DNA of 64,000 nt from Ehretia macrophylla (lineage: Eukaryota > Streptophyta > Magnoliopsida > Boraginales > Ehretiaceae): positions 10,281,001-10,345,000 of the forward strand of contig CM075778.1 of NCBI GenBank assembly GCA_037974665.1. Reading direction: 5' to 3'. Shown here piece by piece: positions 1 to 64,000 of the stretch. Below the pieces are notes generated by a model. The model saw only the letters and a list, made by a program, of their open reading frames with translations, made no database searches and was not told where the DNA came from. The stretch's first letter is position 1. Each line of letters opens with the position of its first letter. The position numbers and the translations under genes were made by a program.

Positions 1-129
1 GCAGCACAAGTAAACGTGGGAATTGAAGATTGCTTCGATGTGTACTATTTAGACGAATTTGACCTTCCAAATGCGTCCACAGTTCCACTGCGGAATTCAA
101 ACGTATACAATGATTTTCAGGGGCACTGA
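1..129 (+). CDS. Possible C-terminal coding end of a gene cut by the window edge
   Basis: Frame 1 is open from the first base to a TGA at 127-129 and gives 42 residues, rich in Asp, Asn and aromatics and ending in NDFQGH. Its base composition is clearly richer in G+C than the AT-rich sequence that follows, which is why I think it could be a terminal exon. I do not recognise the protein family. A chance open frame of this length is quite possible, and an LTR or repeat origin is not excluded. Confidence 0.3.
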   Translation, partial: AAQVNVGIEDCFDVYYLDEFDLPNASTVPLRNSNVYNDFQGH

Positions 130-2532
130 GTACCATGTATGCCCCCAAAATAAAAATAAAAGAATATCATGTCATATTAATTAATAGACTCTACATATTT
201 GTTTTTAGCACGTCAATCTTTTTGGTTGATGGAATTCACATATCAATAGAAAAAGACGTTCAAAATATTAAACATTTTGAAGCTATTTTAATAGCTTTTA
301 GATGCAAATATTAGTTGGGTTGTCCAGTGAATATGGCTTTTTGAATCAATTTAAGTAAATTATTTCAAGGGTTATCAAATTATATTTGTAGTTCTATTTA
401 AGTAAATTGTTTCCTTTTAGCCATTGCATCTATTTTTCTATTATAATGTACAAACTATGCAATGTCGTGTAATTCACATCACCCCATAGAGCTAAAATCG
501 TAAAAGTACTTAAATAATTACAATTTGATTACCCATTTAAGATTATTTACAATCGATCAGACCCTTTTATTATCCTATTTTTAAATCATTATTTAGCCCT
601 AGATCAAATACACTTCATCTCATTTTCTTCTACCGCATTTCATCTCATCTTATTCTCCCATTTAATGAACATGACCACTGTGAACCTTCACAATTCACAA
701 TTAAAATCACGACGAATGTCCGAGATCACTTTCGTTGATGGGTCCTGGCAAGTGGTTGATGACAAAGGTCTCCGCTGTTTGGGGATTTTTTTGTTGTGAG
801 TAAGGGAAGTGTTTAAGGTTGTTTGCATGTAAATGTAAAACGTCTCCGACCTTATTCAAATAGGCCGCAGCTGCGGATCCTTAGGAGAAACTTTCATCAT
901 ATCCCATGCATTTAACGTAGCATGATCGTCCGAAAATCATGCGATCTTGTTCTTTTCCTTTTCGAGGCTTTTGACCATTGCTCTTAAGGCACATGCTAGA
1001 TCATCACAGATCAGGCCCCTAGGCCAGCCCTCGAAGAGGGGTGCAAATTGAAGGCCAGGGATAAGCGTCTGCCCAGCGGGTTAAGTTACCGGAGTTCCTA
1101 GTCCATAGTGGGCCCGACCCACTACAACTACTACCATTATGTGGAAAAGAAAATAAGATTGAGAGGTTTTTATTTAGGGGTAACTAGATGATTCCAAAAT
1201 GGAATAATATGGGGGTAGGGTTGTAGCTAATTTTGATTCGGCTAAGTAGTAGTTATTTTAAAAGCTTTTGTAATTTTATCCTTGTACAGACATGTGAATT
1301 GTACTTATCATTGTGTTGTTGGCACATTTTAACAAAAAGATTAACATAATGGCCAAAATAAAACCCGGTTAATAAATTAATGATACCCTAATTATTTTAA
1401 GAAAAAAATAGATGGAATGGCTAAAATGAAATCGGATTGGTAAGCTAATGGTCCATTTAGAACCGAAAATAGTTAAATGTATAATAGAACTAAGAGAATA
1501 GTTTAGTGGCCCATAAAATAATTTATTCTAAAACTTATAATACAAAGTTCTAACAGGAGAAGAAAATATGAATTTTTTCAACTCAGATGTTGTGCTCAAA
1601 AACCTAGTTCGAGAAGAATGAACTCATATTGTTGGTTTGTGTGAGAAGTTCATGTGTCATAATTATATGGTAATTAAATTGATTAAGAAGTTAAGTCGTC
1701 AATTATTATACCAGTATAATTACGTCGTAATTAACATGTTTGCACAAAATCAACTCACCAACCATTGTACCAATATATTATAAGCCCATTAACTAAAATA
1801 TGCATATGGTTAACTAACAAACGGGCAACAAGAATAGTTAAACATTCCTACCATTCCCTCTTCCCATGAACTCTGCATGTTTGCTCCAACTATGAAGTGG
1901 TGGAGAAGAGTTTGGAAATACACTTGTTGTGGAGAGGAAATAAGTGTTAGCAAGCACTAAGGAGGAAGCTTAAAGATAGTATAGACAACTATCTCTTGAG
2001 CACAAGTTTAGATTCGCTATGAAAAGTCAAAGCACAATATACAAGTCAATCGAAAAAAAGCTATACAGAAGGTTTATGAATATGAACAATCTCAATTGTG
2101 AGGTAATGTTCCTTTTACCATGCTTTTCACAATACAATCTGCTAGTTGATTTGTACATCTTCTTATTACAGCAAATCTAGTTAGGGAAAAATAAAACGGA
2201 GCACTTAACAAGTTAATTACACCTTGTTGCATTACTAATACTTGATATGACATTTTGTTGTGTGCTATTAATCTATTTTTCAAATTTTCTTTTGCCCCAA
2301 GCAAAAATGAGTGGTCTTCTTTCTATGCAAGTTGAAAATGGTGCAACATTGCATTAAATACCCCATAACTTTCAGATGCCTAGTCCTCATAATCCTAATG
2401 AAAATGAAGTCAAGGTCTATGATTATAATATGCATATAAGATCAATGATAGTTGATAGTAATAGAAAAAGCTCAAGCAACACTTGTTTGGCCCAAGGGTT
2501 GACCTTGCCATACTACTTATTCTTTAATCTCT
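130..2532. other. AT-rich intergenic stretch without a recognisable gene
   Basis: I see no long open frame or known domain. A G+C-richer patch at about 665-1140 contains a 44-residue open frame (665-799, plus) and inverted CCTCGAAGAGGGG-like sequence, but nothing I can identify. The rest is simple AT-rich sequence. Confidence 0.5.
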
Positions 2533-2691
2533 TAGATGAGGTGTATCATGGATAATGAGATTTGAGTTTCCTTTTAAATCTCAACTATCCATTTCAAATT
2601 TTAGTTTTTAAAAAGGTAATTAAAATAAATTTGAAATGAATAGTTGAGATTTAAAAGATCAAATCTAATATCTTAAAATACACCTCATCTA
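2533..2691. mobile_element. Inverted-repeat MITE, superfamily unclear
   Basis: The left end reads TAGATGAGGTGTAT and the right end is its near-exact reverse complement. The complementarity continues inwards for roughly 70 bases on each side, including a shared TTTAAATCTCAACTATCC-like block, so the 159-bp sequence folds almost completely on itself. No clear target-site duplication longer than TA is visible, so I do not assign a superfamily. Confidence 0.6.
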
Positions 2692-2785
2692 GTAGATGAG
2701 AAAATAAGTAAGATAGAGAATCCCAACCCTTTCACGCAAATGGGTATACGGTCAAGTCTTTCAGAAAATGACTCTCAGACCAATA

Positions 2786-2904
2786 GGCCTTTGGTTTAGT
2801 AGTATGCCACTCAGTGTGAGTGTGAGGGATTGCGAGATCAATTATCGTGAGTAACATATTTCTGTATTGTATGGCTTAAGCCTCCTTTGAATTAAAAAAA
2901 AAAA
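2786..2904 (+). mobile_element. tRNA-derived SINE
   Basis: The head GGCCTTTGGTTTAGTAGTA resembles the A-box region of a tRNA. It is followed by a short GTGAGTGTGAGGGATTGCGAGATCA block in B-box position and by a 3' tail of 12 A at 2893-2904. Length and layout fit plant tRNA-derived SINEs. Target-site duplications were not clear. Confidence 0.55.
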
Positions 2905-3113
2905 CACTTGGTCACATTATACTAATCTTGTAGTAAACCAGTGGGGCTTTACTGCCAGTAACTCGTCCATGCATAACTAGCTTAGATTCATTTAGACTAA
3001 TCTAATAAAATAAACTAGTATTGGTAACTCTATACCCATGTTGACCTTCGTCAGGGATTTATTTTTTTTACTTTTTTTTGTCAAAGGTCAAACCAGTATC
3101 ATTAATATACCTA

Positions 3114-3489
3114 GGCTTTATTTGGCCTAATCATGAAATTTTAACAATTGAGTTATAGAGCTTTCAACAGTACAGCTTTTGTTAGAAGTATTTTTGAACA
3201 AAAGCTGTTAATTGTTGGGCCTAGTTGGGTAATGATGGGCTTTTAAAATTTTAAAAGACAATGTTAGGCTTTAAAAAAAATTAAGGGGTATATATGAGGA
3301 AAAAAACACTTTCTTTCATTATATAAAAATAGCTTCACAAAAGCTTTTTTTGAAAAGTTTCAATTTGAAAATTATTATGTTTTTTACTTTTTACCTTCAA
3401 CTTTTACCCTAAAACTCTTTAAAAAATAGGCAAAATAGAAACTCACAAAAAAATATTTTTAAATATCTAAAAGTTAGATCAAACAGACC
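3114..3489. mobile_element. Tourist-like (PIF/Harbinger) MITE, copy 1
   Basis: The element is bounded by 3-bp CTA and TTA, the TWA-type target of PIF/Harbinger elements. On the reverse strand it starts GGTCTGTTTGATC, close to the usual plant Tourist terminus. The other end is GGCTTTATTTGGCC. Its sequence matches, in opposite orientation, the second copy at 18288-18557. It is AT-rich and non-coding. Confidence 0.6.
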
Positions 3490-3890
3490 TTAGTCAACCA
3501 ACATGTTGGCTCAAACATTGTGTTTAAGAGATCAGCAAAAAATAACTAACACAAATAGGGTCAGAGACAAGCCGACCAACATAGGGATAAGGCACTAGCT
3601 TGATATTTTTAAAGTTTTTTTTCGCAATTAGTCTCAAATATGACTTGAAAGAAGCCAAGTGTCTGTAACAACTTAAGACAAAAAATGTAATAACTCAAAT
3701 TCAAGAGGAGAGCTCAACCCAAAACACTAGTCTATTAAGAGAGAAAACCCCTTATATTTAAGAACTACCCCTTGTAAGGATGAAATCCCAATGTGAAATC
3801 ATTATAAAGCCTGAACGAGCCAACACCCATCCAACATAACCAGTGACTCAACCCATAAGGCATTAGTAGTAAAGCATTTGTGATTAAGGT
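3490..3890. other. Intergenic stretch, nothing recognised
   Basis: Unique-looking AT-rich DNA between a MITE and the TRIM array. No open frame, repeat end or RNA gene was seen. Confidence 0.5.
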
Positions 3891-4074
3891 TGTAATATCC
3901 CACATCGTGGGAGATTGTGAATTTGAGTGATTTATAAGTGAATGTTATGGGTATAAGGAATAAATTGGGTTAACCATTTTGGGCCAGTGGAAAAGAAAGT
4001 CCAAGTAGTTATTTCTTATACCTACAACACCAATCTCGCATGCGGGCTCAGAGTTCTAAGCTTAGGGCATGACA
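3891..4074 (+). mobile_element. TRIM LTR, first copy
   Basis: A 184-bp terminal repeat starting TGTAATATCCCACATC and ending GGGCATGACA. Three more copies of the same LTR occur at 17089-17273, 17280-17463 and 17636-17820. The 5 bp before it (AAGGT) nearly match the 5 bp after the last copy (AAGGC), suggesting that the whole array derives from one insertion. Confidence 0.8.
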
Positions 4075-4225
4075 GAATGGTATCAAAGGTGGTCATTAGC
4101 CGGTACGTGAACTAAGTGTTGCACCAAGAAGATAGTGGGAGCCACGTTTTGAACCCGTAGGAACCATTTTAGAATCTTGCACTGCTTGGTTTGTCCTGGT
4201 GTGTGTGTCGCTAATAAGGACGCCA
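4075..4225 (+). mobile_element. TRIM internal region with primer-binding site
   Basis: Directly after the LTR, TGGTATCAAAGG at 4079 and following resembles the initiator-Met tRNA primer site TGGTATCAGAGC. The rest has no coding capacity, as expected of a terminal-repeat retrotransposon in miniature. It matches the internal region at 17464-17635. The Tekay element at 4226 is inserted near its 3' end. Confidence 0.7.
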
Positions 4226-7200
4226 TGTCACGCCCCGACCCTTACCTATCGCTAGGCTAAGGCCTAAACGCGACGTTTGTAAACAATAACACATGAAATT
4301 GAAAGCTTTGTAACCTATACAGTCTTTTATATAACATAAAAGTTCAAAAGTCTGCCAATACATCGGTCTTAGAGGTTAATCACAACCTGTTACATATACA
4401 CAAGACCACGATCCTCCTGTTCAAGCATAGGGACTAGCCAACAATCAGGTATCTAGGTCTCCAAAGAATATGAGTATTTAACTACATAATAGTTGTTCAA
4501 AGGAATAAGTTAATACATCAAGTATTCTTAAATTACATCCACCAACGGAAATCACATAAGGCAGAAATCCTCGATGTCACACCAAGGAGTTTCTCCAGCT
4601 TTTTGAGGGGCGTGCTCTAGCTCAACCTGTAACACTCAGGCCTAGCATATAGACATGTTATTAATATACATACATAATTATTTCATTAATTGCACAATCA
4701 TCGAAAAACGTGCAACGAAAATTGGTTATATTCATTCAATTTATATTATTTGTCTTGTCGAAATAAATGTCTCATTATCTTATTTACTGGAATTTCTTTT
4801 ACTCATATTTAAATTGATTTAATTTCACCCTTTTGTATGTGGGGCCCCGTCCCCGGGGATAATTATTTTATCTTATTATTGTTTATATTTATTTAAATTG
4901 TATCTAATTTTTTAAATGTAATAATTAATCCCTATTATCGCTATTTGTATTTAATTAATTTAAATTTAAATGACTTTTCAGGACAATCATCTTATTATTA
5001 TATTTATTTAAAACCATTTTACGTACCCTTAAATTAGTTGTTTTACGGTTCGTATGTGAAACCTAGACCCAAAAAAAAATACTTTATTATTATCGTCCCT
5101 TATTTTTACTTAAATTGTAATTAATTAACTTACGAGATATAATTAATTATTATTTTTATTAATTGAACTTGCCCGGGACATTTACTTTGTTATTTTATTC
5201 ATTTAAATTTATTTCATATACCTTTTAACTAATTCATTTTATCGTTCAATTAGGGAGCCCGGGCCCGGAACTGAACGAACTATTTTGAGTATTTTAAATA
5301 TTACATTTATTTAATTCGTGCATGAATGAATTGCATAGAATACTTAATTCCATTATTCTTATCGTTGTGTTTAATTTACTTTACATTATTAATCTTAGGT
5401 TGCATGTTAACCACACACCTAATTCAACTAAGTTAATTGAATAAATCCTAGCCACATAGATTAAATAAATATCTCACCTACTCAACACACACCACACATG
5501 ACATTATTCACACACAAACACATAACATAAACTCTACATACTCACACACCCACCCGTCGGACCAAAAGAAAAAAAAAGAAGAAAGAAAGCATAGAACAGA
5601 AGGCAGAGCTCGACAGAGACAGAATAGGAAGACCAAAAGAAAGATTTTGACCATTTTAGCTCAATCACAAGTCCTATTTTGCATTTTCTAGCTAAAATCA
5701 AGGTGAGAGTTTGCATTTTGTTTGTTTCCTTGAAATTATAGAACTGCTAAGTTTTTGAAATATTGGTTTTAATTGATTTATGTTATAGATGAGCTAGCTA
5801 GTGTGATTTTATGCTTAACATGAGAAGTTGGCGTTGTATGCTTGCTTAAATGGGTAGAGCCGTGTAGTTGTTGTTCTTATAGTGTTGAATTGGAAGATGA
5901 AACTTAATGAAGCTCTAATGTTTGACTTAATGTGTCAAAGAGTGTTGGCTAAAGCTAAAGCTAGTAATTCCAAGTTTTTACATTATATTAATGCAAGCAA
6001 ACTGAATCAATTAATTTTGATAGGCGTTGGTGGCCTGTGAAGGTTGCTGGCAGTCCCTTGAGGCTACCTTGTTCCCTTGTGCTATCCACTCTTGTGCTAT
6101 ATGACTAAGATTGAGTACGTAACATGTTATATGTTAGATTTTCCTTGTTTTAAATGTTGTAGTATCTTGTTATTATGTTGTATACACACACACACACATA
6201 TATATGTATATATATGCGATGATTCATGTGTAGTAGAGTTTTAAAATTAGTTTTTGTAGTGAAATAATTGGAAAAATAAATGAGTTATGAAATCTGGAAA
6301 ATTGGACAGATTTGCATGTCTGCGTTGTAGGACCAATTTGACCTAGCAAACTTTGATGAAATTAGCTGAATTTCGGATATGTTGTAGTAGATTCATAGTA
6401 GAACAAAAGTGTATTTCTAAGGTTTGGCCAAATTCTAGCTCTAAGTACTCATTTTTGGATGGTTTCTGAGAGGCATGTGAAATGGGCGTGAACTGGACAG
6501 TGCTGCCAGCGTTTTTTTTTTCCTTTCCCTTGTCCTCGTGTGTATTGGTTACAAGTTAGTTCAGATAGTGTAGTTTTAAATTTAGTTTATGTATAAATGA
6601 CTAGGTTGGTTGGTAGTTAATTGAGGTGATTAATGAGGAGATTATAACTATATTAAGTTGTCACTAACCAAGTGTTAAAATAAGTTATGAGTTAGTTCAA
6701 GATAAGTTAAAAGCTAGATCATAATTGGATTATTTGACCTTGAACTAGTAAAGGATTTAATGAGCTTAAGGGTAAGAGATATAGTTGACTTGAATTGAGT
6801 TACAATTGTCTAGCTTGATTAAAATGGTGTAATTTAAATCAATTAATGAAAGGTTGTTGGAATGAAAATGTATTACTAGCTTTAATTTTGGAAAGGAAAA
6901 TGTGTGAAGATAAGAATAACAAGAAGTTATAAGAAGCTTTTACTTTAATGTGTTGCTGATTCTAAGCTAAACATTGTTAAATCTATGTTAGTTTGTCTTA
7001 CGATTGACGCTAATTGCTTTCATTACTTATATTTCATTGAATTATACTTATCTTATGTGGGTTAACTTTTATGTAAACTAAAAGCTATGGTGATGGATTA
7101 AGTTATAATGAAATAAAGTATGTAATATAAATTCTTGGATGTGAAAGATAGTTGTTAAACCTTTTATAGTCAATTGCTAAAGTGTTATATTTATATGAAA

Positions 7201-10176
7201 ACTAGGGTATTTATATTCAAGCTAACCCAAGGAAAATTGGAGTAACTAAGTCATTTTTACATCTTGAGGCTTGGTAAAGGTCTTCATCTCTTCTGTGTAT
7301 CTTAACTTGATTTATTAATTCTAAATTGAATTATTTAGTAGTTGATAAAATTTATATGTATTATTTTACTTGCTATCTTGAATCTTTTCGTGTTATTTGT
7401 GATTAACTACGAGGACAACCTACTTTGTCGTTCCTCTTATGTGGTATTTGATATACTTGACTCTTGTGATCTTGACTCGGGGTTGTGCTACTTTTTCGGA
7501 CATGGTAGCGTCGAGAAACACGGGCGGCGTTAGGCTTGCCGTGCTCCCTCGACTATCATGGTGCCTATTCTCTTTCTCTCGCTGAGTATACTCCACTACC
7601 TCAGAAGCGTAGTTCACCTCGTTAGGGCATATGGACCTACCTCAAGAGAAAGGGTCGTAGGATCGGGGTACATCCGGAGTACCCCATTTTGGAGGAATAA
7701 GGGTTTGCCGGCACTTGTTGAAGATCTTGGCTCGTGGCTCGTGATTGAAGACAAATGTGGAACCGTATTCTTTTTATATGTGGTTAAATACTTGTCTAAC
7801 TAGCTTTGTTATTTTGTGTTATATATGTTATTATCCTTGTTGCATCTCATGAAAGCATTCCTCGGTATGCTGCATCACCTCTCTCACTGAGTATACCAAT
7901 TGTATACTCACCCTCGTTTCTAACACCTTTCAGGTTCAGTACCTTCGCAAGGTGATACAGGGAAAGCTCGAGAGTTACTATGTTTGGTTGTGTTGGCTTC
8001 CATTATTAGTACGTGCGAATCCATGTGAATTAGTAAAGTGACTTGAATTGTAATTTGATTGGAACTATAGAAACCCGGCTTGTAATTGTATTGGATCTTG
8101 TTTGTATTTGATTTGTAGGTGGCCTGTAATAGCTTAATGGACTATGTTATTGTTTAATGGTCGTGCATGCTTACTTAGGTTAGTGGACTTAATAGGGTAG
8201 ATTAATAGACAAGACAATTGAAGAGATAAAGTTAGAATGGTTTGATATGTGACTTTATAACATAGTATTTCAATATTTGAGGCCTATGCATGCTTGTGTA
8301 CCTATTTTGTTAAGTCTAAGGCTTGGATGGCCTTGAGACGGGGCATAGCTTAATGGTTGAAGTTGGAATGTATGAGAATGTTGGATTATGATTTTGTGAT
8401 TGTATTCTGTTATTCGCAGGTTATTGGATAGTCCTTTAAACAGGGGAGACTCCGTCCTTTTTTTCTAAATTTCGTGTCGGGGTTTGAATTTTGGTTGAGG
8501 GTAGTATGATTAATAGAGGTCCCGGTTCCGTGAGGAATCGGGGTGTTACACAACCTCTCATGAAATGTTAGAGAAAATGGTGAGTTTTACTTAGCTCAAT
8601 GAGGGATAAAGAGGAAGGGAATTTTTACAAAGGTTTTATCTTTTGTAAGTAGTTTGATAAAACATGTCATGCACATAAAAACGCACAGATGATCATAACA
8701 AGAGTGTGCATTAACAGTCATGTAACATTTCTCTTCTAAGATATCATTGGATCCCGGCAAATGAGTTATCTTGGAAAATCAATGGGTCCTAGCAAGAGAA
8801 GGAGTCAACACTTTGGTAGTCGAGATATACCGGCAAGCCCGTCGCTGCTCAGAGGTCCCGTCACTACCCCAATCAATAATGGTTGCAACCGCCGCGCATA
8901 AACAACTCACACACATAACTTCAATCAATGCCACAAATATTATTAACCAGTGATCATCGTTGTGCAATGCAATTGAAGTTGACAAGTTAGAAGATATACA
9001 ATGCATTCATATGTTACTTCCACGTTGTGAGTCATTAGCTAAGCATTAAGCATCAACTAATCACATAAGACCTTTAAAAAGGTGCAAACATATAAGCTGA
9101 AACAGGGCATGTTGGTCGAGTAGTCGAGCGATTGACTTGCCCGGCTTTACTCGACCGGCTTGTCCAAAGAATGAAGGTTAATACCAGTTGAGTAGTCGGG
9201 CGAGTGACTCTCGGCTTCTCATTCGGCCTGGGTAAAATCAACCCGTAAAATCACACCATTTTGGCTCATAACTTACTCGTCTTGCTACCAATGTTCCCCA
9301 ACCACTTAGTGCACTCAAAAGGGTTATTAGATCACATAATCAAGCTTACCAATCATGGTATAACACCCTTGAATCAAACCACAACAAAATAACACTCGAA
9401 CATCAACAATTGCTCAAGAACACCAACTTTACCAATTAGGTTCTCAAATGTTAGGATCTTGCCCTCTAACCTTGTATGCAAACTATATCCATTCCAACAC
9501 TCCCAATATCACATTTAATTCATCACACAACTCCTAAAATTCATCCACACAAGTTAGGCAAAATCTTAGGACTCAACACACAAATACACCCAATCTTCAC
9601 ATTGAGCTCATGTATGAACACCACAAGCAAGGTTAATTAACAATATACAACATACAACCTTGGATGAGCTTGACAATATATTTTGAAAGAATCCTTCACC
9701 TTAGTCTTGGAATTTGAAAGTAAGATGATGCAAGAAACTACAAGGAAATGCTTGAAAATGAAAGAGAATGACTTATTCTTCCTTCATTCTCTCTTCTTCT
9801 TCTTCCCTTTCTTTCTCCTTCCTTGGTCAAAAATTTGAGTGTGTATGTGTGTGGTACATGTTATGTGTGTTTTTGCCTAGACAAGAATAGTGTTAAGATA
9901 TTTTGTAATTTTAGCCTAAGGACAAGAGTGTCCCTCAACTAGCTTATGTATTACTAGTTTGGCATTCTAGTTGTTTCTTGACTAGTTCGTTGTTATTCTA
10001 GGTTAGTAAGGCTTAATTAATTCCTACAATATATAAGACACTTAAATGCACGTAATTCAAGGTAAATGCATATAAATCAATATAAAAGCACATAAAATAA
10101 GGTAAATGCATATAAAATGATTTAATTATGTATGATATGATCTACATGCATATGAGGTCTCATGCTAGGCCTTACA
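4226..10176 (-). mobile_element. 3' LTR of the Tekay element, interrupted by a nested solo LTR
   Basis: Reads TGTCACGCCCC at the left and GGCCTTACA at the right on the plus strand, so in element orientation it is TGTAAGGCC to GGGCGTGACA. Without the insert at 4628-8550 and its duplicated CAACC it is about 2.03 kb, matching the other LTR. A donor-like AAG/GTGAAGGATTC lies on the minus strand at 9699. Confidence 0.9.
4628..8550 (+). mobile_element. Solo LTR (Tekay-like, about 3.9 kb) nested in the 3' LTR
   Basis: The insert begins TGTAACACTC and ends GGTGTTACA, with perfect 5-bp target duplications CAACC at 4623-4627 and 8551-8555. It has no coding region, primer site or polypurine tract, so I read it as a solo LTR, related to those at 50090-54162 and 48498 onward. 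It carries the inverted-repeat block at 7501-7560, the stem-loop at 7889-7909 and a TTTCAGG site at 7928-7934. A donor-like CAAG/GTGAGAG lies at 5703, which would define a 2.2-kb intron. A (CA)n/(TA)n microsatellite lies at about 6181-6215. Confidence 0.85.
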
Positions 10177-10192
10177 TCCTCCCCTCCTTAAA
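10177..10192 (-). promoter_or_regulatory. Polypurine tract of the Tekay element
   Basis: On the minus strand TTAAGGAGGGGAGGA abuts the start of the 3' LTR. This is the position and composition of the plus-strand primer of LTR retrotransposons. Confidence 0.8.
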
Positions 10193-10218
10193 AGAATTGC
10201 GCCCTCACAATTTTCTTA

Positions 10219-11680
10219 TTACTTTGCAAACAAAGACGGGTATTGTTGTTCCATCTGGTCGCGTCTTTCCCAAGTTGCTCCCTCTATCCCATGGTTATTC
10301 CAAAGCACATTTACCATGCGAATAATCTTGTTGCGCAACTCCGGGTCTTGTTCATCTAGAATTTGCACGGGTTTCTCTTCGTATGACAAATTTTCTCGAA
10401 GTTGCAATGGTTCCGGTTCTAGAATGTGAGAAGGGTCGGGATGATACTTTCTCAACATCGAAACATGGAACACATCGTGGATGTTAGAGAGATTCGGGGG
10501 TAGATCCAACCGATAGGCCAACTTACCAGCTCTATCCACAACTTCAAATGGCCCAATATAACTCGGGTTTAACTTCCCACCTTTTCCATGTCTAACCAAT
10601 CCTCTTCGAGGTGTTAGCTTTAAGAACACTCGATCACCAACCGCAAATTCTAAGTCTCGCATCTTCTTATCGACATAACTCTTTTGTCTGCTTTGGGCTA
10701 TGAGCATTCTTCTCCTAATCAATTGCACATTCTCAATCTTCTGCATCAACTCCGACAATAATGTATGATCAATCGCTTTCATCTCACTAACCCCGTCCCA
10801 ATACAATAGCGACCTACATTTTCGACCATACAAAGCCTCGTATGGTGCCATGCCAATGGTCACCTGATAATTGTTATTATAAGCAAATTCCGTCAAAGGC
10901 AAATGTTTCTCTTAAGTACCTTCGAAATCCAATACACACGCCCTCAATATGTCATCCAAAATCTGGATGGTCTTTTCTGATTGGCCATCGATCTGAGGGT
11001 GGTACGCTGTACTGAATCTCAATTTCGTTCCCAAGACTCGTTGCAACTTCTACCAAAATTGAGATGTAAACCTCGGATCCCTATCAGATACGATGCTAGC
11101 TAGCACACCATGCAGTTTCATAATATTAGTCACATACAATTAGGCTAACTTTCCAAGATCATCCTTCTTATTCGTCGCAATGAAGTGAGTTGTCTTTGTC
11201 AATCTATCCACAATGACCTAAACCGTATCACATTCTCGAGGTGATCTTGGTAACTCCATCACAAAATCCATCGTAACATGTTCCCACTTCCATTGCGGAA
11301 TCTCCAAATGCTGTAGAAGCCCTGCAAGTCTCTGGTGTTCTGCTTTCACCCGTTGACATGTCAAGCATCGAGACACAAACTTTGTAATTTCCCGTTTCAT
11401 GTTATTCTACCAGTTGTGTTGCTTTAGGTCTTGATACATCTTTGTACTTCCCGGGTGAATGGTATATCTAGAATGATGAGTTTCCTCAAGTACCTTCTTT
11501 CTCAACTCTGGATCATTTAGTACACAAATCCAGTTCTTGAACTTCCACAATCCATCTTCATGCAACTTGAAATTCGAATTATCATCCTTTACCTTTTGAA
11601 GTTGAGGGTCTTGCTGTTGAGACTCTCGGATCTGAGATAGCAAGGTAGGTTGCACCACTAAATGGGCATTAAAAGACACT
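10219..11680 (-). mobile_element. Tekay integrase and chromodomain region (fossil)
   Basis: Contains integrase-type sequence: a zinc-finger region near the start with HHSRYTIHPGSTKMY, then LTCQRVKAEHQ, and the core-to-C-terminal part with FAYNNNYQ and PYEALYGRKCRS. The GPFEVVDRAGKLAYRL segment and HDVFHVSMLRKY follow. The last 50 or so residues, around WNNHGIEGATWERRDQM, match a chromodomain, the histone-reading tail of chromoviruses. It is broken in several places. Confidence 0.85.
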
Positions 11681-11689
11681 CATTTTCTT

Positions 11690-12960
11690 GTTAACTCAGG
11701 CTTCCATTGACTTGTTTCCTTGAGCATCTTCCATTCCTTGATCTTCAACCTTGCCAAACTTGACTTTCGGCTCAACGCATCTACCACCACATTTGTCTTT
11801 CCGGGCACATAATTAATGATGCAATTGTAGTCATCCAAAAGCTCCATCCACCTTCTTTGCCGCATATTCAACTCTTTTTGAGAAAAGAGATATCTCAAAC
11901 TCTTATGGTCGATGAATATCTCAAACTTACTTCCCCACAAATAATCCCTCTACTTATTCAATGCGAACACAATGGTTACAAGCTCCAAGTCATGTGTAGG
12001 GTAGTTCACCTCATAAGGCTTCAATTTTCGTGATGCATAGGCGATGACTTGATTGTTTTGCATCAACACACATCCCAGTCCTTCCTTCGAGGCATCACTA
12101 TAGATTACAAACCCTTGACTTTCTTTGGGCAATGCTAACACATGAGCAGTTGTCAATCTTTTCTTCAACTCTTGGAAACTGTTTTCACACTTATCATCCC
12201 ACACGAAGCTAATCTTCTTGTGCGTGAGCTTTGTGAATGGTCCCGCAAGCTTGGAGAAATATTTCACAAACCTCCTATAATATCCCGCCAAATCGAGAAA
12301 ACTACGTACCTCAGTGACATTCTCCAATTTCTTCCATGATTGCACAACATTAATCTTTGATGGATCCACTGAAATCTTTTCTGGAGAAATTACATGTCCC
12401 AAGAATGCCACTTGCTTGAGCCAAATTCACATTTACTAAACTTGGCAAACAACTGATGATCCCTTAACTTTTGCAATACCAAACGCAAATGTCTCTCATG
12501 CTCCTCCTCAGTCTTTGAATACAGCAGAATATCATCTATAAAAATTACCACGAACTGGTCCAAATATGGTTGAAACACTCTATGCATCAAGTCCATAAAA
12601 GTGGCAGGAGCATTTGTTAATCCAAATGACATTACAACAAACTCATAATGCCCGTACCTTGTTCTGAAAGCTGACTTAGGCACATATTCTTGTTTGATAC
12701 GAAGTTGATAATAGCCCTGCCTCAAGTCAAATTTCGAATAGACCTTGTCTCCTTGAAGTTGGTCAAATAATTCATCGATCAATGGCAACGGGTATTTGTT
12801 CTTGATGGTTACCTGGTTCAACCCCCTATAAACAATACAAAGCCTCAACGTTCCATATTTCTTCTTCACAAATAGAACTGGTGAACCCCAAGGAGACGAA
12901 CTAGGTTGAATAAACCCCTTCTCCAGCAATTCTTGCAATTGAACCTTCAACTCTTGCAAC
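11690..12960 (-). mobile_element. Tekay reverse transcriptase and RNase H region (fossil)
   Basis: The reverse transcriptase part shows [34 protein letters not shown] and the catalytic block [11 protein letters not shown]. The connection and RNase H part shows [25 protein letters not shown] and ALSRKSS. These are standard Ty3/gypsy motifs in the correct order. The region is interrupted. Confidence 0.88.
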
Positions 12961-13650
12961 TTGTCGGAGCCATACGGTACGGAGCTTTAAAGATCGGCTG
13001 GGTACCTGGTAGCGTCTCAATCATGAACTCAATCTCCCTTGCGGGTGACAACCTCGGTAACTCCTCTGGGAATACATCGTCATACTCTCTAACCACTGGT
13101 ACCTCCACTAACTTGACTTGATCTGTCGTCTTGTTGATTAAATAAGCCAAATACCCACTACAACCTTGCCTCATGTACTTCACAGCTTTGATTGAGGATA
13201 TCACGGTATTTCCTAACAAATCACGTTTTCCCTTCACTTTAAGCACAGGTTGTCCCAGTACCCGGAACTCCACAACCTTCGTCCAACAATCCAATCGTGC
13301 ATGATGTTGGGACAGCTAATCCATCCCCAAAATAACTTCATAGTCTTGAAAAATAAGCACTATAAGATCGGCCAAAAACTCTCGATAGCCAATTCGAATC
13401 TTACATGCTTTACACGCCAATCTAGTAGCATATTTGGATCCCATTGGGGTACTAACCTCTATATGATCTGGTAAGTTTTCAACTGGTAACTTAGTGCGAT
13501 ATGCACATTTAAGGGTAATGAATGAATGCGTGGCTCCAATATTACTAAGCACCTTAACACATTGATTTTGAACCAGGAAGGTACCTTCAACAACTACTGC
13601 ATCATCTGGGAGTTCTGCTTGATCCATGGTATAGGCTCGAGCTTGAACTC
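12950..13650 (-). mobile_element. Tekay protease and linker region (fossil)
   Basis: The region between gag and reverse transcriptase contains the aspartic-protease-like segment around GATHSFI and a downstream VILGMD, both typical of retropepsins of this family. The linker EYDDVFPEELPRLSPAREIEF leads into the reverse transcriptase. Confidence 0.75.
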
Positions 13651-14750
13651 TTTGTCTTAGAGCACCCCTTATAGGCTGATTCTGTACACCCTTGTTCTGC
13701 CACCTCGGACAATCCCTAGCTTGGTGTTTATCACTTCCGCACCCCAAACACATGCCAAGTTTCTTCCAACACTGAGCTTCCATATGACCTTTCTGGTTGC
13801 AATAACTGCACATAACATTCCGGGCAGTAGTTGCACCTCCTAGTGTTCCACGAACTACTTGGGTGGCTGGGATATTAGGCTGAGGCCTAGTAACTGCTGG
13901 TCTGGCCTGATCCTGGGGATTCTGGGTCTGGAATGCTTTGGAATGACCCTGAGTCTGAAAGGGCCTCTTGTTCTGCTGAGACAGACCAACTTTCATTGTT
14001 AGTTTCTTCTCATTTATCCTTGTTGTAGACGCAAATACAGCATTATAAGTATCAAACTCCACTATTGCCTGCCAATCCTGAATTTCAAGTCTCAGCCCCT
14101 CAGTAAATTTCCATACCTTGGTGGTCGGGGTTTGGACCATATGTGGTGCATACTGGGAAAACCTATCAAATTTCGCCACATACTCAGCCACCGTCATATT
14201 TCCTTGCCTCAGGTACATAAACTCTTTCATTTTCTTATCTCGGGAGAACTCAGATATGAATTTACTCTTAAACGCTCTGACAAAGTTTCTCCAAGTGTTG
14301 GGAGTATGCTAAGCCTCCCATTGATCTCTCACTGCATTCCACCACGTTTCAGCGTCACCTTCTAACTGAAAGACTGAATAGGTGACCCTTTTCTCATCTG
14401 TATAGTCCTGTGTGGCATAAATTTTCTCGATCTGAGATAGCCAATATTCTGCCTTTTCATCATCCGTCTGGCCCATGAACTTTGAAGGATTATAAAACAG
14501 AAAATCCTTGAGGTTATCACTTTCCCTATTATCTTCGTTTCCGCCACTGTTACCAGCACCATGATTGTTGTTGTTATTATTATTATTAACCGTTGTTGCT
14601 GCCGCTATCGCTTGTTGTTCTATCACTTGACTCTTTCTATCTATAGTAGTCGCCATCAAATTGAACATCACCACTCTAGGATTAGCTTGATTCGCATTCT
14701 AGGGCTCTTGAGATCCAGTGTTACTACAAGTGTTACGACCTGCCATCTAT
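13650..14750 (-). mobile_element. Tekay gag region with zinc knuckle (fossil)
   Basis: Gag-like sequence includes DDEKAEYWLSQIEKIY and the Pro/Gln-rich linker before a CCHC zinc knuckle (CSYCNQKGHMEAQC) and a second Cys/His cluster (CLGCGSDKHQARDC). The N-terminal part has an Asn tract encoded by a short AAC/AAT repeat. It is broken. Confidence 0.82.
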
Positions 14751-15002
14751 AGATATAGAATATATACTACCCACGGTTATAGGTTATGCATTCATTATAT
14801 GACAAATGAATATATGCATTAACAATATCCCTATCACCCAAGTTACACATAGACAAGAAGCAAGTATAGCACGTCAAGCACATAGGTTCATATAAGCATA
14901 TAAACACTAAACAAATTTTATCTCGAGGTTTCTACCCACTAACCAGGGGTTCTAAAACCCGGACTACGCTAACTAAGGCTAGTTTTATACTAACTAAAGC
15001 TA

Positions 15003-15014
15003 GCTCTGATACCA
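15003..15014 (-). promoter_or_regulatory. Primer-binding site of the Tekay element
   Basis: On the minus strand TGGTATCAGAGC lies about ten bases after the end of the 5' LTR. It is complementary to the 3' end of initiator methionine tRNA, the primer usual for plant LTR elements. Confidence 0.85.
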
Positions 15015-15024
15015 CCTAAATAGG

Positions 15025-17061
15025 TGTCACGCCCCAACCTCTACCTACCGCTAGGCTAAGGCCGAAACGCGACGTTCGTAAATAATAATACATGTAAATT
15101 GAAATCTTAATAACCTATACAATTTTTTGTATTCCATAAAAGTTCAAAAGTCTGCCAATACACTGGCCTTAGAGGTTAATCACAACCTGTTACATATATA
15201 CAAGACCATGATCCTCATATTCAAGCATAAGGACTAGCCAACAATCAAGTATCTAGGTCTCAGAAGAATATGAGTATTTAACTACATAATAGTTGTCCAA
15301 AAGAATAAGTTAATACATCAAGCATTCTTAAATTACATCCACCAACGGAAATCACATAAGGCAGCAATCATCGATGTCACACCAAAGAGTTTCTCCAACT
15401 CCTTGAGGGGCGTTAAAGAAAAAGGTGAGCTACACTTAGCTCAATGAGGGATAAAGAGCAAGAGAGTTTTTACAAAGGTTTTATCTTTTCGTAAGCAGTT
15501 TGATAAAACATGTCATGCACATAAGAACGCACAGATGATCATAACAAGAGCGTGCATTAACAGTCATGTAACCTTTCTCTTCTAAGATATCATTAGATCC
15601 TGTCAAGTGAGTTCTCCCGAGGAATCAATGGGTCCTAGCAAAAGAATGAGTCAATACTTTGGTAGTCGAGATATACTGGTAAGCCCATCGCCGCCCGGAG
15701 GTCCCATCATTATCCCAATCAATAATGGTTGTAACCGCCGCGCATAAACAACTCACACACATATATAGTACTTCAATCAATGCCACAAATATTATTAACC
15801 CGTGATCATCGTTGTGCAATGCAATTGAAGTTGATAAGTTAGAAGATATACAATGCATTCATATGTTACTTCCACGTTGCGAGTCATTAGCTAAGCATTA
15901 AGCATCAAGTAATCACATAAGACCTTTAAAAAGCTGCCAACATATAAGCTGAAAGAGGGCATGTCGATCGAGTAGTCGGGCAAGTGACTTGCCCGACTTA
16001 CTCGATCGACTTGTCGAGAGAATGAAGGTTAATACTGGTTGAGTAGTCGGGCGAGTGACTCGCCCGACTTCTCTTCCGGCCTGGGTAAAATCAACCTGTA
16101 AAATCACACCATTTTTGCTCATAACTTACTTGTCTTGCTACCAATGTTCCCCAACCACTTAGTGCACTCAAGAGGGTTACTAGATCACATAATCAAGCTC
16201 ACCAATCATGGTATAACACCCTTGAATCAAACCACACAAAAGAACACTCAAACAACAACAATTGCTCAAGAACACCAACTTTACCAATTAGGTTCTCAAA
16301 TTTTAGGATCTTGCCCTCTAACCTTGTATACAAACTATATCCATTCTAACACTCCCAATATCACATTTAACTCATCACACAACTCCTAAAATTCATCCAC
16401 ACAAGTTAGGCAAAATCCTAGGACTACAACACACAAACACACCCAATCTTCACATTGAGCTCATGTATGAACACCACTAGCAAGGTTAATCAACAATATA
16501 CAACATACAACCTTGGATGAGCTTTGACAATAGATCTTGAAAGAATCCCTCACCTTAGTCTTGGAATTTGAAAGTAAGATAATGCAAGAAACTACAAGGA
16601 AATGCTTGAAAATGCAAGAGAATGGCTTAATCTTCCTTCATTCTCTCTTCTTCTTCTTCTTCCTCTTATCTTCTTCTTCCATTTCTTTCTCCTTCCTTGG
16701 TCAAAAATTTGAGTGTGTGTGTGTGTGGTGTGTGTTTTTGCCTATACAATAATAGTGTTAAGATATTTTACAATTTTAGCCTAAGGACAAGAGTGCCCAT
16801 CAACTAGCTTATGTATTACTAGTTTGCCATTCTAGTTGTTTCTTGACTAGTTAGTTGCTATTCTAGGTTAGTAAGGCTTAATTAATTCCTACAATATCTA
16901 AGACACTTAAAATGCACGTATTTAACATAAATGCATGTAATTCAAGGTAAATGCACATAAATCAATATAAAAGCACATCAAATAAGGTAAATGCATATAA
17001 AATAATTTAATTATGTATGATATGATCTACATACATATGAGGTCTCATGCTGGGCCTTACA
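15025..17061 (-). mobile_element. 5' LTR of the Tekay element
   Basis: 2,037 bp, TGTCACGCCCC to GGCCTTACA on the plus strand. On the minus strand it has a donor-like AAG/GTGAGGGATTC at 16553, the stem-loop GAGCTA-AGTG-TAGCTC at 15427-15442 and an inverted-repeat block at about 15658-15716. It is uninterrupted and pairs with 4226-10176. Confidence 0.9.
15963..16068. repeat. Two strong palindromes in the 5' LTR
   Basis: 15963-16010 is a near-perfect palindrome, with arms of 23-24 bases starting GTCGATCGAG and one bulged base. 16046-16068 is a second palindrome made of GTCGGGCGAGT and its reverse complement around one central base. Both share a GTCGGGC core. The counterpart in the 3' LTR (about 9116-9230) is more decayed. 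Confidence 0.85.
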
Positions 17062-17273
17062 CGTTAGGTCCTTAATAGGGGGTGTGTGTGTAATACCCCA
17101 TATCTGTGGAAGATTATGAATATGTATGGTTTATAAGTGAGTATTGTAGGTATAAGGGATAATTTGGGTTAACTATTTTGGGCCAGTAGAAAAGAGGGCC
17201 CAAGTAGTTATTTCTTATGCCTACAACATTAGTCTTACCTGCGGGTCTAGGGTTCTAGGCTCGGAGCGTGACA
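17062..17273 (+). mobile_element. TRIM: end of internal region and second LTR
   Basis: The short stretch to 17088 (GTTAGGTCCTTAATAGGGGG) matches the end of the other TRIM internal region and acts as its polypurine tract. The LTR at 17089-17273 starts TGTAATACCCC and ends AGCGTGACA. With 3891-4225 it forms one TRIM split by the Tekay insertion. Confidence 0.75.
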
Positions 17274-17279
17274 AAATTG

Positions 17280-17820
17280 TGTAATATCCCACATCTGTGG
17301 GAGATTGTGAATATATTTAATTTATAAGTGGTTGTTGTAGGTATAAGGGATAACTTTGCTTAATCATTTTCAGCTAGTAAAAAAGAGGGTACAAGTAGTT
17401 AATTTTTATGTCTATAACACCATCTCGTCTGCGGGCCTGGAGTTTTGGACTTGGGGCATGACAAAATGGTATTCAGAGTCGATCACTAGCCAGTGTGGGA
17501 GCTAAGTGTTATACGGGACAAGGTGCTACATCAAAAAGGCGGTGGGAGCCACCTATTGAACCCGTATGAGTTACCTCTAGTATCTTGCACTACTTGCTTG
17601 GTCCTGATGTCGTTAGGTCTTTAACAGGGGGTGTGTGTAATATCCCACATCAGTGAAAGATTATGAGTTTGAGTGATTTATAAGTGGGTGTTGTGGATAT
17701 AAGTAATAACTTAGGTTAATTATTTCTGGGCCAGTAGAAAAGATAACCCAAGTAGTTATTTCTTATGTCTACAAACCAGTCTCGCTTATAGGTACAGAGT
17801 TTTAGGCTCGCGACGTGACA
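17280..17820 (+). mobile_element. TRIM, second copy in tandem
   Basis: LTRs at 17280-17463 and 17636-17820 flank a 172-bp internal region. This starts with a primer-like ATGGTATTCAGAG and ends in a polypurine AACAGGGGG. The six bases between 17273 and 17280 look like the first bases of a lost internal region. The series is therefore LTR-internal-LTR-(remnant)-LTR-internal-LTR, most easily made by unequal recombination. Confidence 0.8.
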
Positions 17821-18287
17821 AAGGCTGATGTTCACAAGATGGTCATGAAACACTTCAAAATATTAAACTTTATAATTGTTTTTCAATCAAAAAATCGAAA
17901 AAAAGGTTTACAAAGCACAACCTTTACAATTGTTTTTTGCTCAATTTTTTTTTTCCAAAAAAAAAGGTCAAAGAGTAAAATAATCTATCATATTGATAAA
18001 GCTGGGTTTGAGCTTTCCATATGCCCTTAACTTAGTTCGATTTGTAAAAATGTTATCTACAAAACAGAAGGGGTGAGACCATGCCGACCCTTCTTAAGAG
18101 AAATTTTCAAAACTCAAGTCATTATATAGTGGCATTGTACGCTCAAAGAAGCCCATAAAAGATGAACGTGAAAAAGTATCAAAGTATGCTACAACAATAA
18201 AAATGATTCAACTTTGAGTAATGTTATATTTTGTCTAATTTTTAGACACTCAAAAGTACTTCCTATAAGTTTAGAAGCTGAACCTAA
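17821..18287. other. Intergenic stretch, nothing recognised
   Basis: AT-rich sequence with A and T runs. A 71-residue open frame here has no recognisable features. Confidence 0.5.
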
Positions 18288-18557
18288 CCTGTTTGACTTA
18301 TGTTTGAAAATGCTTTAAGGTAAAAACTGAGGCTGAAAAAAGCTAAAAAACATAAAACTCCAAATCGGAACTTCTCAAAAAAGGCTTATGCAAAGTTGTT
18401 GTTATATAATGCGGGAAATTATTTTTCTTTTTCTTTCTCAAATATACCATTCCATATTTTTTAAAATCCAACATTACCCTCAAAATTTTTAAAAGCTCTA
18501 CTGCTAAAAACTCCATATTTCAAAAGTTAAAATTTTACAGTTAGGCCAAAGAAAGCC
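18288..18557. mobile_element. Tourist-like MITE, copy 2
   Basis: Flanked by TAA at 18285-18287 and 18558-18560. It starts CCTGTTTGACTTA and ends GGCCAAAGAAAGCC. Read on the reverse strand it is similar over its length to the element at 3114-3489, including TTTGGCCTAA and the TTATGTTTTTTA block. Confidence 0.65.
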
Positions 18558-19067
18558 TAACTATGTTTGTGAAAATATAGGATAACTTCGATCAAGCTAG
18601 CTAGGCTTAATAGGATGTGGAGTTTCCTATTTATAAGTCCTTTAGTAATCATGGCATTTATTTTTCCCTAGACGGTTGTGTGTCTTGAAATGTCTGCATG
18701 ACTTTTCGGGAAAGACGTGAGACACATAAGAGAAATATTGGTGCATTACGAAAAAAAGATGATTTCAGGTGTTGTGTCTCATCACTTTGCCCCTCGTGTT
18801 CTAAGTGCAAATAACCTTGCATGAATCTTCATACCTTTATAGGTTGTTGATATGACAATCTTTGAATGGGATGACCTATTTTGGGCTAATTGAATATTTT
18901 GATTTAATTGCATGTGTTATTGTAATAGTTTAATAAGGCTATATAATTCATAAAAATATGAAAGAAAAATATCTCGCCCTTAATAAATAAGGGACAGTAA
19001 GCCATATTCTTGTACTGAATTATTAAATTATTATGATTATGAGAAGTCCAATGAACATTAAGGTTTT
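18558..19067. other. Intergenic stretch, nothing recognised
   Basis: AT-rich DNA without an open frame of note. Confidence 0.5.
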
Positions 19068-19224
19068 TTTTTTTGTTTTTTTTTTCAAATTAAAAGAAGA
19101 CCTAAATTAATATTATATATATCACATACAAAGAATATTACATATGTTGAGAATCGAACTCAGTACATATCTCACATTAAGCGAGAATCATACCGCTAGA
19201 ACAAATACCAAGTGGTAAACATAC
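19068..19224 (-). mobile_element. SINE with a tRNA-Pro-like head
   Basis: On the minus strand the head TCTAGCGGTATGATTCTCGC matches the A-box half of plant tRNA-Pro (TCTAGTGGTATGATTCTCGC) apart from one base. GAGTTCGATTCTC follows as the B box. The body ends in an A-rich tail at the left. An 8-bp AAGGTTTT occurs on both sides (19060-19067 and 19225-19232) and is a likely target-site duplication. At about 157 bp it is a short plant SINE rather than a functional tRNA. Confidence 0.7.
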
Positions 19225-19242
19225 AAGGTTTTAGTACCTTAA

Positions 19243-19540
19243 GGTCATCTTTAATGGAGGCTCTAAAAGGCAATTTGGGTCTCTAACTCCCAAATTTGGA
19301 TCTCTAAAAGACAATAATTGAGGTTTTTAGAGACTCCATAGAAAAAAAAAAGCAACACCAATGGGGATTTGAAAAAAATAGAGACCGGGCTCTATTTTTG
19401 TTTAAACAACCGTGAATGATATCAATTTGAGAGAAAAATGTGAATTTGACATTTACAAACCCCCATTGGTGTTGCTTTTTATCCATGAAGTCTCTAAAAA
19501 CCTCAATAATTGCCTTTTAGAGCCTCCATTGAAGATGACC
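19243..19540. mobile_element. Tourist-like foldback MITE
   Basis: Flanked by TAA on both sides (19240-19242, 19541-19543). The termini GGTCATCTTTAATGGAGG and its reverse complement extend into arms of about 100 bases. The left arm carries an extra partial duplication of the TCTCTAAAAG motif. The TAA target and the CAATGG-type terminus fit PIF/Harbinger. Confidence 0.8.
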
Positions 19541-19574
19541 TAACCAAATAAGTTTGTACAAGTTAAAAAAAGAA

Positions 19575-20748
19575 AAGTAAAATGCACCATACCACCTTGT
19601 GTTTTACAAAAGTTGCATAATAAACCTTGTGTTTTTAAAAGTGGCATAAAACCCTCTATGTTATATATAATGTTGCACACTCTCCCCAATCCTAACATCA
19701 GTTAAATTTTGCTGATTGAAAGACATAAATGACGAAATTACCCCTATTAAATAAAAGCATTTTGTATTTTTATTTAGCTTTTCAAATTTTCTTCATTATT
19801 ATGCATCACATTAATGAAATTTCCATTAAAATAATTTCATATAAATTTTATTTCTTTTTATTCTACCTAAAATTACGAATCTAATGCTTCAAGTTTCATG
19901 TGATTTGAACAAGAGTTGAAAAATATATTAATTTTTGAATTTTTTTCAATCGTTTTGAGTTTAAAATCCCACCAATAAACTTATGCCACGTAACAGACGC
20001 GACCAATAAAGCAATGGAGGCTATAATTGAAAACAAACTTGCCATTACAAGGATTTGAACCCGCCACCTTCACCCCTACACACGAGTAACTTAACCATTA
20101 AGTTGTATGTTATTGTGAGTCTTGGTGGCGCACGATAAAATATATATATATTTCCGTCCACATTACAACAGCCACCGCTACATTCCATTTTCACCATTCC
20201 TCTCGTCATCTTCATTCTCTACCACTGCAACCACCTCCACCAGTCAGCAACAAATCTATCAGAATGAAAGTCCATCAAACTATTGCACAACAATAACCAT
20301 TTCAAAGTCATGAAACTTTGGGAAAAAAATAGGGTTTTAATTTAAAATCCAATATCAAGGCTCAATTCCTATATGAAAATTATTTATAGACTATGAGGAT
20401 TTTCAAAAGATTATTAATGTTGAGTATTTAAAATTATTTATGGTACAGATATGTAGTGGTGGTATGTGCTAGAGGTGAGGAAGAAGGATGAAAAAAAATG
20501 AAAGACAAAAAAATTAAAAAGAATATAAGGGTATTTTGGTCAATCAATATGTATTTTAATGTTTTGTGCGATTTTTAGTTGCATTGTAAGTATGTGTGTA
20601 TCACTCTCCGTTAAGTTTAACGGAAAATTGAACGAGAGAAATATGGTACAATATTATAGATAATACAAAGAGTTTTACGCTATTTTTGGGAACACAGAAT
20701 TTATTATGTAATTTTTCAAAATCACAATAGGTACGATGTATTTTACTC
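19575..20748. mobile_element. Non-autonomous MULE (Mutator-like) just upstream of the SDR gene
   Basis: Terminal inverted repeats of about 110 bp: the left end is AAGTAAAATGCACC and the right end reads GAGTAAAATACATC in reverse. Both are followed by matching TTGTG and AATAAA-rich blocks. Nine-base direct repeats AAAAAAGAA flank it (19566-19574, 20749-20757), the target length expected of Mutator. There is no transposase. A tRNA-like stretch with GGGTTCAAATCC lies on its minus strand near 20050-20110. Confidence 0.75.
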
Positions 20749-20857
20749 AAAAAAGAATTATCCGATTGGTTCAGCTAAAAACGGTTGGACGACAAAGAAA
20801 GCGGGAAGATAACGGCATTTATTTCCCAACAGAAACCACATCCTTTGTTGATCAACA

Positions 20858-23800
20858 ATGGCTGCTTCAACATTGGCTTCAACTCTTTCCCTTCAACACA
20901 CTACAGCAATCTACACTTCACTGCAATCTTACATCAGGGTCCACAAGAATGGCCTTCCATTTTCCTCGTTATCTCAAGTTGAAAAGCGGTCATTAACTTG
21001 CTTCTCATCATCCAAAAAGAAGAAGCAACTTGGTTTCATGGACCAAATTCTTGATTATATTGAAGGTAACAACTTCAATGTTCTCACTATATTGTTGATT
21101 TTTCTGAAGGCCCATAAATGTAGAGTCTTGGAAATTTTTTTTTTTTTTTTCTGTCTTATGGCTGTAAATTTGAAGTGTTTACCAGATAAGTTATAAATCA
21201 AATCAGGGCTTATCTTATTAGGTGATTTTGGTTATATGCATATGAACATCAATGGCAGAGGTATTCATGGGCCAGTCCGGGCTGTAACCCCTGTTAATTC
21301 CAAGAGTGACCCCATTAAAGGGGTGGGCTTGAGTTACATTTTTTGAAAATGTGTGTATTTGGAAATTCTTTTTAAACTGAAAAATTAATTTAGCCCTCGC
21401 TAAAAAAACGTTATCTATATCTAAGTACTCAATTGTGTATTTTAGCCCCTATTGAATAATAATTCTTGGCTGGCGTCCTGTGGTACTACTAGCAATAGGG
21501 ACTCTTTCTTTCACTATTCCCACCTCGGTCCCTAGCTTTTAGGCAGCTCGAAGAGAAGGTTGTTATCACAGTCGTGGATCCATCCCAAAGGACAATTTCG
21601 TTTATTTTGGTTGAACGCTATTTCTTATGTTAAGAGCTATTTACTCTTTTAGCTACATGGACGCGAGCTCTTGAGCGAAGTAATAAATGTCAAAAATGTT
21701 ATTGGCATTTTTCAAGTTTTTGTGGCGAGTCTGTTAAGTTTACTTGGTTATCTATCACCCTCTAATGCTTGTATTGTAGCAAGTATTAGCTGAAAATGCT
21801 GGCCCTCACACAGTGGTGGAGCCAGGATATGTTTTCAGTAGGGGCTAAAATCACACAATCAAATACTTATATATAAATAATTTTTTTCACTGACGGCTGA
21901 ATTGATTTTTCAACTCAAAAATACCTTAAAAGTACATACGATTTGAGACAAAATATGAGTTGACAGCCCACACATATTTTAGAGTGGCTCCTCCACTGCC
22001 CTCACATGCTCAAAATGCTTACTTTTTTCCAATAGTGTCTTTACAGACATATTAGATGTAAAAGCCCTGAAAAGATCCCTTGTTGGAGGCATGTGATCAC
22101 AATTATATGGCTTCACTTCATGTACAAACAATGTGTTGTATTACACACAAAAAGAATAAAAGAAATCTTTAAGAATAAGATGAATGACTAACGCAGGATT
22201 TCATTGGTGAAGATAATGGCAGTAACTATAGGATGAGATGAGGTAATTACTGAAGCAAGTTGATTTTACCAAGACTTTATGCTGTTCTGGTGGTTATGGA
22301 CCACCATTTCATTATTGCCGATCTTCTAGTTATGAACCATACGTTCGAAATCACCAGAAAATGAAGATAATGGCAGTAACTCTACACTGATTTCAGTGTA
22401 GCAACTACATTGTGGTAGAATCCCAGATGAATAGAGCCTATCAGCCTAAAGATGCTAACGATAAATATTGACCGAAAGCTCTGAAAATTGAAGGTAACAG
22501 GCTTGGATACTGCATTGCAAACAATGGAAGGCCAGATTTTGCTTCCTTTTTCAGTTCCTGCATTGGATTTAATAGAGAAAACATTCTGCGAATTTATATG
22601 TACTTCATCTTCTTGAGATTGTTTTTGTGTATATTTTTTAAGGGGGTCCTAAGCTCAGGAAATGGTATGGGGCACCTGATCTACTCCCCGAAGATGGAAC
22701 TGGTGTGGAAGAAGATGAGTCTCCAGGTCTGGCAATTAACTAAATGTTTGTGCAATCCCTGCTCTTAGTTATTGATAATTTAGTGACATATCCTTGTGAA
22801 AGCAGAAGAAGAGGAAGTAAGAGATGCAGTTTTAGTAACTGATGGGGACAATGAGATCGGTCAGGTAGGTTTTCGGTGCTTAGATTCTGTTTCTAATTAG
22901 TACTATTGCTCTTCACCTCCAATCCTCCGAGCAGAACTCCCAATTGTATGATTGTGATCTCTGTCCCATTTGCGTTACACGAAGAGTTGCTTTTTTCTTT
23001 CTCTATTTTCTTTAATTGTTTTTTGTTTTTTGGGGATGGAGGGAACATGAATAGTAGATGGCATTCAATTTAATTGTAGAACCTATTTTTTTCTAAGTTC
23101 CTTCAGTTAGTTCTCTACTTTATTGTACAAGGCCTTGCTTTTCCAGCGGATGAATCTAAGTTTTTTCCTGAGGTTTAACTTGCAGATGATAATACTATCA
23201 CTGATCGTCAAACGTATTCGGGTTAAAACGCTGGTGAAGGATAGGAAGGCTGCAATGGAAGCCTTTGGTACTTACGTTGAGGTTTGATACACTAGAATCT
23301 GAAAACAATATCTAAATGGCTGCTTAGTTTTTATCATTTTTACTAAAACAGCATATCAGTGTAAGTTTTGTGCTGATTTTGATATCACCTGGCTCTCTTT
23401 TCAAAGTCAATACCAGGAGATGCAAAGAATGGATCAATCATGAGGAAGGCTCTTAGAGGGGTCCGTGCAGTTATATGCCCAAATGTATGCATGCCTATAT
23501 CTAGTAATTCAATGTAAAAATCACTTAATTGCATCCATCCTTTTTCTCCTCTCTCTCTCCTGATACAAACATTAAGTCATGACAGCTTCAGATGGTGTAT
23601 TATGCAGGAAGGTTCTTTACCTAATTCTGAAAGCTGGAAAGGCATACAACATGTAATACTTTTATCTCAGGTACTTAGTTTTTGCTGGTATACGTGACTC
23701 TCTCTATTTGGCTTAAGTGAACTCATTTATGATTTTTAATTTATGAAAATGTGAATTTGTCTTGCCTTAACATTTTCTTTCTTTTATGGTGGTTTAATAA

Positions 23801-25148
23801 GATTGCAGTTATCTGTGTATCGAGGTTCGAGTGGGATTCAAGCAATGATGAATAGCAATGGTAGACAAATGGCAGAGCAAGACGAAGCTGTTGTAAGGGA
23901 ATTAGGAGTTCCGTACACCATTATAAGAACCGGACTATTGAAAAATACTCCAGGAGGGACACAAGGTTTCAGCTTTAAACAAGTAATTTTTGCCTTCGCT
24001 GTCTTGCATTATGTTTATGTCTTTGATATAACATCATTTGCACTTTTAACCAAACCAAGATAAATATAGATAAATTGCAGTACCTAGGCAGAGAAAATAA
24101 ATAAATAAAAAGAAGATTCTTTGAGATGACTTGAGCTCACCGTGTTGAACTTTCGCTTTTCACCAAAAACGAAAACAGAAGAAAGATGAAAGATTTTCTT
24201 TGATTGATGGGATCACCAAATGTGCATCTTGAAAGTTATACGTCTCTTTAATCTGGTTCATGGTTGGATGCCTATGCGTTTTTAAACTTTTTTTTTTTTT
24301 CATTTTGGTGAGTGATTTCAATGTGTGTGTGTGTATTACGTGTATGAATATGTCTGTTTTGGGTTTAGGGTTGCAGGGGATGGGGCGGGATTTAGATTCC
24401 AAGAATTCCATTGCTGCTTCATGGGGAATGCGTATGCGATTTTAATTTTTCTTTTTTTTCTTATTTTTTATTTTTTGCTTCTTGGTTTTTTATTGAAACA
24501 GGGAAAAGACCAAAATACCCTTCAAGTTGACAGATTTTTTAACCGGGGTGTTTGGGATTTAATGCACAACTGAGGAAGGTTGGGGGGGGGGGGGGGGGGG
24601 GGAGGTTTCGTTGTCCAACTAGTAAAAGAACTACTAGTATAGTATTATATTTATAGGAAATGTGAGCTGCCTTGGATTACTGCTATCATGGTATTGAATT
24701 CAGCGGTTTTGATATAATCTTACAAAAGGCTGAATTACAGGGATATTCATACATTTGTTCAATGAACGGTCATGATTTACTCAAGCTTCCTTATGACAGG
24801 GTAGTGCAACAAAAGGAAGCCTTAGCAAGGAGGACGCAGCCTTCATCTGCGTGGAAGCTCTTGATGCAGTCCCACAAAAAGGGCTGATTTTCGAGGTTAG
24901 TCTATAGTTTCTAGGGTCCATTTCAGCCATATATATTACGCATGAAATGATCAGTAGAACTAATAATTCCCAGTAAGTCCAGAATGAAAATAAACTAATA
25001 TGCGTCATAATGCTATAGCGTCACCTTATTGTCTTGTGGATGTTTAATCTGTCAACTCTCCGGTTTGGATCAGGTGGTTAATGGGGAAGAGAAGGTTTCG
25101 GATTGGAAGATGTGCTTTGCAGCATTGATGGAGGACTCCGGGCAGTAG
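20858..25148 (+). CDS. NAD(P)-binding Rossmann-fold (atypical SDR) protein, predicted chloroplast
   Basis: Nine coding exons read in one frame with GT-AG introns: 20858-21065, 22643-22726, 22806-22864, 23186-23281, 23407-23484, 23608-23670, 23809-23982, 24800-24895 and 25074-25148 (stop TAG). They give 310 residues. The first 50 or so residues (MAASTLASTLSL, rich in Ser/Thr, few acids) look like a plastid transit peptide. Then come MDQILDYIEGGPKLRKWYG, an acidic linker, and VLVTDGDNEIGQ at about 106-117, a variant glycine-rich nucleotide-binding loop. VILLSQLSVYR and PYTIIRTGLL follow, the latter the usual active-site-region strand of atypical SDRs of the NmrA/Tic62 type. The substrate is unknown. 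The start is the first ATG in the open frame. Intron 1 holds a hAT MITE and intron 7 a 21-base G run. Possible 3'UTR introns lie after 25178. Exon phases all agree, so I am confident of the model. Confidence 0.9.
21811..21998. mobile_element. hAT MITE in intron 1 of the SDR gene
   Basis: Begins CAGTGGTGGAGCCA and ends TGGCTCCTCCACTG, with perfect 8-bp target duplications CCCTCACA at 21803-21810 and 21999-22006. 8-bp duplications and a CAGTGG terminus are the hAT signature. It has no coding capacity. Confidence 0.9.
22206..22402. repeat. Short direct repeat and hairpin in intron 1
   Basis: GAAGATAATGGCAGTAACT occurs twice about 150 bp apart (near 22210 and 22363). The second copy is followed by CTACACTG-ATTT-CAGTGTAG, a perfect 8-bp stem. 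The origin is unclear. Confidence 0.6.
24582..24602 (+). repeat. Run of 21 G in intron 7
   Basis: A homopolymer of 21 G is unusual in an AT-rich plant intron. Its true length may be uncertain because such runs are error-prone in sequencing. Confidence 0.9.
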
Positions 25149-25361
25149 ATTCTGCAAAATTCACGATGAGGAGGAAATGGTAAGCGGTAAAACTTTCATT
25201 TGTCATGAGATCTAGGAACAACCTATTGGAAACTACTACTGATTTTTGCATTATCTAATTATAATGCAGAGATACAGTTTGTCCTGTAGATAGATGCAAG
25301 TATGGAGATCAGAAACAGGCTTTTGTAACCTGTGGCTTTCATGTTCATGTAATTATAAGGC

Positions 25362-25393
25362 AGATGCATCTGCATCTGCATCTGCATCTGCAT
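25362..25393 (+). repeat. Hexamer microsatellite (TGCATC)n
   Basis: About five tandem units of TGCATC in the probable 3'UTR or flank of the SDR gene. Confidence 0.9.
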
Positions 25394-26694
25394 TCCACTC
25401 CATCAGTCTCGGTGTGCAAGCTTTTGAACATGGAAACAAATAGGACGGCTGGCCACTGCGACTCCTGCATTGCTGATTTCATAATGCAGGTAAGGAATCT
25501 ACATATTTATATGAGCGCGAAATGGATGTCACGGATATAATTGTAGCTACTAACCGTGTTTTCTATTCGAGCAAATCTTGCAGTAACATCCTGCAGAAAC
25601 AAAAGAAAATTGAATTGATTCATCTGCTATTTTTCATGTTTGATGTTCCTAGCTCATTGTGTATTTACGGTACAGAAAGATCTCAGTGACCAATTAGCTG
25701 CTTCTCTTAACGAAAATGAGAAAGGAATAAGAGTAAAAAATATCACAACTGGACTGACGAGGATTTGGATTTTCTTATAACAATATGACTTCATTATCAT
25801 TAATGTCTCTCGTAACGTAAGGGGATCCAAATTTGGCGAAGGGAGGCCATGTGCTAATTGTGCCTTTTTAACATCGTTACTTATCGTCTTCCTCAGTGTC
25901 TTCTTCTTCTTCTTCTGGTAAAACTCAGTTTCTATCATTTTGCACTGCAAAAACTAATTCTGCACTTCATGGACTGATGGGAATAGTTTAAGGATCTAAA
26001 CCTATGCAACAAAAGTCCATGAACCTCAAAGAGCTACAAGGAAAAAGTTGCTAAATATGGCAATCATGCACATGGGTGTCTCAGGCCAGTCCACAGGATT
26101 AACAGTTGATTCCAAGAGAGGCAAGTCTTGCATCCGTCAATGATCGACGTCTATATAGACCCTATATTTTGTGAGTGACAGAGGTCTGTTAATGACGAAC
26201 GCAATATTTTTCATTCCAAAAATAGAGGGAAGAAGAAATTTGACCATCAAAGGCACTTGTAATCATTTTATGTCTGATTTTATAGAGACTTTAATCATAC
26301 AAAAGTGTCATTTTTTGTTCAAATTTATCATACCTCAAAAAAGTAACAAATCTCGAAAATATAATAGTTGTGCTTTGAAATTTAATAACACAATACTGTA
26401 AACTATAAAATCACAATAATTAACCTTGAAATTATGAAAGTCCAACTCAAAGATGCCAATTACATAAGTCATAACATGACATCAATTACATGTCTCCAAC
26501 AACAAGAAATAAGTGACAAATGAAAATTGAGGGGTAAAGTCGTAAAGATTCTACATTGATTGCCAAATAATCAGCTTAATATTCAGTTTCATTTACTCAT
26601 TCCCTAAGCTCTAGCCTGTTTGGTTTTTTGTTGTAATCATTTTGTCTCTTATTAATGCACAGCAGCTTTTTTCAGAGCATCCAAAACAACTTTT

Positions 26695-27420
26695 CCCTCC
26701 CAATTTCTTTTTTAACTTTTTCCCTTACACATTGCAAAAGTGCAAAGTAATGTTGTACAATAAATCTCAAATGTGGTTACATAGTAAGAATTTTGTATAT
26801 TGAACTATTCTTAAAAAACATAAAGTAATGCTGCTCCAGTAAACCTCAAATGTGGTTACTATTCTTCCATACAAGCTCCCCCTAACCTATATAAGGTGTT
26901 GCTCGCTTTCTCTCAGCCACTAGTGGCTTATGTAGTGGTCAGCATTTTTACGTGCTCTTCTTTGCCCTGAAATTTTTGATCAATGGAGGAACAATATCTT
27001 AACACTTAACAGAAATTTTGTATACTGGAGTGCTTTTTTTTTCCTTAAAAATGACAATTAAAAGACCACCATCAGCCCGATAAAGATAATATGCTCAAGA
27101 TAGCTAAGAGTTAGGCTTAAAAATTATCATAGTGTCTCTGGCGCGTATGCCTCACGCTCGGAAAAGATAATTCCAAAAAGGTATTCCTTTATTACTTTTT
27201 CCCTCACACATTGCAAAAATTGTGAAGTAAATTGCCATAATAAATTCCAAACGCGGTTATCATTCTTCCCTATATTTCACAAATAACAAGAGTTTTGTAT
27301 ATCGATATATTAAAGATTACTCAAGAAAGCTACGAGTTAAGCTTAAAAATAATTATAGCGTCTCTGGTGCGCGTATGTCTCATGCACAGAAACGATAATT
27401 CCAGAACGCTATTCCTCCAC
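26695..27420. repeat. Degenerate direct repeats
   Basis: A block around CTCAAGATAGCTAAGAGTTA at 27092-27190 recurs at 27317-27417, both with TCTCTGG and GATAATTCCA. A TTTTTCCCT-CACATTGCAAAA block recurs at about 26715 and 27197, and AAATGTGGTTAC-like sequence recurs several times. This looks like an old local duplication. Confidence 0.6.
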
Positions 27421-28301
27421 CATCAGTTGCAGAACTATAGCAAGTGGGAACAATGTGATACACTATGTTCTGTTCATCCTCAAAATGACAAAAGATCACA
27501 AGGTAATAAACTGTTGCCAAAATGACAAAAAAATAAAAAAGCTGTTGCCAAGCAGAGACATTGCTATTTATGGGGTTGGATAAGCTTTTGACGAAGTATA
27601 TACCAACCAATTTCCCTTTAGGCCTCAACATATTGCAGACATGACGAGGAATATTTTTAGACAAACATGGGAAAGAATAAAGTGGGCCATTGAAAGTTCT
27701 TTTCAGAAGAAGAAAGGACAAAAGAGGATGATGATGCTGCAAGACAGATAACATAGAACCAGATCTAATTCTCACGTTTTTAAAACGATAACGATAATAA
27801 AAATATTAATATATGATGAATTAGTAATATGTGACAATATCGTTTAAAATTGCATTTTTAAGTTCCAATATGATTAGGATTAGATCATTGACCCTTGTAG
27901 CAAAAGCAAGAAAAAAAGGACCAGATCATGAGAAGATAATGAAAATTGAGATTGTCGAAAAAAAATTATTACTTTCGTTATAGTTGACCGAATATCAAAA
28001 TACACTTCATCTTCACGCAAAGTAACCAAAAAGCAGATTAAGTAACAAAGCTAAAACTAACTCAAAGGGGAAAAGGGGGAAATGGAACAAAGATCTTTAC
28101 CACCCACACTAGCTTTGATAGAAAATGCTCGAGATGTAAATGAAATCAAACTTTATCCCACTAAATGAGGTACGAAAATGTTCGAGCTATGCTTATAAAA
28201 AAAGATATAAGATTTTGTGATTCCAACAAGATGAGCAATTACAATGCTCGATGTGTGAAGGCTATTATTCTTCCAAGAAAATTGGTGAGAATGAAGGTGT
28301 C

Positions 28302-28333
28302 AATGTCTCAGTCTCAGTCTCAGTCTCAGTCTC
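28302..28333 (+). repeat. Hexamer microsatellite (TCTCAG)n
   Basis: About five TCTCAG units just beyond the stop codon of the ELF4-like gene, in its probable 3'UTR. Confidence 0.9.
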
Positions 28334-28348
28334 CAATTTAACAGTACA

Positions 28349-28699
28349 TCAACTGGATCTAACTCTCTTCTGACCACCACCACCCCTTCCGTCAGATTTA
28401 GTAGTCCCGGCCGATTCGCCGTCCGACGAAGCCTCCATGGATTTGGTGAAGGAGTTGGAAAGATCAGCATAGAGATCAACCACCCTTCTGATGTTGTTGT
28501 TGAGCTCTCTTATCAAACCAACATTTCGAGTCAAATTATCTGGGATCTTAGACTCATGATTCTGATTAATTTCATTGATTAGCAACCTGTTTTGATCCAA
28601 AATGTTCTGAACTTGCACAAAGCTCCTCTGAAAAGTCTGTACAACTTTGCCATCGATTTGTGCTCCGTTACTAATACCAGAAAATATGTCTCCTTCCAT
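28349..28699 (-). CDS. EFL3: ELF4-like protein (ELF4-like 3 type)
   Basis: A single-exon frame of 116 residues starting MEGDIFSGISNG and ending QKRVRSS. Residues about 17-92 form the DUF1313/ELF4 helical domain, with the hallmark segments VQNILDQNRLLINEINQNHE and NVGLIRELNNNIRRVVDLY. The short MEGD start and the C-terminal SDGE...TKSDG...QKR tail match the ELF4-like 3 subgroup rather than ELF4 itself. ELF4 acts in the evening complex with ELF3 and LUX to repress clock genes; ELF4-like proteins share the fold, but their own roles are less defined. The length is normal and no defect is visible. ELF4 genes are usually intronless in the coding part. The upstream flank holds GT/GA tracts at 30069-30120, and an evening-element-like AAATATCC (minus strand, 30229-30236) differs from the consensus by one base. 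Confidence 0.93.
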   Translation of the reverse strand: MEGDIFSGISNGAQIDGKVVQTFQRSFVQVQNILDQNRLLINEINQNHESKIPDNLTRNVGLIRELNNNIRRVVDLYADLSNSFTKSMEASSDGESAGTTKSDGRGGGGQKRVRSS

Positions 28700-30067
28700 T
28701 TCAAAATTACCACTTCATCTGAAAATTCGAGTAAACACTGCAAACAGAAATCCGAATTTTTCTCAGACTAAAAGTAATCCAGTTAACATTTTTCTGGATA
28801 ATCATGAACAGATCAAAACAGCATAACTCATTTAGTAAAGAAGCCGGATATCCAAAACCATTGTTGTGACCCGCACTGAAACAGTGCTTAATTATCAAAA
28901 CTTGAACTGAATCCCTTATAAACTAATAGATTAATAGATGTAAACAAATAACACGCCCCTCTATTAAAACGGGCTGGAATGCAAAAGGGTATGGAAACCA
29001 ATCAATAATTTCTCCTCAAGAGACAATGAATGTGAATTACAACAATCTTGGATTTCAACAGTGATAAACCGGCGATGCAATTCCATCATGAAATGATTTG
29101 AATAGTTTATTAATATTGAATTTCTTTTTATAATATTATATTCATTACGTTCGGATCCAAATCCAATCACAACTTCCATCTTTATGCACAAGCTTAATTT
29201 TGAAACCACGAGAGACAGATAGAGAAGGATCAGACAAAGTCTTCTTGTATGGCACAAAAAGCTGACATCTATTACCACAAAAGGTAATATTTTCTCCTAA
29301 ATGCGTGTGCTCCAAAAACTAAACACACATCTGGGTTTCAAAGTTGAATCTTAAAAAGCTCCAACAAAATTACAACAGGTTAAAATGCAATAATTTTAAA
29401 GAAAAATAATGTTTAATGAACAAGTCAAATTCGATAATGTCAAGATATTTTATCGAATCGTGTGATGAAGAGATTCTAAGTAAAGAGACCAAGTAATCTA
29501 AATGATTTTGATATTGATGCTGCAGAAAAAAGATGAACCAAATTGCAACAAAAAGAGGAGGTTGAATTTGATTTAGAATACATAGCACATATAAAGACAC
29601 ACATAAGAGAGGGATCTCAAAGTGGAAAACAAATGCTAGCTAGCATTCTTGAAAAGCATATAACAAAAAAACGAAATTAAAAAAAACACTTAGTCTAGAG
29701 TGGGACATATCAATGAATTATCTATGCACCCCGCATCAAAAACTTCGCCAAAGTACACTATTTTGTCAAGGTAGACAACATAGTAATAAACTAATTCGAA
29801 TTAACGATAATATTGTGATGTCTTAAAAGGTTTCAAATTTCAAGGAAAAATTTAACAAAGTACACGCTACCATAAAAAATAATAGTATACATTAAAAAAA
29901 AAAATTATACTCAAAACAAAAGGGTACAAATATATAAAATCATTTTACCTTTGAAAATTATGGAGATTTCTTGTTATTCTTCTATCTCCAAGAAAGTGTG
30001 GAGAAACATTGAGAGTGGTATAAAAATATTACTGGGACATGAAAAGAGCTAGAGAGAGAGAGTGATT

Positions 30068-30108
<41 letters not shown>

Positions 30109-30522
30109 AAGAGAGAGGGAGAGAGAATTTACGTGAGATTTGACAGATGAGACACTTATGGGGTGCATAGACTTGTTGGGTGGAGGGGGATGGTGGTGTT
30201 TTTCTCTGTGTGTGTGTTGTGTGTGTGTGGATATTTCTCTCTCCTCGTTTACTTCACCTGCGGGATTCTCCGCTCGTTTATTGCAAGTTCAGAGTGGGAA
30301 AGATCTTTATTTGTGTTCCCACTCGGGAGTTAAAAATGTACTTTAGCTGCTGCTACGTGCGAATTTTTCCTTGTAAAAGCACTTGTACATCATCATCTAG
30401 GCCGCCCATGAACTAAAATCGTACACCAGTTAGTTGTCTTTTTTATTTTATTTAATTTTGAGTACAACAAAAACGAAATCGTGATTTGTATTTAAATTTT
30501 TTTATTTTTCTCAACTCTTTAA
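28700..30522. other. 5' flank of the ELF4-like gene
   Basis: AT-rich to about 29.95 kb, then G+C-richer sequence around the GT/GA tract and on to about 30.42 kb. This may be the promoter and 5'UTR of the minus-strand ELF4-like gene, possibly with a 5'UTR intron. No other gene was seen. Confidence 0.45.
30069..30120 (+). repeat. (GT)n/(GA)n microsatellite
   Basis: About eleven GT units followed by a GA-rich tract. On the ELF4-like sense strand this is a CT/AC tract of the kind common near plant transcription starts. Confidence 0.9.
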
Positions 30523-30691
30523 TGTATTTAGTTATCTTCTTTTGATTTTCTCTTTACATGGTTTTTGGATTTCTCTTTTTTTTTTTTTTTTAAAAAGAAG
30601 AAAATAAAGAGAGTAATAAGAGAATCTCCGATCTTGATTGGATTGAATTTTGGAAGGAAAGGAAAGGGTATGACTAAAGAATTTTTTAAGG
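30523..30691 (+). repeat. Direct repeat, copy 1
   Basis: Starts TGTATTTAGTTATCTTC and ends CTAAAGAATTTTTTAA. It is nearly identical to 31420-31587, with the main difference in the length of a T run. Confidence 0.85.
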
Positions 30692-30966
30692 TTTAACTAA
30701 TGCAAATTATTTATCTAATTCAAACATCAATTTAACATTATAAAAATAATTATGAACCCATCCTTTAGTTGTAAACGAGACAAAAAATTCATATAAATAA
30801 CAGATATACACCAATAAATAATTAAGAAAATTTACAAATTATAGAAAAGATATTGGAGAAGTCAATCAGAAGGCAAATGAAATAGTAAATTATTGCTAAG
30901 TAAGAGTTTGACCAATATTTAGTTAGTATGATAATTATTACATGTTATTATATTAAAAATAAGAAG

Positions 30967-30994
30967 GAACAACAACAACAACAACAACAACAAC
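30967..30994 (+). repeat. (CAA)n microsatellite
   Basis: About nine CAA units between the two direct repeats. Confidence 0.9.
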
Positions 30995-31419
30995 ATAATA
31001 GTACTATAATAATAACAAAAAGAATAATAAATAATAGAAAAGATATCGCAAATAAATTTGCAAGAAAAATCAAACGAATAATTGAAAGAGGAGTGAATGG
31101 AAAAAATTAACTTTTTTCTCTTTTTGCCGTCAATTTGGAAGAAGAAAGAAGAGTGGGAAAAAAGAGTGAAAAATACATTTTTTTTTACTTTAACTTGATG
31201 ATAGTTTTGTCCTCAAAAAATTAGCAACAGAATTATAAAACGTGGATTTACAAATTCCACCTCTTGGACTCGGATTTGAGTAAGGTTTGTGTAAATCCAA
31301 GAATTACAAATCTTGGATTTGAATTTTTTTAAAAAGGTACAATCAAACAAAAAAACTTGAATTTGCAAATGAATTCCACAAAAATTTATGGAATTCATTT
31401 ATTCCAAACGGTCTGTTAG

Positions 31420-31587
31420 TGTATTTAGTTGTCTTCTTTTGATTTTCTCTTTACATAGTTTTTGGATTGCACTTTTATTTTATTTTTAAAAAATAAGAAA
31501 ATAAAGAGAGTGATAAGAGAATCTCCGATCTTGTTTAAATTAAATTTTGGAAGGAGAGGAAAGGGTAAGACTAAAGAATTTTTTAAA
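31420..31587 (+). repeat. Direct repeat, copy 2, interrupted by the Pack-MULE
   Basis: The same sequence as 30523-30691. The Pack-MULE is inserted in its last bases, and the first copy may show what the target looked like before insertion. Confidence 0.8.
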
Positions 31588-32018
31588 GGGGGATTGCACA
31601 GTATCTCTCTATGGTTTTTCAAAATTGTACAAAATCTCTTGTGATTTAAAAATTGCACGGTACCCTTTTATTGTTTCTGAAACCAAGCATACGCACCCCC
31701 TCCCCCCCCCACCCCACACCTTTCTATCAACAAAGTTATCAAAATTGTATAAAAAAATTTAAATACCTCTCAATTCTTTTCCTTTTTCTCTTTTCTCTTT
31801 TTCCTTTATGTATATACATGTTTGACCAAAAAAAGAAATATATATATATATATATATATATAACCTGAATGACGCGAACAAACATTCAGATGGTTGGGGC
31901 TTTAAGGTAAGTTCCCAATTAGGATTTCATGGCTGATGGTTATATGATGTATCTACAATTTTTGCATGTCCGCTTCATTTTCAATTGTGTGCTTGAGGTT
32001 TGACTCTAATTTTTATTG

Positions 32019-32178
32019 CAAGCCCTAGAGAGTTTTCTTCTTAGGTGCCCAAGAGATATTTCTTCTTATTATGACCAAATACTACACCTTACTCTAGAGT
32101 TTCTTAGCTATGATCCTAATTTTACTGATGATATGGACAAAGACATTGATGATAAAAATCACGAAGAGGAAGAGGATA
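32019..32178 (+). pseudogene. CAND1 exon fragment captured in the Pack-MULE
   Basis: The translation QALESFLLRCPRDISSYYDQ continues into a block ending LTLEFLSYDPNFTDDMD and an acidic DDKNHEEEED run. It matches the HEAT-repeat region of plant CAND1, the cullin-associated, neddylation-dissociated exchange factor of SCF ubiquitin ligases. It begins after an intron-like stretch (TTTTATTGCAAG) and ends at a former donor-like TAAGTATG. Only about 53 of more than 1,200 residues are present, so it is a gene fragment, not a gene. A short repeat of TTTTACTGATGATATG at about 32355 hints at a second scrap of the same exon. Confidence 0.8.
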
Positions 32179-32186
32179 AGTATGTT

Positions 32187-32337
32187 CAGTGGCAAACCCA
32201 GATACTCAAGATTAGGAGGTGTACTCATGCAATGAGAGAGGTCATGGTGTGCCTAATATAATGAAAATGTCCAATATAATAGTTTTCATAACAAAAAAAA
32301 TGTTTTTTTTTTCAAGTTGTCTTAATAGGTCCTCCCC
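32187..32337. mobile_element. Small insertion with 10-bp flanking repeats
   Basis: A 151-bp segment starting CAGTGGCAAACCCAG, which is hAT-like, lies between two copies of TAAGTATGTT (32177-32186, 32338-32347). The right end does not mirror the left, so this may be a truncated hAT MITE. Confidence 0.5.
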
Positions 32338-33407
32338 TAAGTATGTTGCCTACTTTTACTGATGATATGTGACCGCGTTGTTGTACAATCAATAATAAGT
32401 ATAAAAAATAAAGTAATAATAGTAAAGTTAAAATTCCTCTTTGACCAGCAAATGGCTACTCAAGGGTTGTCCACAGGAAATCGGGATTGTTGCCAAGAAT
32501 TCGTAAACAAGGAAAATAAATGAAAGTGGTTTAAAGTTGGATTGTGTCTAATTATGAGAAAGGTAAAATTGACTAATGGCAATTTCTTAGCCTAGCACAA
32601 CTCGAAGCTTTAAGGTGTATTAATGGGGGGAAAGCTGACTTGGGATGATAGTTCGGCTAAATTACTATTCTTTATGTTCGTGGATTCAGGTTCAACCAAT
32701 TAAGCATAAACGGATTAGGCTACAAGCTCTGATAATATGGGTTAAGGCAATTAGGGGTATTGAAGCATAACCTATCACTAAGGCATAAATTATCATTCAC
32801 TTTACCTAAATTAACTAACCCAATTTAACTCTAACTTCTAATTGACTCAATAGACATAGATTATCATGGTAGATTATCTATCTCAACTAAAGGCATGCAA
32901 CTATTAGTTAATGGTTTCTTCCTAATTCATACCCCTAGAATCTACAAGATTCAACAACAAAAGAATAGGATTTCTTGAAATACGAAACTACAACTACAAA
33001 TATGTAGATGATAAATTAAGAATATCCAAACAAGTAATCCAAGTATGAATTTATAAATCTAAATCTAAATCCAAACATAAAGTAGAGTAAATAGTTAGCT
33101 ACCACCCCAAATCATAGGTGTTTAATGTGTATTCATATCCAAGAAAACCAAAGATAGAATAAAAAGATGAAGTTCAAGAGATCTCATGGGTGTAATGATG
33201 ATGAAGATGATGATCGAAGCTCTTGAATCCACTCTTCTTTAATCTTGAGTTGTTCTTGCTTTGGATCAGTTATTCAATGGCCTTTTGATGTCCTAGGGCT
33301 TCAAAAATGGCCAAAAGTCCTTCTTAGGTCGTGCAAAGGGCTATTTAGAAGTCTAAGAGTGGTAGAAGTCGGGTTCTAACCAACTTTGGACTTTATGTAT
33401 AGTGCTC

Positions 33408-33480
33408 GATCGATCAGGAAATGGGCCCGATCGATCGGTTACTATTCACATCTAATGCATACTTTGCTCGATCGATCGGA
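33408..33480. repeat. Three CGATCGATC palindromes
   Basis: CTCGATCGATCA, CCCGATCGATCGG and CTCGATCGATCGG occur within about 75 bases in an otherwise AT-rich stretch. Confidence 0.85.
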
Positions 33481-34334
33481 CATTACTCCCTTTTGCACAG
33501 TAAACTTTCGATAGCAATTTTGGGAGCATTTGACCTCCGATTTTGACATGGTTTGTTGCGTTGAAACCATATTGACGATGAGAATATCATGGTGATGCAT
33601 ATTTCCATCATATGAGAACACTTACATATTGGGTCACTAATGGTTCGTCATCTCTTGTCATTTTCACCGTTTCAACTTGATTTTGTTCTTTTTACATCCA
33701 AGTTGTTTCTCGTTTGCTTCGAACTTATATTCCATCAAAATATGTAAGAATGATCAAATTTTCACCAATTCAAGTATGCAATTCATGCAAAAAGAAGGAT
33801 TTTAGGGACAAAAATATTGACTTATGATCAATATGGAAGGAAGACACTGATTGGGGGTCTGCCGGGGTTGTGGAATGAGTCTGACGGGGTCGGGGGTTTG
33901 AGAGGTAGGATGGGGGGTCCAATAGGGCTAGGGGTGGGTGATGGGTGGGGACAATGTACTGATCTATGCGAAATTTTTTTATTTTCTTTTTGGTTTTTTG
34001 TTTACGGCATGGGGGTGGCGGTGGGGGGAGGAGTGGGGAAGATGACAAACATTTTTTAAATTTTTTTTTTTTGGGTTAAAAGAATGGGTGAAGAGAGAAG
34101 AAAAGAAAAAGAAAAAATATGTATCATATAAGGGTATTTTTGTCCAAATAATTAATAATTTAAGCAAAAAAAACATGAATAATTGTACTTAACTCGCATG
34201 CATCACACTTTCCGTTAAAAAAAGACGGATTTTTTTTTACGGAGAGGAGTACTATGCTCAGTTTCAGAAACCATAGAAGGGTATCGTGCACTTTTAAGAC
34301 CACAGGGGGTCCAGTGTAGTTTTGGAAAGAATTT

Positions 34335-35119
34335 CATTTAAAATCCTCTCAACTTGGAGTTTTATGGTGGAAAAGGAAAAATTAATGTGTGAAATATTTT
34401 AATTGTCCCTAATACTTTTACATGATTCCACTCATCTATCAGCTCCTCTTGTAGATCAATGCTTAATTATATCCTTAACATAATAATGAATATGAATAGT
34501 TAAGTAATTTTTCGTTTAAAATTATCATTTTATTTTATTTCCTTCACCAATCCAAACAAAGAATTATCAAATTATTTAATTTCATTTCCCTTATTATTAT
34601 GTTTCAATCCAGACTAGGGTATCCCTTTCCTTTCATTTTCTTTATTGTCATTCCTCTTTGTTGCTTTCCTTTCCTTTCCGTTGTGCAATACATATAAAAA
34701 AATCTAGCTAAAATAAAGAATACACGGTGGAAATAAATAATATAAAAGGAAGAAATCAACTGGATGTTATCCAAGTAATGTATAAAAATAAAAAGTATCA
34801 TCAAACAAAACTAGATAAAAAAATTTACCACTTAGGACAAAAGAAAGAGATGGTGCTTTGACTTTGAAGACTCCAATGTAAAAGCTCTTCACAAATGCAC
34901 ACACACTACCACGATAAAGTAGAACGAGCTCGAAGTAAATGACACGCTTCCAGAGGTAAAGTTTGCACAGAACCCGATAAGATATGAGAAGTGTTTGTTA
35001 TGTTCTCTCTTACCTATTAGGGTATATTATGCTTCTATTTATAAAATTTACTAAATATAATAAGCTACCTGTAATGCCCAAACTAAATACAAGCCCACAT
35101 CTTAAGTCCAAGTTTATTC
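34335..35119. other. Intergenic stretch, nothing recognised
   Basis: AT-rich DNA with C/T-rich tracts near 34620-34680. No gene was seen. Confidence 0.5.
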
Positions 35120-35122
35120 TAA

Positions 35123-35321
35123 GGGTATCTCCAATGAGGTTTACTATTCACAAAAACTTACTATTTTTGGTAATTTTTAAAGACCTAGGTCTTTATTTTA
35201 ACTCAAATCTCTAAAAAGTGGTGGGCTCCATTGGAGATTTGAGTTAAAATAGAGACCCGGTCTCTAAAAATTATCAAAAATAGTAAGTTTTTGTGAATAG
35301 TAAGCCTCACTGGAGATACCC
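35123..35321. mobile_element. Tourist-like foldback MITE
   Basis: Flanked by TAA (35120-35122, 35322-35324). The left end GGGTATCTCCAATGAGG and the right end are reverse complements, and the arms pair along almost the whole 199 bp. TAA target plus GGGTATCTCCA terminus indicates PIF/Harbinger. Confidence 0.88.
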
Positions 35322-35440
35322 TAAGTGTTTATCCAAAGCTTACTACTAAAGAAACCTTTTAAATATTTGTCCAACAAACATAATTTTCTCTCACGTCACT
35401 TATTTAAGTTGATCGTGCTCAAACTTTAACATTAGTGTGC

Positions 35441-35680
35441 CTATTAGTGTTGACTTCCAAGGTCAACATTTACCATAAGCAATCGTCTTTTAACTCTTAA
35501 ACACTTGAATCTTCTCTTCACTTATTCGAATAACTTTTAAAGTCATTCTAACCATAAGTGATGCTTATTAGTGTTGACTCCCAAAGTCAACATAAGCTAT
35601 AATCTTTTAACTCTTAAACACTTAGATCTCCTATCACTTATTCGAATAATTTCTAAATTCATTCTAGCAATACGTGAAAT
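35441..35680 (+). repeat. Tandem repeat, two units of about 120 bp
   Basis: Two units start TATTAGTGTTGACT and both contain CTTTTAACTCTTAAACACTT and CACTTATTCGAATAA. Each has a small palindrome GTTGACTT/AAGGTCAAC or its equivalent. Confidence 0.8.
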
Positions 35681-38541
35681 ACAATAAAGATCACAAGCAA
35701 GATGTGAGACAATCCCGTGCTAGCACAATTTCTCTATCTTACTCCTCATAGTTCCAAATCATACAACTTGTATGTGACCATGTGGGTTAAAAGCCACTAA
35801 CATTAGAACTCTTCTAGTTGCTACTAATCGAGGTTGACCTCTAACACACTCCCTGACAATCAGATGGACCAAATTTATCGCCTAAGCAATCATCTCAAGA
35901 ACCCTTCAGTGACTAATTATCGTACAATCAATTCTTTCCAATAGATATCACGAACAATACTCTAAGTTATGGTCAAACCAAGTTAAACCCTAATAGGTTG
36001 TCTCTATGCTTCCATAGATGTTATATTAACCTTTCTCACGTAATCCAATCACACTACCATGGCCATGGATTTTATGGTCAACATCTTTATGAGATAACAT
36101 ATGATATTCTATCTTTCATCTAGAATAGTGGATTCCTGCACTGATACTCATTAGCTTCGCAAGTACTTGACTAAACATGATCCCTATTCAAGTAGGTCTT
36201 ATTTTCATCCTTTTTTCATTTGTTCATACTACTTTAAGCTTTACACTGGAGTCAATAAGCCCAAGAATATAAGTCATTTTTATAACATCATAATAAAGAG
36301 CTTAATTTGTGCATGTGTTGCATGTAACAAGTGAACCATTAACCTCAAACGAGTTTGCCTTAGCTCATGGGTTCCCTTTAGCAATGCCTTATATGTATAC
36401 ATATATAATATAAGAAAGGAGACAAGAATAAATGAAAACTTACAAGCATGTCTTCAAAATGATCTAGAAAAACCTTGAATAAGGCATATTGGATTGAAAT
36501 TTTCATAACTATAACAATTAATTCAAAGGGTTAGACATAAACATTGGTTAGTTAGATATATGTACTAGGCCATTAATGAGCAAACTTTGGTATATGAACA
36601 CATATATCACTAGTCGTCATTCCAAGTATTGTAGTATCAACTCATAAATTATTAGTCCATTATTTCAATTATTGTAGTATCAAAATATAAATCATATACT
36701 ACCAACTATTGAAAAATATTTCTCTAACTTTAGTACAAATAGTTTGCTCAAATCTGACCCAATAAATGAAATCTTTGGGAAAGTTCATATAAAGTCTAGA
36801 AAAGTGCCTATGGCTAGGAAACAAGAACAAATTTATACAAAAAATTAACGTAATTAATAGACCAAGAACAAATTTATGCAAAACGTTAACATAATTAACT
36901 GATCGAGAACAAATGTATGGAAGAATGAACATAATTATATGGACATAATTAACAGTTCAAGAATAAATTTATGTGCAAAATTTACACAGTTATATTGACA
37001 TAATTAATGCATTTGATAGGCCAAGACAAATTTATGTGAAAAATGACTAATATTAGCATAATACTAATAACTCAATACCCAAAAATCCATCATGCATAGT
37101 ATAACATATTTGAGTTTAATATTGAAACAAAAGATCACGAACTTATGTGAATATCACAAAACCCTAGCCCTAAACCTGGATGGTCTTCGTGATGGGAAAC
37201 GAGTTCTAAAGCATCCTAGGCCAATTCAACTTCAAGATATTTCAATATCTAGGCATAAGTACAACGGAATATAAATAAGAACTCGCAAAAACCACTTAGG
37301 AATGTAACCATGCAACGAAATCACTAGATTAAGTAATAGTATAATAGTCTAACAATACACCTCAAGTGTTGGCTTAGATCTCAACACAAGAATGGTGTGT
37401 GGATTGATCTTAGGTGTGTAAAGGTTGTTCATTGCGAGAAAAATACCTTCAAGGGTGATCCTTCAACGATCTTCCCTCCTATGACCGAGTGTCTTTCAAT
37501 TTGATGCTTAATCGCCTTATGGGAGTTGATTCACCTTGTAGAGTGATTTCTTGTGTGTATTTTCATGTGAAAGAGAGAGGCACGACTTGGAAGAGGTAAG
37601 GCATTATAATTTTTGTGTATATCATCTTGATATACTTCTGATCATGCAAGAGTTCAAGTCATAGAGTCCCACTGTAATTAAGAATGTATCTAGACCCATT
37701 CATGGCTTCTAGTTTTCTCTGTAGATAGCTCTTGCTTGCATAATCAATCCACATGCCTACACACCTTCTCCACACGCCTGACACATGCCTGGATAAGTCT
37801 AACACATGCTGGCACATGTTACCTTATCCAATAGTTTCCATAATGAGCTCTATCGTCCATTTTAGGAAGTTTCACTTAAAAGATGAAGCTCTTTCCTAAT
37901 ATAGAATCCCAGTTGCAATAGGACTTTCTAAATTTGACCCAATGTCATATTTAGAAACCACACTTTACTGCAAAACACATCAATTAAGGATTTCAGCTAA
38001 AAGGGGGACCCAAAGATATAATCGCCTTAGCTTTCGAGATTATCAAAATGGCATCGCTAACCCCTAGCCATATTTTGGCACCCAAACCTTAACTCATTCC
38101 ACTAAAGAGTCATGGTTTGCACTCTAGGATGATTATTGCACCCATGAAAAAGCTTGTCATAAAAATATGACCTTTGTCTTTGACTTATAAAGTAAAATGA
38201 TTGAAATGCCCTTCTATATAGAACCCGCAATCAATGTTAGGTCTTAACCTTGTATTATCAACGTTTATTGATTACCTCTATTCTTTGTGCCTCTAATCCT
38301 CCAACATTCATCATCTAGATATTATTCTCTTGATTCAAGGAATGACCCACAAGTTCAATATCTAAATATAGTCCTGACTAACTATATTACTAAGTACTTA
38401 GATTTAGACGATTAATAGGATGTCACAAAGGGGTTATAACCCACCAATTAAGATAGCATAGAACGTCTTGACACATATGCATGTGCTAACTAGTCAAGTC
38501 CATGTATCCAAAACACCGATTTGTTGGCCTATATAAGATCG
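35681..38541. other. Repeat-like AT-rich region without a gene
   Basis: No coding signal was seen. Some stretches read like old LTR or leader sequence (for example around 35810-36300), but I found no matching ends. A degenerate tandem repeat is listed separately. Confidence 0.45.
36830..37060 (+). repeat. Degenerate tandem repeat of about 55 bp
   Basis: The motif AACAAATTTATGCAAAA...ACATAATTAA recurs four or five times with drift. Confidence 0.6.
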
Positions 38542-40370
38542 TGTTGGGAATAGTATGCCCTAAAGACCACTAGCACTAAGACATCTCATGTAAACAAATA
38601 TTATCAAGTTATAAAATCAGTGCATTCACTATGACCATTTCATTATCTCACTTTATTTGATATATCTGTATGCGAAAGGCTTTTGGTACAAGTGAAATGC
38701 ATAGGTGTATGGTGATCCGCACAGAAAGGTCTATGCCATGAGGCTTAGATCAAAACTATAGGTTCATAACCGAATAGTGAAGTTGGACACTTCACTATAG
38801 TAAGGTTATAATGATAGAGTCTCCTATTTGGTAAGATGACTTACCTTGGTCATTAGAGGGGCTTCTCGGACTTCTTTCATTGGTGCACGAGATTGCATTG
38901 AACGGAACCACAATAGATGATATCTCAGAGACAGTACTATCATTGTTAGAGAACTAAAAGTATCTTAAACTACTAAGTGGCCAATGCTCTTTATCATGAG
39001 CATATGTAGATGAATCAATGGATTCTAGGTCATGTATTTTGATTCACTATGGGTGAGATCTTATAATGGGTCAATAGCTCAGTGTTTTGGATATATTGAC
39101 TAGATTCATTAGATGACATGCATATATATCATGATTCTATGCTATCTTAAGTGATAGTGAGCTACTCACTTGGAGTTATCTAAGTAATCATCCAAACCTA
39201 AGCGCTTAGTAATATAGCTCAGGCTATATTGGATGCTAAACTTGTGGGTCGCTCCTGGGAACAAGGGAATAGTATCTGGGTGGTGATTATGTGAAAGATA
39301 AAGGTCCAAGGTATAGATGTAATCAAGATAGGATAATAGTTTGAATGCAAGACCTATTTTTTATTGTGTTGAAACATAGAGGGGTATTTTAGTCATTTTA
39401 CTTAGTAAGTGAAAAAGCAAAACCTCATTCGAATGTTTATTAATTGTCTTGGAGTGCAACCCTAGCTCTTTAGTGGAATGAGCTAAGGTTAAATAGTCAA
39501 AATATAGCTAGTGGCTAGCAAGGCTATTTTGGTTATTTTGTAGCCACGACAATTATGTCTTCGGGTCCCTCTCCTAGTCACTTTTCTATTATGGTATGCT
39601 GTCATTTTCTTAGCTATGTCAAACATGTATTTGTTGAGGTATTAAGTATGGTTTCCTTTTTGGGAAGGCCTAGTAGCTTTTAGAAGTTAAGATAATCAGA
39701 CAAAGAACATTCTTTGGACAAGAATGTTTGTCTGATGACAGCTTGTCTTAACCAGCATGTGCCAGACATGTGGTAGGCACATAGGGACATGTGGATAGAG
39801 CATGGAGGCGTATGGAGCTGATTAGATTAGGAGATAATACCAAATATTGATTTTATGGAGATAATATAAATTATCTTCAAAAGAAAATCAGGAAAATCTA
39901 GAATGAATCTCCTAAGCAATCTAAAGCTCTTACTATCTCTTTTCCTCTTGATATACACGGCCTTTTACTACACATACACATACTCACACGAGAAACCTCT
40001 CTACTACACACATACATATATGGCATTAGCACGGAAAAAAGTAGGAAAAAAATTTCACCATTTTTCTGTATACCATTCGCTAGGATTTGGCATAGGCGAG
40101 AAGATTCGAAGGTTTTCAAGTTAATCCGGAGATCCTAGTGCCTTGTTCATGTTCTACAGTTCGTGAAAAGCCGTGGAACTTCATTGTCTTGAGATCCTAA
40201 GCGAAGACACGTAGGTAATCTCAAGATCTACCAATTCTAGTTAAAGATTTTTTATTTCAGGTATATTTGTTGCATGATTTTCATATTTGCTTCCGTTGTG
40301 GATCTAGGGTGCTTTATTACTGTTTATAAACTAAAAAAATTGAGCCTTATCATGCCTAGGAATCCGTTTC
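38542..40370 (+). mobile_element. Copia-type LTR, probably solo (fossil)
   Basis: Starts TGTTGGGAATAGTATGCCC, a common copia LTR start. It contains LTR-like promoter-side sequence and, near 40290, a TTGCTTCCGTTGTGG block resembling the R-U5 end of such LTRs. The first 510 bp also occur in inverted orientation at 40371-40864. The right boundary is an estimate. Confidence 0.55.
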
Positions 40371-40864
40371 CATTAAATCGCACCCATAGTGAATCAAAAC
40401 ACATGTGTTTGAGTTCATTGGTCATCCACATATGTTCAAGAGCCAGAGCATTGGTCTCTTAGTAGCTTGAGATGTTTCTAATCTCTTACGAGAGATAGTA
40501 CTTTTATGGAGGTCACATCTACCATAGTCCAGTTCAATGCACTCTCATGCACTAATGAGAAAAGTCCGGACAACCTTTCCAATGACCAAGGTAAGTCACC
40601 CTAAAAAAATATGATTCTCTTATTATAATATTCCATAGTGAAGTGCCCAACTTCACTATTCGATTATGAACCTATAGTTTAGATCCAAGCCTCATGGCAT
40701 ATACCTTCTATGCGGATCACCACACATCTAAATCATGGAGCCTTTAGCATGCATATACATAGAACATATCGAGAGTTAAAAGATGCTCATGAATAATGCA
40801 CTGATTATTAATTGTTATATACTTTCACTGAGATATCTTAGTACTAGTGGTCTTTAAGGCATAC

Positions 40865-43800
40865 TGTCACGCCCTAACCCGACCCCGCCTAGGACCAAAT
40901 CAGGACGCGATAGAATTTCGGCATTATGACGTTTAGAACATGACACTTTGACAATACAAACTTGTACATTTATTCATATGGCAACAATATAACCAAACAT
41001 TACATAAACTCGAACCTCTCAACATACAACAAAATGCACTTAGCCATCCGCCACACTTACTTTAAACAAGGTCATAAAGGTACATGAGTTCAAAATAGAC
41101 CTTCATGTGACTAACATTATATATATGACTAAGAAGACTTAAAACATTACAACAAGGGTCCATCAAACTACCAAACTTTAAAGTAGACCACAACATATAT
41201 ATTACATATTTATGAGAATTCAAGAGACTCCAATACAATACGAACTATAAAACTCTAGGGTAATATCCAACAAGCACATCAACATCCATCAAACAAGGCA
41301 AGTAAGCCATTACTTTAAACACCTCGAGACACGGTCTTAATTCCACCTGAAATGTTAGCAAACGAGGTGAGCTTACACAAGCTCAATAAGGGGGGAGAAA
41401 GGAAGGTTTTGAATACATTTGAACTTTGAAATCCCTTTGAAAACATGCATGTAATATCATATGGAAACAATGAGTATAAACAATACATAAACATTAAGCA
41501 TTTGAATATAGTTGGCACAAGGACGTATAAACCATATGACCACGTACAAACATTGAAATAATATACAACCATTAAGCACATAAAGCTATATGTAAGCATT
41601 TTAAACATTTAGACATTTAAAGGCAATCAATTCATTAACACATTCGAAATGATACGTTCACTTTGTTGATGTTGCACCATTATCACGAACTCTTTCCCTT
41701 TACACCGTCATCACGAACTCTACCATTCTTCTTGTCATTGACACATTCAGGAGTTGTACTATAAGGCCTGGCACGAAACCCCATATGTATATCATATAAT
41801 TTAATATGTGTTTATATCGATTTACGTGCATTTACATCATTTGACGGGTATTTGTATTGGTTAACGTGCATTTATGAGATGTAGATATATTAGACATTAA
41901 TTAATTCTATAGTGTCACAGCAGCTAACTAAATTAGTTAGAAACTAACAAAATGGCAAACAAGCAAAATGCAAACTAGTTGAGGGCACTCTAGTCATTTG
42001 GCAACTTTAGATATTATTCTACCTAACAAAACACATATATACACTACACACACACACGATTTGCACACACACATACACACTACACGATCAAGCTAAAAAG
42101 GAAGAAGAAAGGAGAAAAAGAAGAAGGGAGGAAGGAAGAAGAAGAAGAGGAAGAAGAAGTTTAAGCATTTCCAAGCCACTTCAAGATATTCTTGAGCTTT
42201 CCTTGCATTTTCTAACAATTTTCTTGCATTTCTAACTCTTGCAAAGGTAAGGATTCTTTCAAAATCTTTTCTCAAAGCTCATAGGTTATATGGTGTATAT
42301 ATATGTTATTTTCTTGCTTATGGTGCATAAACTAAGAGCTTAGTGTGTGAGTTGTTGTATCATGAATTGTTTGAGTTAGGGCTTCATCTTGTATATGCAT
42401 ATAATGATCTTGATGAGTTGAGAAGTGGTAGCATGACTTAGATGATGATCTTGCTTGTGTTGAAGTGTGTATAAATGGTATGCAAGAGTGAAAATAGTAG
42501 TTAAACATATTAGATCTTGATTGGTGTTTTGGTGTTCTTGGAGTTATTGGTTGGTTCATGGGTATTGTAGCTTGATTCATGAGCTTCTAAGTGCCGTATG
42601 TTGAGGCCATTGAAGTATGTTAAGTGCTTAGTTAGAATTGGGAGCAAGGAAACTTGTTGAAAGCAAATGACCATTTTCACGTTTTGTCTTTGCAGGAGGC
42701 GGTCTTGTTACCAATTGTGTTCAACATGACCAGGTACACCCCTAAATTTTTGAGAAGCTCTCTGACGGTCGTGTACCGGTCATGATCAACATGACCGGGT
42801 ACACGACTGGGTTGCACGAAATATGTCCTCTTGTGGTTATGTGTTATGGCATGCTATGTATGAGCGTGTTGAGGCTTTAATTGTCAAACGTTATAGGTTA
42901 AATGCCATATAAATGTGTTGATAAGTATCGTACATGTTATTATTCAAGTATACTTGTGATATTACTTATGGTACTTCAATTGGTATATATGCAAATTGCT
43001 TTATGCTCATCCATTATGCTATTGACAATTGCTCTTGTGACGGAGGCCACCTACTTTATTGCCTCATTCTTGTTATCTTCTTATGTTACATGCAATTGTG
43101 TTTGGAATATGTGTACGAGGCAAGGTTGCAACCATTCTATGGGCATGGTAGCATTCGTTTTCCTTGGGCGGTATCGGGCTTGCCAGTAGGTCTCGACTAC
43201 CATGATCCCCAATCCCACTCTTGCTTGGATTTTAACCCTTGGAGAGGTAGGTCGTAGGAATTGGGTATATCCGGATTACCCTATGATATGGAGTAAGGGG
43301 TTGATAATGATGACCGATACACGGCCGGCCGTCTCCAGTAATTGCAAGACAACTGTATCTTTTTAATCTTATGTTACCACTCTTGCTTAGGCCCTAGTCC
43401 TTGGAGAGTTGGGTTATATGTTATTGCTATCTGGTTAATTGATCATGTGTGCATGGCATGGTTTTCTAAATGGTTTCGAAAGGATAAAACACTTGCGAAA
43501 ATCCCCTTCCTGATATCCCTCATTGAGCTAAGTGTAGCTTACCCTTCTTTCTACAATTTCAGGTGAGGTCGAACCCGAGCCGACTGTATAGGTCGAGGGT
43601 GAAGCTGCTTTGTGTGAAGAAACAAATTTATGTCTGATGTGATTCTTGCTTGTGTCTATTGGAGGACTCTTGCTGTAATAGAATTAAATATGTACTTGTA
43701 TAACTTGATACTTTGTAACTATATTCTTTTGGATAACTGGGGATGTAACTAACTTAATACTTTATTCTTTTGAGACCTAGAGGTCGTTGTTGAGGTTGTA

Positions 43801-45802
43801 TCACGTGAAGATGAAATATTAGGTCTTGTATATATTGAATAGGTTAATGCAAATATAAAGTGCCCCGGGAGTTGGGCTATCTTTTTGAGGTTTCTTATGG
43901 TATACAAATTTTGTTAGGTTATTAATTCATGATTTACAGGTATTAAGTTAATCGACTCGTCACGTTCCGTCCTTAACCTCTGCGGGTTCGGGGTCAGGGC
44001 GTGACATGTACTCCGGCACATTCGGGGGTTGTACACCGGCACATTTAGGAGATATTCTCTGGTACATTCAGGTGACTTAACACCGGCACATTCAGGTGAT
44101 TTTACACTGGCATATTCAGGTCCATGGTAGTCATGCCAATACACCGGCGACATCGGGCCACCCGGAATGGCACGATGCTACCAGGTCGTGCTTAACATTC
44201 GCATTAAACATTCACATTCAACATTCATATTCAATCACATAATCATATTTAACATTCACTCAACAACGCATTTCCATTTAGAACACAGTAATTAGGTAAC
44301 AAAGTAAGTTACCCAACCATTAACAATTACTTTCAACCCTTAACCAGTTCCACCAAAATTGACGCTATACTTGAGCATAATCACAAATACAATACAATAG
44401 AACTCAATAGCTTTCAATTCAACACTTCAAATCATTTACAACACATGACCACAAGCATTTAGCGATTCTTTCGTATCCAACAAGGCAATCCGTTACACAC
44501 ATGCACGTCTAACTTTTAAGACGCAAAGCAAGCATTTAACCACAAAAAGGGGCAGCCTATACTTAGCAACAACCTTTAACAACACTTCAATTCTACTTAG
44601 TCACCACTTTAACAATAACTTATATCAACATACTTTATAACTTACAATGTAATACACATAAACAAGCATTCATCTAGCATTTAGGGAGCAATTTGAGCAA
44701 GCAATTAGCCCACTAAGAAGGCAGCCCGTACAACAATACATTCAAACAGCACTTAAAACCAACATTTAGCACACTTACATCCACATTTAACAACACTTTT
44801 ACCAACACCTTTCACATTACCAAGCAAGTAACCCAAGATTTATATAGCATTTGAGGACCAAAACAAGCATTTTAACCATGCAAAAAGGCAGCCAAAAGGC
44901 TGCTACAGTGACTACCCACTTCGCTGGAAAATTCAGCCCACTCATTACATTTCCTTCAACCTTCTACCTTGCTTCTAAGCTCCTAATTCATGCTATGAAT
45001 ACATATATATGCATATAAACTTGTTGTTTATGCTATGAACAAAATTTGAACCCATTTATAGCCATAAAATTCAAATTATAACACATATTAGCAAACTACA
45101 ACAATCTATGGTTTAATCTAGCTAAAAATCAAGTATGTTGCTCTCAAGACACTATATAGCAAGAATTTCATGCACATACAACCATATATAACATATATAT
45201 GCAAGTTCATAAAATAAACCTCAACTTTAACTTTAAGTTTGGAAAAGTCCCTCACCTTTTGTGGAAAGAAATGCTAGAAATAGGTAGTATGCACCTAGAA
45301 TATGCAAGAACGAGCTCCAATTTAAGTGCAAAGGCCTTTGATATTCTTCTTCTTCTTCAATTTTTGATCAAAACACAAGGGTTTCACTATTCACTCAAGC
45401 CCTCTTTCTCTCGACTGAACTAGGATCTTTTTTGGGGTTTTTGGCTTTTATTTTTATGTTATATAAGCTTAAGTGAAGTCAAAGGAAGGGTCAATGTTGG
45501 TCAATGCAAGAAAAAAGGTCAAATGTCTAAGTTAGCCTTGCATTTTACTTCTAATTTCAAGTTTAACACTCTAGCAAATATCTAAAGTGATAAAAGACTA
45601 GTTTGGGCATGTTTTTGGCTAGTATTTACAAATGTACGCTTGTGTGGTCAAACTATAAGAAAAGTCAATTAAATGCAATTTAAATGAACTTTAAATGCAC
45701 CTTTTATATTCAAATAACAAATAAATTATGTAAATGCACATATTATGCCAAATAATAATTTAAAACAAGTAAATGCACATAAATCCATGCCCGGATCTCA
45801 CA
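40865..45802 (-). mobile_element. Tekay-like solo LTR with a second solo LTR inside
   Basis: Reads TGTCACGCCC at the left and GGATCTCACA at the right, with perfect 5-bp target duplications CATAC (40860-40864, 45803-45807). Without the nested insert it is about 2.7 kb and non-coding. On the minus strand it has a donor-like AAAAG/GTGAGGGAC at 45255, the stem-loop GAGCTT-GTGT-AAGCTC at 41369-41384 and an acceptor-like ACATTTCAG/G at 41347. The inverted-repeat block is at 44122-44185. Confidence 0.85.
41760..44006 (+). mobile_element. Tekay-like solo LTR, nested
   Basis: Starts TATAAGGCC (one base from the TGTAAGGCC start of the Tekay LTR), ends GGGCGTGACA, and is flanked by TGTAC on both sides (41755-41759, 44007-44011). 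Its 2,247 bp compare with 2,037 bp for the full-length element. A GA-rich leader at 42095-42160 precedes a donor-like GCAAAG/GTAAGG at 42247. The stem-loop is at 43525-43540 and an acceptor-like ACAATTTCAG/G at 43562. Confidence 0.85.
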
Positions 45803-45839
45803 CATACAATTCCCAACACTTCGGTGATGGAATTATGTG

Positions 45840-46814
45840 TGATTGGTGGCCATAAGCGGGTCTAGAAATTTTCCTCAGTAAGGGCTGTAACGTATAATTT
45901 GATAAGTCAATACTTTGCAAATAATTTTTAATAAACAATATATAATAAATGATGTATCATAAAAAAATCAAATATAGTTATACAGATACATCGTTCTTTT
46001 TACAAAAAAAATGTTTCATCACTATAACTACTTTTTACCAGTCTTTATATTTTAAAAGCGTTGTAGTATTTTTTCTCTATCAACACTGTTAAGTTCATCT
46101 TTCTCGATGTATATTACTAAATAATCTTTCATCCAAGAGTCCCTCATTCGATTCTTAGTCAATTTTTCACTAAAAAATTTATCAGATAAAATATCATTTC
46201 AATTGTACCTGTAACAATTAGTAAAATCAAAGCCAATGTTAAAAGCATATAAAGTAAGGGATACATAAGACTCTTTTATGTTTTCACCATTTTTCTTCGC
46301 AAGATCACCAATCCCTTTAAGTTTTAATAATTCACCATTAGATTTCATATCAACAGTAAAAGTCCCTAGTTGACTATGAAGTGAAAGAAGCTCTACCTTC
46401 GAGAAGTCATGAGGATAAAATTCAGCAAGACGAATCAGCTCTCTCTTATTAAATGTAGAAACAGAATCACCAAGTTCAAGTAGCCAATACAAAGAAGCAA
46501 TTTCATATTTACCTCATTGAAATGATGATTAAGTTCTTGAAGTTGCATATCAATAACCTTATAAAAGAGCTCAACTTCATAGTGATGCAAATTTTGTATT
46601 TGGGGAGCATTACGCCTAGATGACTTCAAATTATAAAAATATCATCTATATTTGGAATGGTAATTTTATTTTTTTTTCACAAAACCAAAAAACTTCTTCA
46701 ATCAAAGAATTCTACTCATCATACCTCATTTTTGGCAAAAGTTGCTAGGATATTTCAACCAAAGTCATAGCTTTAAATATATTTGGATCTTTCCTTTACA
46801 ATGCTTAAGACAAT
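45840..46814 (-). mobile_element. Remains of a hAT element around the transposase fragment
   Basis: The left edge has GGTGGCCATAAGCGGGTC and TTTTCCTCAG, which resemble a decayed hAT terminus. The transposase remnant is listed separately. The right edge was not found. Confidence 0.45.
46046..46629 (-). pseudogene. hAT-type transposase fragment (TTF-zinc-finger/hAT dimerisation family)
   Basis: The minus strand encodes HHFNEVNMKLLLC, then, after a frame change near 46490-46530, KRELIRLAEFYPHDFSKVELL and LKGIGDLA. After an in-frame stop at 46199-46201 come KNRMRDSWMKDYLVIYIEKDE and a final stop near 46048. This is the C-terminal half of the plant TTF-type zinc-finger/hAT dimerisation proteins, where FNEVN...LL.C..CL and NRM.D.WM.D.LV.YIEKD are characteristic. 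The catalytic core upstream is missing, so the gene is dead. Confidence 0.8.
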
Positions 46815-48497
46815 TGTTAGCCTGAAGGCTTTAATCCTATGTTTTGATGATAACTAAATCTTGATTATGAAATTGATCTATTGATTAATCATATCTTATA
46901 ATGAGTTCATTTTTTGAGAATTAGTCAAAACTTGAAGGACATTCATCGTGTTAAGCAAACTCATAAGGAGTGGATTGATGATCAAGCTCATAGAAAGTGA
47001 TGATCAAACAAATGACATCCTCCCACTAGAAGATCAAGGAACTTTAATGGTCAAGATCTATGAAGATTCAAGATGTGAACATCCTAGCTAAGATCTTGTC
47101 CTAAAGAAGGAAGATTGAAGAGATGATCAAATCACTTTGTGAATATCAATACTATACAATCTAAAGAATGCCAAACAAGTTCAAGATACAGATCTAGCTC
47201 AAGTCCTATGGTGGTGAAAATCCAAGATGATTCAAGTATAATCTTCCATAGAGATCTTACCATGAAGATTGAAATATAGAGATCAAAGAAGGAGTTACAA
47301 GGAATGAGACGTGGCGACATAAGGGGTAGCGACTTGAAAATATTGTTTGTCTTAGGTATGCATTTTTATGGTTCAAGCTCTTGGTAAACTTTCATAAATG
47401 TCCTTAAATATTTACTCAAGAGTTTTGAAAATATTTCAAAGGTTAATTGGGTTGGAACATCTTTTGAATAAGTGCTCTTAAAAAGTGCAAATGATTTATC
47501 TTCAAAAGATTGAATTTTTGGGTGAAAATGTGTTTTAAACTCTTGATTACAAAAATCAGTTTTAATCTTACCACAAGAGTTTAGAAAATGTTTTGAAGTG
47601 TCAAAAAGGTTGGAAACACTTTAGAAGAAGTGTTTTTGAAGTGCCTAAATGTTTTCCCTTCGAAAAATTGAATTTCGGGCTCAATTTTGCAAAGCTGAAA
47701 AATGACACTATTAGCTCGCCCGGGTCACTCACCCGGATCAGTCACTTGCTCGGGTCACTAGCCCGGATCCATGGTAGTAAGATCAGGGCGACTTATTCAC
47801 CCGGATCCACTTGCCCGAATCAGCAATAGTTTGAAAATTTTCTCGTTATTTGACCGTTGCAATGTTTTCTATAAATACCAAACCAACCCATTTCATCAAA
47901 CAACTCTTCCAACAACTCTAAAACATCTTATATTGATTCTAAGCTTCAAATTTCATATATTTCAATCAATATACACCAAGCTTGAGCTATAACTTGTAAA
48001 TCGTTGAGTATTCAAGAGCTTCATTTGTATTATCCAACTCATAGAGGAGTTATTGCTTTGTATCTTTTAAATATACACATTCTTGGTTGTATTGCTCTTT
48101 AGACTTGGATTGGGATAATCGTAGAAGATAAGAGAGTGTTGTAAAATCCTTTGTGGATTCAAAGGAAGAGAGGTCGTAGGTTTTAGCTTCACCTACTTGT
48201 GAAAGAAGCTTGGGTGATCTCTTGTGGGCTCAAGGGATTGTTATAATTGCTCTTGTGGATTCAAGAGTGGGTATTCTTGTGAATTCAAGAGAGAGTTGTT
48301 CTTGTGGGTTCAAGAGTAGACTTATGTGTTAGTTTGTACTTCATCAACTTGTGAAGAAGTATTACTAGTGGAGCTAGTGGAAATCCTAAGGGGAGAAAGA
48401 CCTTAAGTGGTGGATTAGATTAGCGAAACACCTAAAAATCGACGGCGTCATCTCTTTCTCTCTTCTCTCCTTATCTCTTTATATTGTGCATGCATAT
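46815..48497 (+). mobile_element. SIRE-like copia LTR (fossil), interrupted at its 3' part
   Basis: Starts TGTTAGCCTGAAGGCTTTAA followed by CCTATGTTTTGATGAT, very like SIRE/Maximus LTR starts, and ends abruptly at 48498 where a Tekay-like LTR is inserted. A row of small hairpins lies at 48148-48316. A CCCGGG-rich patch with repeated CACCCGGATC lies at 47715-47825. No coding region is in the window. Confidence 0.65.
48148..48316 (+). repeat. Five short hairpins in a row
   Basis: Five units of a 6-bp stem around a 6-base loop: CCTTTG/CAAAGG (48148), CTCTTG/CAAGGG (48219), CTCTTG/CAAGAG (48250), TTCTTG/CAAGAG (48274) and TTCTTG/CAAGAG (48299). The loop is TGGATT, TGGGCT, TGGATT, TGAATT and TGGGTT respectively. 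Confidence 0.85.
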
Positions 48498-50089
48498 TGT
48501 AACACCCCGATCTCTCACGGAACCGGGTCTTCTATTAATTATGCTATACTCAACCCAATTCCAAATCCGGACAGAAAGTTTAGGAAAAACGGATGGAGTT
48601 TTTCCTATTTATAGGGTTAACCAAAAACCTGCACATAACAAGTATAACCACCAAATCATAATCCAACATCCTTAATCAATCCCATCTCTCGAATACCACA
48701 ACATTATATAATTTACTATGGGCATCCGGGCCCTTCTTCCACCACAAACTAAAACACACAGGTATGCATTCATTAACAGTTGAAGTTCTATGTTTTTAAT
48801 TTCACTTATCATACTACTCTAATATTATTTACTTAACTTTCTTATATTTCAGGTCCTTCAACCCTCTCTCATTAACCTATACAAGCATGCAAACTACTAA
48901 GCAATAAAGTAAAGCCATAGAAGTTATTACAAGCCCACTAGCACCTAACCATTGTACAAGACTAAAACTTTAATATTACATTCCTTAAGATAACACAAAT
49001 ACATACATGACCATAAGGTCTCAAATAGAATACAAGCATATCATGATTACATTCTTCCATGTTCTACACACTGATAGAGCAAGCAGGCCATGTAAGAGGC
49101 AATCCAATCTCCAGCTTTTCCTGAAACATGTTGAAAAGAGGAATGAGTAACCCAAGTTACTCAGTGAGGGAGGGATACGGCTTACCGAGGATTTTCGCAA
49201 ATCTTTTTGTGCAATACGACAACAATACAAGTAATCAAGTAATTCAATATAACAATCTAATTAAGCCATATATGAAACACATTTAAAAGGATATTATTCA
49301 TCTTCTTTGTCTTCGATCTCGATCCACGAACCTCGATCTTCGATAGTAAATGCCGGCAAGTCCCCTTATAACACCAATGGGGTACTCCGGATGTACCCCG
49401 AATCCTACGACCCATTCTTCTTAGGTAGGTCCATATGCCCCAACGAGGTGAACCACGACTCTGGGGTATGGGAGTATTGTTGGAAAAATACATGACAATT
49501 AAAATAATTGCGCAGTGGAAAATAAATCATGTATCCGTCCATGTTTAATTATGCAGATTTAAATTAGATAACAATTTAATCTAATTAAATTAAATCTACA
49601 ATAGTTTTAGGATTACCTCTTGAAGCGTAATTCAATGTAGAATCTGAATCGAGCTCCCCACGTGTGAAGCCTCCAAGATTGATCCACACAGAATCTGCAC
49701 TTGCTAATTGGATTTCTACCCCCACTAGGTTTCTAGAGAAATCCTATATATTTTTCTGACTGATGAAATTGTGCTAGCTATTGTCTGTCAGAATGATGCA
49801 ATATATAGAAGACACATCATGACTTAGGGTCATATGTGGACTGGACTAATATAACCAGTCTTGGGCTCCATATTAATCAGATCATCATCTAATTACTACA
49901 AGCCCAATTAAATTAATATTTAGGACAATCCTAAATTTAATTTAATCTTTTCTCTAATCTAATTAATCTGTAAATTCTATTTGTGTGTGACCTCTCGGGT
50001 TCATAATTAATCGGTAGCGAATAATTAATTCAACTAATTAATTAAATTAGAACTCTTTCTAATTAATTCGCAAATCGTGAGTGACACCT

Positions 50090-53000
50090 TGTGACACCCT
50101 GACCCAGCATGTAGCGAATAGTACTTACTTGCATGTACTTATGTGTTTACTTTAAATATTTGGTTATAATTACATGTTTATGTTAATTTATTCATTTATT
50201 TACACTATTTTTTACATTTCTTGAAATACGTGCAAACAATATTTAGTAAATTTAAATGAGGCAATTACCTTGGTAAAATAATTATTAAAAATTATTTTAT
50301 TGCATTTAGGTGCTAGTTTATATTATTTTCAATTAATTGAATAAGTAGCACCCGAGCCCAGGTTAAATTTTCAAGTCTTCTATTTTTCTAAAATTTTATT
50401 TTTCTCATGTTACTTGGTATTTATCTAGTATTCGTTCACTGAAAGTATGTGCATAGTATATCTAGAACGTGAAATATAAAACAGTTAGTATCCCCTAGTG
50501 AAAAGTATAAGCTAGAATGCATTTTGGGTCATTTGGTGTTTTATCTTTATTTTGGACTAACTTTAATTATTTAACTTCATTTCTCTAAAGCACATAGCCT
50601 AATCTTCTATCTACATATAAACACATAAAATAACTATTTTATTATTTTATTATTTTATTATTTTATTTACTAAAATTTACATTATTAACATTTTAATTGA
50701 TTTAAAATTACTATTTGAATGTGAAGTCCCGAACCCGAGAATAATTATTTTTATTATTATCACTAATTGTATTTGTTTAAATTCTATTTAATTGATTTAC
50801 ATAAAATAATTAATTTATTATTTTTATTATTTGTATTTATTTAATTTATATTTAAATAATTTGTCCGAGACACTTATTCTATTATTTTAATTATTTAAAA
50901 TTGCTTTACATGTCTTTAAATTAATTTATCTTACTGTTCGAACGAGAAGCTCGGGCCGGGATCTAAACGAACTGGCTTATTATTTTTAGTAAAAATATTT
51001 ATTTATTTGGCCCGAACCTGAATGAGCTATCTTAGTATTTTTAGTAATAAATATATTTATGTGAATTTTATCTAATTACCAGAAACGATTATCTTATATT
51101 TATTACTTGTTTATAATTAATTGACTTAGTTTTTCCCGAGCCCAAAGAGGCTTTTAATTTCTTATATTTAATTATTTTGTGTGCATATTTGGCTTAGTTG
51201 CCCTTTGTTTGGTATTATTTGCTTTTATATGTTTTAATTTTTAGGTTTAACTTGAGCCCGGGTAAAAATTTTAAACTGCTTTATTTTTGAAATTTGATAT
51301 TTTTTCCCTGAACAATACTATATTTAATTTATTCGTTCATTGCTAGAATGTGAATTTCATGTCCTGAGCGCGAGGAAAATAAATATTTTTATTGTCCCCA
51401 AGTGAATAGTAATATTTAATTACTTTGGACCTTTAGTATTCATATTAGTTTCTACTTAGTTTTATAGCTCAATTATATTTAATAGGATCCCAATCCATTA
51501 GTTAGGCCATTTATTTGCTTAACGTATATATTTGTACATATAGTAGTTAGTGGACTAAAATAAAGCATAGTAAAATGAAAAGAAAAGAAATTTGATCAAC
51601 AACAAAAAAATAAAAAAATAAAAAATGTGAAGGCCTTTTGAGCAGGTTGACTTCTTTCTTCATTTTGCTTCCATTCTAGCTTGGATTAAAGGTGATTCTA
51701 GCTATTTTTTTTCATTTCCTAGCTTTACCAAGTGAGGGAGTTGTATTTATTTGAGTTTAAAGTTTATGTCAACTTTCTAAATTTTGTGATTTGTTAGAAT
51801 TAGCTATTGAAATGCTTAAATATGAGGTTGTATATGTTTTATATGTTGTTCAGACTATGCTTGTGTAGTTTGTTAGTAAATTTCATGGTTGAATGCATGT
51901 ATTTCACGAAGAAGACAATGAATAGTGACGAATTTTAGAGTTTTACTATAACTTGTTAATTAGAGTGAATTGAGGCTTCAATTAGGTACTTTAGACAATA
52001 ATGGAACTATTAAACACTCGCATATAGTTAGATTGCTCGAAAATGAGTTAAAATGAGAAATTAGCCAACTTTTAAAAAGGGGGTTTTCACGTAACGTAAT
52101 CCGGGCACGTTTGGGCTTTAGTTTAGGTATTCTTGGGGCATGAAAGCAATTTTGGTGCTTTCGTTGTGTGAATTTGGGGTTCAGATAGGGTAGTTGTAGT
52201 TAAAACCCGCTCCGGGCCTTCCCGAGCTTTTGTATTCAAAACGGGTTTTCATGACTTTGATAGGTATCCTTTGGCTTAATTAGGAATGTAGAATGATTAA
52301 ATTGTGGTTTTGTAACTTCGAAATGCGTATAGGAGAAGAATAACTTGGTTAAATAAAGGAAAAAATAGTATTTGACTACTTTGATGCTTACAAGTGTTGT
52401 AGATATATTATTATGTACTTATATGATTATTTAATGTGTAATTGAGCTATTTGAGAAGGTTGTGGGAAAAGATAAGTTGTTTGCCTCTTTTGGGATTAGA
52501 ACCTTGAATTTCGTATGGAAGTAAAATTGCTTAGTTGTCAAAGGGAAAATAGTGTCAAAGTTTAATTAAATGTTAGAGACTGATGTCTAATTGATTGATT
52601 AGGTGTTTATATGCATTTGTATAGCATGTGTATACCCTATTGGTAAGGTTTGTCATTTGAGTTGCTTAGCTACCTTGTTAGGATATGAGCATATTTTGAT
52701 TGTATTGTTATATTACTTCTAAATTATAACTATATGCGAGGACGTTAATGAGTTAAATGCATGCTAGAGTATGAGAGGTACATGATAATTGTATTATATT
52801 ATAAGTATATGTTCTATTACATGTTAGGGTTGATCCATTGAGCCAATCCAAGGTGTTGAAAGTAGACTGACGCTAGTTCTTGTATCCTTTTGCTACCTGG
52901 TAGAGGTGAGGGAGTCTTCATCTCTTTTGTGCATCTTAATTTATTTTATAGTTTCTAGATTATATTATTAGTAATTGATAAAGTTTATATGTATTACTTG

Positions 53001-54162
53001 ATTGCTATCTTATGTCTTGTCATGTTATCTGTGACTAACTGCGAGGGCGGCCTACTTTGTCGTCCCTCTTACGTGATTTGATATTCTTGCTTCTTGTGAT
53101 CTTGACCCGGGGTTGCGCAACCTTTTCGGACATGGTAGCGTCGAGAAACACGGGCGACATCGGGCTTGCCATGCTCCCTCGACTACCATGGTGCTTATTT
53201 CCTTCTCGCTGAGGCATACTCCACTACCCCAAAGGCGTGGTTCACCTGCTGGGCATGGACCTACCTCAGGAGAAAGGGTCGTAGGATCGGGAAATTTGGA
53301 GTATCCCAACTTGTTCGAGTAAGAGGTTTGCCGGCACTTGCGTGAAGTTCGTGGCTCGTGATTGAAGACTTGAAGTTGAACCGTATCATTTTTAATGTGG
53401 TTAATTACTTGGCTATTTAACTTTGTTGGTTTATGTTGTATATATATGATTTCTTGTGTTTGCATATCATATTGCACGCCCGATATGTTGCATCACCTTC
53501 CTCACTGAGTAACTTGGTTACTCATTCCTCTTTTCAACATATTTCAGGAAAAACTGAAGATTGGATTGCCTCCTGTGTGACCTGCTTGTTCTATCAGTGT
53601 GTAAAACATGGAAGAATGTGATCATGATATACTTGTATTGTATTTGAGACTTTGTGCCCATGTATGTATTTATGTTATATCAAGGAATGTAATATTAAAG
53701 TTTTAGTTTTATTTGATGATTAGGCACTAGTGGGCTTGTAATATCTTCTATTTGCTTTACTTTATTACTTAGTAGTGCATGCTTGTGTGGACGATAAAAA
53801 CTAATTAGTTGGTTGGACACAAATTATAAGAAAGCTTGATTGATATTATAGAGTGGTATGATAAGTGTATTAAAAAGATAGAACTTCAATGAATTTAATT
53901 TTGCATGCTTGTGTGATATGTTGTTGGGTTCCAAGGCTCGGATGGCCTTGAGGAGCTGGTTGGCTTTATGAATCTTGAAAGCTAGGTTGTATGAATGGTT
54001 GATTGTGATTCAGGTCTTGTATGTGACTGTTGGCAGGTTTCAAGATAGACCTATATATAGGGAAAACTCTGTCCGTTTTTCCCTAAATTTCGTGCCCGGG
54101 GTTTGGATTTGGGTTGAGTATAGTTTGGTTAATAGAATTCCGTGAGGGATTGGGGCGTTACA
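50090..54162 (+). mobile_element. Tekay-like solo LTR nested in the copia LTR
   Basis: Starts TGTGACACCC and ends GGGGCGTTACA, with perfect target duplications CACCT (50085-50089, 54163-54167). The copia 5' LTR at about 61738 shows the site without the insertion (GACACATAGCAG). It is 4,073 bp and non-coding. A donor-like TAAAG/GTGATT lies at 51692, the inverted-repeat block at 53131-53190, the stem-loop GAGTAAC/GTTACTC at 53507-53523 and an acceptor-like TTTCAG/G at 53547. Confidence 0.88.
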
Positions 54163-54605
54163 CACCTAGCAGTGTATCACGATTACCCAATTAAAGATGA
54201 AGTGCAAGCATGCGAATCCAAATAGTAATTTTTATACAATCAAATCCTACTGTCTCAATTATCCCGATCAAGCCAGAGTCATGGATTGGGTCGTTAAACT
54301 CTCTTACTTGACCATATGTCAAAACCCAATTAATTAGTGACTAATGAATAATTCGTGAAACGACTTTTACTATTCCACATTGGCTAAGGATTTCAAGTCA
54401 CTTAATTAATCAGATTGCATAGGACACCCAAATGACAGTTTCTGTGTCTACACATACATTTCTTCATGACGGAATAAATCACAACCACTAAATAATTGTC
54501 TAATCCATTATTAGGACTAGCTTATCTGCACCAGCAAATCATGGCATTCCTAATCATGAGATAATCGTAGTGTCTCAGGTCTGAGGATTAATTGCATAAT
54601 TACAT

Positions 54606-54646
54606 GATACAACGAATTATTGACATTCCATGTAATTCGTTGTATC
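54606..54646. repeat. 14-bp perfect hairpin in the copia LTR
   Basis: GATACAACGAATTA and its exact reverse complement are separated by 13 bases. The copy in the 5' LTR at 62183-62223 is identical in both arms. Confidence 0.92.
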
Positions 54647-55029
54647 GGTGGTCAAGTCCAGTTACTTATTCACAATAAGTACTTATACATCTACTATAAC
54701 GATATGAGACAAATCGCCCAAACTGATATCTCATATAATTTGGTTAGTAGACTGTAATCCGATCTATCCAGATAAACTAACGCCCAATTAGTTTATCCTA
54801 TGATCGGGGATAACTTTTAGAATATATTTATGATTATAGATTCTGTTACTCATATTCTTACTCCTAATGATAGAATCTATAAATAGTATTCTAAGGACTT
54901 TATTTATTCAATCAAAACATTTATAATAAATAAACAAACTGCCCTTATTAAATGAATTAATAAATTAAATAACACATTATTCATAATTCCAAAATACAAT
55001 TTATTGACTTTTGGGCATTATTCCTAACA

Positions 55030-55044
55030 ATCCCCCACTTGCAC
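55030..55044 (-). promoter_or_regulatory. Polypurine tract of the copia element
   Basis: GTGCAAGTGGGGGAT on the minus strand directly before the 3' LTR start TGTTAGGAATAA. Confidence 0.8.
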
Positions 55045-55066
55045 TAAAGCCAATCAGAATGGTATC

Positions 55067-55770
55067 TCATACCCATCCCCCTAAGTGTCGATCCAAAAAC
55101 TGCTTAGTCAGAGCCTTGGTCAACGGGTTAACAGTGTTATCTGCTGAAGATACTTTATGCATCACTATGTCGCCTCTTCCCACAATTTCTCGGATAATGT
55201 GGTAACGTCTCTCTACATGTTTGGATTTCTGGTGAGACCTTGGTTCCTTAGCTTGCGCTATCGCTCCATTATTATCACAATGCAAAGACACTACAACCTC
55301 AATGGAGGGCACCACTCCGAGTTCTGAGATGAACTTCTTGATCCAAACTGCCTCTTTTGCTGCATCTGATGCTGCGATGTACTCAGCTTCTGTAGTGGAA
55401 TCTGCAGTCGTACTCTGTTTGGAACTCTTCCAACTGACCGCTCCTCTATTACAAATGAAAATGAATCCAGATGTGGATTTACGATCATCTACATCAGACT
55501 GAAAATCCGAGTCAGTGAAACCCTCGATTTTCAATTCCCCTCCTCCATATACCAAGACCATATCCTTAGTCCTATTTAAGTATTTCAGGATATTCTTGAC
55601 TGCTATCCAGTGTTCCTCTCCTGGATCTGACTGATATTTGCTAGTAACACTTACAGCATGAGCGATATCAGGCCTAGTACATAGCATGGCATACATAAGG
55701 CTTTCAATTGCTGAAGCGTATGGAATCCTATTCATCCTATGTCTTTCTTCAGCTGTCTTAGGACTCATAG
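55067..55770 (-). mobile_element. Copia RNase H region (fossil)
   Basis: Encodes IPYASAIESLMYAMLCTRPDIA, GFTDSDFQSDVDDRKSTSGF, AEYIAASDAAKEAVWIKKF and KSKHVERRYHIIRE, the standard end of copia polyproteins. Confidence 0.9.
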
Positions 55771-55822
55771 CCCTAAAGAGATGAATGCTATGTCTAAAAG
55801 GTAATAGCCCCTTTTTAGAATC

Positions 55823-56470
55823 CTACATGTTAAACCTTTTTAACACCTTATCTATGTACGTACTCTGAGAGAGACCTATCAATCCTTTCGATCTATCTCT
55901 ATAGATTCGAATTCCTAGGATATAGGTTGCTTCTCCCAAGTCTTTCATGGAGAATGTTCCTGATAACCAGACCTTGACAGATGTCATCATACCAATGTCA
56001 TTCCCAATCAGTAGTATGTCATCTACATACAAGATAAGGAATGTAACTGCTTTATTGCTGACTTTCTTGTAAACACAAGGCTCATCTTCATTCTTAATGA
56101 AGCCAAAAGTTCTGACGACCTCGTCAAAACGTTTGTTCCAACTCCTTGAGGCTTGTTTGAGTCCATAGATGGATCTCTTTAGCTTGTACACTTTGTGACT
56201 TTCACCCACGGATTCAAAACCCATCGATTGTTCAATATAAATGTCTTCTTCAATGAAGCCATTAAGGAAAGCCGTTTTGACATCCATATGCCATATCTCA
56301 TAATCATAGTATGCAGCTATGGCCAATAAAATCCTAATGGATTTGAGCATTGCTACTGGCGAGAAGGTTTTCTCATAGTCAACTCCTTGTCTCTGACGGT
56401 AACCTTTTGCCACTAACCTTGCTTTGAAGGTCTCCACCTTCCCATCTGCACCCCTCTTTCTCATATAAAC
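55823..56470 (-). mobile_element. Copia reverse transcriptase region (fossil)
   Basis: Contains FKARLVAKGYRQRQGVDYEKTF, WHMDVKTAFLNG, YGLKQASRSWNKRFD and the catalytic LYVDDILLIGND. DLGEATYILGIRIYRDRSKG is typical of the Angela-like group. Confidence 0.9.
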
Positions 56471-56760
56471 TCATTTGCACCCAATAGGTACCATACCCTC
56501 AGGTGGGTCTACAAGATTCCAGACTTGATTGGTGTGCATTGAATCCATTTCTGATTTCATGGCTTCAAGCCATTTTCTGAGTCCCTATCAGAAATAGCTT
56601 CTTCATAGGTTGGGGGATCATCAATATGATCACCATCATCTAATGTGAACAACTCTTGTCCTTGGCTATGAATGTAACTATATCTCGTAGGGGGACAAAC
56701 AGTCCTTAAAGATTTGCGTATCTGTGGTGAAGTAGTTGGTTTTTCTTGAATAGTTTTATC

Positions 56761-58214
56761 CTAGATCAAATCCTGGTTTTCTACCTGGTCAATTGGTTGC
56801 TCAATGTTTCCCTCATTAAGCTCTACTTTTCTTCCCAAACCACCTCCTTGGATAAACTTTTCTTCCAAGAATATGGCATGTCTACTGATGAAGACTCTCT
56901 GATCAGTAGGGGAATAAAAGTTGTATCCCAACGAATCTTTGGGATAACCAATGAATCTAACTTTGTCAGATTTCGCTTCCAATTTCTCAGTTTTAAGCCT
57001 TTTAATATAAGCAGGACAACCCCATACTCTAATGTGATTAAAGTTGGGCTTCTTATTTCTCCAGATCTCATAAGGAGTGCTTATAACTGATTTGGAAGTG
57101 ACCCTATTCAAGATGTATGCTGCAGTGAGAAGAGCATGGCCCCAAAGGCCAATAGGTAAATCAGTATAACTCATCATTGATCTGACCATGTCCAACAGAG
57201 TCCTATTTCTCCTTTCTAACACACCATTAAGCTCAGGTGTTCCAGGTGGAGTCAATGATACGATTATACCATTTTCTTTGAGATACTCTTGGAATTCAGT
57301 ACTAAGGTATTCCCCTCCTCGATCAGACCGAAGAGCCTTAATCATTTTTCCAGTTTGGTTTCTACTTCTGCTCTGTATTCTTTGAACCTTTCAAAGGATT
57401 CAGATTTGTGTTTCATAAGATACACATACCCATACCGAGACACATCATCAGTAAAAGTAATGAAGTAAGCAAAACCACCTCGGGCCAATTCACCAAAAGG
57501 CCCACACATATCAGTGTGTATTAATTCTAAAATGTTTATAGCTTTTTGTCTTTGTCCCACAAAAGGTGATTTGGTCATTTTACCTAGGATGCAAAATTCA
57601 CATGCTGGGAATGGACTCGGGCCACATGGGCTTATAAGTCCTTCTTTCTGCAACTTCGTGATTCTAGCTTCTCCTATGTGACCTAATCTTAAGTGCCACA
57701 AATATTTAGAATTAATGGTATCTCTAGACCTTTTAAAGGTCTGTACATTCATGCATTGCTCATTTTTATTGTTGTCTTTCTTTATATCAAGTATATAAAG
57801 CCCATTTACTAATTTGCCAGTGCCAACACATTTATTTCGTAAATAAATAAAACATCCATTATCCATAAACTTAAATTCAAAACCATTTTGAACTAATACT
57901 GAAAAGGAAATGATGTTTCTCAAAGCATTTGGCAAAAATAAACAATTATCCAAAACTAAAGTAAATTCAGACGACAAAGTAAGACAACATGTTCCAATAG
58001 CTAACGCAGCAACCATTGCTCCATTTCCCACCTTCAGGACCACGTCGCCTTTTTCCAAAACTCTACTTCTCCTCAGTTCCTGTACAGAAGTACAAATATG
58101 AGAAGTGGCGCCAGAATCTAGCACCCATAAAGTAGAATCATGATTAATCGAAAAACTAATCTCAAACATGAGCAATCGAGACATACCTGCAGAAGCCTTG
58201 CTCTTTCCCTTCAA
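56761..58214 (-). mobile_element. Copia protease and integrase region (fossil)
   Basis: LWVLDSGATSHIC marks the aspartic protease. The integrase follows with an HHCC-type HLRLGHIGEARI region with CEFCILGK, the core with IHTDMCGPFG, ALRSDRGGEYLSTEF and SLTPPGTPELNGVLERRNRT, and WGCPAYIKR downstream. Confidence 0.9.
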
Positions 58215-59019
58215 ACTCTTGAGGTACTCTGGACAATTCCTCTTCTAATGTCCTTCCTTCTCATAATGAAAACAAGTTACAGGCTTTGCAACCTTCCCTT
58301 TTTTCTTGGACACGCCTCCTGTAGGCTTGCCCTAAGGGGCCTTTTTACCTTTCTTCTTGTTTCTTTTTCTGCTTCTTAGCAGATGAAGAAGAGGCAAATG
58401 TCAACACAGTTTCCTTACCTTTTCCTTTCATCTGCCCCTTGATATATAACCAGTATATTCAAGAGCTGAGGTAAGGTGCGCTTAATGTCATTCATCTGGA
58501 AATTGACAATAAAGGAATGGAAGGATTCAGGTAAATATGAAGTATCAAGTCAGTCTGTAAGTTCGAATCCATAGAGAAATTCAAGGATTCAAGACGCTCG
58601 ATCAAACCGATCATCTTAAGAACATGCGTATTGACATCTGATCCCTCACTCATCCTCAATCGGAACAATTCCCTAGATATCTCATACCTAGCAACCCTGT
58701 TCTTTACACCATACAACTCTTGTAAGTGTTTGATGATTTCAGTGACATCTTCTATGTCCTCGTGTTGACGTTGAAGCTCATTTGTCATTGAAGCCAAAAC
58801 GTAGCTTTTGACCTTCAACGCATCATCACGCCATTTCTTAATGGTTTCCAGTTCCTCTTCAGATGCCCCTTGAGCCTCTTCAGGAAGTGGACCATCAAGC
58901 ACGTACTCAATCTTTTCAAAACTCAGTATGATTTTCAAGTTACGGAACCAATCAGCATAATTTGGTCCAGTCAAACAGTTCTTATCTAGGATAGTTACAA
59001 GATGATTCTTTTTTGACAT
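58215..59019 (-). mobile_element. Copia gag region (fossil)
   Basis: Starts MSKKNHLVTILDKNCLTGPN and contains YADWFRNLKIIL and LHIYLNP, typical of the copia gag (UBN2-type) fold. A basic, Lys-rich, Cys/His-containing stretch lies towards the protease. Confidence 0.85.
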
Positions 59020-60601
59020 GTAACTGCAGAAAATAATTAATTGAAATTAGATAACGTATTATTAACTACTTGACTTGGGTCTTTAAATCAAATAGTATCC
59101 CCACTAAATTTTTTGAATTCTACACTTCCCTAGTAGAAAACGAAAAATCAAATAAATGATTTTCTTAGTGGATTGGGGGGCCCATTAATTTTTGTTTCAC
59201 TTCACATTATAGATTATTGGTGATACAAAGACTAATGAGTGAATAACACCTTATTCAATGCATCACATACAAATCCCAATTTACTTGCCTACAATTCCCT
59301 TGACCTCACATTATAGATTTTTGGTCTCTAAGAATTGTTTAAGTCAAACCCATTATCCTAGAAAATTTGGATTAATGCAATACCAACCCCTCACATGATA
59401 GATTTTTGGAAGCCAGTAAGAATCCAAATTCTCATACATCTCATGTTTTATAGACTTAGTTTACATATTAATACAAATAAATAGCCCCTATGTGTCCACA
59501 GCCAGCTACTCACTTGCCTAACACATAAACTAATCTATGATAATGGAAGGCAATGATATAATCTACTCTTAGACTACATCATTATTAACTTAATATTTGG
59601 AGTGGGAAGATTTGCCGGTCTTTAATTAAGGTCTCACTTTTCACATGCTTCTGGTTTCAATTTATCTCATAAACTAAACTAGAAACATTTACGCATTTAA
59701 TATATATCGCATAATAAATAAATGCATGTAAATAAATAGGATGATCATGGACTTGGAGCACTATCAACCCGAGCCACTGGGTTGAATTCTTAAAATAAAA
59801 TTAGGGTCCAATAGTTGGGCTACTCCTTGTTGGGCTTCACAAAACTCCTTCTGCGAATCGGGTCCACCAACTCCTTGATGCGTCCTGCTTGATCTTCTCG
59901 TTACATTTATGTAAATAAATTCCTAATCTAGTGGGATACATAAATAGGAATAGGGGTTTTACATTATCAAAATGGGTAAGAGGCATGCAAGCCCCATTTA
60001 AATAATTACATAAAACCCAAATGAATAAATAAATAAATAAACATACATTCATTCATTCATCCATCCATTCTAGTCCATGATCATCCAAGCACATAATCAT
60101 AAAATAATAGGTAATCCACGAATATGACATAATTAATTTCCTTGATATAATCTCATTATATCTAGTTGTCTAAATTTAATAAACTATTTATTAAATAAAC
60201 AAAATATCTCATATTTTAAAATAAATAAAACACCTTTTATTTATATAATATAATTAATAAAAAATTTATTAATTAAATCTCTTAATATCCTTTTTGGGCT
60301 TCAAATAAAATAGAGTTTTATCAAAATAAGGTTTTTGGGCTAAATTAATAAAACAATCCTTTTATTAAAAAGACTCAGCCCAATCACTTAAAAATACTAT
60401 TTTAAAACAACTCAATAAGGCCCAAAACTTTAATAGCCCAATTTAAAAAAGAAACAAAAACAAGCCCATACCCATGAACCCCAACCCTTGGGTCATGGGT
60501 TTGGACTTGAATCCGAATCCCACTTGGATTCGGATCTGGGTCGAAACCCTAGATCTCAAATTTTTTTTTTTTCCTCTTCCCTGCGCCCCCCCTTCCCTTT
60601 T

Positions 60602-60674
60602 CCACCATGGCTGCACCCTGCAGCCATGGTGGCTGCCTCGGCAGTGGCGTTGCCTCCAAGGCAGTGCCACTGCC
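60602..60674. repeat. Two strong hairpins in the G+C-rich leader patch
   Basis: CCACCATGGCTGCA and its perfect reverse complement flank a 3-base loop (60602-60632). GGCAGTGGC (60640-60648) pairs with GCCACTGCC (60666-60674). Confidence 0.9.
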
Positions 60675-61117
60675 TCCTTGTACAGCGCTGCTGCGCTGCA
60701 CAGGCAGCGTGGCTACTGCCTCAACAGCAGCCTTGCGGCGCTACTATGGCAGCAGCACCGCAGCGCTGCTGTTCCCAACAGCGCCACACGGCGCCGCTGC
60801 CGGCAGTGGCCTAGCCACTACTGGCAGTCACGGCGCCACTGCAGAGGGAGATAACCAAATTTTTTTTTTATATTTATTTTATTTATTTTTTTAAATAATA
60901 AAACAACTTTTATCATAATTAAAAATCTAAAAAAATAAAATAAAACCAGATTACAGAAAAACAATTTTTCTATAATAAAATCCAAATTTTTTTTTATAAA
61001 ATAAGGGAAGAATAACTTTTATTAGGCTATTATAAAATTAAACAACTTTAATTTTAAAGATAAGAGATATAGGAAACTGTGCCATAAACGTTAAATCGCA
61101 TAACAACCATGAACGGT

Positions 61118-61130
61118 GGCTCTGATACCA
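61118..61130 (-). promoter_or_regulatory. Primer-binding site of the copia element
   Basis: TGGTATCAGAGCC on the minus strand, one base after the 5' LTR, complementary to initiator methionine tRNA. Confidence 0.88.
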
Positions 61131-61131
61131 C

Positions 61132-62606
61132 TGTTGGGAAAATACATGACAATTAAAATAATTGCGCAGCGGAAAATAAATCATGTATCCGTCCATGCTT
61201 AATTATGCAGATTTAAATCAGATAACAATTTAATATAATTAAATTAAATCTACAATAGTTTTAGGATTATCTCTTGAAGTGAAATTCAATGTAGAATCTG
61301 AATCAAGCTCCCCACGTGTGAAGCCTCCAAGATTGATCCACACAGAATCTGCACTTGCTAATTGGATTTCTATCCCTACTAGGTTTCTAGAGAAATTCTA
61401 TATATTTTTCTGACTGATGAAATTGTGCTAGCTATTGTATGTCAGAATGCTGCAACATATAGAAGACACATCATGACCTAGGGTCATATGTGGACTGGAC
61501 TAAAATAACCAGTCTTGGGCTCCATATTAATCAAATCACCATCTAATTACTACAAGCCCAATTAAATTAATATTTAGGATAATCCTAAATTTAATTTAAT
61601 TTTTTCTCTAATCCAATTAATCTGCAAATTCCATCTGTGTGTGACCTCTCGGGTTCATAATTAATTGGTAGTGAATAATTAATTCAACTAATTAATTAAA
61701 TTAGAACTCTTTCTAATTAATTCGCAAATCGTGAGTGACACATAGCAGTGTATCACGATTACCCAATTAAAGATGAAGTGCAAGCAAGCGAACCCAAATA
61801 CTAATTTCTATACAATCAAATCCTACTGTCTCAACTATCCCGATCAAGCCAGAGTCATGAATTGGGTCGTCAAACTCTCTTACTTGACCATATGTTAAAA
61901 CCCAATTAATTAGTGACTAATAAATAATTCGTGAAACGACTTTCACTATTCTACCTTGGCCAAGGATTTCAAGTCACTCAATTAATCAGATTGCATAGGA
62001 CACCCAAATGATAGTTTCCGTGTCTACACATACATTTTTTCATGATGGAATAAATCACAACTACTGAATACATTGTCTAATCCATGATTAGGACTAGCTT
62101 ATCTGCATCAGCAAATCATGGCATTCCTAATCATGAGATAATCGTAGTGTTTCAGGTCTGAGGATTAATTGCATAATTACATGATACAACGAATTATTGA
62201 CATTCCATGTAATTCGTTGTATCAGTGGTCAAGTCCAGTTACTTATTCACGATAAGTACTTATACATCTACTATAACGATATGAGACAAATCGCCCAAAC
62301 TGATATCTCATATAATTTGGTTAGTAGACTGTAATCCGATCTATCTGGATAAACTAACGCCCAATTAGTTTATCCTATCATCAGGGATAACTTTTAGAAT
62401 ATATTCATGATTATAGATTCCGTTACTTATATCCTTATTCATAAGGATAGAATCTATAAATAGTATTCTAAGGACTTTATTTATTCAATCAAAACATTTA
62501 TAATAAATAAACAAACTGCCTTTATTAAATGAATTAATAAATTAAATAACACATTATCCATAATTCTAAAATACAATTTATTGGCTTTTGGACATTATTC
62601 CTAAAA
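61132..62606 (-). mobile_element. 5' LTR of the copia element
   Basis: 1,475 bp, TGTTGGGAAAATAC to ATTCCTAAAA on the plus strand. It is uninterrupted and holds the same 14-bp-stem hairpin (62183-62223) as the 3' LTR. Confidence 0.9.
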
Positions 62607-64000
62607 AGTATACCTCAGCGAGAGAGAGAATATATATCATGGTAGTCGAGCTAGACCGACAGCCCTATGCTACCCGGAGTTTCTCGACACTACCATGTCC
62701 AAAAGGTTGTACAACCCGATATGAATTTGAGAATTCACGGGATAACATAAGATAATCTCAAATAAACATGAGAAATCACAAGATAGCAATATAATGCAAC
62801 AACACATAAATGAGGGACAACAAGGTAGGTTGTCCCCAATCATGATATAGCAAGTAGTAAGTGCATATAAACTTTATCAATTAAACTAAATCATACAATC
62901 CAAGAGTAATAAAATAAGCCAAAATGCACAAAAGAAATGAAGACTCCCTCACCTCTACCAAGCTCCAAGATGCAAGTTTGGGCTTCACTTCATTCTCAAA
63001 CACCTTGAACATAAAGTTAAACATTACTTCAACTACCTTTTAACTACAACAATCATTAATTATCAATTAGTTTAGTTAACTTATAGTTTACCTAATTAAC
63101 ATACAATGTTTATTAAAATCCCATCTTTAGTAAAATGTCGCATTTATATACTTTAACTTAACATTCAACCTAAGTAATCATTCAAGTAGTTAAGTATACA
63201 AGTTATAGTCATAACTTCACACATACAATACAATCTACAAGCAATGTAAATAATATAACAAGATATAAGCATGTTCACTCAATTGATAACAAGTATACAT
63301 GTAGTTCAATTCACGAACTCCTCTATCAAGATACATGTACTACGCAAATACATTTAAACACCTTATTAATCAATTATAACGCAATTATAACAACAAGAAT
63401 CATAGCTAAATAGGCAATACTAGTTCAATGCAAGAAAACTATAAAACACTATTCATACTCTAACTTCTAAAGGCTACTACAACCAAACGAGTTACGAGAT
63501 TGGGAAACCGACTTCATTACCCTCTCTTAGACACGTTATGGCACGATTCTACACTACGAAACCTCACTTTTCCAACAGTACCCCGAAAGTCCACCTAGCA
63601 CGTTTGAACTACAGCTATACTAATTGAACATCCAATCAATGCCACAATTGCGCTAAAAGGGCTTCCATGCACATACAAGGCAAACCCCCAACTCAAAATG
63701 AGCACGGTCAACACTTAGTCAAACGACCCCTTAATCTCATGAACACAATTCAATGCACGTGCTAGCTACAAGTTTCCTAATTCATAAACCAACTATATTA
63801 CACTTCTAAATACAGTTTATGGCATCATTTAGAACCATGAAATCACACATTTAATTATGTTTAACCGAAAATCCCCAAATGCCCCTAAGTGCGTTTGAAC
63901 TACAAGTACCCAAATCAAACCCCAATTTAGCGCCATAAAAGCATGTTAAGCACCTACTCACCTAATAAACACTATCCATAGCATTCATTTGCACCTAGAT

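Follow-up and report, generated by a model that had tools for sequence, protein, structure and literature searches.

Elements and LTRs of the window

The window, the whole 64,000-nt stretch of Ehretia macrophylla DNA analysed here, contains the full-length element F and the long terminal repeats (LTRs) A to E. Pfam domains detected in F were Retrotrans_gag, Ty3_capsid, RVP_2 and RVT_1, with SH3_Tf2-1, an integrase-end domain, last on the minus strand; the scan covered three ORF pieces, the integrase core lying outside it. With gag, aspartic protease, reverse transcriptase and, last, integrase, F is a Ty3/gypsy LTR retrotransposon. No chromodomain was listed by Pfam for its last ORF, and 'Tekay', the label given to F by the initial annotation, is used as a name only. 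The features located were as follows.

4628..8550, plus: LTR A, solo, within the 3' LTR of F; target duplication CAACC
7928..7933, plus: LTR A acceptor, preceded by a hairpin motif (from 7883); donor reported at 5703
9699 and 16553, minus: donors of F, located in the sequence
14748..14761, minus: acceptor-like TTCTATATCTATAG of F, immediately preceding the gag ATG (14747)
15025..17061, minus: 5' LTR of F; donor 16553, hairpin motif 15448, acceptor deleted
41347..41352, minus: LTR D acceptor (TTTCAG), preceded by a hairpin, TGAGCTT..AAGCTCA, from about 41385
41760..44006, plus: LTR C, solo, inside LTR D; target duplication TGTAC at both ends
42247..42252, plus: donor AAG/GTAAGG of LTR C, closing an ATG-poor leader
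43524..43541, plus: hairpin TGAGCTA..TAGCTTA of LTR C, upstream of its acceptor
43557..43562, plus: LTR C acceptor, reading TTTCAG; candidate exon 2 from 43563
43563..43640, plus: candidate exon 2 of LTR C, coding frame at offset 2, decayed (in-frame stop at codon 9)
45250..45255, minus: donor AAAAG/GTGAGG of LTR D, from reading of the sequence
49121..49126, minus: LTR E acceptor, preceded by a hairpin motif (from 49168)
50090..54162, plus: LTR B, solo, inside a copia element's left LTR; target duplication CACCT
51728..51743, plus: variant form, in LTR B, of the main exon-1 donor of its relatives, from comparison with these
52906..52921, plus: second donor-like module AGAG/GTGAGGGAGTCTTCAT of LTR B, from comparison of A, B and E
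53542..53547, plus: LTR B acceptor, preceded by a hairpin motif (from 53501)
62937..62952, minus: second donor-like module of LTR E, within the window

LTR C was 66-68% similar to F over about 500 nt, and A, B and E matched one another at 72-80%. D and the A/B/E group were tied to F solely via the donor, hairpin and acceptor modules. Four LTRs had been described as solo, which the target duplications bear out for A, B and C. The donor and acceptor pairs proposed for C (42247 and 43562, plus) and D (45255 and 41347, minus) were both located, and the acceptors claimed at 7933 (A), 53547 (B) and 49121 (E, minus) were confirmed. Both donors claimed for F were present; its acceptor is lost, by a small deletion in the 5' LTR and as TTTCAT in the 3' LTR. 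The donor placed at 51692 in B is doubtful and probably not the main one, since the relatives read have a conserved donor, CCAAG/GTGAGGGAGTT, about 39 nt downstream. The donor of E was said to lie outside the window; a donor-like module at 62952 (minus) lies within it.

Conservation of the donor-like and acceptor-like sites

The initial annotation held that both sites persist while the rest of the LTR drifts. The donor GT was kept in 34 of 36 non-redundant LTR copies, each admitted only where the BLAST match covered the site. Mean majority over positions -3 to +6 was 0.91 in this set, against 0.53 in the upstream flank (-60 to -16) and 0.64 downstream (+21 to +60). Positions +7 to +20 were also conserved (0.82), and the donor alone does not explain this block. 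The AG of the acceptor TTTCAG/G was kept in 26 of 30 copies, and donor and acceptor lay 1084-1532 nt apart in 25 of 30. When 18 diverse LTRs were aligned, GT was present in 16 and AG in 15; 54 of 2140 windows outscored the donor 9-mer and 108 of 2140 the acceptor 9-mer. Other LTR blocks were conserved equally or more strongly, and donor and acceptor are thus among the most conserved spots of the LTR, not the sole ones. Parts of the LTR sample are close relatives. Among the 40 matches listed in the search with LTR A, all but A itself covered the acceptor side only.

A hairpin precedes the acceptor. Its stem occurs in several versions that differ between families by compensating changes. Past the LTR acceptor, the B family reads GAAAA, not GT. 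The analysis used a branch-point consensus and donor weights as background. Viral contigs gave no match in scans with the donor motif or with the hairpin motif. Conserved GT and AG borders in consensus context are what marks spliceosomal introns, and the LTR sites appear to be borders of this kind.

Leader upstream of the donor and candidate exon behind the acceptor

The last 150 nt before the donor contained 23 ATGs against 40.4 expected (P 0.002), and just downstream of it the number was at background level (159 against 160). The donor-side exon (exon 1) therefore seems to behave as a 5' UTR. The acceptor-side exon (exon 2) was not ATG-poor, with a ratio of 1.07-1.38. This splits the earlier proposal of a spliced LTR leader: exon 1 fits such a leader, and exon 2 does not, carrying a coding frame instead.

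In the main families, exon 2 comprised 25 codons from the acceptor to a fixed stop and would encode an acidic peptide. The stop fell after exactly 25 codons in 22 of 37 LTRs, and a second sample showed the same for 27 of 36. The pN/pS of this frame was 0.45 in the first sample, against 0.83 and 0.96 in the other frames, and 0.52 in the second, against 1.02 and 0.98. Third codon positions varied most in both samples, and frame 0 was also open for at least 20 codons in 22 of the 36 LTRs of the second. In 28 of 37 LTRs, unspliced RNA would close the exon-2 frame upstream with a stop no more than 14 codons away (median 11). A scan of the whole LTR placed exon 2 as the top window for codon periodicity, yet 52 of 300 block permutations matched its score; by pN/pS it ranked third of 876 windows, two purine-leader windows being lower. 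By open frame, fixed stop and purifying selection, exon 2 has the properties of a protein-coding exon, a result that covers the C/F-type families. A mildly periodic region 36-162 nt before the acceptor was considered as a coding exon elsewhere in the LTR and rejected, no suitable donor being seen after it by eye. Exon 1 was open in the coding phase of exon 2 in 26 of 37 copies, where reading from exon 1 into exon 2 would be possible. It cannot feed the exon-2 frame in the other 11 because an in-phase stop stands immediately before the junction.

Second donor-like module in LTRs A, B and E

LTRs A, B and E have in common a second donor-like module, which reads AG/GTGAGGGAGTCTTCATC and lies about 650 nt upstream of the acceptor; in A it is altered, near 7279. 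Exon 1 continues directly into this module in four copies on contig C7, and a micro-exon was seen in some relatives. These four copies were rejected as proof of splicing: the missing segment is flanked by a 10-bp direct repeat, and the micro-exon of the relatives is absent as well. Two of four B-like copies fetched were readable at both ends and kept about 1.5 kb there, starting with GTGAG and ending with AG.

Acceptor-like AG at the gag ATG, candidate partner exons and search for spliced DNA copies

An acceptor-like AG adjoined the gag ATG in all 18 elements read, three of which (L020-L022) are near-identical. Mean majority in these elements was 0.89 at -25 to -1 before the gag ATG, against 0.78 farther upstream, and the 265 nt preceding the AG held 6-19 ATGs per element. 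This AG appears to be the better-placed partner for the LTR donor. Because it adjoins the gag ATG and exon 2 is not ATG-poor, the LTR sites need not pair with each other.

Candidate donors in phase 1 were invariant in gag in 6 of 6 sequences and at the protease start in the 7 readable of 9, in both cases close relatives only. None of these candidates stood out from other glycine codons: in gag, 4 of the 20 glycines were all GGT. Two other candidates were rejected. The integrase C-terminal donor CTG/GTAAGT of F (10526) is replaced by GGC in three of three relatives, and the donor-like AG/GTAA at the pol stop, present in 6 of 8 ends, has a phase that would give an immediate stop in exon 2.

Queries joining exon 1 to exon 2 gave no sequence traversing both exons among the 240 matches listed. 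No spliced DNA copy was found among the 40 matches listed for exon 1 joined to gag or the 40 listed for gag-protease joined to exon 2, which makes none in 320 for all joined queries together.

Proposed explanation and alternatives

The elements probably make spliced messages. We infer splicing, the pairing of its sites and the role of the tail from the features described above, and GT/AG retention, ATG depletion and the exon-2 frame support the earlier view that both ends outlast drift as splice signals. The reading that we favour, with somewhat better than even confidence, is that the LTRs carry real spliceosomal signals that yield spliced mRNAs beside the unspliced genomic RNA, one joining exon 1 to gag and one joining a putative upstream coding exon to a terminal exon behind the 3' LTR acceptor. 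Exon 1, the leader up to the donor, would be a 5' UTR poor in ATGs, and the most likely partner of its donor is the acceptor adjoining the gag ATG. This splicing would skip the upstream ATGs and remove the primer-binding site, so that the spliced mRNA could not be copied into DNA. The hairpin-guarded acceptor would most likely be used in the 3' LTR, opening a 25-codon terminal exon for an acidic C-terminal tail, added to a protein whose putative upstream coding part would probably come from gag or pol. We propose more tentatively, at somewhat less than even confidence, that a protein of the element takes its last exon from the LTR itself. Splicing into the 3' LTR acceptor would then give a gag-derived or other protein a tail of 25 residues, acidic and aromatic, and the donor in the 5' LTR would supply a clean gag mRNA without the primer-binding site. 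Both sites occur in each of the two LTRs, so one sequence could work as a donor on the left side and as an acceptor on the right.

If the LTR donor paired instead with the LTR acceptor, an intron of about 1.1-1.5 kb would leave a shortened 5' leader and possibly enhance expression. Both sites are conserved, in constant order and orientation and at fairly even spacing, and the donor is closer to this acceptor than to that of gag. Such a pairing would, however, place gag behind many upstream ATGs in exon 2; the frame is closed to exon 1 in nearly a third of copies, and the joined queries found no intronless LTR among the matches listed. We regard it as rather unlikely. The motifs could also be DNA or RNA control elements resembling splice sites, such as a promoter-downstream element or a packaging or polyadenylation hairpin. 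The donor block extending past the splice consensus, the other blocks of equal or higher conservation and the hairpin, which could have another RNA function, are compatible with this. An ATG depletion that ends at the donor together with a coding frame that starts at the acceptor is not what a generic control element predicts, and we consider this reading improbable.

Recursive or multi-step splicing, with a longer intron that would have ratchet points at the LTR acceptor TTTCAG/GTGAGG and at AG/GTGAGGGAGTC in A, B and E, is given slightly less weight again. AG/GTGAGG is juxtaposed at the LTR acceptor and the second module alike, and the C7 copies without the segment and the B-like copies that keep it agree with such a process. 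Two GTGAGGGAGT copies flank the segment, however, and deletion by recombination or template slippage fits equally well; the GAAAA of the B family also speaks against a ratchet point. Common descent without function, with drift yet to erase the sites, would account for sequence held in common by related copies in a sample containing close relatives. It is very improbable, given sites more conserved than their flanks, compensating changes in the hairpin stem and purifying selection on the exon-2 frame. Splice signals and a coding exon in the LTRs of an abundant plant lineage would, if real, bear on how translation is separated from replication, on the reasons for the length and partial conservation of these LTRs, and on how solo LTRs might give exons to host genes.

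Comparison with known systems

According to the accessible part of a 2025 review (PMC12786077), plant LTR retrotransposons are mostly without introns, Ogre and EVADE being notable exceptions. The accessible part of one study (PMC7730604) does not place sunflower Tekay in its expressed set, which counts against the proposed splicing. Tekay/Del chromoviruses, the group to which the label of F refers, have variable LTRs with short conserved blocks, as found here; the main text of their LTR survey never mentions splicing, introns or hairpins (PMC4029996). The apparent coding stretch behind the LTR acceptor adds to the initial annotation. In Ogre of legumes, from another clade, the intron separates gag-protease from reverse transcriptase and is not part of the LTR (PMC6317226, in part). 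In the Ty1/copia elements EVADE/EVD and BARE1 of plants, a spliced subgenomic short-Gag mRNA parts translation from replication, much as proposed here, and the spliced form of BARE was not found as DNA, as was the case here among the matches listed (PMC12786077; PMC3735527, both in part). These elements have their introns within coding sequence, close to where gag meets protease, whereas the sites described here lie in a Ty3/gypsy LTR that may encode a tail. In its layout, the LTR-encoded tail would resemble CERV, a product of the C. elegans gypsy element Cer1. According to the accessible part of its description, the spliced CERV mRNA has exons derived from gag followed by a 3' terminal exon that is entered through a TTTCAG acceptor, and Cer1, like the elements studied here, has an acceptor ahead of the initiator ATG (PMC10309623).

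Layout of elements and relatives

Self-comparison of the window resolved one full-length Ty3/gypsy element, F:

17061-15025, minus strand, 5' LTR of element F
10176-8567 and 4613-4226, minus strand, 3' LTR of element F

Solo LTR A interrupts F, and LTR D contains a nested solo LTR, C. A copia element, which carries solo LTR B in its left LTR, splits LTR E (nested insertions at 48498-62607). Target duplications were present at A, B and C. Relatives were taken from the same genome (1.58 Gb; contigs and copies are numbered C and L), in which the window belongs to contig C15. On C5, A-type exon-2 matches lay about 3.94 kb apart, near the LTR length, at 22001394/22005329 and 29512930/29516873, which suggests tandem LTR-LTR arrangements. 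Eight C-type LTR matches, all on the minus strand, fell within about 3 Mb of C18 (39-42 Mb).

Conservation of donor and acceptor

Every donor and acceptor named in the initial annotation was present in the window sequence. The donor set held 36 copies, obtained from 50 donor matches by leaving out eight short loci (L001-L008), adding six window copies and discarding near-duplicates; the GT was intact in 34. The proposal that the sites are kept better than the surrounding LTR was borne out at the donor, with a conservation of 0.91 at positions -3 to +6 vs 0.53 in the exon upstream (36 copies). Across 18 diverse LTRs, chosen from 33 alignable ones with types A, B and D omitted, 54 of 2140 windows scored above the donor and 108 above the acceptor (TTTCAG/G). 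The acceptor AG was retained in 26/30. Full-length elements had been credited with a less clear acceptor; in F it is absent from both LTRs, by one deletion and one substitution. We are fairly confident that the LTR splice signals are conserved and probably functional.

A TGAG...CTCA hairpin lies about 17-45 nt upstream of the acceptor, its inner pairs varying by family (CTA/TAG, TAAC/GTTA, TATAC/GTATA, CTT/AAG). It was the best stem in 21 of 30 LTRs; the mean best stem was 6.8 vs 5.1 in mononucleotide shuffles, and the mean folding z was -1.91 (below -1 in 22/30). Three exact hairpin-start patterns gave seven matches in the window, each at an LTR acceptor or at its lost position in F. The 3' arm frequently carries CTCAC or CTCAT, which we take to fit the plant branch-point consensus. 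The hairpin may mask the branch point, and splicing would then stay partial. The stretch just before the hairpin, 36-162 nt upstream of LTR acceptors, was also conserved, with mild codon periodicity.

Exon 1 as a probable leader and exon 2 as a possible coding exon

Exon 1, the LTR leader up to the donor, resembles a 5' UTR because ATGs are depleted up to the donor and then return to background. Their density was 0.28-0.61 per 100 nt over the final 150 nt upstream and 2.94 directly downstream, with ratios to shuffles of 0.57 (Poisson P 0.002) and 0.99, respectively.

Exon 2, which starts at the acceptor, appears to be coding, judged by its reading frame. At offset 2 the frame was open for exactly 25 codons in 22/37 LTRs; frames in types A, B and D differ and are less clear.

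Exon-2 peptides of single copies, each followed by a stop
L030: EVEPEQAPQDAGETPWCDIEDFCLM
L020: EAEAEPTVQVEGDESLCDETDFCHF
L126: EAVPDQAPQVDDGELWFDENDFCLL

In 26 non-redundant copies (10/39 omitted because they were damaged, could not be aligned or belonged to types A, B or D), pN/pS was 0.45 in this frame and 0.83 and 0.96 in the others. Another 36 copies, picked among the hits of some of the joined-junction searches and including at least three mis-anchored rows (L106, L107, L140), gave 0.52, with 1.02 and 0.98 in the other frames. There the stop followed codon 25 in 27/36; frame 0 was likewise open for at least 20 codons in 22/36, without selection. The exon-2 window ranked first in a codon-periodicity scan of all LTR windows, with a top score that was reached by 52/300 block permutations (7/2000 for the exon-2 window alone), and third among 876 windows for pN/pS. 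In unspliced RNA the frame would meet an upstream stop within 14 codons in 28/37 copies (median 11). That this LTR-encoded terminal exon is a real protein tail is a tentative reading, with the balance somewhat against it.

Pairing of the sites

In 11/37 copies exon 1 has an in-phase stop immediately before the donor and so cannot feed the exon-2 frame; the other 26 are open for some codons. Exon 2 would also be a poor leader for gag, since its ATGs are not depleted. In 18/18 elements an AG adjoins the gag ATG, in most of them as part of TTCTATATCTATAG, and the 265 nt before this ATG contain 6-19 further ATGs. Given these ATGs, the touching AG and the lack of ATG depletion in exon 2, splicing from the donor to the AG at gag would yield the cleanest mRNA, with the primer-binding site removed. 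The LTR acceptor would most naturally be used in the 3' LTR, downstream of a coding exon; no such exon was identified in F and its relatives. The pol stop codon lies within a donor-like AG/GTAA in six of eight ends upstream of the 3' LTR (L013, L017, L025, L029, L031, L044; absent in F and L036), and splicing from that site to the LTR acceptor would leave a stop in the same position.

Joined-junction searches scored the best 40 candidates each, beyond which rare spliced copies may lie. Among the matches listed, 0/240 spanned both exons for exon 1 joined to exon 2 (A, B, C, D and two genomic families), and 0/40 spanned the junction for exon 1 joined to gag, as did 0/40 for gag-protease joined to exon 2. 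A few exon 1-exon 2 matches extended up to 17 nt beyond the junction, and one that crossed it (L048, C15:12726788) was an ordinary unspliced LTR. Removal of the primer-binding site by the donor-to-gag splice would explain why spliced DNA copies were not seen.

LTRs of the A/B/E group carry a second donor-like module, AG/GTGAGGGAGTCTTCATC, about 650 nt upstream of the acceptor; some copies have an acceptor-like CAG plus a micro-exon (about 13-16 nt) in front of the module.

52906, plus strand, second module
62952, minus strand, second module
about 7279, plus strand, second module

Exon 1 runs straight into this module in 4/40 matches listed, all on C7 and including the query locus.

B-like LTRs lacking the segment between the two donor modules (L057, L081-L083)
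C7:61429149
C7:71455787
C7:71486253
C7:61449678

Splicing possibly accounts for the missing segment; recombination, as a repeat-mediated deletion, explains it equally well and agrees with a 10-bp repeat at the segment ends.

Comparison with described LTRs

Neither LTR-internal splice sites nor an LTR-internal coding exon were described for Tekay/Del, the clade name kept here from the initial annotation, in the literature searched, a body judged by title and opening of the abstract and with most subscription journals outside its scope, or in passages of PMC6317226, PMC7730604, PMC3601003, PMC12786077, PMC3735527, PMC10309623 and PMC4029996. The full explanation for the LTRs studied here, including the pairing of sites, is marginally favoured.
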